This document shows positions 1 to 64,000 of a stretch of 64,000 bases of DNA, piece after piece. This stretch comes from Oidiodendron maius Zn. Its lineage: Eukaryota; Ascomycota; Leotiomycetes; Myxotrichaceae. The notes under the pieces were generated by a model. It ran no database searches, was not told the DNA's origin, and saw nothing but the letters and a program-made list of their open reading frames with translations. The translations under genes and the position numbers were made by a program. The stretch is taken from positions 2,404,096 through 2,468,095 of the forward strand of contig KN832872.1 in NCBI GenBank assembly GCA_000827325.1, in the 5' to 3' direction. Every line of letters begins with the position of its first letter. The first letter of the stretch is position 1.

Positions 1-359
1 AGCGCAATGACGCCTTCTGACTGGGCCAAGGCATATTTCTGGAAGGCACCGTGGTCTGGAGAGCCGTTTTGGTAGAAAGATGAAGCAAGTGCGATGACTC
101 GGCTTCCGGGCGCGGGGGCCGTGTAGACTTTGGAGCCCACCTTGGCGACGATGCCAGAAGTATCGGCTCCGATAATGGCCGGATAAATTGGCACGGGAGG
201 CATGCCGACATCGCGCTGATAATAGTCCACGGGGTTCAAGGCAACGGCCTTGACTTCGATGAGAACCTCATTTGGACCAGGCTCGGGCGTGGTGCGTTCT
301 CCGACGGATAATGGACCGCCCTTCTGGGGGAGGATCGCGGCGAGGTGCTTTCCAGCCAT
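1..359 (-). CDS. MDR-family zinc-less reductase/enoyl reductase-like protein, N-terminal part
   Basis: The first ATG is at 359 and the frame stays open to the left edge (about 119 residues). The sequence starts MAGKHLAAILPQKGGPLSVG and has the GroES-like fold signature: EVLIEVKAVALNPVDYYQRD, then GADTSGIVAKVG, then GSRVIALA. This is the medium-chain dehydrogenase/reductase N-terminus. The usual catalytic zinc Cys/His positions are replaced (ALNPVDYY), as in quinone-reductase and ToxD-like enoyl reductases that use NADPH without catalytic zinc. The Rossmann half lies outside the window. No intron is seen in the visible part. Substrate cannot be told; no polyketide synthase is visible in this window. 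Confidence 0.85.
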   Translation of the reverse strand, partial: MAGKHLAAILPQKGGPLSVGERTTPEPGPNEVLIEVKAVALNPVDYYQRDVGMPPVPIYPAIIGADTSGIVAKVGSKVYTAPAPGSRVIALASSFYQNGSPDHGAFQKYALAQSEGVIA

Positions 360-1312
360 GGTGGATGTATGGGGGATTGCAGTAGCTTTCCCTTTGGTGA
401 AGGAACGGGTCGGGTTGAGCAGACGTTATATACCGAATGCAGCCAAAGTGCCTAGTACATAACTACTCTGTTTTATATACTAGTTAGTCGGACTTTAGCA
501 CCAGACCGATACGCTTGAGCCTAACTCCGGCGGTGGCTGTTGTGGTTGGCACAGGCGTTCCCTGGGTCTTAGAAATGGAGTACGATCTGTGGTTAGTGTT
601 ATTGTGCAATACGAAAGTGGGTATAGTCTCGCCGTTAGCGCCAGGGGAAATTTAGTGCAGACAGCAACAGATACATCAAATTCCCCCTCCACCCTGACAA
701 TGAACCTGGCATTGTTTTGCGTAGGTAGCACGCTTATCTGCGAATATCTCCATCGTGCTAGACCAAATCTGATATTTCGGCAGGTATCAATGGCAAAAGG
801 CATAGAACTGGCTGCCTGAGTTCTAGTCCGACTTATACAGCCTCTGAGTTCTCGGTCAGTTCCTAGCCTAGATATAATTAGCAGATTTCTCAGATAAAAA
901 GCTCCGCATGCTTATGCCAACTCCATCACCATTAACACCAGCCATCCGCAGTATATACCACGTAGAATCAATAATAAGAATTGCATGTCTATGAAAGAAA
1001 TGCAAGTCGTCCTGAAAGACAAGTACATAGCCGGCCTTTGGGGGAAGCACATTTTACATCACCTTACCTGGCATACGGCGATATCACCTGGGGGGGGACG
1101 AGGTATTTGACTGGGGGAAATCTTCAAGACCACCTTACTATCAAGCACCTTCGTGGTCATGGGCGTCAATCAACAGAGGTGTTGAAAACATGGTTAAATT
1201 TGATGCCAGACCTCTAGCTACTATTTTAGACCACTCTGTTCCTGCTGATGGCCCTTCCGAGTTCGGACGAGTGATAGATGGGTATATTTGAATTCGGGGC
1301 TAACTCAATCAG
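360..1312. other. intergenic region upstream of the MDR gene
   Basis: Short overlapping open frames occur on both strands, but none has family-like sequence or plausible splice partners. It includes the promoter side of the MDR gene (TATA-like run near 428-432 and 470-482). Nothing else is supported. Confidence 0.5.
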
Positions 1313-1737
1313 GTGACTTTTCGTGCCAGCGACAAAGTACTGAGGCGCAAGTGGGACGAGCTCTATATCGCACATCAAGTAGTCTTGAGGACGAAGTCTC
1401 CACGGCAAACAATTATACTTCCCACGCTACTGCCAGACATCTGGGTTCCGGTTCCAAGTGTAGTGGACGATGGAGTGGTATGCTATCCCATTCGAGACGC
1501 TATTGGTAGCCGGAGCTTTTATCTTTTACCCACTTGTGAGACTGAGTCTGGGTGGACTGGAATACTTTTGCAGCGTACAGAGTCAAAAGTGCTAGGTCAA
1601 TACCGACGCTTAGGAGCTTTCGTTGTGTTGAAAGAAGATGAGAAGTCATTCGCAGCATTTCAGTCGCATGTTCCTCGCCTCGATGACTAAGACTACGAAG
1701 ACAGTGACGAGGGTGGATTCAGTATCACTATCATATA
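1313..1737 (+). pseudogene. relic of the C-terminal half of a HET-type protein
   Basis: An open frame from 1313 carries text typical of the end of HET-domain proteins: SFYLLPTCETESGWTGILLQ, then QYRRLGAFVV, then an acidic ending SDEGGFSITII. The frame is interrupted once, shortly before that ending, and no HET core is found upstream on this strand. I read it as a decayed fragment of a host gene. The nearby HET gene on the opposite strand (2124-3226) lacks just this C-terminal portion, so the two pieces may come from one ancestral gene split by an inversion; this is inference. Confidence 0.55.
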
Positions 1738-2123
1738 ATAACCTGCGCCTTGTGGGTAATGATTATCGACATTCTATCGGCTAAATACGAAAATTTTCTC
1801 TTTTCGACTTAATCACAAACAACTTCTCTCCTATTACCGATAGTCAATTCCTCCGCTACTAACCCCTTTTCACCGTTTAGATGTGAACAAGATGGACTGT
1901 TTTAGAGAGGGTTTCTTTTCAATCAGATCTCATAATAGTAGTGTATATAGTTCTATGTCGAGCTTTTAAGGTTACGCGCGATATCGCAGAAACTAATCAT
2001 AATAAAAGAGGAGGCGGTATGGTTCGGTGGTAGAGAATCCACATTACAGTATATGTTTATAATTCTTCTATGCTCTTTAATATATACTTGAAGGGCTGGG
2101 AATAGAAATCCATCAAAATCTCG
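1738..2123. other. AT-rich spacer between the HET relic and the HET gene
   Basis: AT-rich sequence without an open frame of note. A tRNA-like D-arm string occurs near 2019-2036 but no complete cloverleaf follows. Confidence 0.4.
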
Positions 2124-3226
2124 TCAGATTTCGATTGCATCAAGCAGCGTTTTGAAAACCTCCTCCACATTCATGGTGTAGTCCGGCCGAAAAAAAGTCT
2201 CGTCTCTTTGATTAACTAGTCCCATAATGGCGAACAGCTTATCTCGCCGGTCTGTGGCTTTCCGGTGGCGACTAGCATAGGCAATATCCAAGATGTCATA
2301 GGACGGACGTAAAATCTCTTTGCGCTGGCGTTCAATATGTTCTATTTGCAGATATAGCAGTTGTATAACTGTATCCGTATTGACTTGCGAGAGGCCAGCC
2401 TGTTCCCATTGTGGAGAGATGGCTGCGAATTTGATACGTCGTATGAATTTCAGCACCTGACTAGGATCATTCTCCCATTGAAAGCTGTCATTTCCGCACG
2501 TCATAATAGCCTTTCGAGAGACACATGATTCTTGAAGCACCCAAATGCGGTGGAACCAGTCTCGTTGCAGAATGTCGTTAAGTGCCGGAAAGAAAGCAAC
2601 GTCTTGCCTTTGCTGCCACGGTGCTGGCTCGTCCAAAGTTTTTTCAGCAAGGTATTTCAGCGCTTGCATGCCTATAGAGCTATTCATGCTAGCAGGGCCG
2701 AGCCATATTTGCACATTTTCTGCTCGGGCATATATATCTAGCATCAGCGCTACTTGGGTACTCTTTTCTACCGCAGATTGTTGATTAATACAAATCGCAT
2801 CGACCCATAGTATTCTAGGCTCCTTTGGAGAGCGGAAGCGTCTAAGCGCAACATCAAGATTAGGTAGGATTGCGAGAGAGTACTCGTCATCCACCAGTAT
2901 ATAAGACATATCGGCCCAACCGGAACCCCAAACGTATGACAATGCGTCGTATGGCACAGACCATTCTAATATCTCATGACCGTGCTCTGAGATAGTCCGT
3001 AGGTGAGAGTTGTGAATAATTCTTACCCGTAAAGGATCGTTCGGCGCGCCCGGGGCTAGTTCGATTACACGTATGTCGTTTGGATTGTCGAGCTGACGAT
3101 ATTGATACTGCTGGTGCCTGTTCCCCTGCCAAGTTGTCAGTTAACATTTAGTTAAGAAAAAGCAAACCTACATACTCCTGCAACTCGAGGATGATCATTT
3201 ACAACCTTATCGGTCACAATATTCAT
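2124..3226 (-). CDS. HET-domain (heterokaryon incompatibility) protein, short form
   Basis: Two exons: 3226-3176 and 3125-2124 (intron donor GTATGT, acceptor GGCAG, phase 0), giving about 350 residues. The HET core is clear: YRQLDNPNDIRVIELAPG, then PYDALSYVWGSGW, then RILWVDAICINQ, then WFHRIWVLQE, and near the end RRDKLFAIMGL. HET domains trigger cell death when incompatible fungal cells fuse and are TIR-like by remote homology. The protein stops soon after the core, whereas family members usually run on for some 200-400 more residues, so this is either a short form or 3'-truncated. The start ATG gives a short basic leader; no transmembrane or amyloid motif is visible. Confidence 0.8.
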
Positions 3227-3766
3227 CCAAAAGCCGAAAGTCAGTTGTTGGCCCCACAGCGAGATATTCCACGACATTCTCAAATTTTTTACATAATAGT
3301 CTAACCCCATGATTTTATTACCACCTTACAACTTTCTTATTGACTGGTCGAGTTTCACATGCAGGTTTTGATTCTTAAAAAGATAGAAAGAGGTTATTTA
3401 GCTTTAGTGCTTCGAAATGCTAGGCAGCCCAGACGAGGTTGAGCTGAATCGCGAGGAAGCTGTGTCTGTGTCAGCCGCGGAGTTCCACAGATATCACATG
3501 ACTCAAAGCCGACAAGGCTCTCTCTTTTTCCTGCCCGGTGTAGCCAATCAATATTCGGGGCTGTTGGGCGAGGCCAAAGCTGCGCTACAGTATATGACAG
3601 CCACGATATGCAAGGCCCTTTAGTTCGGCAAAAGCTATACGCCGGATTACATATCCTATAGCGATATATATATCATAAACGCGTCGCGTATGAATCTTAT
3701 ATATGCCTTGTGGTTAGGAATGTAATGAGGTCATCATTCCAGCGGTAACTTATGAGATCTACAGTA
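3227..3766. other. intergenic spacer
   Basis: Lies between the start of the HET gene and the 3' end of the HeLo-like/pseudokinase gene. A 68-codon open frame (3417-3623, plus) has no recognisable features and is not called. Confidence 0.4.
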
Positions 3767-5685
3767 TTACATACTCGCTACCGCCCTCTCTAGCACATCT
3801 ACAACATTAGTACGAAATGATTGCTGAAGCTTCAGATCCTCTCGGGTATCATTCACAACGCCAAATTGTCCAGTCAGACACTTCACAACAATATTCTTGT
3901 ACCTCTCTCCCATCTTGGACCCGAGTCGTCGCTCGGCCTGTTTGACCAGAGCCTTCTGCAGGAAGTCACGGCCCATTCGGTGAGCGTTCTCGATGTGCTG
4001 CATCTGGTCCCAGGATTCCCAGAGGCCAATCTCAAGTAAGACCACACCTGAAATAAAGACAAAGAATTAGCGATGCGCGGGAGGAGTTATGGCTTTGAAG
4101 AGACTAAAATTATTGGCCAAGGAAGAGTAGCCCCTTACCTAAGGCGTATATGTCATGTAGCTTATTGAACCGCGTCTCTGGGATGCCTTGCCGGCTTGGG
4201 TGGCGGTAGACGTCACGTTCGAGGCAAATATCCGTCATGCCAGATGAGAAGAAGTCTTCCGGCCGGCTAAATTCGAAACCGAAGATCCAGGGCTCCATAT
4301 AGTTAATACGGTCCTCGCTGGCGGAGCCCGTCTTTTGGGTGTCAGTCACAGGGAAGAAGAGGATATTCTCGCTGCGAAAGCTTTCATGGACCTATGCATA
4401 CAGTCAGAGTCTCTTTTTCTGAGGCATGTCAATTGATAGGCGGCCAACCAAGGCATTCACTTTCACGTGCTTAGGTAAAATGCAATTGGCATAGAGGGGT
4501 GGACTTAGCTTACCCATCGTACAAGCTGTAGTTGAGCGATTGACCGCGCAAGGCCGAACGCTACATTTAGTTTGTCGTTTAAGGTCGGTTTCAAGTTTCT
4601 ATTCCGTAGAAGGCTTAACAGACTTAGTGGCTGAGGGTCTCTTTCTGCAGGCACGTCAAAAACAAAGGCGATCTGGCATTGGTCGGGGATAAATTTCCAG
4701 CCCAAGCATCGCGGAATTAAAAAAGCCTGCTCTCGGGGTTGTTGAAGCATCCTTGTGAGTCGGTTGACCAAAGTCCTCGTCCTGCTATCTACGGCAATAC
4801 CGTCCACAGACGGCGGGGAGCTTGTCACAGAGTATTGGCGAAACTCTTGGATGACGTCCTTTCCATCGCAAACCGACAACCCAAAGTTACCTTGGGCCAG
4901 ACGAGTGTTGTCTAAAATGTCCAGCCATGGAGCATCTGGTAACTCGAGGTCCTCGCCACTTCCTTGAGCTGTCTCTGCGGTAAGCCGAAGATTCGCATCC
5001 ATAGAATAGCCCAAGTCGACAGAGTGAGGGTCGGTGTGGAGGTGGTGCAGGTGCTGCTGGGAGTTTACGCCTATCGAGGACGCAAGACATAACAACTTAA
5101 TATTTTCATGGATCCGGCGATTTATATCGGAGAATTCGTTAAGAATTACCGTTGCTCGCTTCTTGTCTCTGAAAGACCAACTGATATATTTCATAGGAGA
5201 CTTGGTAGACCGCCGCAGTGACGACAAGATGGTGAGGGTCTCCGGAGATTCGGATTTGTGGCAAGCATTGCCCTCTTTTTGGTAGCGCCTTTGAAGGAGC
5301 TCAACACCTTCGTGTAACTTTCCCAGCGGCTCAAGGAGCTCCAATTTGATTTGCTCTTGTGAATCATCGTCAAACGCTTCGAATAATGTCGAGCCGCCAT
5401 ATACAGAGGACGGTTCAAAGAGCAGAAGCTTTAGCTGCTTCGTCCGGTTATTTTCTTCTCGCAACTTCCCCTTGATCGTTCTGAAATCCTGCGGAGATGT
5501 TAGTAGGCCTTGCATGGAGGCTTGCGCCTGCACCCATGCCCTCTAGAAATGCCTATGTGAGAATATAACTTCCATACCTCGTCCAGTGCTCGTGCGTCGG
5601 ATATGAATTGATGGGTCCTCTCGCCGAGTTTCAGCAGCTGATCGAAGACCGCGATAGTCAGGCCTGGGATGCTGGTGGGATCCAT
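3767..5685 (-). CDS. HeLo-like domain-pseudokinase protein (fungal DUF7580-type)
   Basis: Four exons, 5685-5578, 5488-4514, 4391-4139 and 4047-3767, all in phase, give about 538 residues. The N-terminus (MDPTSIPGLTIAVFDQLLKL, about residues 1-200) is all-helical and resembles HeLo/prion-inhibition domains, which in the HET-S family permeabilise membranes. The C-terminal half resembles a degenerate kinase lobe: the catalytic-loop position reads WVHESFRSENILFF, so the proton-acceptor Asp of HRD is lost, and helix F reads DIYALGVVLLEIGLWE. The tail MGERYKNIVVKCLTG followed by DTREDLKLQQ is typical of fungal HeLo-kinase proteins. The DUF7580 label is from memory. The gene is head-to-head with the kinase-ankyrin gene, with 323 bp between start codons. 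Confidence 0.8.
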
Positions 5686-6008
5686 TGGTTGCGGTGACCA
5701 GTTGAACAGTTTGTCGATAGATATCACTATCCGTCAACATACGACATCTCCAGATGGTTGTTATAGACGTTACTGGCGTCAGTGGTCTGGCCACACCGCC
5801 ATCCAACCTTGGCGTTGTTGTGGCGGTCGCGGGCTGAAGCCGAGCTTCATGCAATGGGCCCAACCGCGCATCACGAGACATTTCAGCTGAAATGACACCA
5901 AGCCACCGGATGAATGACAGCTAGCCGCCCAAGTGCAAGCAGCATCGTCAACCATGCCTTACTCTGCACTCTCTTCAATATCGGTCATACGGGTTTTCAT
6001 CACTGGCA
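5686..6008. promoter_or_regulatory. divergent promoter region, HeLo-like/pseudokinase and kinase-ankyrin genes
   Basis: 323 bp separate the two start codons of oppositely transcribed genes, so both promoters must lie here or overlap the 5' ends. An upstream ATG at 5954 opens a short frame that overlaps the chosen kinase start and ends near 6037, so it could act as a repressive upstream ORF. No specific factor site was identified. Confidence 0.5.
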
Positions 6009-9000
6009 ATGGCAACCCCGGACCAGTTTTCCTTTGAGGTAAGCAATTGGCTGTGACCATTGCGATTGTCGCTAAATCATGGTAAGTATCACTGACTTCT
6101 TGTGTTACGCACAGCCTTGCCAGTCACTTCGCCAGAGGACATTAATCTCTAGCATTGGCGGCTTCTCCCAACCCGCAGCGAAGCAAATCAGGTCCCTGCA
6201 AGAATTGCTCCGAGCAATCCAACCTCTGCTACTGAGGCTTTACGACGGATCTGGTTTACATGAGGAGGAGGCCTTAGGGGAGGGCGTATCGTACAAGGTT
6301 TTCCGGTGTCGTGATACCCGGAGCCAGAAGGTCGTCGCAGTGAAGCAGGTCAAGTTACCGTCTTCCACGTCGGATTTTGAGTCGTTTCAGGGCCGAGTAT
6401 CATGTGTGCTCAAGGATATCGAGGTCATGCACCATGACCCTCTAGCCGAGCATCCTAATATTCTCAATCTCCTAGGCTACGGCTGGCAGCTGCAGCGGGG
6501 CTCCATACCATTTCTGGTCACTGAGTGTGCTACGCTGGGTACCCTGAGGCAATACCTGAAAGCCGTACCCATGAGCGCTCGCCAGCAGCAGAAATTTTGC
6601 CGCCATGTGGCTCTCGGTCTTCACGAACTGCACATGTCCGGTATTGCGCATGGCGACATCAAGCTCGACAACGTTTTGGTCATGCTGGAATCTCCTCTGG
6701 GCGCAGCAACTACGCCTGATGTCGACGAAGATGAGCAGAATCTCATGCCCGTTGCCAAGATATCAGACTTTGGTCACTCTCTTCTTCTTTCGGATGAACA
6801 AGGCGGAGACCGAGATCAGCGCTATCATGGGACTACGGCGTTTGTTGGCCGTCCTATTTTAATGATGGCCTTCTAACAGTATCTGTAGGTATAACGCACC
6901 CGAACTCTTCAGCGGTGATCACAGCCAGCAGAGAAATTGGAGCTCAACAGACTTTCGCAGATGTGATGTCTGGGCGTTTGGACTCTTATGTCTAGAAGCC
7001 TTGAGCAATGGAACACCTTATTACGGCGACCAAAGAGTTCGAGATGGCCTAAGTCGGTCGTCTGCAGGAAGCGGTAGTCGAACGTTAGTATCATCAGGCG
7101 ACTCTCAATATGATATTCTTGCGGTTCTACGGCCCTGGATCTGTGAAATTGCATTAATATTAGCCAAACGGCTCCATTCCCGGTTTACCTCGATGAACTT
7201 CATCAGAACATTTCGACTTTGCCTAGTTCACGACCACGCTGAACGAGCTTACGATGTTTCATCTTTGCCAATCCTCGCGTACGGAGTGAAGTAAGATTTA
7301 TTCTCATTACTTATTTCAAGAAATGTACTAACATTTTATTAGCCAGGAGGTGCCTCAAGTTAAGCCTCGCCTAAATGAGAGTACAGAAAAGCTCGGCCAG
7401 TGGTTGTTCGAGGTGCGTTTACGACATAGCCTTGCTTATGACTTATGATGAAATCTTATTAAATCTAGAGCTTTCGACCAAGACAAATAGCCGAGATTCC
7501 ACACATTGCAAAGTCCCAGATCTTCTTAGATTCTCAGCGGCTTGCTGTTACACAATCCTCTTCTGCTGCACGAGCTGCATTTCAAGCAGGGTTGGCGCAT
7601 GCTACCGGCTTTGGGACTCCAAAGAACCAAGCACAATTTTTGGCTTCAATGAAGAGTAGTTCTGAGAAAGGACATCCAACTTCAACCGCATTTCTTCCGT
7701 TCTTTGAGGAAACGTTTTGTCAAGATGATCTTGACCATCCTAAAGCTTACTCTCAGATTTTAGTGTCAGCATTTAAGCAATCCCTTGAGCTGTCTAAACA
7801 ACAAGAGATTCGCCGCGAGACATACAGATTGTCTCGTCACATTGAGCATCCTCCGGCCTTGAACCGACCTACTCCAAACCACAATGATGGTGGCAAAGAT
7901 CCCTCCACGGAACCTGTTATACTAGTTTTCGCCAGATCCGGTGATGCCCTCAAAGTACTGTCCATTCTGGAGGATGGCGCAGATCCTGCTGCACTTGGCA
8001 AAGATGGAACTAATGTTCTTCATTGGCTCTTCATGTTCCCGATTGATAAGATGAGGGAAATTGGTCAAAAGGTTTGCCAAAGGGAGGCTAGATACGGCTT
8101 GATAAACCAGATTGCCACCGGTTGTCGTGTTCTAGACTCACAGTTGCCTCTAGAGCTCCGAGGCACACCACTATCATATGCTGTGGCTACAGCATCACAA
8201 GAAGCCGTGAAGGTGCTCCTCGAGCTAGGAGCAGACCCAAACTTTGTGACTGGCCAGTCATCAAGGCATTACTCTCCTTTATGGCTTGCGACTAGCCTGC
8301 ATTTGCATGGATTATTAGCTCCAATGCTCTCAGTAACGGAATTAAGGGATCCCACACCTGGGGAGTCTACGGTCACGATTTTACACACACTTTCCGAGTC
8401 ATCACCATTGGAGCGGGAATTAATTCACGGTAGCAATACTTTAGCAGCGTGTCGAGAAACAGTGCGAGTCCTAGCGGCATCTAGCGAAGCGTTGAGAATT
8501 AGCATGCTATCAAAACCCGAGGAAATGATGGTTCCGGCATTAGAGGCTGCTATATCAGCTGCCGATATTACAGTTGCAAACACAATTCTGAATATGTTTC
8601 AAGATTTTATTCATGGCGAAGTTTCAGCAGCGCTTCAACTAGGCCGGATTGCAATTCTTCGCACTGCATTACATACCTCATGTCGAGACATTTACGACAA
8701 GGACACTGGATTCGGGCTGATTTCATTCGCTTTATCGCAAGGTTCAGATGTGAATGCTACGTCGCCACACTACCAGAACTCACGACCTATCTTTGTAACC
8801 ATTGAACACCAAAGAGAGGATCTGTTCAACTTCCTTCTTGGTCACGGGGAGGCAGATTTGACGGCTAGGGATAACAAGGGGCAGTGTATCCTTCATTTCT
8901 TTGCTATTCATGGCTTCTTTCAGTCTCTTCCCCTAAAGAAGATATTGGATATGGACATCTCCCTTGATACTGTTAACTCTCAAGGTGCTTCTCCCCTCCA

Positions 9001-11962
9001 CTATGCAGCCAGAAATGGCAGGCTTGGTCAAACACTGCTTCTTCTCGATCACGGGGCAAATGCATTGCATGCAGATTCTTCTGGCCACAAGGCACTCCAT
9101 CATGCAGTTATGTCCAAGCAACTCAACATTGTAACCGCAATCCTACCATTCGAAACCAATATAAATGCCAAAGATCGCGAAGGCATGACTGCACTTGCCA
9201 TTGCTGTCAAGGCTGGGTTGTACGACATCGTGAGACGTCTGTTAGATAGTGGAGCGGATGCCTCCGTAGCAAATGGAATTGGCAAATCGCCACTCCATTT
9301 CGCCGCCGAAGCCCACAGGTCTATGATAATAGAACTGTTGCTCAGCAGTCAATCCCAAGAGCAAGGGCTTGGTCTTCTCTGGGCACAAACTAATTCACGG
9401 CAGTCACCGCTGGATTTGGCTATTGAAAGTTTGGTTAGTGAGAGCGATGATCGCGCTGCATGCGATGTGCTACTTGATGCTGGTGCCGATCCCACAAAGT
9501 CCCTCTTAATGGCTTCCAGAAAAAGCAATGCCTGGCTCGTTAGGTATATTCTAAAGTACAGGCCAAACCTATCCTACTGTAATGCGGATGAGGAGACGGG
9601 ATGCACCTCAGCCCTAACAGCCGCAACATTGCTGGGCGAAGAGGATATTGTGCGACTACTCCTGGAAGCTGGTGCTGATTGTAACGCCTTGGACGGAAAT
9701 GGTAACAATGCCATTCATTGTGCTGTTATGGGCCAGAAGTGGAAACTCCTTGATGTATTCATTTCCCTCGCCTGCCCAATTCCAGCATTGAACGGTCCTA
9801 ATGCTAAAGGAGCAACGCCCATAGATTTGGCTCTTGAATCGGGCCCATTAGGCAGTAAGCGACTGTCTATTGGACTTTGCTACCAATTGCTGTCAGCTGG
9901 TGCTCGTTCCCCAAGCCGACCTTGGCCAAAATGGTTCAAAAAGCACGACCTAGAGTTTCTTCGAAGCCTTGATAATATGTCAGCATACTTCGATCCTGTC
10001 ACTGCATCACAGAAGCATATAGCATTCGCAAAGGAGTTTATAAGGGAAGGAATACACTCGAAAGGCGACGCTTCCGGCAGTGCGGACTTAACTTCCTTGC
10101 ATATTTGGGCAACTCTGCCCGCTATATGTAAGTTGAGCCGGTGGGGCTCTACTCAGACTTTTGCCATTACCAAAGCAACAGCCTGCCTTTTAGAATCTGG
10201 GGCAGATGGTTTAGCAACGGATAATGCAGGACGAACCGCATTGAGTAGAGCCATACATGCCAACAACGTCGTAATGTGCGGCGCTCTTCTTACACAGTAC
10301 ACACTGGTGATAGATGGTCTCGCTACGAATTTGAGCGGACGTGAGGAGACGATAACCGACAGAAAAATCATTCCAAATCTTTATAAGAAGGATGTTCAAG
10401 CTTGTTGGCTTGATGTTATCACCAATAGCAAGTTGAACATGATTGATGTCTTTATAACATCGAAGATTGACCTGGACATGACAACGATGGAACCAATCCT
10501 CATGGATCTATTTATCCATGCGCTGAGAGATAATATCAGACCAGTATTAGCAGAGTTTACTAGGTCAGATCAACTAGAATTAGAATTCGACAGTGAGCAC
10601 GAGCCTGAAGAAACTGCACCAATTTCGCCTCCTCGCCACAAGAAGATACTCCGGAGATTGATTGGACTGATGAGAAGTAGCTCTGTGGAAGAAGTCCAAG
10701 TCCCAATCAATTACCCAATTCAGGAAGCAGAAGAGCAAGCTTTAGGTTTCCAGAAACCGAGGGAATGTTTGCAGAGGTTCTGGAGGAATGATATTGTTGA
10801 AGCTGACTATTCCAAAATCAAGATATTGATTCCTCCGTCAAAACAGACGATACTTGCCACCATGATCATTGAAAACGGTCTTCTACAAAGCATAGAAAGG
10901 ATATCAAAACTTCTACTTGACGCGTTACCCTCACATTTAGTCGGTCCCGACTCTAGTACTGTCTCTGAACATGCTGCTGTACGCAAGTCTACTATTCTAG
11001 TTGCCAGCATCTCGGATATGGTGGCATCGAGCTTGACAAATATTTGGTCAACCAATTTTAAGGATATATCTATAGGTCTCCGACAGCTTCTCCTTGCTCA
11101 GTCTAATATTCAACTCAACCATATAGCAGGTTTACCACGTCCCCGAGAGCTCGTGTCTCTTCGTGCTGGCTTGGATTTACTTGATATACGCGTGAATGCA
11201 TTTATCAATTTCATTCAGGGAATTGCCCGAGATGCATCTCCTGTTCTCGCGATGTATTACGGTTTCGATGGTATTTCATTGCTACAAAATCTTCGAGAAT
11301 CTCCATTCCTATGGATGCGGAACTTAGCGCTTGACAAAGTTACGCCACCATCAAACACCGACGTATATTTTATGGTTGAGCCGGAAGTGGAAAGGATATT
11401 TAGCGAGATCGTTACAATCAGTTTGGTGACCCGGAAGAAAACTGCAAATATCCTTGAGCAAAGTTGGATGTATGCCCTATCAGCAGTGGAGATAGCAACA
11501 CTGAACAAGCTCAAGTTTCCCTACAAGGCATTGCATAAACTGCGCACTGCTTCGTCATTGCCACGCTCATTTGAAGCTAAATTTTCCACTCCTCGCCCAG
11601 TGAGCGATGTGAAAGTTTTGGCACCGGTTGGCCAGTGGTGGTTAATCAAGACGGACGAGGGTTCAATCGGGCTGGTCCCAGCTGAGAACTTAAGCCTGGC
11701 ACAAGCACCCCTACTTGAGTTTGGAGACACTTCGCCGACTATTTTTCCCTTCTTCGGGAAAGCCAAATATGTATATATCGATGCATTTGGCAAATCCTCC
11801 ACCTTACCTAATGAGGAAGTGTGCTTAGCATATAAAAGGGGACTAACAGGTAACTGGTGGGCCCGAACAGAGGATGGAAAGTTGTATAGACTATCATCCT
11901 ACCATGTTGAAGGGGTGCAACGCCATCCTACGGGCGCCTGGAAACAGTTTCCAGCTGAGTGA
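6009..11962 (+). CDS. protein kinase-ankyrin repeat-SH3-like giant protein
   Basis: Five exons: 6009-6038, 6115-6839, 6889-7290, 7343-7412 and 7469-11962. All junctions keep phase and the protein is about 1,906 residues. Kinase (about residues 50-385): glycine loop LGEGVSYKVF, beta-3 lysine VAVKQVK, catalytic loop HGDIKLDNVLV (Asp and Asn kept, Arg of HRD replaced by Gly), ISDFGHS, then a spliced TTAYNAPELFSG and CDVWAFGLLCLEALSNG. It looks catalytically competent. The long middle has many ankyrin repeats (for example GASPLHYAARNGRLGQTLLL). The end holds SH3-like segments (VGQWWLIKTDEGSIGLVPAE). There is no NACHT or NB-ARC domain. I preferred the ATG at 6009 because the alternative ATG at 6079 lies inside a good intron (GTAAGC...GCACAG). 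Head-to-head with the HeLo-like/pseudokinase gene. Confidence 0.82.
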
Positions 11963-12414
11963 TGGATACATTGTTATATAACCGATTAATATAAACTTTG
12001 GCCTTTCCGCCATACGAGTATTCTCAATATATGAAGTATTAAATACAGATAAAGTTGAGTTGACTAGTATAAAATGTACATCATGACCAATGGCTCCCTG
12101 CTTAACTTCGAACCAAAAAAAGCAAAGGTGAGAAATAGAGATAGATAGAAGCCAGAATCCCCGAATTGATCGCATTAGTGCCAATAGTTAATCCTTCAAT
12201 ATTTATATTAAATGTAGAGTAAGACATGGTAAAGTAATACTATGATCCTTAATAGTTTATCTAATATTAAACTATTTCCATACGTAATAAGAAGTAGCCT
12301 TTCTTTAAATTTTAATCCTCTTTCATTTTTATCCTAATATCTTTTATAATACAGGTTAATTATATTGATTACTTTAAAAAGTTATAATATTAATAATATC
12401 ATACTTATTTAAAG
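11963..12414. other. AT-rich convergent spacer
   Basis: Lies between the convergent 3' ends of the kinase-ankyrin and HET-NACHT-WD40 genes. The right half (about 12180-12420) is strongly AT-rich, as after RIP-type C-to-T mutation or as a simple 3' flank. No gene seen. Confidence 0.45.
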
Positions 12415-15400
12415 TTAAAAGATATCTTCTTCTTCGTTTTTTATTTCGTGTTTTATAATGTGAAGTATAAATAAACGGTCTAAGGTAATTAAAGGAGAAG
12501 CAAGGGCAAATAAGCCGATGTCTAACACCCCTTTATTAGTTTCAATATATCGGCCGCAACTAGAGAAGCACACAGTGCGAATCGCTACTGCGAATTTGAG
12601 CACGCCTTGTAGTGACTTTATTTCCGAATCCCAGAGTCTGACAGTCGCATCGTCCGAGCAAGACACCACCATCTTATTGTCTGGTGAGAATGCAGCGCAG
12701 TTGACCGGAAGCGTATGGCCTTTTAGCGTGCCGCACGCGGCTCCTGCCGTATTCCAGAGCTTGATGCTCGCGTCTGCCGAGCAAGATATCAGTAACTTGC
12801 CATCGGAAGAAAATGCGACAGAGTTCACTGTTTCTGAATGGCCTCTAAGCGCTCGAGAAACTACTTTTGTAGAAATGTCCCATAGTCTGACTGTCGTATC
12901 CGCTGAGCACGACGCGACAAAGCGATTGTCCGGTGAAAACGCAATGCCATTGACTCTATCTGAATGACCCACAAGCCTGCTCCATATTACCCCAGTTCTA
13001 ACATGCCAAATTACAGCCGTCTTGTCGGCAGAACATGAAGCGAGAAAGTGGCCGTCCGGTGAGAATTGGATACAGCAGACATTGTCAGAGTGACCTTGCA
13101 GTGTATGCCATACTACTCCTGTTTCTGTATACCACACTTTTACCTCTTTATCTGTCGAGGCTGATGCTACCAAACGGGTATCTGGCGAAAATGCGAGGCA
13201 GTTGATACTACCGGAATGACCGTCGAGTAGCCAGCGCTCGGCGCCCTCTCCTGTCCATAACTTGATTGTGGTATCATCCGAACTGGACGCTACTAACTGG
13301 CCATCTGATGAGAAGACTACACATGTAGCTGTGCCCGAGTTCTCTTTTAACTCTCCTGCCGCAACCACGGTCGATTCATGGTCGAGAGTCTTCGTCTTTT
13401 TATCCGAGGTTGGCATGGCATCCTCCTCAAATTCATCGAACTCCCCTCGTGCTTCTCCACTCTTCGCATCCCAAAGCCTAAGGTCGTCATTGAACGAACC
13501 AGATACGAGAAGCTCGCCATCCGGGGAAAATGTGACAGCATTAATGCCGCTGATATGGCCTTTCAGTGTCTTTAGTAAGTTCCCAGTATTTGCCTCCCAG
13601 AGCTTGATAGTCATATCTTCGGAACCCGAGGCGATGAGATGAGCATTCGGAGAGAATGCAACTGTCATGACTCTTTTTCGATGCCCTTTCAATGTCATGT
13701 ATTCGGTTCCTGTAATCGCATCCCAAAGCTTAATTGTCATATCATCTGCTCCTGATATAATTCGCCTCCCATTTGGCGAGAATTGAACAGAGTTAATAGC
13801 CCCTGCGTGGCCATCTAACAACATACGCAGCTCTCCCTTTACAACGTCCCAGAGTCGGACTATCTGATCTGTTGAGCCTGTTGCAAGTAATGAAGCGTCG
13901 GGGGAGAATGCAACGGAATTGACGCAACTTGAGTTGCCATCGAATATGCTAAGCTCCTGTCCTTTCTCCACGTCCCATATTCGAACAGTTTCGTCCATCG
14001 AGCCTGACGCGAGCATCTTACCATCCAGCGAGAATACCACAGAATTCACCCAACGTGAGTGTCCCCTCAGAGTGTAACGCAAGGCCCTCGATTTCCATTC
14101 CCAGACCATGATGGTCGTGTCGTCCGAACCCGAGGCAATCATTGTTCCATCTGGTGATATCGCAACAGAACTAACTTTGTTTAATTGTCCCTCAAATTTA
14201 CCGATCGTAGCTTTCGTTGCTACATCCCATACCCTTACTACCTCATTGACTGACCCGGACGCAACCTGCCGGCCATCTGGTGTGAATGCTACATCGTTGA
14301 CATAATTGTCTTCGTCCTTGAACTTGGGAGCCGTTGCTTCACTAATTTGGAGGCCTTTGCTCCACGGCTGTATCTGACTCCAAAGATGGTGCCTACGCTC
14401 CTTGGTGGGCCGGATGAACGTAAGTGCTAAGCAATATGTCTGGAGAGGTGCCTGTTCGATAATTGATTGAAATGCCCAGTTAAATCGTCTTGCACCTTTG
14501 ACAAATGGCCTCTGGCGCAAATTTTCTGCGTGCTTAAAAAGCAGGACGTTAACTTGTCAAACTTGTCACAGGTAAAGTATAAACACGTACCCCAAGTAGA
14601 GAATGGTACATTCTTATCAGAGCGCCCATTTGAGAGCCTTTTCCCATCAGGTTGACTGCCTCCAGCCAATGAAGAAAATGTTGTTGGAAGAAGCGATGGA
14701 CTGGGTCCCCATCATAAAGACGCGTCCCGCTCTGTCGATAATGCTGAATCCAGTAAAGACATGCGTATTGGAGCTCAGGAGGAATGCATTGCTCTATCAG
14801 ATTGGGGTCAACATCCTTGACAAGAGTACCTGGTGATTGGAGGCCACAAATATTTTCTTTGAGCATCTTTGACATAAGTCGTATGCAGTTGTCTCCTAAA
14901 GCTTTGTGTACATGGTTCTCGTCCACCCAAAAATCGAGATCACTACACCGGTCCTTATCAAGAAGAAAGTCGTGGAACGTGGGATGATGTGGGCGGATTG
15001 GACGATCCGTCTGATCAGGGATGTGAAAGATTGTATGCAGGTCCGCCAGTGTCTCAGTGATATGACTAGGTGGGATATTAAGCAAATGAGCCAATGATTT
15101 CACAGAAAGCGGAGTGAAGAGCGTCACGATGCTACCAAGAACGTCTCTTAGTATATCGAGCAATTCTTTTTTCTCTTCTTCAGTGTAGCCTTGCTGAATA
15201 GAGTCTTTTAGAACGGTAATATAGATTTCGTCGAGCTGCTTTTCCGGGCCTGCGCCAGAGCGATAGTCGTTGATAAGGAGGGATATTCGCTTGTCAGCAA
15301 GTCGCCTGCCCTCGCGAATGAAACGGCAAGCGGTCGAAGCCCAGATGAAGAGACCGCACGAAATCTCGACTAATCGCCTGATAATTCGCGTCCTAGGCCA

Positions 15401-17054
15401 GTTAATAGCAAAGCCACGTTCTTCTCTAATGATTTTGAAGTTGTGTTCAAAGAAAAGAGTAAGATCACGGTCCACTATTTTCGGTAGAATATCGTGAAGA
15501 ATAAAGACCTGGCGCTCAGCTTCTGCTATCTGAGAGAAGCCATAACGGACCGCAATCTCCGGTCTGCTCGTGATGAAGATTCGTAATCGGATATTAGTAA
15601 GTGAGCTAGTCGTAGCCAATAGCCTCAGAATGATCCGGATGTCTCTATCACTATCGCATTCGTCTAGGGCGTCAATGACGAGAACAATCGTTTCGCGAGA
15701 AGAGATGCCATCGAGCTTTGAGAGTGGATTGAAGAGCAATTGATCCCACTGGTCTCGGAGAGAATGTGCCGCAATTTCTGGGTGCTCTAGGATAGCTTCA
15801 CGGATGTAACGTCTTGCCGATGGTATTTTGTTCGCCAGCTGCGAGGCGAGAGTTGTGAACAACTTGTCCGCGGGACCGACATCTCCACCTCTTCTCGAGA
15901 AAAAGAAACTTGCCCCCAGATTGCCTTGATCATGGTATTTCCTGGCGATGGTACGAGCAACAGTGGATTTTCCTGTGCCCGCCATCCCGTTTAGCCAGAA
16001 GATACATCTCTTATCTTGTCCATCAACCCATTCTGTTATGTCTTGAAGAAGTTCTACTCTAGTGTCTGGAAGACAAGTCTCACCGTGCTGATTATCGAAT
16101 GAGTTGAAGGCCGCTTGAGGGGCAATAGGTAGTTTAGAGAGTAAGTGATCCAGTCTGGCACTCTCTGTATACTTCTTGTCGATCTCTTCTCTCAGTCGAG
16201 CGAATGCATAGTCTCCCTCGCCATACATGAGCGGCATGAAGATATCGAAGATCCCTAGCAGAGAGTATGCTTTATCTTCCTTGCGCCTTGTTTTTCGGTT
16301 CTCTGACCACGACAGTCGCTCGGCAATGCTGAACTTTATCAACGAATCTCCTCGTAGAGCCTGAGTGGGAATCCTAGTTATCTCATGAATATAGTGCTCC
16401 AGCGACTTCTTGTCACCCAGTCGTGTACCCTGGACAGAAAAGAAGCTAACAGATGATGGAGCAATAAGTTCTTGAAGCGTCCTAAACCTCAACATCTTGG
16501 ATCAGAAGTGTTACTTCAAAGTGTGGGAAATTAGAGTTGAAAAATGTCCTGAGCACGATGTACTCTTGAGACATACCCGCAGTACATGCGAATTAGAAAT
16601 TAATGTATTGAGAGGTTGAGACTCACCAACCCCGAGTGAACCACCTACTGCTGCGAAAAGCTGATTCCCACGAGGAGGACGCGACGTGGTTTATCAACCT
16701 ATCTTCAGGTACTGAAACGTCTGCTAGGTATACGTAACATCTAGTAGCTTTACTGTACCAATGAAACATACTTATTATAGACTCCTGTAGCTCCGCGCTG
16801 CTGGATTTATCGATGCAACAGGTATCCACCCATATGTATTCCAAGCCATCTTTCGCAGCCTGCTCCCCGCAGAACTGAATCTTGTGGAATCCAGAAGCCT
16901 TGTGCTGAGCATTTCCTTTCACTAGGTCTTCGAAACTGACTTCTTCGTCGTCGGCTAGCCATGTGTGCGACAAGACAGCATACTTGGGAATATTGTCCAC
17001 CAAATAGTCAGTCAATTCGAAACTGCCGGCACGCCTGCGTCGGAGAAGTCGCAT
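12415..17054 (-). CDS. HET-NACHT-WD40 receptor (HNWD type, NLR-like)
   Basis: Three exons, 17054-16627, about 16481-14591 and 14532-12415, give about 1,478 residues. Splicing restores the classic HET run RWFTRGW|TLQELIAP across the first junction. HET domain, about residues 1-230 (YAVLSHTWL, YIWVDTCCID, KAYSLLGIFDIFMPLMYGEG). NACHT: Walker A GMAGTGKST near residue 310, Walker B VLVIDALDECD, and FITSRPE. The C-terminal half has 13 clear WD40 repeats plus a degenerate last one, from about residue 830; individual repeats are well diverged. This is the architecture of the Podospora het-d/het-e/het-r incompatibility genes: repeats sense a ligand, NACHT oligomerises, HET signals death. A low-complexity insert (about 40 residues, DEFEEDAMPTSDKK region) lies between repeats 7 and 8. 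Confidence 0.9.
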
Positions 17055-18583
17055 CGTTTATTACGTTTCGAGCGGCCCAATCGACGGGCAGGGGTTTTCG
17101 GGATGAGGGTGGGGATGGGGTCCGGTTCGCACTGCCCAGACTACCCGATCGCTAACCATACCAAGATAAACAACTACTAAATAAAAAATTCGAAAGGAGA
17201 CGGGCGCGAGGAGATGGGGGCATTCTCCGTGGGTTAACAAAGCAGTAGCGTGAGTGTGGTGCTGCGATAAGAAATCCGCCTTGGGTGCCGTAGCTCGCCC
17301 GAATCGGTTGCCTCGGGAGGCGAGAAGAAATTGGCCGCACAGCCTATTTGTAACATCTCGCCAATTATGGCCGACTCATCTGCACGTGGACTAGCCGGCA
17401 GCTGGGCTTACTCTGTTCTATTCGTACGTTTCTGTGAACAGATGAGGCTGCATGCAGACACCCTCTATTATTGGATCTCACTTAGTGCTAGCGCACATTC
17501 ACATGGATGAGGCGGAAAGAAAAAGAAGAATTATTCTTCCCCTATCGTCATCGTCAGCCAAGCCCAATCCTGCCCCCGAATCTCGAAGATTTAAACCCCG
17601 CCTTCCGTGAAGCACGCGATTGCCGAAGCATTAGACGTTGAGGATCTTTAAATTTCGATGCGACATTTCGGGCTCCCGCCATTAAGAATTTTTTGCTTCC
17701 CATGTAACTTTTGTTGGTATTACTCAAAAACTCTCCATCGATCGCTGGAATCTACAGCTACCATGAGCTATTATGGAGGTGGACGGAAGCAGGTGTGACA
17801 TATAAACGACTCGGAGAAAAGGATGATTAGTCTTCGTCAAAGTTAACCAGATTGCGCGGGATCCCACGATGAACAGTTGAGAATTTCTGGATGTAGAATG
17901 GACAGCGGGGCTGTGACCTGGCACTACCTAAGACTATCCGCTGAATGGCTGCGGAGAATGTGGAGGAATGTGGGGAATGTGGCGCCTGCCAATGCCGGCG
18001 CTACCCGCATGACATACAGCCTGACCTGGGTGGCTTGCTTGTAGCAGAACATCTGAATTTTGACAAGCAGCTCATAACTCTTAGGAGCATATCCACGGCC
18101 TTGTGCAAAACCCACGCTATGCCTAGCCTTATGAGCCTCGAGATTTCTGACACAAATTTGATATACAATTCAACTTTGGTTTCGTCAAGAGACTGTCACC
18201 ACCCAAGCTCCTGATCCAAATATCTAATGGATAGTTCAATGGAGTGTCAGCTTGGCTTAGAAGTGGGTGGACTGACTGTTGACAAAGTCGCTTAGGCAAC
18301 GTACGTTCCAACGAGTAGATCAGAGGAAATCCGAAACGAGTCCGTAAGGGAGTTGGAAAAATGGGAAAAGGTTGTTACACGCGGATTTTTGGACACGTTG
18401 CGTCCCAGTCATTCGATAATTCATTCTATCTTCTAAATCTAACTTCACTAGACACGAATAAAGCAGGTGACACTAGTTTCGAAGAGTCTCAATCAAACTT
18501 GAACATTTATCTGGACTCGAACGGTTCCTCGAATTTCCTTCCAAGTATAGGTCTCTTAGTATGTGCAGAACTATGAATACAGA
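17055..18583. other. intergenic region upstream of the HNWD gene
   Basis: About 1.5 kb with only short overlapping frames (the longest on plus is 17945-18214, 89 codons). None has domain-like sequence or fits splicing. It contains the HNWD promoter side at the left and the 3' flank of the monooxygenase gene at the right. Confidence 0.45.
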
Positions 18584-20239
18584 TTATTTATAGTGGCGGG
18601 TTCCGAATCGTTCGTCGAGTTTCCGATTTGCCTGCAATAAGTCAGTACAACTCTACTCACAAGTGCTCTGATGCAAGCCATACTCAACTTACAAATTCAA
18701 CGGCGCTGTGCCCGCTCAACCAAGCCTTCCAATTTAAACTTTCGAGTTCTGGGAGTTCATCAACATGAATTTTATCCCATGGCTTGGCTTTCACCCAAGC
18801 GTTAAACAATCTAAGGTTCTTATCGCGTTGTTCTTGCTCCGGCCCATCTGGAAGAGTTGCCCGTTTTCCTTTTATTGCACTCCATTCTTGCACTAGCTTA
18901 CATCGCGACCCTCGGATCTCTTGGAAAGCTTGAAGTGCATTTGGAATATCCTCGGATACCACAACTCGCTGTAGACATTCTGCCAGAGTTGCCGCATCCT
19001 CAAGTGCCATGCCGCCTCCCTAAAATTGTGAGCATTTATTAACAAGCGTTAGATAGGGAAAATACTCACTTGTCCGACCCATGGCAGAGCAGCATGCGCC
19101 GCGTCTCCGATTAAAACTACTCTCCCACTTCTGCTTACCCAAGAAGGTGGCATAGTTTCCATCATCCTCCAAACGTGTGCTTCTCTCGTGTACGATAATA
19201 GCTTCTGAATTGGGGAAGCATAATCCTTAAAGTACTCTTTGAACTGCTCGATATTCTGTTTCCGACTCGATCCCTCTACTGAAGTCTCATCTCTCTGGTG
19301 GCAGCAATCAAGCCCTAAATACCATTTGTCTCCTAATGAATAATGAGCATAGCAACGTTAATTGTACTATGGAAAATTCTCGTACCTCGGGCAACTGGCA
19401 TGGCGGCAAGGGTAGTAAAAGGACCGCACCACAGGCCAATTTGATCCATAAGTATAGAAGTTTCAGGGTCTGATCTCACGATGGCCTCGGGGATATTTAC
19501 TCGAGTTATATCCATGCCGCTATCACGAACACATGTTGAATCTGGAAAGATGCTCTTTCGAACGGAGGATTTGATTCCTGGAACGGGCCTTTCAGCTTTT
19601 TAATATTCGGTCAAGGCCTGAACATTTCAAATGTCCATAAAGGTAAATATGACAAGACACAGAAACCATATCTGGGCTGCTCAGGACGGATTCATCGTTG
19701 ACTTACCATCTGCTCCCACGACAATATCAGCTTCTATTCTCTCTCCATCTTTAATTATAACAGTCAACGTCTCACTGTCGTCATCAAGAGCAACAACTCG
19801 ACAGTCAAACCTCAAGGTAATCCCTCGTTTCACGGCAAACTCATAAAGAACTTGCTGCAAATCACCCCTATGCAAGGGCCAGAGCCTATAAATCGTACGT
19901 ATTAGCAACGTCCAATCTCGCATCAATTAGTAATACCTACGGATACCCATATTCTTGCTCATGTGTCTCCGCAAGCTTTTTAATAAGGAACTCGCCGTCC
20001 TTATATCTTCTCGTACTTGGCCCAAATGGCTTGGCAGCACAGATGGTTAGTAACGATTCATACACGCCCAAGCCGTCTAGAATACGGTTGGCATTTGCCT
20101 GCATGACTATAATACCTCCAATAGGTTGAAGCTGCGGGGTAGATTCTAAAACGGTAACATTATGGCCTTTTTTAGTGAGTGCGATTGCTGCTCCGAGGCC
20201 AGCCATACCGGCTCCTACAATAACTATCTTGAAAGGCAT
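18584..20239 (-). CDS. FAD-dependent aromatic monooxygenase (salicylate hydroxylase-like)
   Basis: Six exons, 20239-19941, 19885-19707, 19577-19386, 19332-19070, 19019-18693 and 18631-18584, keep phase throughout (about 435 residues). Family signatures in order: dinucleotide-binding KIVIVGAGMAGLGAAIAL; HRGDLQQVLYEFA (Arg of the FAD site); DIVVGADG split by an intron just before IKSSVRKSIF; then VVLIGDAAHAALPWVGQ joined by splicing to GGGMALEDAATLAECL. These are the GxGxxG, DG and GD motifs of group A flavoprotein monooxygenases, which hydroxylate aromatic acids with NAD(P)H and oxygen. No signal peptide, so cytosolic. The zinc-cluster regulator gene lies 1.4 kb further on in the same orientation; a regulatory link is only a guess. 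CCAAT-like boxes occur just upstream (near 20352-20376). Confidence 0.9.
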
Positions 20240-21610
20240 TTGACAGAAGATTGGATTTCGCGACCTGATCTCGCGATCAAGAAGTGTAGTGTTGTAGACC
20301 AGGCATGTGCAATACTTGGGCGCTTGTGTTGGCACCACGTAACTTCCTAATCATTGGCTCGCTTCAATGGCATCCAATGACGCTTTATTTAACGCTAATT
20401 AATAGTCGGCTAGCTTATGCTCATATAATTCTTTATACTTTTATAATATTTACGTACTCTTTAAAGTAGTTTACAAATCTATGATAAATACGGTATATTA
20501 TCTTAGTACTGCGGTGTGCAGAGGTCACTCTGTAGCTAAAGTCAGTTTAGGGGTCCCGTCAGTCTACGTCGATTCAATTGCCAAAGGCTACCGTACTCAT
20601 ACCATTTTAAAATGATTGTATAAAGAACTAAGTAGGGAGAGGAAGTAATCCCTCTATATATGAATACGTGGCTGGGAATGAAACTAGGATCAACTAATGA
20701 GTATATCCGCTTTCAACACGCTCATCTAAGGCGGATTCCGAAGAGTGTGAAAATGTCATTGTCTAATGCTCTCCCCTTCGGACCAAACGTTTCAGAGGCC
20801 GTTAGGTTGTTGCGACTAGGGATTTACCTCCTGACGTCTTGAATAGTTAGAACTTTAGGGGGGAGTTGGGAGAGCCGACGACTCCGATAGAGAGTGGACT
20901 ATTACGACTCAGGAGTGGAAATCGCAAAAGTGGGATTTCGTAATCAGAATCACCTTTCCAACAATTCCTAAAATCTAAAATTTCTTAATGTGAGTTTTAC
21001 AACTTTGCGGCACTTACTATTCTATCCTAGTCTAGTCTTGCCGCTGCAGGCTCGTAGCTTTACAAGTTGGCCTCACTTTAAGGCTCTCCACGTTATCAAC
21101 CTCAGGATGCATGCAGAGGCATCGACGGTGTTTCCTGATCGCGTCGCCGCATGCTCCAGCACGTGATTATCGTATCTTGTCAGAAATACAGCTGATGTTT
21201 CTGAAAAAAGAAAGCTCTCACGTATGCACTACGAGGCGTGATTTGCTTTGTGCATCCTCTAATTTCTTGACAGCATGTTCTACACAGCGGCCTTGAAGGA
21301 CATACGCGAAACCGTTGCCATCGTGTGACCAAACCGTAGGGGTTTGACGCTACCCCTGTCGCATTCTACGGTTCCTTAACGACGAGACAAGGCTGGGATT
21401 GATCGCCGTAGGACTTTCTTGACGTCATAGGACGGTTTCTGGGATCGAACTTGATAGCTTAATAATAACATGCAATTGATCTGGTGGATGTGTCTAACTA
21501 GCCCCTCGAATTACAAACTCCAAGCCTTACCTTTGAATAACAAATTAAAATGAGAAATAAAATTACTGCCATTCGGAATTCCGTGCTAAATCCTGACCAT
21601 CAGAGAATAT
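20240..21610. other. intergenic region
   Basis: About 1.4 kb between the monooxygenase start and the 3' end of the regulator gene. AT-rich patches near 20395-20510. No coding signal could be supported on either strand. Confidence 0.45.
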
Positions 21611-24454
21611 CTAGTTCGTTGCCTCGTACAGTTCATAGTTGAATTCATGGTCCCACCCGAACGATATATCCGGCTGGCTAAAGAGATCCACCTCGTGGTT
21701 AATTCGAGAGAGTATGACGGGATCCAGAGTAGGCTCGCCTGTATGAACTCGCTTACTCGCTGGAGATGGAGGGTCCGGGAGATCGGAAGATGTTTGGACT
21801 CCAAGAAGCGGCGGTGAAGTGTTCTGATGTTGTCTTTGTTTTTCAAGGCCCACGTCTGGTGCTGAAGTGATTGAAGGGGAACCCATCTCTTTCATCTTTG
21901 AAAGCATTTTCGACGCCTGTGACTGGTTTTCTACGTCTATGGGTGGCCCCTGTGGTTCTACAAAACCAACCCAGTCTTCGTGCGTATCAGCATCATACAT
22001 TAAGTGGTACTGAGTGGACTTAAGGTCGTTCAGATCGTCCAACCAGATTTCAGTGCGTTGGATTTCTGCATCGTTACTAGCATCGCTTTCTTCTGGGAGT
22101 GTTTTGTTTATAGTGAGGGATGGCATCGTTATGTCTTGGCCATGCTCACCTCCAGCGTCAGATACTGAACCATATTCACATGACGCTGAGGTCACTGATC
22201 CGGCATATGCCCTAGCAGTTGAGGTTTTATCCCTTTCGGGTAGCCCAGCCAGAGAGAAGTTCGAAGAGAGGCCCTCAGTGTGAGACATTTCTGAATTCTT
22301 AAATGTCTGATGCTCGACCTGATCGAAGTCTGAAGGGGTGAATGGTCTAAATTCAAATGTATCCCAGTTGACAATACGAGTCTCAAGCACCTCAGTGTAA
22401 GTTTGCTGAAAACTGGATCTGATTAGCACAGTATAAGATAAATTAGTAACATATATCTACTTACAATCTATTCGGGAGACGTAAGAAAGTATCATCTGGG
22501 CGGTAGTGCGGATAAGTGAAACTTATTGCACGCTTGGGCGTCTTTTTTGCGTCAATAAGAGCCTGGAAAGCCTTCACATTTCGACTTTTCTCTCCACAAC
22601 GAAGGAGTGCTATATTTACTCGATACCGTTCTAGTGCTTTGAGGGCCACTGGTGCTCGGTCGTGTAACCCATTTAGAAACGTCCGCTAAAAATCATCAAT
22701 AATGTTGCACGCAACCGAGGGGCACGCTGCGGGTATGTTTAACATACTAAATCTTGAAGACAACCTGCACGCCATTCCAACTTCCGGTAACAAGTAATCG
22801 ACTGGTAGGCAATCCTTAGTGCGCATGATATTGTTGCAGGATCTTGCCCATAATTCCCAAGTAATGACTGGTTGACTTCGTGACAGAGAATCATCAACAG
22901 TTGCTGAACCCGGTACGCCATCGCATACACAGTCTCAAGAACCAGATTCTTTGCTTGGGGGATGGAATTGATGTTTTCAAAACAAATGGTATTAAGATCC
23001 CAGTTGAAAAGGATCCCAATGTAATCCGAACACCGACATGCGGTGATGATGATAGCTTGCTGTAGGCAAGTCAGATACGCAAAGCGAATGGAGTAGCTTG
23101 GACTTACCTCGCTCTGATGAAGCTCTTGTAGATTGTGCATGCGGTTTGACCCGTCAATAAAACTGTCTATCTGGATATTATCTAGTCCGGGAACAGGAAA
23201 TGGTTGATTCAGTGATTCCGCAAGGGCTAGCGCCGTCCGCGTAGTTGCCAAATATTTAACAACAACTGGAACAGCAGTGACGGAAAACACTGAATTGGGG
23301 ATGATCCGATTGTCCATGTGGCATACTATGGAGCCTTTGAAGTAGTCCTCGAGTGTGACCCCTGGTCGCAGATTGGTGATAGCTTCTGCGGCTGCTCTCA
23401 GACGGGTGAGAAGATTCTGGGTAGACCCTATTTCCCAGTAAGTGGCCATCTGATGGCATGAAAAGATGAAAACATACTCATATCGAAGAAAACAACAAAA
23501 TCTACAAATAAGGATGAGGCATCGTTCAGCCGCTTCGAATGCTTTAGGCCCGCTCGCAATTTATTGTGCATACGAGTGCAACGATCACAGCGAGATCCGG
23601 GGATACTATTCGTGCACTATAATGCTCAGCAAATACAATGAAAGTATGTAGCATGTAACTAACTGGTTTGTGAGCAAAACAGCACTCGAAACATCGTTGA
23701 GTCTTGGGTGCTGGTAGCGTTGATGCTGGCGAGGGAGGCACGTCACCTCCCAGATTGTGGCGGATGTCAACTATATTTTGATGACTTGGGGCTATTTGTG
23801 GAAATGTTCCGTCTTGGGGAGCTTCGTAGAATCCATCTGATACGGCAATTTGACATTCCAAAGGAGCATTCTGTGGCCGAGGGAGCTGTAGGCCATATAG
23901 TTCTTGCTGGTTCAGCGGAACGTACTGTCCACTTTTATCGCTACGATCATGCGGGTTTGCTTCGAAGAATTGATATAATGGCAACTCTCGTGGACCAGCG
24001 GTTGGGGGGAGAGGAATGGGTATGGATCGTTCGTTTATCTCGCGAGATTTTCCCCACCGTAAGCGAACTTCTATTGGGGCTTCATGCACAGACAGTAAGA
24101 CGTCTCCATTTTGGTTGGGAGGACGGTAATCTGGGTCCTATTTGTTTTGCATAATCAATAAGATGTTTGTTACGATGATGAGAAAACGGATGGAATAAAT
24201 ACATGTTGCAGCCACTGATCTGTTGCACAGAAAACCTCATCAGTATCAACTGTAGATAAGGGGTACTGAAAAGCGAAATGCTCTGCAGTAATTGGCCACA
24301 GTTGGTGCGCTGTAGAAGGATCATCATCTGGAGTACTGAAGTCGTGGTTGTTCATGAGAGGAGCTAGAGTCTCGTTCAGCGGGAAAGAGTTGGAGCCAGA
24401 CACCATGCCGTGGAAGAGGCCGTTAGTATCATGGGCGTTGGTATCATCCGCCAT
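21611..24454 (-). CDS. zinc-cluster (Zn2Cys6-like) transcription regulator with an internal, atypical finger
   Basis: Seven exons, 24454-24203, 24137-23664, 23616-23506, 23449-23108, 23059-22748, 22685-22465 and 22418-21611, are all phase-consistent (about 839 residues). The finger is built across a splice junction at about residues 232-255: QRCFECCFAHKP|CTNSIPG then SRCDRCTRMHNKL. The spacing C-x2-C-x6-C-x8-C-x2-C matches fungal binuclear clusters, but the position of the sixth Cys holds Leu. The first 230 residues are acidic and Pro/Gln-rich, suggesting an activation region. Residues after the finger are mostly helical (LTRLRAAAEAITNLRPG). A fungal-specific TF middle domain is not clearly recognisable. 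Targets are unknown. A nuclear role is inferred from the finger; loss of one ligand could weaken DNA binding or mean another residue serves. Confidence 0.72.
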
Positions 24455-25419
24455 AGCAGACGGATGCAACCGGCAGTAAGTGAGAGTACAGTACTGATTA
24501 AAGGCATCCTGGGAGCATGTCAATGTTTATAAGGTTAGAGGGAGAGAGATGCTAAAAGGTTAGGATTCCTGGATCGGGGTGATCTTCTGACTAACCATCG
24601 CTGCGCTAGGCCTAAATACTCCAAAAACAGGGGTTGCGTCGCTGTCGCTAAGGCAAAAAGCCGAGTTTATCGTCACTCGAATGGCCAACGGAGTCGCAGC
24701 ACTTGAGCCCCATTGTTTCAGCGATCGTTCCTCGTCGCCAACGAAACGGGAGTAACGACTGGCGCTCCGAGCGTTAACAGAAAGCTTAGAACCGGTCGTC
24801 GGTTGCTGAGTAAAGCGGTCTCCCATGTATTTGAACCAAAGATAGAGGCCAGTACCTGTATAGTTAATTTGAATTACCGCGTCGGAGACAGTGTTGTCAT
24901 AAAGGCATTCAATGACGGCACAGCCGGCTGAATCTACGGTAGAGATACTAGTGGAGTTGTATTATGCTCGGATTGTGGCCTCGCATGCTCTTGTGAATAT
25001 GTTCCCTATCAAACGGCGGAATTCAGGGAAGAAGTCATAGAACAGGACGGGCGATGAAGGTGCCAGGCCTATTCAATGCATCGTATTATGTCTAGCGAAA
25101 TTTAACGAGCCAGTCGCAGTGACGATATGCACAAACGCCGGATAACTCAGTTCAAATGTAGTCATGCTGATATGAAAATGCTCTAGATGAGCACCCCTAA
25201 TTAAGTCATCGACACACCACCCATTTATAATTGCCTTTTCAGCCGAAGTAGTGTGAGTTATATTAGGGTCGTGATAACGTATTAGATAAGTAGGTTGCGT
25301 AGACACTGGTGATATGCAAAGTTGCGCACTTTACGCGTTTCGCGCTATATACATATTAATTCAACACGTCTTAACCAATAGCTACTTAATCGAGTTAAAC
25401 TAAAAATAAAATTCTTCTT
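24455..25419. other. intergenic region between the regulator and a transposon relic
   Basis: About 1 kb without supported genes. Short frames at 24560-24826 and 25073-25306 (minus) have no family features. The right part becomes AT-rich towards the transposon. Confidence 0.4.
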
Positions 25420-26640
25420 GTGATAGAGGCTCTTAAACAAGGCTACTATGCGAGTGTTAGAAGCGCTGCAAATGCGTACGATATCCCTAAATCGACCCTG
25501 CGATATCACCTCCATAAACACCCTAGATAACAGTCGGCAATATGTAAAGTTAGAGAGACAGAGGAATCAATACTAGTCTAATGGGTATTATCTATAGATG
25601 AACGTGGTCTACCACCTAGACAGGATTCTATACGACATATATCAATCTCTTGCTCTAGAAGCGATTCGATATCGACTAAGGGAATATAGTTAGCAAGCGC
25701 TAAGTCTAAACCTTCGTCCGACGACATCAAGATCTCTAGTCAAGTTGTAATCGAAAATACGACTACTAGCGTGTTAATTGTGAAGACCATACTCCAATTC
25801 AAAAGTAGTTTCTACTCATCCAAAATATAATTGCACAACATGCGGTCTTAGATGAGGATGAAAATAATTTGACGAGACTGGGTTTCAAATGGGGGTCATT
25901 TCAACAGCTAAGGTCATAACTAGAACTAAACGAAGCAGGCATATCTCAATACAGCCTAGAAGCCGAGAATGAGTTACGGTCATTGATTGTATCGCATCGA
26001 ACGGATGGACTCTACCACCAGTGATTATTTTGGAAGGCAAGGCCCATCAGTTTATCTGGTATATAGATACAGAGCTGCCTCGAGACAGGGTCATTGGAGT
26101 CAGTGATAATGGCTGGACAGACAACAAATTAGGGCTTACGCGGCTTGAACATGTGTTTGAAAAGCATACTGCATCACGTACGAAAGGCGTATATCTAATT
26201 TAAATGTACCTGCCGCAATGCAGTAGTCATAATATAAATAAAGCATGCGTAATATTGAGCTGGGGCAAAGTTTCAAGGGGTCCTTATTCGATAATTTGCT
26301 GTATCATCCTCAATATTCTAGATCTGACTAGCTACAGACTGTTCAATTGAGAGGGAGGTTATCAAGAGATCACCCTAGGAGCTTAGGATATCACGCCTAA
26401 TAAATCTATGCGCTGATTTAGCCCTGAATATCATTAATAACGTCAAAATTAAACACGCCAGTATATTAGCTTACCTTGAGGTGCCTATCATTCCAAAGTT
26501 AGTGCAGAGATTGGTCCAGGCCTGAACTAGTGATTTAGCTCGACCCAGCCTTAGCCATGAATTCTGGATGAATTGCACACACTCCTGCTGTTCTAGAGGC
26601 TCTAAATACTCATTTATAAATTGAGTTGACTAGGGACTTA
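25420..26640 (+). mobile_element. decayed pogo/Fot1-type DNA transposon
   Basis: Plus-strand translation from about 25422 gives an N-terminal helix-turn-helix typical of Fot1/pogo transposases: GYYASVRSAANAYDIPKSTL, followed by an ILDLDERG-like segment reading SIDERGLPPR. A second block, 25979-26203, is DDE-superfamily core sequence: IDCIASNGWTLPPVIILEGK, then VIGVSDNGWTDNKLGL, then EHVFEKHTASRT. Many stops and AT enrichment, mostly explainable by C-to-T changes, separate and follow these blocks, and the region after the DDE block is largely lost. Clear terminal inverted repeats and a TA duplication were not found, so the ends are approximate. It looks inactive and old, with RIP-like decay. 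Confidence 0.7.
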
Positions 26641-27300
26641 AGCGCACGTGTTAGATATCCTTCAGAATTCAGGATCTAGGATTTAGAGGATTTGTGAGTT
26701 AGAGGATTTGTGAGTTAGTAAGAGGCCTAAAAGGTCCATATAAAGTGGCCTTATTCTGGCGTATCTATACTCGATAGTTGTCTCTACATCGCTCAATAGT
26801 CAATATAACTCCGAGTTTCACCTTGATACCGATTACCACCTGTGCATTACCTAACCTCTGATCAAGAAATTGAACTAGTCGAGACTGATATTCAGGGATA
26901 CTAGGTGACTGAACAATGCCTAGCCATGCCTTAGAGATATTATTATAGACCACAAAAGTCTTGATTGGGCGACAGCCAACTTCATTGGGCGTCTTCAAAC
27001 TCATGAGAACTTGACGAAATTGGAATTTAACCAGCCACTGGAACCTTTACTTGGCCCACAAGTTAACCTGCTCTTTCACCAGAATGCTTGCTGTTCCCAA
27101 CTCTATGTCTCACGTAGGCAGCGCCGTCTTGCTTGATTTCTTAGCTCCCTACATATATCTTCAGAATACTGTGATGACCTGGTATTGGACAGCCCGTCCC
27201 AATACATCTAAGCAATAATATTGTCGATGTGTCTGAAATGTGAGCAAAGGTACCAGGCGCGGCAGTTCGTACATGCCACGTTCTGATAAACATCAGCTCC
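26641..27300. other. spacer right of the transposon relic
   Basis: AT-rich at first, then without a supported gene. A 79-codon minus-strand frame (26765-27004) is not recognised. It forms the 3' flank of the patatin receptor gene. Confidence 0.4.
26685..26716. repeat. exact 16-bp tandem duplication
   Basis: The unit agaggatttgtgagtt occurs twice back to back, just right of the transposon relic. It may be replication slippage or a trace of the element's end. Confidence 0.8.
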
Positions 27301-30300
27301 CTAGGACTCTGTATCAAATTTATGATTGTGGTCCCTCCGCGCCTTTCTCCATGGGAGCAGTAGCTTTGCTAGCGCTTCGTGCCCCTTTTCTGCAGCATAT
27401 GATAGCGGCGTCCGACCACCGTAATCCTTAGTCTCCAGCTCTGCTCTTTTCTCCAGCAGCAACTTTACTACTGCCTCGTGCCCATTCTCTACAGCATATG
27501 ATAGCGGCGTCCGACTACTAAAATCCTTAGCCTCTAGCTCTGCGCCTTTCTCTAGCAGAAGCTTCACTACCACGTCGTGCCCATTCATTGCAGCATGTGA
27601 CAGTGGCGTCCGACTACTAAAATCCTTAGTCTCTAGCTCTGCGCCTTTCTCTAGCAGCAGCTTCACTACCGCCTCGTGCCCATTTATTGCAGCATATGAC
27701 AGCGGCGTCCCACTACCAAAATCTTTAGTCTCTAGCTCTGCGCCTTTCTCTAGCAGTAGCTTTATCACCGCCTGGTGCCCCACCCTTGCAGCATATGATA
27801 GCGCTGTCCGACTATTAGAATCCTTAGTCTCTAGCTCCGCGCCTTTCTCCAGCAGCAGCTTCACCAATTCTTCCAACCCATTTTGAGCCGCATAACTAAG
27901 AGCTGTTAACCCAGCCCTGTCCCTTACATCCAACGCCACCTCGTTTGTCTCCAGTAGCATTTTCACTATCGTTTCGTATCCCTGTGCAACTGCATAAATG
28001 AATGCGGTCCGTCCGAGGATGTCCCTCGCATTTACCTCTACGTCATTTGTATCTAATAGTAACTTTACTATTGAGGCATTCCCTCTTTTAGCTGCGCAAG
28101 ATAATGGCGTCCAGCCATCTCTATTGGTTGCATTTATGTCCGCCATCCACGTCCCGAGGAGTAAGCTGACTATCGTTTTATACCCTTGTTCTACCGCAAC
28201 ATACAGTGGTGTAGCAGCCGAGCTACCCGGAATCTCACCGTCATCCGTTACATTCAAATCCACTATGCCAGTCTTAAGGAGTAACTCGACCACCTCTGTG
28301 TGCCCTTGGTTCACTGCTAGCCACAGTGGAGTTCTGCTATGGATGTCTCTTGGATTGGGATCGGCATTCGGTTGAGCGAGTAGTAGCTTCACCTTAGACG
28401 TATCACCCATTTTAGATGCATCTAGCAGTTGCAAGTCCTCATTTGTCAGTTCTCCCTCGTATTTCGACTCATAAGGTTCGGAGTCTTCTTCATTATCGTG
28501 TGGGCCCGCTTGAACTATGGACCGCAAACCTGAGCGCTGCCCTGACGGCTTTGCTCCAGAAGCCTTGCTAGAATTGGAGCCTCCACCATCTGTGGATGCA
28601 AGGACCCCAGATTTGTGGTGCTGTTGCATCTTCTCCTGTCTCTCGGAGATGTCCTTAAGCCGGGAAGCAATGGAGACGGCGTCATTACTCATCTCGTCGT
28701 CTAATCTCTCTACCAGAGTTAGAGCCGATTGAAGTGCCTCTGTCGCTTTCTTCAGATCGTCCAGATCACCAGATTTCTGGCAAGCTCTTGAAAGTCCACA
28801 AAGTAGACTGAGTGACGTTTCACTGTTCGGCCACTCGACTCCATCTTCATGACTTCTTGTGGTTTCAAACTCGATGGATTTATAGAAACATTCCTTTGCT
28901 TCCTCCGACATACCAATGCTAAGGTATGCCCAGCCGGCATGATGGGTGATAACCGCGTAACCATTGCGAAGTCTTCCTTTCTGAGGAGCCAGATGATCCT
29001 TCGGAATGTGAGTCCGAACAAGTAAAAGACAGTGCTCAAGAGGTGCTAGATAATCACGTCTAACAATCTCATCTTTCTTGTCCACAGTAAGGGGGGTCCT
29101 GTAAAAGTTGTAGTTAGTAACCTATGTAGACGGTATCGGAATACGGAGGAACTTGTGCTGGGACTGAAACCGTTGAGGTTAAACGTACGAGGTGACCTCA
29201 GTGTTGAAAATATCTTCAGCCAGACCGTAGGTAGCTTGTATGATATAGTCCTGCATACTTGCAGCGGTTACGTTTTCCAAGCACCATTGGCACAAAACTC
29301 TGTGCATAATGAAACTCTTGATATGACCTTGCTCTTCGCGAAGCGTAATCAGGCAAAGCCTAGCGAGTTGACGTAGGGCCATTCGCAGAAAGTGTGGGGC
29401 ATTTAGGAGATCCTTTAGTCTTTCCAAGTCTTCTTGAATCGGATTTGGACTGCTGGCGTCGAAGAATTGGAACCGTTCCAAGAGAGATACTGGGATCTGC
29501 CATGAGCCGAGTACGCCTATGAAGTTAAGAAGTGAGGCGTGTGTAGGATTTTTCTTGACAGAACGGTGGTATATCATGTCGAGAATGGTCAAGAGCACCC
29601 GGTTTTTTTCGTAGGACCAGAATCCGTCCTGGGGAGCGTTTTCCATCAGTCGTCGATAGTCTGCTTTGTAGGTGCTCAGAAAATTGGAGAACGAAAACTC
29701 CCCGTCGCGAATCAGAGCGCCAGCCTGCTCTATCGCCAAAGGAATACCGCTCAACTCCTTCACAACATCTCTAGCTGCTCTGTGCTCTGCATAGATCGTC
29801 AGCATTGGAATTAGTAGTTGGTTGATCGGGACCGTACCGTCTTCATTCATCTCTGGACGCTCAGATCTCGCCACAAGAAGGGCCATGGAGCTTGGGGGAT
29901 CAAGACCATCTACCGCGAGTGGTTTTCCAGGCTTGAATCTACTACAAGCCTGATACCTTGTGCTGGTGACAAGGATTGAACCGTGCTCGCAAGCTGGGAT
30001 GTACCTCAAGAACTCATCTTGCTCTATGTCTTCGGCACTGTCAATAACCAGAAGCCACTTGTTGTACCTTGTAGAGTGGAGCCTTGCTGTCACCTTCACT
30101 GTGTTGTCAGCATCTGAGCTGCCATATAATGGAGGAAGTTCGCGCGGCCATGACGACGAGATGGCATCGGCGGCCTCGCCGAACGATGACCTGGCACGCT
30201 CCTTCGTAGATGCGTCAATCCAAATAATGGCCGAGTATCGCTGCCCATCTTGATAGATATGGCGAAGGCTAAGTTGCGTCTTTCCAGAACCCCCAATGCC

Positions 30301-31685
30301 GCAGAGCAAGATGCTTTTCCGACCTGGTCGAGACGGATCTAGAACTTCTCGTATTTCTTGAAGTTCCTTCTTCCGACCATAAAACAGATCTGTTCTTTCC
30401 GGTAGATTTGAAACCAATAGAGAGGGATACTGATTTACCATCACGCCTTTCTCCTCTAAGGTGGGAAGAAATCAGAATTTTACAAGCACTACAAGGAGTA
30501 TACAAACATTCAACTTTACGTACTAATGTTTATGGGCCTTATCAACGCTGCACACCGTGCCATATCCTCTTCATGATCCTTCAAATAAGCCTTCGTGACT
30601 GCCGAAATATGTTGAAAGGTCTTCTCATCGCTTTCATTGAGTTCAATCTTCTCTAATCCCCTGTCGACATCGAACCGGTAGTAAACATCAGATCTACCAG
30701 ATTTCTTGAATCTGTGTATAGTGTATCAGCCTAAAATCTAATACTAACGTTGAGGAGGAAATAGGAGCGTATTCGGCATACTTTGCCTCAACTTCCAGGT
30801 GTTCCTTGTGGCAATCAGTCGCTATTCGGATACAGAGTTTTACTGCATCGCTCAAGGAAGTTATTCCACCAGGTGTGATTTTAGACATAACACCAACATT
30901 CTCTCGATCGAATGTGGTCCGGCCGGTTCCGATGGACACAAAACAGCCCACTCCATTCACCGCGTCCCCCATCTGCGACACCCATTCGGCAGACTCGAGT
31001 TCTCTCAAAGCTGCCTGGCTGGGATTGTTCTGGCCGAATCCTCCATCAACATACTCAACACCGTTTATAGTTATGGAAGGGAAAAAGGTCGTAGCAGCGG
31101 ACGTAGCTCGGCAGGCGTTGACGACAGAGCATTTTTCGTTCTCCGCTCGAACACCGTAAGTCCGAAACAGATAGCTGTCACCTGTCGTTTTGGATACTGC
31201 GACAACGGCAACCTTGGGGGAGAAACAAAAATGTCAGTCACCATGCGGATCGGCTGTCCTAGGAGAATGTGTCTTACAGGAAGGTGGCCGTTGGCCGATG
31301 GATCTCGTTCATGCATCATCCCATCACCGGCCTGTTGGCGAATGACTTCGGTCAACCCCGCACTCGAGTGTTTGGATCCCACGAAGGTTAATCTAGTTGC
31401 TCTCCAAGCCGAGCTCCCAGAAAATATCTTGGAGCTGAACTGCCTGAACAGCGTCTCACATTGATCCAACGTCTTCCCAAGACGACCCAACAAGACTGAG
31501 TTCAAGCCACCCGTGCTTGTTCCGCATATAAAATCGAAGCACTGACTCGGCTCCGGCCTGAAGTCGAGACCATTACGGATTTGTACCTGTAGCATCAGTT
31601 CCTTTAGGATCAGGATCTCTGAAAGTCCTCGGCTCCCACCGCCGTCCAGGCAGAGGATGCGGGGTTGCCTGGTCTCTCCAGCCAT
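27301..31685 (-). CDS. patatin-NB-ARC-TPR-ankyrin NLR-like receptor
   Basis: Five exons: 31685-31278, 31212 to about 30749, about 30711-30524, 30455-29189 and 29098-27301 (about 1,374 residues). The second intron is only about 37-40 bp and has two equivalent splice choices. Patatin-like phospholipase (residues 1 to about 300): oxyanion loop DGGGSRG, nucleophile GTSTGG, and catalytic Asp in VDGGFGQNNP, so both dyad residues are kept. NB-ARC from about residue 360: SILLCGIGGSGKTQLSLRH, WLLVIDSAED, GSILVTSTR. Then a TPR-like helical part (about 780-890), a Ser-rich linker, and about 11 ankyrin repeats from residue 990 to the end; the last six are nearly identical. Such proteins are fungal NLR-like receptors with a lipase effector. 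Head-to-head with the helical-domain/ankyrin gene at 32817. Confidence 0.88.
27345..27860. repeat. 99-bp tandem repeats coding ankyrin units
   Basis: About five units with a 99-bp period, each encoding one 33-residue ankyrin repeat (core GHEAVVKLLLEKGAELETKD). Neighbouring units differ at only a few bases, so they were duplicated or homogenised recently. Confidence 0.85.
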
Positions 31686-32816
31686 GGCATATGCACTACA
31701 GAATGCGCTCAATCAACACTTAGCCGGCATAAGATATTGATTCCAGAAATCATATCTTGCACCCTTATGTAGTAGATAAGCCTCTTGCAGCTTTTATTCA
31801 AAGGCTCGGAATGCGGCGCGGTGCCGTGCAGGTCGATGTGGTGTAAGGCTGTAGGAGGTAGGTCCTGGGTTCAGATATCTAAGATAGTGTTCAGAAGCTA
31901 GTCCAATTTCGGTACCGCATGACCCACTCAAATGTTCATACTTGAAGCCTCGAATGCTAAATATCATGAGCTGTATGAAGGTAAACATGTTATGTATGCT
32001 GAAACCCCTTGATTTAAGTTACTTTGAGTCTGTATTTGGAATTCTGGTCTAGTAAGAACTACTGAGCATTTTTGCCCGAAAATACGTACCCCTCACGTGA
32101 TGCGTAACTGGACCCACTGGACATGACATCGGGGGATGTGGCTCGTGGATCGCCACAGCTACGGATTAAGGTTAACCAAGTTACTATATTTATATTCGAG
32201 TCCTTCCTTAGCTTCGAGTCTTCTGCTTCTTCTTCCCTCTTTAGCAACAACACCAACAACATTCCAAGTTGCTTGCAGGTAACCACATTTTGTAGCAGCA
32301 ATCGATTTGGGTCACATAGACTTTGGATTCGTGGAAGATGACCAATCAAATCGTTGGCGCAAGTTGTTCAACCTTCGCAGGAAAAGCATTCCAGACCAAA
32401 AAAAAGCCTCCTCTGACGCGACGAAGCCTCATGGCATTCCTTGACCTATAAAGTCACGGGATTAAGCCAAAACATTGCTCGGATTTCGAAGGAAAATATC
32501 AACCATAATCCGAAAACCGTTGCAGATTTAGACAACGGCCATCCGCACCATCTGCGCCATTCAAGCCTGGAGGAGCGAGTCAGCCTTATGCCATAGGCTT
32601 TATCTTAGCGGCAACTAAATCTATGCATTAGGGCAGCTATGCATCACCGTGGAAGTCAGGTTGAGAGATGCCTGAAATGCATTTCTGCCCAACTTCCACC
32701 TTTAATAGCTTCCACTCAGCCTCGTCTTCAGCAGTGGACATTCAGCAGTGGTCTCTGTATTTCTCATTATTACAATCACGACGAACAGATTAAAAGGTAC
32801 TCAGAATCGAGCTCTG
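31686..32816. promoter_or_regulatory. divergent intergenic region, patatin receptor and helical-domain/ankyrin gene
   Basis: 1,131 bp between two start codons on opposite strands. It holds both promoters. Several short open frames (for example 32059-32349 minus and 32123-32341 plus) overlap each other and show no family features. No specific regulatory site identified. Confidence 0.45.
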
Positions 32817-34914
32817 ATGGCTGAAGTTGTGGGTGCGTTGGCAAGTGGTGCTGGAATCGCTAGCCTTGGATGCCAAATTTTTGAAAGTATTTACAAGTTA
32901 CAGCAGACGTTGGCAGCCATTCAGAATGCTCCACAAGAACTAAAGACTATCTTGGAGGAGATTGCTATTGTTACAACAATCCTTGTCCAATATTCGGAAC
33001 GTCCACATCCTCTTTCAGTTAGCCAAAGCCAGAATGCCGCCAGAGAACAAGCTGTCCTTTACTGTGAAACAGCATGTAGGCAATTATTTACCCTCGTCTC
33101 CGAGATAGAAAGCGGTATAAGAGAATCACAATACCGCTCTCGGTGGTATTGCTTCCTAGCTGTACTGAAAGCAAAAAGAATTGGGGACTTAGTTGCTAGG
33201 CTTGAGAGAGCAAAGTCAATTCTTGCACTTGCACAGCTTATGTATCTTCAGTAAGATCTTATTTCTCTTGATAATTGTTATGAACTAACGACAAACTGGT
33301 CTGTTGAAATTGAGAGGCTCGACCAAAAAGCAAGAACCTCGTCGCTTTCTGCCGAAAAAAGCCCTGAGGTTTTGACTTCGACTACGCTTATAAGTCAAAA
33401 TCAAAATGATCAAATTAGTACTTTGTACAATGAGATAACTTTTCATCTAGGCATTGGTGTACTCGTGGTACGTCACGTACTAAGTGACACTGGAAGAAGT
33501 CTCCCATCTCTAGAAGATGCTCTGTTCCAGTTTCGCTTTGCAGACTGGTTCTTAAGATGGGGAATTAGTATCGCAATCTGTCGAGAAATGGAGAGTCTCA
33601 AAATAACGATAAGAACCATTCCCATTGTTCCTGCTAGTTCGGCCATCTTCCAAGCTTGTGCATTGGGCGACGACCAGACAGTTGCCCGACTCATCCGAGA
33701 AGGCAAGGCCTCTGTATTCAATATGACTAGTCAAGGAGTAACTCCTCTACACGTAAGGCATAAATTGATCACCCTACTCAAATCTAATCCCTCTTGCTAA
33801 GCAATATCTATTTTTAACCTATCTGATCTATTGGTTTAGGTTGCGGCCGCTTGGCATCATCCAAGTACCTGCAAGCAGCTTTTGGAATACGGCGCAGATG
33901 GTTCGATGTTACTAAAGGGTCACACAATCTCTTGGTACGTCATGTATGAAAGCAATCAACTAATTAATGGCCCACTGATAGCAACTTTCAAGGAACTCCC
34001 TAGGTTTAGCCGCTGAATACGCCGGTCGTTACCGTACATTCTTGTTCACAGGATTGGAAGAATATCGCCCTGGGCCAAAAGAATGTCTCGAGCGGAAACG
34101 AGAGACGATGCGCATACTCACTGACCACAATAGTTGTGAAGTACATCAGGGTTACAGTTCAGATAAAACCGGGTATTGGAATGGGTCTACGTCCGCTCTG
34201 CACATGTTTCGAGGCACTTCCGAAGACGTCTTATGGTTAAGCAGGCGTGAAAATGCATTTATGACTGTTGGAGACTCAGACGATTACATTGCGTCCATTG
34301 TCATTCAACAGACTCAGATGTTTCCAAATGACTCTTTTCCAGCTGCCTTCAACCAAGTGTCCAAGATAGAACATTTGGCAAATTACAAAACCTCTTATGG
34401 ATCAAGCCTATTGCATTATCTTTGCAGCTCAAATTCAGGCACAGAGCCTGGTTTTTGGATGAATGGGCTCGATATTTTCGATTTCGCCAGGATCCTGCTC
34501 GAGCACGGCGCTGACCCGACAGCTCGTAATAACCAAGGTAACACTCCATTGATGGTTGCTGCTAAGCGTAGCTTAATCTACTTCTTGAGCAATGGTTTAT
34601 GCTGGACAGCTGAATCAGCAGCTGAAGTTTACTCTGGATATTTGACTCGTTGGATAAAGACCTTAGAGGCTTGTCACGTTGACAGTCGTGAGTACCTCTC
34701 CCGAGAGGTTGAATCTGGTGCGGAGAATTTTATGCCTTGTCTATTATTTGAAGATAGCAAAAACGGTCCTAATGGGTCTAAGCATTGGTTCGTAAGAATA
34801 GTGTTTGAACAAGGTGGTATGAACCAAGAACTTCGGATTAAATTCCAGTTCCAATCCGAAGACAAGAAAAAGGTAATGCCTGGGACTTGGCCCAGTGAAA
34901 TAGTGGAGAGTTAG
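32817..34914 (+). CDS. STAND-type helical N-terminal domain protein with ankyrin repeats
   Basis: Four exons, 32817-33250, 33317-33752, 33840-33934 and 33993-34914, give about 628 residues. The N-terminal 140 residues (MAEVVGALASGAGIASLGCQ ... KLQQTLAAIQNAPQELKTIL) match the helical, HeLo/SesA-like domain found at the front of many fungal STAND proteins. Ankyrin repeats follow: GVTPLH|VAAAWHHPSTCKQLLEYGAD, with splicing between GVTPLH and VAAAWHH, and later LLEHGADPTARNNQGNTPLM. No NACHT or NB-ARC is present. Rather than the ATG at 32748 I chose 32817, because the domain begins exactly there. Likely cytosolic. As the partner of the divergent patatin receptor it could be an adaptor, decoy or sensor; that role is inferred only from position and domains. 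Confidence 0.78.
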
Positions 34915-35574
34915 TTTAAGAGCATACTTCATATATCGCAGTTGACTATTTCATAGCTGAAAGTGAGTACGCCTTTATTTGATTAGTTAAAGCTGTTGCG
35001 TTCTCAATTCGTAAATAGAAAATGAGGCCGTATTCGATCCACCTTTTACTCTACCTGTTTAATTCATTAGTGTACTATAGTACATCTATAGGAATCAGTC
35101 CTGTACCTTTATAGGTTATCCTAGGGCCAAGATAAACGTCATTACTAACGCATGCGCTAAGAATAGGACTTATGAATAAGGAGTGCTAAGTCCATAACAA
35201 TTAGATCGGTGCTACTACTAAAAGCCTTAATGCCTTTTACAAGGAGATTAGGAGGCAAAGCGAAAGAGAACAGATGCATTCCCAATACTCTCCTAGGCAG
35301 GGAAGTACTTTTCGAACGTTTAAGCGAAATGGCATTAAGGTAGGCAGTCTCGGGCGATGTCGGTTAGCTGAATGCACTGTTTGATTATATAAAACGCTAC
35401 TGCCATGAATCTCTCAACTATAGCTAGAATAATTTTACTTGAATATGAGGTGTAATTTAAGACTTGGTGTTCTCTAAAATGGCCGAATAGGGACTATATT
35501 GTAACATTTGCTATGCTCCCACATTTCTACTCTATTGGTACAGTACCGGCTAATCTACATGGCGAAAGTGGTAT
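34915..35574. other. AT-rich convergent spacer
   Basis: Lies between the convergent 3' ends of the ankyrin gene and the cell-wall gene. Nothing recognised on either strand. Confidence 0.45.
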
Positions 35575-38125
35575 CTAGAACATTAAGAACACAGACATTA
35601 AAAAAGTAGCCACCATTCCCACAACGACCGAAGGAACATATGAGTTACTGGCACCTGAACCTGGCACAAATGGCCGCGGTGTCGCGATTACTGTTGACGT
35701 TCCCAGACCCGTCGACCCCGGGATCGTGGTATTGGCCGCAGAAAGGAGAGATGTTGAGGATGGCAGAGATGGGAGTGGAGGTGGAGCCGTCGCGGATGGG
35801 GGTGGAGCCGATGGGAATCCGCCAACTGAGTAGATAACTGGACCAATTCCGCCGCTGCTCGAGCTCGTACTGGTGACTGTGGCATAGATGAAAGCCTGAG
35901 TAAAGGTCCAGGATGGCGAGGGTTTATTTGCTACTGGATAGGTCGTCGTTCCGCTTATTGTAACCGTGTAGGTGATTAGTGGTTGCGAAGAAGCGACGAA
36001 CACGGTGCTTGTGATTGGTGTTTCGATAGGTGTCATTTCTACAGAGCTAGTGATGACCACCACTGGCACGCTAGCAGGGCCCGTTGCTGTGATCGTTTCG
36101 ATTGGAGATGGCGGAACGGTAAGGCCGGTTTCGGTGGCTGGGCAGATGGTAGTGTATTCGATGATTGTTCTTGTTTGGATTATTTCGGAGGTTAGGGAGT
36201 ATGGACACCATTCCACATGGGACATACATTTGGTCACTGTGTATATCTCGGTGGTCGATTTTGTAGAAGTAATTAGCTGCTGCGAAGTCACTTGTGGGTA
36301 GGTGTGTGTGAGGGAAGTCGTGGAATGAGAATGTTGGGTCGAAAGGGTATGAGATTGGGAGTGATTCATGGAATGAGAATGTTGGGCTGAAAGGGTGTGA
36401 TATTGTGAGTGAATCATGGAATGAGAATGCTGGTCCGAAAGTGTATGATATTGTGAGTTAGTGTGTTTGAGGGAAGTGGTGGAATGAGAATGTTGCACTG
36501 AAGGGGTATGAGATTTTGAGTGATCCTTCTCCACTACGGAAGTAGTCTCTGTAGGAGATTTGTGGTAGCTGCTGGCTTGGCTTTCCGTCTTCTTTTCCGT
36601 CGAGGAACTAGTATGCTTTGACGTCTCAATTTTCTTGCTCGTAACCGCGCTATGATGAGAGGTTGTGGTCTGGGTCGGCTCATGTGAAGTATGTGGCGAG
36701 GTAGGCTTCCTTGTGGTCGCGGCTTTGGTTGATGTATACATCTTTTCCTTCGTTGTGATGCGAGTCTCAGGAGCTGATGTATGTACAACATGAATTTCTG
36801 TGTGTTGAGGAACAGGCGAGGTCGTCAGTTTCTTGATGGTGGTGCTGTGCACCAGTGCCGAAGTCCTGAAGCACTGCGATGGTAAAGGGCCTGTCATATA
36901 GGTCGAAACAGCAGTCGGCCCAACAGATAGCTTGGCAAAATCAAGATTCGCTACCGCCCTGGCGTAGGCTCCAATGTCTTCATAAAAGTCCTCTGTAAAT
37001 GCCACCTCACATGGCAGCGACGGCTGATATTGCACGCATGCCTTATACACTACGGGATCCCAGAACACTCCAGCCTCAAAGTCGAAGCCAAATCCTTCAA
37101 ATCCTACAGCGACTCCTATTTGACCCTTGAGCCGTAAAACTGCAGTCACGCATGCAGAGCCTTTTTTGAATTGAAATGGTATGGAGTTCACTTTGACCCC
37201 GCCACTGAGCATCTATGTTAGCACAGTATGAGTATCAAGTGGGAGCCTTTCAAGAGAACTTACACGTCCATAGATACAATTTTACCGGTGAACGGGTCTA
37301 TAATAATGTTCGCGCCAGGCGGGAAGCTAACGTCGAATCCAACTGTGAAGTCAACCTGACCTTGAACCGTGAAGATCACGTCAAGCTCAATCACCACTCC
37401 CACTTTATCACTCTCATTAATCTGATGACGGTTAGCCACGTCATCACGACAATTTGTGACGGGTTGTTAGCAAGGCTGTATTCAACAGCCTCACCTACGT
37501 CCTCCGGGAAAGAGATGTACGTACCTCGACTCCAACCGGAGTTTCTGATTTGAAGAGCGTAACGGTATAGCTTCCAGCCTCAGCGAAAGCAATATCAAAC
37601 TCGAAATGTCCGCCAATATTCTCAAGACTGAATTTTATGTCCAGATCAAGATCACTGACAACATCATTGAGCGACGGATGCTCTATAAAGTGCCAGATAC
37701 TCGAGATAATCGACGAATGATCGGTCACACCGGTAGTGGTGACGACCACCTCCCCGGTAGTGTAGCACGATGGGCAAGTGACTGTAAGAGAAGTGGTCTC
37801 CGACGTGGACTCGTCCGGGCTGATGCCCTGTTTCTTTCCTAATGCACTGTTGAGATATTTAGCAGGCTGGTGAAATATGATCGGGCTGGAAGAGTGCATA
37901 CATTTGAAGCAGAACATAATTCTTTGGGAACTGCCTGGCTAGAGAAAATGTCCCGAGGTGAAAGGTTGGCAAACGCCTCTCCACGCCATCATATACTTCA
38001 AGATCTAGTTGCAGTGGCTGCCGAACAGCTGCGTAACTTACATCGTGTCCAGTGTAGGGCCGCGGCGCAGAAGAAAGGGCTGGCAAGGCTCTCGCAAGAA
38101 TACAGAAGGAAGAACCCCACTTCAT
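35575..38125 (-). CDS. mucin-like GPI-anchored cell-wall protein
   Basis: Four exons, 38125-37902, 37846-37525, 37421-37264 and 37204-35575 (about 777 residues). A signal peptide is visible (MKWGSSFCILARALPALSSA). A conserved beta-rich ectodomain follows, with CPSCYTTG, then GGHFEFDIAFAEAGSYT, then FTVQGQVDFTVGFDVSF; it is known to me from uncharacterised fungal wall proteins. From about residue 330 the protein is a Ser/Thr/His/Pro-rich stalk, including a repeat of the type HTLSxQHSHSMxHSQ. The end has a small-residue site (PGSGASNS) and a hydrophobic tail, as in GPI attachment. It should sit on the plasma membrane or wall, heavily O-glycosylated. Adhesion or metal binding by the His-rich repeat is possible but unproven. 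Confidence 0.85.
36308..36520. repeat. His/Ser-rich tandem repeats in the cell-wall gene
   Basis: About four imperfect units of roughly 50-60 bp, each encoding QHSHS with a short Ser/Thr/Tyr-rich spacer. Variable copy number is likely in such stalk repeats. Confidence 0.75.
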
Positions 38126-39676
38126 CTTAACCTCGCACTGTGACTCGACACAAGAGTCTGTAAAAGGAGAGACGCTGGGCCCGCCGAAGGCATTAAGGTA
38201 TTGGCATTAAGGGAATTAAAGAAATATGTGCGTGAGGTTGATAGACGTCCTTGAAAACAAAACATGGCCATTGCGGGGAGTATATACCATCGGCGGAGGC
38301 TGAATTATCGTGCGGCAGGGCTTTCAAGGCTGCATTAGACTCACACAATGGCCAGCCAGATGCCCAAACCCTCCACACGGCTTCGACATGTTCATCGCTC
38401 GTGGTTAGCAGACGGGATGGAGAGACGGGAAGTCGACGGCTTCTGATTCGCAAAGCACGTGGGGGATTGAGGCACTGCTTTCTCGCGTGTTCCTGAATCG
38501 GAGATTAGGGGGTTGATAACGGCAGGCTGGGCACAGGAATAGAAACATATGAGGGGGCGGGAAGACACTGAAGTTAGTCGGAACTTTATTTCCCAGGACA
38601 AAAGACCCCTCTCAGCAGCACAGACCCCCGTCGCAAGAGCATAGCCACGGCCCACTAGACATGATGCCCACACTGCGATAACTGTGAGACTGCCGAGTAT
38701 CAGCAAGTTGTCGGGACTTCCTGTCTGGAATCGGAAAAGGATTCATGACCCCGTTGCCACGTGCTGGCTTCTGAGCATTATGTAGTCAATTGACATGCGA
38801 TGACGGTCGTGCTGCAGACGACAACTTGATTTTGTAGGCAAACCTTGTTACTCGTCATGCTCGGCGATGTCCGCGAGGTTCGATAATATCAAGTGTCCCA
38901 GGCGACATCTTGGCAGGATTTATGACACCAACTGCGCCCAATTGCGACTTCACAGGACATCCCTGGTTCTTCGATAATCCCGACCCGTCGCTTGACACAT
39001 TAGCAGCGACGTATTTTAATTACACCCACAGACTAGTTGAATTGCTAGAGAAGGTACTAGTTATAATAAAGGTTTCAAAAATCAAGCATTATCGCTCAGA
39101 AATTATGAAGGAAATGTCTTTAAAGATCTCAAGGTCTTATGCTGCTTGCCCCATAACAGTCGATTAGCCAAAAAATTCTAGCCAGCTACAAGCAGTTCAG
39201 CTTGACTCGAAGACATCAGCTTCGATGACATGACTTGAATAATCCGTCTAAATTATTTTGTCCAAGTATAACCGCTGATATCTGTCATGCGATAATTTTT
39301 TAATATCCAAGACAAATTTAAGTAATGTGATATTTGAAAATTAAGTTATCACCTTAATATCAAATTCAAAATTAATGTTCTATCCAATTGCCATCAGCAC
39401 ATATTATCCTTCATCTACCTTTAGATTAATCTTGCACTATTCAAAGAGCATAAACCGATTGAATGGTAGAAAATGATCTTCGACTGTACTGTCTAAGGTA
39501 AACTAATTGAAGGCGTCTATCTGAATGACTAAAGGACTCCTTCAAGTCTGTGCAGAGCGTGGTCGATGATGAAGTATATCAACGATGTAACATCTAAAGG
39601 ACAATATATAAACTTGAGCTCTCCAAAGCCCCTCGTTATCAAAGTTATAAAAGTATATACGATATAAAGTAAATGA
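38126..39676. other. intergenic region
   Basis: About 1.5 kb. Two frames were considered (38392-38706 minus with a hydrophobic start; 38910-39167 plus), but neither has family features or convincing splice partners. The stretch 39170-39670 is strongly AT-rich, consistent with RIP-like decay or a 3' flank. Confidence 0.45.
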
Positions 39677-42600
39677 TCAATTAATATACTTGCGTAGCAG
39701 CTTGATGACCGCTTCGTGCCCGTTCCCAGCAGCCCATGACAGCGGCGTCAGACCATCTTTATTCTTCGAGTCAGCATCAACCTGGCCAGTCCCGAGCAGC
39801 ATCTCGACGACTGCCTCGTTGGCGTTCCCAGCAGCCCATGATAGCGGTGTCCGACCACCGTTATCCTTCAAGTCAGCATCAACCTGGCCAGTCTCGAGAA
39901 GCAGCTTGACGATCACCTCGTGCCCGCTCACAGCAGCCCATAATAGCGGTGTCCGACCGTCTTCATCCTTCAAGTCAGCATCGACCTGGCCAGTCTCGAG
40001 AAGCAGCTTGACGACCGCCTCATGCCCGTTCACAGCAGCCCACAATAGCGGTGTCCGACCGTCTTCGTCCTTCAAGTTAGCATCGACCTGGCCAGTCTCG
40101 AGAAGCAGCTTGACGACCGCCTCGTGCCCGTTCCCAGCAGCCCATGATAGCGGTGTCCGACCATACCTATTATCCTTTGAATTAGCATCGACCTGGCCAA
40201 TCTCGAGTAGCAGCTTGACGACCGCCTCACGCCCTTTCGTGGCAGCCCATGATAGCGGCGTCCGACCATAATTATCCTTGGAGTCAGCATCGACCTGGCC
40301 AGTCTCGAGCAGCAGCTTGACGACCGCCTCGTACCCGTTCGTAGCAGCCCATGATAGCGGCGTCTGACTATACTTATCCTTAGAGTCAGCATCGACCTGG
40401 CCAGTCCCAAGTAGCAGCCTAACGATTGCTTCGTGCCTGTTACAAGCAGCCCCACATAGTGGCGTCCAACCGTCTTTATCCTTCAAGTCAGGGTCGACCT
40501 GGCCAGTCCCGAGAAGTAGCTTGATGACCGCCTCATGCCCGTTCCTAGCAGCCCACCATAGCGGCGTCCGACCGTCTTCATCCTTGCTATCTGCTATATA
40601 TTCCCCAGTCTCAAGCAGAAAGGCAAGGAGTATCTCGTTGCCGTGTTCTGCAACATAAGAGAGCATAGCCCTTTGCCGTGAGAAAGCAAATTTGCGTCCA
40701 AAGTTGGCCCGCTTGTTTCTATCCTGGCAGTACTGTTTGCATAGGTCATGAAGCAGAGACGTCGGGGGGTGGATTTCCGCCTTGATTTCTAAAAACGTCC
40801 GGACAGCTTCATCACTCCCGGTAGCCAGTGCGGCAAATATTGGCGGCCCATAACGCTCATCTTCTACTTCGAAGCAGGATAGGTTAGATGGGTGAACTTT
40901 AATAAGATTTGGCATGTTGCGCTCTGCCAATATATATAAAAGACTCGCATTTAGAGAATGTCGGCGTATTTCGTACCTCTCGAAGAGGTTATCCAGGTTA
41001 ATCCAATTAGTAAGCGGGAAGTTTTGAACAAAATCCTTCTGGTTGACCCCGCCCCCTTCTGCTATATCGGCGTGGTAGAAAACGTTCTGTACAGCGTACT
41101 GTAGGAACGGAAACGCTTTAGCTGCTAACTGTCGAAGGGCTGCGGCTTCATACGATGATGATCTCGGAAGTGGAGCGCCGATGTTCAGATAGGTAGAGAT
41201 GTCAATGCTCATGTAGTTGAGACAGCACAGCTTTAGTCGCTCGTGGCTTTGTCCTTGGAAGTTGTTTCCGAGGTCGGACCAAACTGCCCTTAGCCCGCTT
41301 TCTTTAAGGAGAAAGTCCCTCACTGACTCGTGAATGAATTGAACACTTGGAGTCTTGGCTGTTGTGATTTCGGCGAGCCCTTTCGAAGAATTGAGAATAA
41401 ATCTCTTTATGGCGTCTATCGCAATCTCATCGGAATCCCACTTTGATAGGTCTTGAGGTTCAATACCGGAAAGAATAGCAAAGTACAATTCCTCCGGCTT
41501 TAGCGGTTGTCTTGCGAAGAGTAGCCATTGAATACATAACAGTAGTTCGTTTCTATTGCAATTGTCTCGTGTTAAAATATCGCGGAAAAGCTCGTGCAGA
41601 TCGCTAGGGATATGTCGGAGTCTTTGCCGAAGCGCGTGTATACGGCCATCATCGTGCTCCTTGTTCAATATGTCTACCACAAGGACAACCCACATAAACA
41701 CACCGGATGCCTTCTCTTGAAGTTCAAGTCTGATCTGCTCAGCCAGTTTGCTATACCCGATTTTCAAGTTGCTATCGATATAGCTAGTAATGTCCTGAAT
41801 GTGTCCCTCTTGTCCTTCTAAGACAAGACTGAGTCCATTCCTCATTGTGACATGTGGGTAGTGTCTGCTGGAAAAACAGATTTGAAATCGAATCCTGGTT
41901 GAGACGGCGAGTTCCCCCAGATGTTGAAAAAATGTCACCATGTCTCGAATCTGATGTTCATCACATTCATCCAAGGCGTCAATGAAACACATCACAGAGA
42001 ACTGCCCCAGTGTTTGTATGGCTTGTCCGAAGAGATCTTTTAGTAATTCGACGCTCCATTGGTGATGACTACTACTATTCCACGGCGTAAAGCCGAGAGA
42101 GTCAAAGACACATTGGAGCTCTGGTAGTCGCTCTAGGAGTTGCAATAACAGCGATCGATACATCCCGATCGTACACTTCTCGAGGTCTGCTCCTCGCGCG
42201 TTAAAGAAAAAGGAGATGATGATTCTGTCTTTCATCATCTTCCGGGAATTATTAAGAACAAATTTCATCATAGTCGACTTTCCAGTTCCAGGCTTCCCTT
42301 TCATCCATAAGAAGCCATGATGTTCGTGTAGTTTAGCGGTATCAAGCCAGTCGAGATATTCGGACTTTTTCAGTATCCATTCGCATGTCTTGGCGTATGC
42401 TCTTTTGATGGTCATCTGGCGAGCATCTATTTGGTCAAATCTCAATGAGTCTACCAGCGTCCGCCTCTGCTCTTCGTTGAGAAGAGGGGTCTCTCCCCTT
42501 CTTGACTGCCTAGAGACCATCCTCGTCATTCTGTGGAGTGCAGCAACGACCTTCTTATATTCGACGTCATCAAGTCCTGCGAAACGACACATGTCCATGT

Positions 42601-43580
42601 GATTCTGTCCAATGTGCTCGGTAGTCTCGATAGACGGAAAGTTTAGATAAGATGATGTATCCTCGACGACCTATAGTATATCCTATAAGCAATAGAAGAA
42701 GTATATAGGAGCAAACGTACTTTGCGGCCGTTGAGACCCATAACGCCTAGCTCTTCCTGGAATGAATGTATTATCCAATCTTGTTGGTGAGCCATCGGAC
42801 TAAACTCATCCCTCAGTTCCCTTAAGCGTTCTGCCGATGGCAAGAGCGCGTTGACGATCTGTTCGTTAAAGCGAACCCCGGCAGCTTTGATAACCATCTC
42901 TGCAATGTGTTGAAGAAAGCCACGGGGATCAGCGCCACCATGCGGTGTGCCAAAAAATATGATTCCGATTGTGGAGTCGAAAACGCTGCGGAGGTGAGTT
43001 TGTCCTATATGGCAGCCACTCGACCGTCGCAGCGTTTCCTTAACAACGATTCCTCCCAGGCTATGTGAGATGAATAATACCGGCCTTGAAGGATCTAGCC
43101 GACGCTGAGCCTCTAGAGCAACCAGAAAATCCCACGCGATATCGTAAACTGTATTTCTGCTCACGGGAGGACCAAAGTAGTGTCTCAAATGTGTGTCATA
43201 ACCATATGTCAGGACCCGCGCGTCCGGGATGGTTATTGGAACCAGATCTCGCGGCCAATAGACAGTGGTATTGGAGTTGCTTCCGTGATGCGACCTCGAG
43301 AACAGACTAAGTCTTGGAGCTTTAGAAGGAGGTTCGACTAATTCGTCTTCGTTGCTGTTTTCGTTTCGGTGCCTCACATCTCCTCGCTTGTGAGCCCATG
43401 TCCTTTCAGGATGACCGGTGAAACCATGAATGAATACGATACTTGTTGGTCAGCGGAACATATATCGGATATAGAACTGAAAGAAACCCACTCAAGAGAC
43501 GGCTTTTGGGGATCGAACAGAACTGTCAAACCGGCTGGAGGGATCACTCCGTCCCAACGTACATCAGCCGGTCTATTCAT
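39677..43580 (-). CDS. DUF676-type lipase-like/NACHT/ankyrin NLR-like receptor
   Basis: Three exons, 43580-43492, 43441-42721 and 42670-39677, keep phase (about 1,267 residues). The first intron joins DPQKPSLD to IVFIHGFTGHPERTW, recreating the start of an alpha/beta-hydrolase domain. The hydrolase shows FISHSLGGIVVKE (nucleophile-elbow type GHSLGG, with Ser for the first Gly) and IIFFGTPHGGAD, typical of the DUF676/SERAC-like domains that head fungal STAND proteins. NACHT: Walker A MKGKPGTGKST near residue 398, Walker B CFIDALDECDEH, and CFSSRHYPHV. Ten ankyrin repeats occupy roughly residue 920 to the stop, with the last nine nearly identical. A fungal NLR whose effector may hydrolyse lipids or esters. 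No neighbouring pair gene; the P450 upstream is transcribed in the same direction. Confidence 0.88.
39690..40590. repeat. 102-bp tandem repeats coding ankyrin units
   Basis: Nine units with a 102-bp period (one unit 105 bp), each encoding a 34-residue ankyrin repeat with the core HEAVVKLLLETGQVDADSKD. They are highly similar at the base level, so recent duplication or gene conversion is likely. Confidence 0.87.
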
Positions 43581-44193
43581 GATAATCCAATAGGGATGAA
43601 GCAGTCGATAATTTATATATCCGGCATGCTTTGATTTAGCAGTGGTGTCTAACAGAAGGCTGGATGGTTGGCACAGTCGATAGGCCCCCGCGAGGCTGAG
43701 GGATGTGAATTGAAACTAACAGACAGTGGCCTCGTGTCTTTGGAGTTCGGTGGCCTTGAATTGCTCAGGACTATATGAAGCGATCAATTTTTCTCGAGGA
43801 GCAGGGTCTGAGGAGTATCATGGACGTTGTTGTGAAGGCAGATGATGTTGAAATGCCAGAGCCTCGCGATCGCTTGCTGGCGAATGCGCAGTTAGCTGCA
43901 GAGTTCCCCGCCGAAAGAAGCTAGGCGCCATCTTAGATCATTCGGTGTCGATACATTAGAAAACAGATTCAGCAGTCAAGTGATCCCAGGAACTCGTGAG
44001 AACGTTAGATAAGTATTTTAATTTAGCTAGGAGTAAATGCCGTGGAGCTAAACATCTTTGGCACTGCACAGCATGATCTGTACAGACCTTACCTCCCACA
44101 GCCTTATATGCTACACATATCTGCCTTCTACTTATCCATTAGATATAGCACTCGATGCAATAATATAAGCAGGCACACCTTGCAACCACTCGA
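43581..44193. other. upstream region of the lipase-like/NACHT/ankyrin gene
   Basis: 613 bp between the receptor start and the P450 3' end. No gene recognised. It should carry the receptor's promoter. Confidence 0.45.
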
Positions 44194-45855
44194 TCAATAC
44201 TGGTTGTTCCGTTGTGCGGATGCCCTCAAACACTTCTCGAGCTCTACGCTGTCACGTGGTACCAGTTTCACCTTGAAGTCCCTTGGTATCGCAACGAGCG
44301 CGGTCTTGATTTTGTTATAGTCCGCATAGTCGGTATTTGGCGGCTCATCCTCGCTCGCAATTATGCGATAGCTTGTCAGTAGTCGTACGAGAGCCATGTA
44401 GATGACCCTCGTGGCCACAGCGCGGCCTGTGCAGGCTCTCGCTCCTGCTCCAAAGGACATGTGCGCTAGCCCTTGCACAGGACGCTCTTCTGGCGATTCT
44501 CCCGGCTCCAGCCAGCGCTCGGGATTAAACGTGCCGGCATCTGGGCCAAAGTGATCTACGTCGTGGTTTGCTGCTTGCAAGTTGACGAGAATCATGGTCT
44601 TTGCTGGTATTGTCGCGCCATCCCAGATAACTGGCGTCGTAGTCTTCCGAGGTAAGTTCATAGCGGAAGCGGTATAATAACGACCCGCTTCTTTGACAAG
44701 GGCGTTGATGTAGGGAACTTTCTCTTCGGTCATTGATGCTAGCCACGCTTCTTCAGAGGAGCTAGGATAATGACGTTTAATATCTTCGTATGCTCGCTCT
44801 TGGAACACCTGGCCTTCTTTGGTTGACAGACTTCCAATGCAAGAGACCAAAGTCGCCGGGATTGTCTCAAACCCACCGGAGACCAAGGACAAACATATTG
44901 AGGATAGTTCAACATCTGATAGCTTTGTATCCTCGCCCTTGATTATGGCCGCAGCCACGCATGGCCTGTCAGTGCCGTTTCGGACCCTTTCCCGCGTCTT
45001 GTGAAGGAGAAATTCCAGGTATTTGTCGCGGCGCTGTCGCAGCTCCTTGGCCCTTTGTATTTTCTCGTTATTTGGCAGGTATCGGAGAATCGGGATATAG
45101 TCCTGGAAGTTCTCGGATGCTGAACGAAGCAATGATATAGCTGATCCAACTTCGAGGATCTCTCGGAGCAGTTGACCATCCATGTCGCCCATACGGATGC
45201 CATAGCAGAGGGTGAGCATAGTATTCAAGGCCAGGCGCTGAATGTAGGGGCGAATATTTATTTCCTGTGTACCTTGATGGCTATCTTTATACGTGTCCGC
45301 TATCAGGCTGAACGTTTCTAAGTCAAACATGTCGGAAAATCTCCGGATGGCTGGTCTAGACAGTATAGCTCCAGCGGCCGTTCTCCGATTCTTGGTCGAT
45401 TCATCCCAAGGGCTACTACCTATGGTAAACCCTTTGGTGGACGAAATGACGCCGTGAAAGGTGTATAGTTTTGGGCGGTCGATAACACTAGACTGATTGG
45501 CGACAAGTATACGCGAGGCATCTTCGAACGAGTTAAAGACGACCGCCCGTGTATTTCCTAGTCGGATCTGAAACGTTGAATGTCCATACTTGCGCCATAG
45601 ACGCTCACAGGTTGACGCGTGGTCATCTCCCAGCAGGAGCAGATGGCCCACTGTGGGGAGAGGGTTGGGTATCTCGAAGAGACCTTTGATCTTCGGCAGG
45701 TCGGTATGATATGCCCACTGACGCGGTATTAGCAGCTTGTGACGGACATCATCAGTCACGGTTCACACCTGATAGAATATCACGACAGCTGGTACGATAA
45801 GCCCAAGCCATGTCCAAGGCAGTCTTGCGACTCCAGAGAGCAGGCGTCCCTCCAT
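44194..45855 (-). CDS. cytochrome P450, CYP504-like (phenylacetate hydroxylase type)
   Basis: Two exons, 45855-45769 and 45717-44194, give about 536 residues. The short first exon supplies the membrane anchor (PWTWLGLIVPAVVIFYQ), spliced in phase to WAYHTDLPKIKGLFEIPN. P450 signatures: I-helix region LVSGGFETIPA, the ExxR motif in VKEAGRYY, FNPERW, and the heme-binding loop SFGAGARACTG with its axial Cys. The text DLPKIKG, IDRPKLYTFHGV and SSTKGFTIGSSPWDES resembles fungal phenylacetate/3-hydroxyphenylacetate hydroxylases, which feed aromatic acids into the homogentisate route. It sits in the ER membrane. Without other pathway genes nearby the exact substrate is uncertain. Confidence 0.9.
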
Positions 45856-46252
45856 GTCAAAACTGAACAACTCCTGCCACATACTGTCGCTGCGAGCCTC
45901 AGAAGCCGCGGCCCGAGAGACCTGATAGGTAAGACGGCCTCCGGATCAACGAATAAGGAGTTCCCTTAAGGTAGGTAGTATAGGAGAGACTGATTTAGAT
46001 CAGTCTTGACATAAGATCAGTCAAGGCGCACTTTGCGATAAAGCTATCGCGAGAAGGTGGGGGGGTTCGGCACTCTGAAATGAAATGCCGGATCTCGGCC
46101 CCGGGCGGCCTAACCCCAAGAGGAGGGTCCTGCTGCTACGCCTAGAGATGATTAAGCGTAGCTTTTTAGCCTGACATAGAATCTTGTTATAGATAGACAG
46201 CAAATAGAAATCCGCCGGCTTAATTACTTTAGCTCAGTACCATTCCTCGAAA
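45856..46252. other. intergenic spacer upstream of the P450 gene
   Basis: 397 bp holding the P450 promoter and the 3' flank of the small Cys-rich gene. A short polyadenylation-like AT run is present near 46200-46250; nothing else. Confidence 0.4.
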
Positions 46253-46806
46253 TTATTTAGTATAGCTCGACAAACCACCACTAGCCACATTCGCAACCGA
46301 AGTCAACATCCCTCTCAAAACACCCCCTGATGTCATTTTCGCACCCGGCGCTTTTCCCTCCTCACCATCCTTCCCATCCTTCGCATAATCTTTCTTGCCC
46401 CTCTTCCCACCACCAACCAGTTCTCTCACACTGGCTAGTCGTGGGCTATTCTTCGCCATAGGCGGGTACTGCTTGCCGTCTTTCTCGACTTTGGGCTCGC
46501 ACTGATGCACGTCAGCGTCCATCCGTCTGCCTCTCTACACCACTTTACTATTTCCCTAGCTCCTCGAAAAAATGATTAGAAAGGGGTAGGAGGAGACGTA
46601 GAAAGCAAAGAACCTACAGTACACATCTCCTCCACCGGAACATTATCCATGATTCCTGGCACATGCCGGCCACAGCCCCACCATGTTTTCTTATCTGCTT
46701 GCTGTCAGCCTGCCATCCGCCGTACTACTATAACCCCATCCTTCTGAAATGAAAAGATGGAGAGAAGAGACATACTACAAGTAGCGCATGTAGCAGCTTT
46801 GCACAT
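46253..46806 (-). CDS. small conserved Cys-rich fungal protein
   Basis: Three exons, 46806-46776, 46694-46618 and 46501-46253, give about 118 residues. The first exon encodes MCKAATCATC, the second NKKTWWGCGRHVPGIMDNVP and EEMCT, the third CEPKVEKDGKQYPPMA. The Cys pattern (CK..TC..C, WWGCGxH, CTC) is one I recall from short uncharacterised ascomycete proteins and could bind a metal. The C-terminal half is basic, with a Lys/Gly/Asp-rich run. No signal peptide or membrane segment. The splice sites (GTATGT and GTAGGT donors, AGCAG and ATCAG acceptors) keep phase and reunite the Cys motif, which supports the model. Function is unknown. Confidence 0.78.
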
Positions 46807-47542
46807 CTTTGTTTCCTTGGTCCTTTTGGTGAAGGAGTATTAATCGGGTAGCTGGATAAGCTTTCTGATCGTGATCTTTAGATCTTCCAATCTCAGTATG
46901 GTATTGCGAGAGTTTGACGGAATATCATGTCGATGTTTGTATTTGGATTTTTGGTTGATGGGGACCGGTGCCGAAGTGAACGGGTCATCCTGTGGTGGGG
47001 GGCGGAGTCGTGGCGGAGTTGAGGAGCGTGATTTATTCAGAAGACACTTCCAACAGTTCTCGCCCAACTAATTAGTTAATATATAAGTCATAAAGGAGAG
47101 AACACGAAGGTAGAGGAAAGAGTGCGCTAGGAATGAAACAAGATGGCTACGAAAACTAAAATACCATTCGTGGTCGCAAACTTTGGAATTTGGTCAAGCT
47201 AGTCAGTCAGCCTTACTACGGCATTTTCGCTTCGCAGGATATCGGATCATGACGCAGCCACTATCGCACTTATGTCGCCTGGTTACTGATTTTTACTGAC
47301 TCCGAAAACACCGAGGTGGAAATCCATGCAAATCCATGCTTTTATGGCCCAAAACCAACTTCTAGATTTGGCGTGTAGTACTAATGGTTACATTAATTTA
47401 GTAAGGTAATTTACAGCAACATTGATGAGTTCTAACGGTGTCTTATCGAGTCTAAAGGATTTTGCTATGGTAGAAGTATATGCGAGATAGTTGCTATGAT
47501 TTATGGAGTTGCTACTCGATCTGAGAGTCCTTTTTAAACACA
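46807..47542. other. intergenic spacer
   Basis: 736 bp. Purine-rich near 46960-47040, then AT-rich. No supported gene on either strand. Confidence 0.4.
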
Positions 47543-49648
47543 TTAAGAAGAGTAATTGATCTCGACCACAGGCCCTGTATATTCCTTTCTGCCTCGAATC
47601 AGATAATAGACGACCGCTACAAGAACCACGGTCCCAATGAGCAGGACATTGTAGTTCATATTTTCGGCCGTAACTGGCAGCTCGGATGGCCAGAAACTCC
47701 AGAAGAGCGCCACGATCAGATAGATGCAGGAGAATGCATTTATTACGACCCCAAGTGCTCCAGGAATGCGCCAAGGGCCCCAAACCAGTCTTCTGCCTAC
47801 GTTGTTAACTGGCTCCTCAGGGGAGTCATTAGGTCCGCGCACGTTGATTGAGCCCGTTAAACGCCGATAGAGGAGTAGTGCCGTAGCCATGAGATAGGAA
47901 GTGTAGTAACCACTTGTAACAAGTGCTACCACGTCGTTGAAGGCCGTGCTGCTACCAATGTTGATGAGCGAAAGCAGCGCCGAGACGATAATAGAGAAAA
48001 TAATGCAACGGATAGGCAACGATGTTCGTTTGTCGAGCTGTTAGAATTCCGCGCAGTCAGTAAGGATCAGAGCCGCCCTATAAGTGTAAAACTTACCTGG
48101 ACAAAGAAGCTCCAACCTGGGACGGCTTTATCTCTAGAGAAAGCCCACAGCATTCTGGACGCTGCGGCCATATCCGCGACGTTACCGAAGATTTGCATGA
48201 AGATAATGACGGCCCCCATTGCCGCCGCTCCACCTACGGAGCCAACTCCCGTGCTGAGGATATCCAGGAATGAGTAGCCTGCCAGGCCAGTAGGGCTGCC
48301 AAGAACATCATCGATATTTCCTAGGGCATACACCGCAGCGAGGAGGATGGCGAAGCCTAATGCACCGTTGAGAGCCATGCTGGTCATGATAGAACGTGGA
48401 ACGACGACAGACGCGTTTTTTATTTCCTCTGACATCTAAGGCAAATTAGCGTGCTCGGAGAATCAGTAGGTGGGTATTGCATACATGGATGGCTCCATCA
48501 ACACCGGTAAAGAGGAAAATGGACATTAATAGGCCGATCATGGTTGAAAGCCCTTCGGTCGGCCAACCTCCCGCGTTCTCGAATGCACCCCAGACGTCTG
48601 ACGAGGCTCTGTGCGAGCTGAGGACCACCAGGGGAACAAGTACACCAAAAAAGCCCAGAATGTGCACGCATAAGATAGGACCCTCCAGCACCGGCAACAA
48701 TTTTCGAGCTGATGTATTTATTAACATTCCCCAGCAGAGGACTGCGAAGACGATAAGGGTGCCGTGCCAATTGTGAGGCTCATATGACGGGATGGTGAGC
48801 ACCACCACAGCTTGGATCAGGGTTCCTGAGATGTATGCCGTCGAGGCGACAAGAGCCTGCCAACCCAGCACAGTCATCCATCCTAAGACTGGGTTAGATA
48901 CTCTCTCTCGAGGCGAGCCGGCACCTTCCCACATACCTGTCATATAGCTCAAGAATCTTTGCGCCGAGGGCGGGGCCAACATTGACACCCAGAAATACTG
49001 CCCCGCAGATATGGGAGCCCTGGGTAGCGGACAGTTCTTAGTCACAAAACCTCCTCCAATGTTAAGACTGTTCACTCACATTGATGCGAGTTCGCACAGC
49101 GATGCAAATGTACACCAGGCGCCTATCCACGCAAAAAGGTACATATAGATCATGCCACCTGGGCCGCCACTAGACAATGTCAACTGATTCCCTCCGCGCG
49201 AATTGCAAGGTACGTCCTACTTACTTGGTAAGGCCAATATCCAGAGTACTAGCGCGTGAGTGTCAGCGCATTTCACAGCTTAAATATCCAAATTAGACCT
49301 CCGGGCAATACTAACATCAGAACTCCTTCCCATGTGACGAGAATGGTCGTTGTAAATCCCAGGATAGACATGAACCCATAGCTGCGCTTAAGCGAAAGAA
49401 GAGCTGGGTGTCAGTCGTGTGATTTTCCAATTGATGTGTTAAGGGGAAAAAAAGGGACGACGCAGGCCACGTACCTTCAGAACGGGGACCTTGCCCAGTC
49501 GCATAAGTTCTGTGCGATCTCGCTCCTCTCTACTAGATAGAGAGCCTGATCGTCCAACGGCGTGAATGGATCCGTCATCTTCATCTACCTGTTGAATGTC
49601 TCTGTCTTTTCGCTCCCCAAGCTCATATGTTGCACTTTTCAATGCCAT
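47543..49648 (-). CDS. amino-acid/GABA permease, APC family
   Basis: Eight exons, 49648-49475, 49386-49316, 49248-49225, 49169-49080, 49019-48937, 48882-48485, 48435-48097 and 48037-47543, keep phase (about 557 residues). The third exon is only 24 bp. Joined exons give typical permease text: RSYGFMSILGFTTTILVTWEG, then LTNGGPGGMIYMYLFAWIG, then ELASMAPISAGQYFWVSMLA, and HMSEEIKNASVVVPRSI, with roughly 12 membrane helices. The N-terminus is hydrophilic and faces the cytosol. Such proteins import amino acids, GABA or choline by proton symport. The first in-frame ATG with family fit is 49648 (MALKSATYELG). It shares a 585-bp divergent upstream region with the 7TM gene. Confidence 0.9.
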
Positions 49649-50233
49649 AACTGGACTATAACTGGGTAGGGAGGTGAGGCTGCTGCGGGCGAAAGGACCG
49701 GCGATATCTTGAATCTGTAGAAAAGCACCGTGTTGAAACACGAAAGTGAAAATTGGATCACATTCCACTAATTGAGGAGTGGAAAAAGAAAAAGACGCGG
49801 GAGTGTAAAGGAAGAAGGAAGGATAGATCGACGTGCGTAGTGGGATATTTCTGCTTATATCGGTTGGTCCGGCTCTCTAGCTGTGGAATAATCTCAATTA
49901 AGCCCGAGTCCCTTATTATCAGCCGGTGCTAAGCCCATGCAAGGTCCTTTTGCACACACCGTAACTTCCCTTAATGGTCGGGTGTAACAACCGTATAAAG
50001 TGTTATCAGTGCAGATCCCAAAAAAGAAATACGCGGCAGTTACAGTCCGTGCGCGTTGGTTATGTGATCTGCGAGCGATGGCCAGACACTGGAATTGATG
50101 CTCTGGATGCTATACACCATCGAATATGCATGATATGTGGAGGTATGCATGGCGTTTGAGATAAAGATCCCTCTCGTGCGATCTCTGAGGGAAATCTTAA
50201 GAGGCTTTGTGGTACCAGGCAATCTGCCGCAGG
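49649..50233. promoter_or_regulatory. divergent promoter region, permease and 7TM protein
   Basis: 585 bp between opposite start codons. It includes a TATA-like run near 49858. No specific factor sites recognised. Confidence 0.45.
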
Positions 50234-51456
50234 ATGGCGACCTCGATCACAGCTACAAACAAATCCCCCCTGATCGCAATAGTTGCTTGGCTCCTTCTTG
50301 CGCTCGCAACATTTTCCTACGTCATCCGATTCGTCGTGAAATTATCTCATCGGTCTTTATCTTTCGAGTCAGACGATTCTCTGATGACCGGATCACTCGT
50401 GAGTTGAGATTCCTGCTGCTTGCTGCTTCTTGTTTGCTGAATGTAGACCTGGGCAGTTGTTCTGCATTGCACAGTCGGTGGCCACCATCGTACGAGCAGA
50501 CCACGGCTTTGGCAAACCTCTTGGAGATGTGTTACCAGAAAAAATTAATGCCAGTCTCAAGGTATGTTCCTCACTATATAGAATTCTGGGCTTGGATAGA
50601 ACAGGCTGACTTCTTTGAAAGGCAGAGATGGCGGCAAATGTCTTCTACATCCTCTCCGTCCTCCTAGCGAGGCTCTCGCTGCTCTCATTAATCACGAAGC
50701 TTACCCCGAACCGCCAACATCAATTCGTTTCATTTGCACTTGGTGGACTTATTATTGTGTGGTCAATTATATCAGTCTTTGCGGCTGCCCTCGAATGCAG
50801 ACTTCCGAACTCGTGGGACTATACCAGAGAAAAGTGCATCAACAGAGTAGGTTGGAACAATTGCTTCTATAAGTAGTATTTGCTCACCATCTATCTAGAT
50901 TGCCTGGTGGATCGTCTCCGACATCGTCAACATTCTGGCAGAAACAGTTTTGATCATGACGCCCGTTTATATCATATGTATTGTACAATGGACAGTTTCA
51001 AAGAAGATACTATTCTCTATTCCGTTCATCGTTCGCATCTGGTATGCTTCCCAACCTTGAGCGGGATTATTGAAAACCAGCTCATACCTCTATAGCACAA
51101 TAGCTGCTTACGTCGTGGATATCATCATTTGGAAGAACTTCGTTGGTCCTTCCCCCGACCCATTCTTCGCAGAGTGGCAAGTATCAGTCACTACGCAAGT
51201 GATTCAATGCAGTTGTTTGTGTTCTACCTGTGTCCTTTACCTGAAAAGCTTTCTGAAGAGCGTCGAGACTGGATTTGGGCTTGACTATGACCTGCGATCA
51301 TCGGGCTTGGAGCTCACAGCTTCCAACTTATCGAGCGAGGTTTTGACGCAATCAGCGCCCATGCCAAAGCAATCTAAAGGAAGCACGAAAGGACGGTCTG
51401 AGAGTAGAAGTATACGATCTAACCTTCGATCTGACGATTCTAGGCGCTTACGGTAG
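50234..51456 (+). CDS. fungal rhodopsin-like 7TM integral membrane protein (SAT4/PTH11-like domain)
   Basis: Five exons, 50234-50398, 50457-50561, 50622-50846, 50899-51041 and 51096-51456 (about 332 residues). Membrane helices in order include SPLIAIVAWLLLALATFSYV, VFYILSVLLARLSLLSLI, QFVSFALGGLIIVWSIISVF, WWIVSDIVNILAETVLIM and KKILFSIPFIVRI. The Asp/Cys texts HGFGKPL, LECRLPNSWD and DIVNILAE are those of the fungal rhodopsin-domain family. The C-terminal tail is Ser/Arg-rich and cytosolic. No CFEM domain, so it is not a canonical PTH11. A signalling or sensor role is suggested by the family but not shown. Confidence 0.85.
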
Positions 51457-53366
51457 GAACATTGGAATACTTGGAATTGTAATGAAATAGTTTCCTTGGT
51501 TCCTGGGGCGGGTGTGATTTAATGAGCGGGATTTGGTGGCGCTGGCATTCGGACGACTGTTTTCAGATCTAATTGTCGAAACCAAGTAAAAGCAATTTTG
51601 CGGTAGATAAACATGGCAACAAATTTCAAATTTTCATTCAAGGGGTCTTTGAATGTTTTATCTAGGATCTTCGGGGGTAGAGCTCCGCGCTTCGGCAGTG
51701 TATCTATTACTATAACCATTATAGCTTCAGGCTTGGATCTCCCTTAGACGCATTTAAGTATTGCTTCACCACATTTCACTCATAAATGTAGCAAGCCAAA
51801 GTTATACGCTGAGTAGTCTCAACTCTTTGGTATTACTCAGTTTGAAGCGAGAATGCGAACGTATTGGGAACAATTCCTGTAGAGCGTCCGGACAGATATG
51901 TCTTAGCGGAATATTCCTTTCTGACCGTACGGAATTAGGGTCATACAGCGGTAATTCAAGGATTAGAGGTGAGGTTGCTTTTGGTGGGCTTATTATGGCA
52001 ATGTAGTATTCTCGGCCTTCGGCATGTCACAGGACATGGTCAGAGCTTACGCTGTAGTCCTAGAACCACCAGGATGGATGTCTAGTTTAAGTAGCAAGGC
52101 TGTGGCGCCACTAGGGCTCCTTTTCCACCCCACTTGAATGGTTAGTCCTGCTGCAATGCTTGGCAGAAGTCTGTGCTTTTTCCAGTGAAAGCGGGGCATA
52201 CGACAAACGAACTCGCCACGCACCATTTTAGGTATCAGCCAGTGGGGAATGGTTTGCGGTAGTCATTTATCGGTAAAAGCTAATTCTATAAAATACAAGA
52301 CACTCTGTTCTAATCAAGTTGTGATATACTCTTTTACGACATGCTGACTTATTTCACGGTTTACATGTTGACGGTACTGATCTCGCATTCGGCATATCGT
52401 GATGCGACATTTTTCTTGATTGGCTGGGTTGTAAGGGGAGAGGCATGGATGACCGGCCTGCCGTAATCAGAGGAATCATCAGCTTATGGTATAGCGTCGC
52501 CGGGGAAATTTTAAAGAGCAGGCCCTTTACCTACCCCATTGTGGCGCACGGTATCAGTTACTCGTATCATTCAGTATCCAGCGTAAAATATTTCACAAGG
52601 CCCGCGCAATGTTTAGATTAGAATGAGACCGTGAAACTTCGCACAGGTATGAATCCATGTCTAAAAGATCTGTATGTCCGAGGAATTAGTGACCATGGTG
52701 ACCTGATATAATCGCTTGCGAAACTGGCTTCCCCTTAACCTGAACCTTTTTGACTTGCGTGTGATTAAGGCGCCTAGTACAACAACCAAAATAGCTAAGC
52801 GTAGCATCTTTAATGCCACTTGAACTAGCTTCAGAGTAGGGGAGACTCTCTTCAACATTTGAAACAGACTCTACTCCGTTATTGTAGTTTTGTGCTAGCT
52901 AATAGTGGTCAGGCTTCCGAAAATAGATCTTCTACGAGCTGCTGAAAACTCTTGATAATATTTAGAAACATATATCCTTAATCCAACTAGATTGCTGAAG
53001 TGACAACGTGATAAAGAGCTTATATAAGCCCAGCTGCACACATATTTTATATACAGTCGCTGCGAAACCAGCTTCCCTCTAGCTTCTAGGAAGTTTTTCG
53101 CTTCTTGAAGTGACCAAACTAAAGGAGCCCCGCTCGAACCACGATTATACTTCAGAATATCGAGCATTGTGTTGGGAATGTTTAACATTCTGTAAGTCTC
53201 CGTCTGAGCACGTTGAGATAGGTTATTTGTTGACGTAAAAATTGGCGTAAAGTAGCCGGTAAAGCAGACGGGGAAGCTTCGGCATGTTCCAGGGTAAAAG
53301 CTAACAGCACATAAGCATCAGGTCCCCCAAGTCCCTCTCTATCAAAGTTATATATTATATAAAGAT
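51457..53366. other. long intergenic region downstream of the PNP-NACHT-WD40 gene
   Basis: 1.9 kb without a supported gene. Minus-strand frames at 52661-52858 and 52895-53188 share a diverged block of about 30 bp (52706-52735 and 53049-53078), encoding GKPVSQ-like and GKLVSQ-like peptides in different surroundings. The stretch may hold fragments of a small duplicated gene, but no complete model could be made. Confidence 0.4.
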
Positions 53367-56300
53367 TTATACCACCGTATAAGGTGGTATCTTAGCCAGA
53401 TCAAATTCAATAAAAGTAACTCGACCAAACGCATGTCCCATGACCAGAATGTTATCTCGTACAGCAAAGACTGTTGGTCGATAATCAGTAGGAAGGAATA
53501 AAAGATTTTCTGTCTCCCAAGTCACCCATTGCTTTTTGACATGTAGGCATGATGAAAATTCGGCCTGTAGTTGACCAACTGAGCGACAGAGACAACTGAG
53601 CTCAAATGGTCCGTGCTCAGTCTTGAGATATGACCCGTCACTGGAGAAAGAAAGGATAAAAATCCATTCTTCAGTGATAAATACCCGAATTGCTTTATTT
53701 GACCTTGGGTCCCAGAGCCTGACTGTCTTGTCACTAGAGGCAGAGGCTAGAAGCTGACCGTCTGGTGAAAAGGCTACTGCATTGACCCAATCTGAATGAC
53801 CCTCCAGAGTGCCATGTAACACTCCTGTCCTTACGTCCCAGAGCCTGACTGTCCTGTCGCTAGAGGCAGAGGCTAGAAGTTGACCATCTGGTGAAAAGGC
53901 CACTGCATGGACCCTACCTGAATGACCCTTGAGAGTGCTGTATGACGCTCCTATCCTTGAATCCCAGAGCCTGACTGTCTTGTCATCAGAGGCAGAGGCT
54001 AGAAGCTGGCTATCTGGTGAAAATGCCACTGCATAGACCTTACCTGAATGACCCTTGAGAGTACCATACGACGCTCCTGTCCTTGGGTCCCAGAGCCTGA
54101 CTGTCTTGTCGCTAGAGGCAGAGGCTAGAAGCTGACCGCCTGGTGAAAAGGCTACTGCATGGACCCAACCCGAATGTCTCTCGAGAGCGCTGTATGATGC
54201 TCCTGTCCTTGGGTCCCAGAGCCTGACTGTCTTGTCATCAGAAGCAGAGGCTAAAAGCTGACTGTCTGGTGAAAAGGCCACTGTATAGACCCTACCTGAA
54301 TGACCCTCGAGAGTGCCACGTGACACTCCTGTCCTTGGGTCCCAGAGCCTGACTGTCTTGTCATCAGAGGCAGAGGCTAGAAGCTGGCTGTCTGGTGAAA
54401 AGGCCACTGCATGGACCCTACCTGAATAACCTTCGAGAGTGCTGCGTGACGCTCCTGTCCTTGTGTCCCAGAGCCTGACTGTCTTGTCATCAGAGGCAGA
54501 GGCTAGAAGCTGACCGTCTGGTGAAAATGCCACTGCATTGACCCAATCTGAATGACCCTCCAGAGTGCCACGTGGCACTCCTGTCCTTGGGTCCCAGAGC
54601 CTGACTGTCTTGTCGCTAGAGGCAGAGGCTAGAAGCTGACCGCCTGGTGAAAAGGCTACTGCATGGACCCAACCCGAATGTCTCTCGAGAGCGCTGTATG
54701 ATGCTCCTGTCCTTGGGTCCCAGAGCCTGACTGTCTTGTCATCAGAAGCAGAGGCTAAAAGCTGACTGTCTGGTGAAAAGGCCACTGTATAGACCCTACC
54801 TGAATGACCCTCGAGAGTGCCACGTGACACTCCTGTCCTTGGGTCCCAGAGCCTGACTGTCTTGTCATCAGAGGCAGAGGCTAGAAGCTGGCTGTCTGGT
54901 GAAAAGGCCACTGCATGGACCCTACCTGAATAACCTTCGAGAGTGCTGCGTGACGCTCCTGTCCTTGTGTCCCAGAGCCTGACTGTCTTGTCATCAGAGG
55001 CAGAGGCTAGAAGCTGACCGTCTGGTGAAAATGCCACTGCATTGACCCAATCTGAATGACCCTTAAGAGTGCCACGTGACGCTCCTGTCCTTGTTCCCAG
55101 AGCCTGACTGTCATGTCGCTAGAGGCAGAGGCTAGAAGCTGGCTGTCTGGTGAAAAGGCCACTGTATTGACCCAACCTGAATGACCCTTGAGAGTGCCAT
55201 ATGATGCTCCTGTCCTTGGGTCCCAGAGCCTGACTGTCTTGTCGCTAGAGGCAGAGGCTAGAAGCTGACCGTCTGGTGAAAAGGCCACTGCGCTGACCCT
55301 ACCCGAATGACCCTCGAGAGTCTGTGAAGAGAAGTTCCAATCATCCTGCACTTCTGGTAGACGACAGATCCACCGTGGGAACTGGTCTGAGAACTGTCTC
55401 CGAACTGTGCTCTCCTTAGGGGAGAACAAAAGAGCGGCAGAATATAACTGGAGAGGTACCTCTTCAATCATCGATCGGTTATAAAGGATGAATCGTTTTG
55501 CATCATGAAGAATAGCATATATACCGGAGCTCTCGTCTCGCTTTAAAATATCTGGGTTTCGGTTGTGGAGGATGAATCGTTTCGCACCATGAATGATAGT
55601 ACGCAAACTAGAGGGGTTGTTTCGCATTAAAACCCCTGAGTTAGTATCTGAATTAATACTGCTCACTATCATAGATTCTAAATCTGTCACCATATGAACG
55701 CTCTCGGACGCTATCCCCATCAAGCTGAGGGCTTCGAGCCAATGAAGGAGGTGCTTCTGCAGGAATATGTGCGCTTGGCTGTTGTCACGGAGATCTGCTT
55801 TACTCATCTGGAGATGTTGGACCCAATAGCGGCACGCGTACTGAAGCTCTGCTGGAATACATTGTTCGACCAAACTGCTGTCAATACTGCTCGCGAGCCG
55901 GCCTGGCGCGCATAGGCCACAGATATCCCTCTTAAGATTTTCGGACATGAGCCACAGGCACCTCTCAGCTAGAGCTTCATGTGCTTTCTTCTCGTCCACC
56001 CAGAAGGATTCATTGCGGCATCTCTGCTTGTTGAGGAGAAAGTCGCGGAACGAAGGGTGATGTAGACGAATATAGCAGTCTGGGTCTTTTGGCACGTCTA
56101 GAATGGAATGAAGGCTGTCTAGCGTGTGACCTATATCGATTTGGGAAATGTGAAGTAACCTGGCTAGAGAGATAATAGAAAGGGAAGAAAAGAGGATAAC
56201 TATAGGTCCAAGCGTTCCTCTCAACGTCTTGTATAAATTTTCTGTCTCGTAGTCGTCATATTTTTCGCTGACCGAGTTTGTCAGAATTGTAGTGTAGATC

Positions 56301-58344
56301 TCGTCAAGTTTCTCTTCTGGTGCTGCAATTGATGTATTGCCCTGGAGGATAATAGACAGTCGATTTTCGGCAAATTGTCTGCCGTCATGAATAAAACGGC
56401 AGGCAGTTGCAGCCCATATAAACAAACCACTAGCACTCTGAACTAGACGTCCAATGGTTTTCTCGCCCGGCCAGTCGGCAGCAAGGGCGTGCTGACGCCT
56501 TATAATGCCTAAATTGTATTCGAGGAAAATAGAAATATCATGGTCTACAATGGACGAAGATATGTTATGAAGAACAAAGTCCCGGTGTCCCGTCTCTGGG
56601 ATTTGATAAAAGCCGTGGCGAATAGGAATTTCAGGCCTGCTCGTCATGAAGATCCGTAACAACGATCGAGCCTCGCATAAGAGTTGAAGAATAACTCCAA
56701 TATCCTTCTCGTCCTCACACTCATCCAAAGCGTCAAGTACAAGAATGAACGGTGACTGACGTGAACTAGTTCCCAGCTTGGAAAGCGGCTGAAGGACAAG
56801 CTGATTCCATTGATCGCGGAGTGCTTGGCTGCTAATGTCGCTGTGCTCAGCGATAGCTGCGCATATGTACCGTCTGAGGACGGATGACTTCTTTGCTAGT
56901 TGCATGGCAATGGTCGTGAAGAGCATGCGGGCATGGCCAACATCTCCCCTACCCCTTGAAAAGAAGAAACTCGCTCCCAGGCGATTTTGATCATGGCATT
57001 TGCGGGCAATCGTGCGAGCGATAGTGGATTTACCAGTGCCAGCCATGCCATTCAGCCAGAAGATGCACTTCTCGTCACGCCCGTCAGCCCATGCCATTAC
57101 GTCGTCGAGGACGTCGACTCGGGTGTCAGGAAGGCAACGAGGCTCATGTTGCCTGTCGTAAGAGTTGAAGGCTGCTTGGGAAGCGCATGGTAGCTTAGCT
57201 AGTAGCTCTTCGTCTGTAGGACCACCATTTTCTATAGTTGAATTAGCAACACTAGAGCAATCGACAAGTGCACCGATCAAATTCCTAATAACCATTGTGC
57301 AAGGCGCCTTTTCACAGTATAGAAGAATTGGATAAATTCAACGATTTTGCACGGTAAATCTTATAAACTAGACTGACCTTCTTTTCCTTCAATAGTGTCA
57401 TTAACAGTACGTGCCTTGATTACTTCAGCTGGAGGTATAACTGACAGGATCTCTTTCGCACAAGCAGCTGCCGCAGCAGCAGCATAAGGCTGCCACGCCT
57501 TGTTCTTGTGCGAGTCTGCGTAGTCGCAGATGCCTCGGATGACGAGGCAAGGAAAGCTGTTCATTAACCCGGCTGCTTCCATCTCGAAGCAAATCACGCC
57601 GCCGAGCTCTGAGCTCAGCCTGTCTCTGGTAAGGCCATCGCGTATGACCTGGTTACCGGACGCTATCGTGCCGTAGTGAACTACAATTTCTTGAGTTGAA
57701 CGTTTAGCCCGCTCTACTAGCCTGATTTTGCTACATTCGGCGCACGTAGGCCCTTCGACGTGTTCATAGGTCGACTCGAACAGGATATCAGGTCCTGCAT
57801 TGCTATGCGAAAACTTCGGCAAATGGCTAACTGCGGACAAATGTGTGAGAATATTGTTCCTGCCTGTATCGTGATTTGCTCGTAGCCTAGAAAGTGCATG
57901 AAGTAAGATAGTTGGCGGTGTGTTCAGAAAACCCGACCGAGTAAATCCCCTCGGTCCAGTCTTTCCAAAGTCGTACTGGACCACTCCACCATGCTGTTTG
58001 TGGGGTTGACTGATCACTACATCTCCAAGTCGTACATCCGACTCCGCACTTGGGACCCCGCCTCCGATGCCAACCATAAGGCTGAACTGGATCCGAAACT
58101 TTGACCTCATCTCGACGGCGACTGCGGCGGCAGTATTAGTGCCCATCTGGCCTGCCGGAAGACATACGATGACAACATTGTGTTCGTAGATGCGACCGAA
58201 AGTGTACAGGTTGGTGTCATCAACATCACGAGGTAGTTCTTGATGCCTTTCGTCGAGCATCTCCGTCGCTGCCGCAAGCTCGATCGGGAGGGCACAAACC
58301 CATCCCACCGTGTAGTCTTGGACGCGAAGGCAGCGTAGCGCCAT
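53367..58344 (-). CDS. PNP-NACHT-WD40 NLR-like receptor with an apparent frame break in the WD40 array
   Basis: Exon 1 (58344-57378) encodes a purine nucleoside phosphorylase-like domain: YTVGWVCALPIELAAATEML, MVGIGGGVPS, VRLGDVVIS, GVICFEMEAAGLMNSFPCLV. I join it through a 146-bp intron (donor GTCAGT, branch GCTAAT, acceptor CTATAG) to 57231, which yields ENGGPTDEELLAKLP and then NACHT (Walker A GMAGTGKST near residue 385, Walker B LVLDALDECED). The ATG at 57295 then falls inside the intron. WD40 repeats start near 55320; after two repeats the reading frame changes at about 55.09 kb, and 11 further repeats plus a C-terminal tail continue in another frame to 53367. This may be a real lesion, an allele, or an assembly error in a highly repetitive array. 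PNP effectors in fungal NLRs are thought to act on nucleosides or nucleotides. Confidence 0.8.
54074..55063. repeat. higher-order tandem duplication of four WD40 repeats (504-bp period)
   Basis: 54074-54559 and 54578-55063 are 486-bp stretches that I find identical base for base at an offset of 504 bp, i.e. four 126-bp WD40 units. Flanking units of the array also have a 126-bp period but differ at scattered codons. This is a very recent block duplication or conversion. Confidence 0.9.
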
Positions 58345-58584
58345 CGAAAGGGTGGTTGCATAACAGCATACACTATGGTAGGTTTTGGGACTACAACGTG
58401 CGACCAGCGAAGAAGCCTCTCACGTGCATTGCGTTACTTTTTCGATTGTGGCTGAGCCCGGCTGCTCAGCTCGGCTTTGCATGTCGGACGCAAGTTGGGA
58501 CGACACCTCATCGATGAGGGAAATCTCTATCCATATAATTGCTCGGTCTGGCCTTAATCGGTCCGGTCTATCAAGCTCTTTCCA
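58345..58584. promoter_or_regulatory. short divergent promoter region, PNP-NACHT-WD40 and helical-domain/SH3 genes
   Basis: Only 240 bp separate the two start codons, so the two genes probably share regulatory sequence. No defined motif was identified. Confidence 0.55.
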
Positions 58585-60117
58585 ATGGACCCTATGTCGG
58601 TCCTTGCGCTGGTCAATACATGTGTGTCAATCACCATCCGGATAGGGACTATTACCAAGCAACTCTGGACATTGAAAGAGAAATACAAGCATGTGGAGCG
58701 GAAAGTGGTGCTGTTTGAAAGTCAGCTCGCTGCACTTAGCGCTACCGCGACTGGACTTTCGGAATGGCTAGGAGGACCGGTTACGTACGATGAGCCTATT
58801 CGAAAGGAATTGAAGAGGTCACTGGAATCTTGTGATACTGTGGTGCAGGTGATTATGGAATACCTTGCGAAGGCTCAAGCGCAATCGAATAAGATGACTC
58901 TGTGGAACAAGACGAGATTTTTAAGGGATGAGGGTACCATCTTGGAGTACGAAGGGATGCTAAGGGGTCAAGTTCAAGCCCTCAGCTTGCTTCTTCAGAT
59001 CTTGACATTGTGAGTACACCTAAATACGAGGACTTCTATAGCTAATGCGACTATCCTTAGGCCGTCCCAAACAGAGCAAAAGGATCAAATCCATAGTTTT
59101 GAGACGACTTCAATCCTCAATCAGGCCAGAGATCGCTCTTCCTCACTCTTGTGGCTCAGGGACTCAGAGTCGGCCAAAACCATTACAAGTATAGAGACAG
59201 AGAACATGGAGACCCTCGACATGACATTTGATTTTGACGAACTCATTGTTACTTCAAAAGTCTATCGATCAACTCTTGCTTCCTTTATAAAACAGAAAAT
59301 AAAAGGCGACAAGAAGGGTAAAAGCATATTGTCTCAAGAAGTCGCAGCATCTGTTCCTCTACTCCAAGATAATGAGCAGACCCAAGCACACTTTAAAGTG
59401 CCGATGCAACCAATAATTGCAACGACAACATCTGAATTTGTTGTCATATCCTCTCGAAAAGTACCACAAACAGTGGTCGACTCTGAAGTTAGCAATTGGG
59501 CATTAGAACCAGTCGCTTCAAACGATGATAGTCCATTGCCACCTAAAGCCCCACCTAAGTCAGCAGGAGTAGAGTCTGAATTTAAGCCCCTTACGGACCA
59601 AGAGTTAGATGAGATTCTGGCCGAGGCTACTAGTACCGGGTACTTCGAGCCTAAAATGGTTGCGAAAAGGGATTGGAACAACGGGATCATTGGCACTGGC
59701 GCATTCAAACATGAAGGGAGTACGAAACAGCACGACAAGGGTGGAGTCGATAGCACGGGAGCCTTCACACCCGAGACAAGTATGGAAAGTGGCGGCAAAG
59801 ACAACATCACTCGCACCGGCGACTCTGAGTCCGAAATGAGTACCAAATGGGATGAGAGTGACAGCAACTATGCGACCGATATAACGTCAATGATATCATC
59901 CTCTCCAAGCATTGGCGATGATGAGATAGACTTTGAATTTGTCTACGCGCTTCACACCTTCCTGGCCGAACTCGAAGGTCAAGCTTCAGTCGAGAAAGGA
60001 GATACGTTGGTCCTCCTAGATGATAGTAACCCTTACTGGTGGCTTATTAGAGTTATTAAGGACTCCCATATTGGGTATCTCCCGTGCAGTATGTCGAGAC
60101 TTCATATGAGAGATTAG
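58585..60117 (+). CDS. STAND-type helical N-terminal domain protein with a BUD14-like SH3 end
   Basis: Exons 58585-59009 and 59061-60117, in phase, give about 493 residues. Residues 1-145 (MDPMSVLALVNTCVSITIRI ... KYKHVERKVVLFESQLAALS) form the all-helical domain common at the front of fungal STAND and effector proteins. A linker holds a four-fold 20-residue repeat. The C-terminus is an SH3 domain of the BUD14 type: YALHTFLAELEGQASVEKGD, then YWWLIRVIKDSHIGYLP. The reading frame closes directly after this, yet the family's continuation (ERLGRLNKHRNIDL) is encoded just downstream in another frame, which stays open to 60341. One frame break near 60.09 kb is therefore likely, or a natural short C-terminus. 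Head-to-head with the PNP receptor at 240 bp, so an effector or adaptor partner is a reasonable inference. Confidence 0.78.
59632..59871 (+). repeat. four 60-bp tandem repeats in the helical-domain/SH3 gene
   Basis: Four exact-length 60-bp units start at 59632, 59692, 59752 and 59812. They encode 20-residue repeats opening with STGYFEP, GTGAFKH, STGAFTP and RTGDSES, each with a Ser/Lys-rich second half. Sequence identity is modest but the spacing is perfect. Confidence 0.8.
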
Positions 60118-61885
60118 GTCGGTTGAACAAACACAGGAATATCGATCTGGTGTCTACCCGTCTAGATGATATACAAAGGAGATCTTATCCACGGCGGCTT
60201 ATGGCCAGAGTTACTCGCCACCAGGAGAAAGTGGTTAGATTTGATTCACAGCCTGCGATTATCGGCGTGTCAGATTTGGGAGATGAGCTGGCGGATGAAG
60301 AGGAAGATATTGCGCTTCAAAGCCAAGAGCCATTTATTTGAATGAGATTCAGCCTTGGGGCCAATTATTTCACCTGGTATTCTGCCCGACTAAAACTTCG
60401 GCAGCTTGTTGCCGCAACCACCGCCATTTTCCCGACGCGCCGTCATTGGTATCTGATCAGCTGGTATTTGACGAAGAATCCGACTGGAAATCGCGTTAGA
60501 ATCTAACCCCGGAATTATGCCTGGAATAAAATCCGATCTTCCGAAATAAATGAAGGCTCAGCAGCTGAAACCATAGGTGGTAATCGTTTGGTTGTATAAC
60601 CGAACTTATGCTTTTGGGGAGGGAGACGTACAAGTAGGCGAGACAGATGCAGGCCGCGGTGGCATGGAGGAATGGGCGGCAGAGTTGGAGTCCGAAATAC
60701 TTGGCAGAAGAGGACCATGAAAAGAGGAAGTCTTGAAGCGTGGGATGGACGAGAGAAAGGGTGTTGGAGAAGACGGAATGCGAGACCCGTGGATAGCAGT
60801 AGAAGAAATATCAAGGAGAGGATCACAGGTTGAGTAGAGTATATCCTCTAGCGGTGTGATCCTTGTGTCATATTTAAATTCAGTTTGTACTGCCAAGTTG
60901 AAGGCTCCTGGAGCCTTCCCACCAAACCCTAAGCAGCAATTCTAGCGATCTAGTCACGCTGCCAATGAAATTTTCCTTCTTTTTTGCTGAGATACTACAA
61001 TTCTTCACATCCCCTCCATTATGTATCTAGAGCCACCCTTTTAGACTAGGTTCACACTTTTCAATCGAATCAACGTCACCAATATCTCAGAGGATAATAG
61101 CGCCTACAAGTTTTATCAGCAATAGAACCTCTAAACATCAACGGTGGTGCTAGTCCCTATCCTGTGGCTGACTAGACGGCAACCTGCATGGATAGTTTCC
61201 TCAGCTTCGCCATCAGCCAACAAATCAGAGCGCCAACAAATATACAGGGATTTCGGTGAAGGACTGCCATTCGTTGGTTTTGTCTCGGTTTCCCGCCGCT
61301 GGCTTGGGTCTTGTGAGGAGTTTATGGGGGGCTTTTGCAACCTTGGCGGGAAGATAGAAAGGGGATGGGATATGTGATGGCATTCTGACTATGCGATTAA
61401 ATATGCGGCGAGGCTAGCGAACTTCAACACCATATAGTCGACACAACCGGCAATCTAACATAGACGAGGGGCCGCAGGATTGCTTGCTATCTAGAAGTGC
61501 CATCTGTGCGCCCAGTATGTGAATCGAAAGATGTTGTCAAGTGGTACAAGAAAGAGCAATTCAACTGGCGTCACCCAAAGACCTTGTTTCTTTTCAGCCG
61601 CAAGCCACGCATTCAAAATGAGGGCCAGCTCTGCGTGTACATTCGCTGTTGTGAGGTTGAGTCTCTCCCGGTTCCGCCACTCGCCCAGGCAAGACGTGAG
61701 GGTTGCGCTTGGCATGTGCCCACCGAGTATCAGACCCTTCATCAGTTGATAAGTGTCTACAGCTAACTATAAGGCGCGTAACATATCTTGCTACTGCAGC
61801 AATTGGCGTTGAAAGCAACACTTCTGCAAATATTTACCCTTTTTAATGTTTACTTATCGTGCACAGTCCTAACGCAAGAGAGACA
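60118..61885. other. intergenic region
   Basis: 1.77 kb. The first 220 bp still encode the displaced continuation of the SH3 gene. The rest has overlapping short frames without family features, including a Pro/Ser-rich one at 60606-60896 (minus). It contains the promoter of the secreted-protein gene at its right end. Confidence 0.45.
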
Positions 61886-64000
61886 ATGTATAAGGGACGC
61901 GCTTTCCCAAAAATCCTTGTTGCCTTAGTCCTCACTATTCGGTGCTTGGCTTGTCCTCCTGATCTATCCAAATGTGTCTCCCAAGATGACTACCGTAGCA
62001 ATTTCAAAAACTTGATTGCAGAAAATCCAAACTACTTTGGAAATGCCCCGGAAACAAACCAACCGTCGGTTATCCCGCTATCGTACGATACTCAATATGA
62101 GCAACTCGTTTCAATTGGATTTAACCCAATTCTGAGTGTCCTTGAAGCCACTATTGAGATCAAGTTAGACTACGGCTTCGACGGCGTCCTCTGCACCAAT
62201 GGCTCGTTCGAGTATGTGCGTTTCTATGAGCGCTATGGTCCACTTTGGTATCAGTGGACTGACTTAGGAGCTGTCACTGTCAACACACACGATATCTTAG
62301 ACAGTCTCGATTGCAACAAGGCGTCTGTATTTCCATTATTCTACGTTCTTACGCTCCCATTCCAGCCCAGTACTCAGAGCAACTGTGAACTGCCCCGGCT
62401 CCCTGAGATCCGCGCAATCCTCTCGTGGGATCAGTTACCGCCGCCATCGTCTCCATATTTCCCTCCTACATGGGGAAATGCTCTTGACCAGTATATACAG
62501 TCGCCTACACTTCCACTCCCGCCTCCTAAGGTTGATTTCATCTCCCGTGCATTATCAGAAGAGAACATTCGTAAGGAGCTCCGAACGCCCAAAGAGCGGT
62601 TCCATTATTCTCCAAGCAATGCAGACCAACAACAGGTTTTATCTCACATCCCCTCATCAGCAACCACCCTCAGTGAACTTCCTCGGCCTGGATCACCCTC
62701 AAACATAATTTTCGAGGAGCTCATCGGGCTCGGCCTCGACTATAATCTTCAGCGCTTAGTAGCCACGATCCGAATCAAGGAACCAAAGGGCTACGGTACA
62801 GGAAATTGCGGGAACGGCACTTTGGAATATATCTCCTTCTGGGCTGACTGGTATAATACTTGTGATTGGACATACCTGGGCCAAGCAACCATTAATGTGC
62901 ACAACCTTCCCGACATCCCTCCTGGTGGAGTGGCATACTCAGCAGCATTGCCAGTGGATCTTCGGAATGTAAGCCATATATGTAACACGACCCAGATCTC
63001 GCGCGTCAGAGCCGCACTGTCGTGGAACGTGCCACCCCCGGAGCCGCCCAAGACAGCACGCAGAGGAAACTGGCTACAGGTCCATGTACAGATCCCGCCG
63101 AATTTGAATTCGTCCAACCTCACGGCCCCAGAGATATTTACGATTGGCGGCGTTCTCATCGAAGATATCGATGTTAAGTTGTCCGGACTGACCCTTCCTG
63201 ATGCAGCGTATGCCTTCTTCTACAAGCCCAGCGCCAGTACACTGCAGCCACTGCCTGTCGACATCGATTGGGCGTACGGGCAATCTCGTCCATGCCCTTT
63301 CGGCGGCTCTATCTACATTACTGGTCCTACCGTAGGCACGGTGCCGCAGCCATCCGGCCCCAATTGTGACGTCGGGCCCAGCCAGTACCAATACCGGGTA
63401 GTATACCGTCCCTTCGGATCCACGCTCGAACCCCATCCAGTCCTGAACTCAATAACGCCGACACAAATATACTCACCTGGCTATTCGACCATTCAGCCTT
63501 TGAATTCCCAGGGGTACTTCTATTACCTCCCATTAGAGTGCAACATCTTCGGCATGCTCTCCTGGTGGCTACCCGCTACAGGCGGCCTGTACCAGATCCG
63601 TCTTGAGTTAGCCACACAAACGAGCCCCAGTGGACAGACGCCCGTCACATACAAAACTGAAGGGACAACGGATTGGTACAATATCACAGTCAACGATATC
63701 GGTCCCTCGGGAACCTTCGTCCCCACGAATGAACCTGTCTGCGGAACCTTCCCCGCGGGAACGAAGCTCACCGGCACCCTGACCGCAGAGGCGCCCTATT
63801 TTGGATCATACTATGCGGGGGTGTCCAACTCTGCCATCAAAGTCGTTATCGATGGTGGAACTGATATTAACCCGGGCTTTACGGAGATCCCCTGTGTGCC
63901 TTGGACTTGGGATTCGGCCACCGCGCCGCCATGTGGGTATGTGGCTGGTTTGGAGGTGTGTGATCGTACCATTTATGACAGTGTACCGTATGAGCCGGGT
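61886..64000 (+). CDS. secreted protein with a duplicated WD/SW-type module, 3' end outside window
   Basis: A single uninterrupted frame from the ATG at 61886 to the right edge (705 codons, no stop, no intron). A signal peptide is likely (MYKGRAFPKILVALVLTIRC). Two related modules are visible. The first (about residues 75-220) has YEQLVSIGFNPILSVLEATI, CTNGSFEYVRFY, LGAVTVNTHDI and IRAILSWDQLP. The second (about 270-400) has FEELIGLGLDYNLQRLVATI, CGNGTLEYISFW, LGQATINVHNL and VRAALSWNVPP. Later parts (FTIGGVLIEDIDV, and long Gly/Pro/Thr-rich beta-like sequence) are not recognised. Text of this kind is familiar to me mainly from large bacterial proteins of unknown function. With the lack of introns in 2.1 kb this raises the possibility of transfer from bacteria. 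Extracellular location is inferred. Confidence 0.75.
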   Translation, partial: MYKGRAFPKILVALVLTIRCLACPPDLSKCVSQDDYRSNFKNLIAENPNYFGNAPETNQPSVIPLSYDTQYEQLVSIGFNPILSVLEATIEIKLDYGFDGVLCTNGSFEYVRFYERYGPLWYQWTDLGAVTVNTHDILDSLDCNKASVFPLFYVLTLPFQPSTQSNCELPRLPEIRAILSWDQLPPPSSPYFPPTWGNALDQYIQSPTLPLPPPKVDFISRALSEENIRKELRTPKERFHYSPSNADQQQVLSHIPSSATTLSELPRPGSPSNIIFEELIGLGLDYNLQRLVATIRIKEPKGYGTGNCGNGTLEYISFWADWYNTCDWTYLGQATINVHNLPDIPPGGVAYSAALPVDLRNVSHICNTTQISRVRAALSWNVPPPEPPKTARRGNWLQVHVQIPPNLNSSNLTAPEIFTIGGVLIEDIDVKLSGLTLPDAAYAFFYKPSASTLQPLPVDIDWAYGQSRPCPFGGSIYITGPTVGTVPQPSGPNCDVGPSQYQYRVVYRPFGSTLEPHPVLNSITPTQIYSPGYSTIQPLNSQGYFYYLPLECNIFGMLSWWLPATGGLYQIRLELATQTSPSGQTPVTYKTEGTTDWYNITVNDIGPSGTFVPTNEPVCGTFPAGTKLTGTLTAEAPYFGSYYAGVSNSAIKVVIDGGTDINPGFTEIPCVPWTWDSATAPPCGYVAGLEVCDRTIYDSVPYEPG

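Follow-up and report, generated by a model that had tools for sequence, protein, structure and literature searches.

In animal necroptosis the kinase RIPK3 phosphorylates MLKL, a protein with homologues in plants and fungi as well as in animals. The best-characterised fungal HeLo executioners are triggered by amyloid templating from NLRs, and the vic4 locus of Cryphonectria carries a kinase gene. Kinases joined to ankyrin repeats are exemplified by RIPK4 and ANKK1.

According to the accessible part of PMC6013482, human MLKL has HGK at the HRD position and GFE at the DFG position, and keeps the VAIK lysine. For fungi, HeLo-like domains in kinase and pseudokinase proteins (HELL-kinase/pseudokinase) already figure in a 2025 review (PMC12881547), and MLKL homologues are described from Basidiobolus (PMC11476962) and, with Sel1 repeats, from Glomeromycotina (PMC8778642); in the portions of these three sources that were available, no partner kinase gene is described for any such protein. 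Podospora has eight HeLo proteins besides HET-S, and incompatibility raises the expression of seven of them (PMC3689799, excerpt). How does a locus compare in which a HeLo-type pseudokinase gene (gene A) and a kinase-ankyrin gene (gene B) lie head-to-head within a window of 64 kb, the whole stretch of DNA analysed here?

A HeLo-type protein with a dead kinase domain

Gene A occupies 3767..5685 on the minus strand and, as a spliced model of four exons (5685-5578, 5488-4514, 4391-4139 and 4047-3767, stop codon included), encodes 538 aa. Neither this model nor that of gene B contains an internal stop. All seven introns of the two genes are GT-AG, and six of them have a branch-point-like sequence of the CTAAC, CTAAT or CTGAC type near the 3' end, recognised by eye; by the same inspection, intron 4 of gene B has no clear one.

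The preliminary description had called the N-terminus of A HeLo-like, which stands as a resemblance but falls just short of formal membership. The Pfam HeLo family (PF14479) matches residues 12-164 (5105..5652, minus strand, split by intron 1), with E 2.1e-4 and 21.6 bits when residues 1-190 are searched alone and E 0.0029 and 17.9 bits when the whole protein is searched, both below the curated cut-off of 23.2. None of six composition shuffles of residues 1-190 gave a HeLo match, and neither SesA nor PigL_N matched the N-terminus at E up to 10. Because the PF14479 score narrowly misses the curated cut-off, gene A is termed HeLo-type here and not a certain HeLo member.

Structural comparisons added little. 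Single-sequence AlphaFold models were too poor to show a fold, both for exon 2 (mean pLDDT 33.7) and for its first 150 residues (37-186 of the protein), which were modelled as all-helical at a mean pLDDT of 48.1. A Foldseek search with the latter, low-confidence model returned 81 matches, none at E <= 0.001, a result that weighs neither way because the models are so poor. In phmmer searches of the PDB, MLKL and HET-S were absent from the matches to the whole A protein (E <= 1) and from those to residues 1-190 or to the last 322 residues (E <= 10); the last 322 residues, the kinase-like part, retrieved zero PDB chains at E <= 10. NCBIfam had no match for exon 2.

The C-terminal half is assigned more firmly. 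DUF7580 (PF24476) matches residues 320-536 (3776..4639, minus strand, split by introns 2 and 3), with E 3.2e-10 and 40.6 bits for the C-terminal 348 residues, above the cut-off of 27, and E 9e-10 and 39.1 bits for the whole protein; PK_Tyr_Ser-Thr also matches this half, at E 0.0035, below its cut-off. The proposal that A is a pseudokinase that has lost its catalytic Asp is borne out: the motif WVHESFRSEN is present, with HES (H363 E364 S365; 4380..4388, minus strand) replacing HRD, so that Ser takes the place of the catalytic Asp, and GFE (G399 F400 E401; 4272..4280, minus strand) replaces DFG, both equivalences being drawn by eye. The stretch that follows GFE, FSRPEDFFSSGMTD, is a putative activation segment and includes S403, S410, S411 and T414, and no equivalent of the VAIK lysine is evident by eye. 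Gene A is a pseudokinase without catalytic residues behind a putative 4HB-type domain, the latter resting on the sub-threshold HeLo match.

The anatomy of A resembles that of MLKL in placing an N-terminal HeLo/4HB-type bundle (sub-threshold in A) before a C-terminal pseudokinase, and in having GFE at the DFG position (PMC6013482, in the part accessible). The two differ in that the kinase part of A is of the DUF7580 type, with no PDB chain found by phmmer at E <= 10, and in that MLKL keeps the VAIK lysine (same source, same part), for which A has no evident equivalent by eye; moreover, MLKL is activated by phosphorylation, a step that for A is hypothetical. With the fungal HELL-kinase/pseudokinase proteins and MLKL homologues A shares a general architecture or superfamily, a likeness drawn by description only, but A matches HeLo (PF14479) and not HELL-type families.

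Might A not be a killer at all? On this account, which we regard as quite unlikely, the helical N-terminus and the pseudokinase would together serve as scaffold or regulator, stress signalling being one example, and the resemblance to HeLo would carry no toxic function. The sub-threshold HeLo score would fit such a role, as would the first 19 residues, which are just mildly hydrophobic (Kyte-Doolittle mean 0.57); however, the HeLo alignment runs from position 11 to position 175 of the 205 in the profile, and the dead-kinase C-terminal half recalls MLKL.

A kinase with conserved catalytic residues joined to ankyrin repeats

Gene B lies on the plus strand at 6009..11962, and its spliced model of five exons (6009-6038, 6115-6839, 6889-7290, 7343-7412 and 7469-11962, stop codon included) encodes 1906 aa. 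The intact-looking kinase and the large ankyrin part first reported for it were both recovered. The protein kinase domain (PF00069, Pkinase, E 3.8e-29) spans residues 59-301 (6259..7036, plus strand, split by intron 2) and contains VAVKQVK, HGDIKLDN and DFG. The residues expected of an active kinase are all kept, namely the beta-3 lysine K87 of VAVK (6343..6345), E113 (placed in alpha-C by eye), D191 of the HGD catalytic loop (6649..6657) and D228 of DFG (6766..6774), the codons given being on the plus strand. The best phmmer match in the PDB is phosphorylase kinase (2phk, E 7.6e-11); among the best 60 of 618 matches, phosphorylase kinase and calcium-dependent kinases are the closest by sequence, and no RIPK appears.

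The ankyrin-repeat core covers residues 915-1164 (8984..9733, plus strand), where the best stretches of Ank_2, Ank_4, Ank, Ank_5 and Ank_3 fall; Ank_2 matches in seven stretches (E 1.9e-43), and the repeats extend past the core, with other ankyrin genes matched by tblastn between residues 617 and 1239. NCBIfam gave sub-threshold kinase and ankyrin-type matches only. A Sel1-like stretch noticed by eye at about residues 445-480 was discarded, as no Pfam family matches residues 410-558 at E <= 10.

Pfam includes models for RHIM and for the death domain, and neither is among the families found in B at E <= 1, nor are NACHT, NB-ARC, WD40 or amyloid-motif families at the same threshold. Gene B thus differs from RIPK1 and RIPK3 in having no RHIM or death domain in this search, but it is like RIPK3, RIPK4 and ANKK1 in offering a kinase that could act upstream, and like the last two in joining that kinase to ankyrins.

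Arrangement of the two genes and their neighbourhood

With A on the minus and B on the plus strand, the genes stand head-to-head, and the reported divergent pairing over 323 bp is exact: the region between the two ATGs is 5686..6008, a presumed shared divergent promoter. The layout resembles the adjacent sensor/executioner type known from HET-S/NWD2 of Podospora anserina, with which the locus also shares a HeLo domain (sub-threshold in A). Unlike HET-S, A has a pseudokinase where HET-S has its amyloid prion-forming domain, and unlike NWD2, B consists of a kinase and ankyrins, with NACHT, WD40 and amyloid-motif families not found in it.

It is conceivable that A and B form a dedicated necroptosis-like pair, in which the ankyrins of B would sense a ligand, its kinase would phosphorylate the activation segment of A and the freed HeLo part would permeabilise a membrane, much as in RIPK3-MLKL. 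The two anatomies are complementary, one kinase domain being dead and the other intact; the divergent spacing would permit co-expression; and among fungal cell-death genes, het-S/nwd2 and others place sensor and executioner side by side (PMC10197012 and PMC12881547, available parts). Against such a pair, divergent neighbours are frequent in the window, where a rough tally by eye gives about 4 of 15 adjacent pairs, and A and B have no signalling motif in common (Pfam, E <= 1). Apart from the kinase superfamily, the two share no module in that search, amyloid signalling families included. Their kinase parts are themselves not similar (BLASTP E 1.2) and are therefore not the product of a recent duplication. 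The kinase-to-HeLo pairing of A and B is plausible, and a good hypothesis at a probability well short of even. The fuller scheme, a two-gene, kinase-driven fungal necroptosis in which an ankyrin-sensor kinase phosphorylates an adjacent HeLo-pseudokinase killer as RIPK3 does MLKL, and without amyloid templating, is unlikely.

The same arrangement may also be read as an accident of neighbourhood, A and B being separate members of large fungal families, with A placed under something else, such as an NLR or HET protein, and B acting on other substrates; we give this a little under an even chance. The region is rich in such genes, for the same 64 kb hold six more, namely one HET gene (2124-3140), four NLR-type genes (HET-NACHT-WD40 at 17057-12415, patatin-NB-ARC-ankyrin, hydrolase-NACHT-type-ankyrin and PNP-NACHT-WD40) and one SesA-ankyrin gene. 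Nor is the pair repeated in the window, as A and the B kinase each occur there just once by tblastn (E <= 1). The tight head-to-head spacing and the suggestive functional complementarity of the two proteins nevertheless tell against mere chance.

Scans of the window with Rfam (gathering threshold) and for tRNAs gave no matches. Searches seeded with six short peptides per query, which can reveal nothing beyond close relatives, gave no match for exon 2 of either gene in viral contigs, nor for that of A in prokaryote genomes; for genes of a fungus this is unsurprising.

A possible mode of action

The explanation that we favour, though only by somewhat better than even chances, is that A is a fungal HeLo-pseudokinase gated by its dead kinase and B a possible sensor kinase, both belonging to a non-self and cell-death repertoire, with the partner of A left open. 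The N-terminus of A would fold into a helical bundle of HeLo type, akin to those of HET-S and MLKL, and the catalytically dead DUF7580 domain would be the switch that restrains it; family knowledge suggests that the HeLo part may attack the membrane and that the pseudokinase may gate it. The product of B could act as an intracellular sensor kinase, and both genes, lying inside a HET/NLR gene block, may be part of the fungal repertoire of non-self recognition and regulated cell death. What, then, would trigger A? B is the nearest candidate, yet the two may adjoin by chance. Because it leaves that partner open, the favoured explanation overlaps with both readings of the arrangement, which differ on precisely this point.

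It builds on observed features: the domains (DUF7580, and HeLo just under its cut-off, with 0 of 6 shuffles matching), catalytic residues lost in A (HES, GFE) and kept in B (K, HGD, DFG), open models, the head-to-head layout and the HET/NLR context. Against it count the HeLo score itself, the absence of HET-S and MLKL from the phmmer matches, the poor AlphaFold models, the lack of a common A-B module at the Pfam threshold used, and the BLASTP E of 1.2.

Meaning for fungal cell death

Gene A is a genuine member of a known fungal kind, and each of the two protein types is already known. Since HeLo-like kinase and pseudokinase proteins are in print (PMC12881547, in the part available), novelty would lie only in the pairing with an active kinase; among the literature matches listed, a set outside which subscription papers and preprints fall, the portions available contain no report of an active kinase as partner to a fungal HeLo-pseudokinase. 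Should a neighbouring kinase indeed switch on a fungal HeLo-pseudokinase, the kinase-to-pseudokinase step known from necroptosis would no longer be confined to animals, and the A/B locus makes the kinase-to-HeLo question testable in a laboratory fungus.

Gene models

The most likely reading of the two head-to-head genes is that both come from the fungal cell-death and non-self-recognition repertoire, gene A (minus strand) as a HeLo-type protein that would be gated by its own pseudokinase domain, and gene B (plus strand), a kinase-ankyrin gene, as what would be a sensor kinase. The locus is of a fungal, intron-containing type. In the predicted spliced models, gene A (exons 5685-5578, 5488-4514, 4391-4139 and 4047-3767) encodes 538 aa and gene B (exons 6009-6038, 6115-6839, 6889-7290, 7343-7412 and 7469-11962) 1906 aa; neither contains internal stops, and the start codons lie exactly the 323 bp apart that had been claimed. 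All seven introns are GT-AG and 49-122 bp long; by eye, six show, close to their 3' end, a branch-point sequence resembling CTAAC, CTAAT or CTGAC, and no clear one was seen in gene B intron 4 (7413-7468). When both proteins were searched against the window (tblastn, E <= 1), no second copy of gene A or of the gene B kinase was found, the other matches being ankyrin only.

Gene A: a probable HeLo-type N-terminus and a pseudokinase

In Pfam, HeLo (PF14479) was matched by the whole gene A protein (E 0.0029, 17.9 bits) and by residues 1-190 alone (E 2.1e-4, 21.6 bits), over profile positions 11-175 of 205; both scores are sub-threshold, because the curated cut-off is 23.2 bits. HeLo was matched by none of six composition shuffles of residues 1-190 and by none of the eight comparison proteins with complete family lists in the same search, and for a ninth (WD40) it was not among the best 25 of 67 families. 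The predicted structures of exon 2 alone (mean pLDDT 33.7) and of its first 150 residues (all-helical, mean pLDDT 48.1) were unusable, and with the latter, low-confidence model none of 81 Foldseek matches reached E <= 0.001. Since the profile match is sub-threshold and the models are unusable, the HeLo-type domain is likely from the profile but proven neither by cut-off nor by fold. Neither MLKL (the animal helical bundle fused to a pseudokinase) nor HET-S (the Podospora HeLo protein) was found in the PDB by phmmer, whether with the whole protein (E <= 1) or with residues 1-190 or the last 322 residues (E <= 10), which, together with the unusable models, speaks against a relationship of gene A to MLKL.

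For the C-terminal half, the match to DUF7580 (PF24476; E 3.2e-10) clears the cut-off, and a weak one to PK_Tyr_Ser-Thr (E 0.0035) falls short of it. It was rightly described as a pseudokinase: on visual inspection, the landmarks of a kinase can be made out but are dead, with HES at the HRD position (residues 363-365) and GFE at the DFG position (399-401). The APE region reads VYRHP and the alpha-F region DIYALGVVLLEIG, and no VAIK lysine is evident. Human MLKL has HGK and GFE at the HRD and DFG positions (PMC6013482), with GFE common to both proteins; the resemblance may have arisen convergently. Four Ser/Thr lie in the segment that follows GFE (FSRPEDFFSSGMTD), conceivably a kinase target.

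Gene B: an intact-looking kinase with ankyrin repeats

The gene B kinase (Pkinase, E 3.8e-29), which is not similar to the kinase-like part of gene A (BLASTP, E 1.2), retains the active-kinase residues K87 (VAVK), D191 (HGD) and D228 (DFG) and, by eye, E113 in the presumed alpha-C helix; like the ankyrin repeats that follow it (Ank_2, E 1.9e-43), it is as first described. Among the best 60 of 618 PDB matches, the closest solved kinases by sequence include phosphorylase kinase (2phk, E 7.6e-11) and calcium-dependent kinases. Pfam includes RHIM, death-domain and amyloid-motif models; none of these, nor NACHT or NB-ARC, matched gene B at E <= 1, and its C-terminal 287 residues matched no family at E <= 10 (query with one altered letter at its start).

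Relatives and published homologues

Scans that reach close relatives only found none of gene A exon 2 in viral contigs or prokaryote genomes, and none of gene B exon 2 in viral contigs. Published work names a fungal MLKL homologue in Basidiobolus (PMC11476962) and MLKL-family homologues with Sel1 repeats in Glomeromycotina (PMC8778642), and reports up-regulation of seven of the eight HeLo proteins other than HET-S during Podospora anserina incompatibility (PMC3689799). In a Sordariales survey, the constitutive domains listed for fungal NLRs include protein kinase domains, and NLRs are reported to cluster in most taxa (PMC12258605). Among the papers listed by literature searches that covered neither subscription papers nor preprints, none was seen to deal with a pairing of a HeLo-pseudokinase and an active kinase gene. 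By this comparison with published homologues and literature, the parts of both genes belong to kinds already known; the novelty would lie in the pairing alone.

Neighbourhood and the significance of the pairing

As read from neighbouring ORFs rather than full gene models, the 64 kb window is made up of genes of the non-self-recognition type. On the minus strand lie a HET gene (2124-3140; Pfam E 1.7e-30) and, by ORF domains, a HET-NACHT-WD40 gene (about 17057-12415), which has the architecture of the Podospora het-d/het-e/het-r family and is convergent with gene B; a patatin-NB-ARC-ankyrin gene (31712-27301) with a sub-threshold TPR match; a gene with a sub-threshold hydrolase match, NPHP3_N (NACHT-type) and ankyrins (43449-39677); and a PNP-NACHT-WD40 gene (58419-53367). 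On the plus strand, a separate gene (32709-34914) joins a SesA/PigL-type N-terminal domain, slightly below cut-off (SesA E 1.3e-5), to ankyrin repeats; its presumed start is, by eye, ~1.1 kb from that of the patatin-NB-ARC gene, and these two cell-death-type genes are another divergent pair. The WD40 repeats of the PNP-NACHT-WD40 gene (53703-55321) are arrayed in tandem and almost identical (period 126, 12.9 copies, 86% matches), the pattern to be expected where recombination homogenises repeats. Two NLR-type genes hold similar tandem arrays of ankyrin repeats (39696-40585, period 102; 27356-27864, period 99; 84% matches each), and a 48-base repeat (36307-36458, 3.1 copies, 84% matches) lies within a minus-strand Ser/Thr-rich ORF (35575-37212) with no Pfam match at E <= 0.01.

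That gene B is dedicated to switching on gene A, in the manner of RIPK3 and MLKL, is rather unlikely. The 323-bp spacing is tight, but about four of 15 neighbouring pairs in the window are divergent (a rough count by eye from ORF lists), so the head-to-head layout alone is uninformative. That the two genes adjoin by chance comes close to an even prospect, given a block so rich in genes of this type, although the same tight spacing speaks against it. The surrounding genes speak for a function in fungal immunity or incompatibility.
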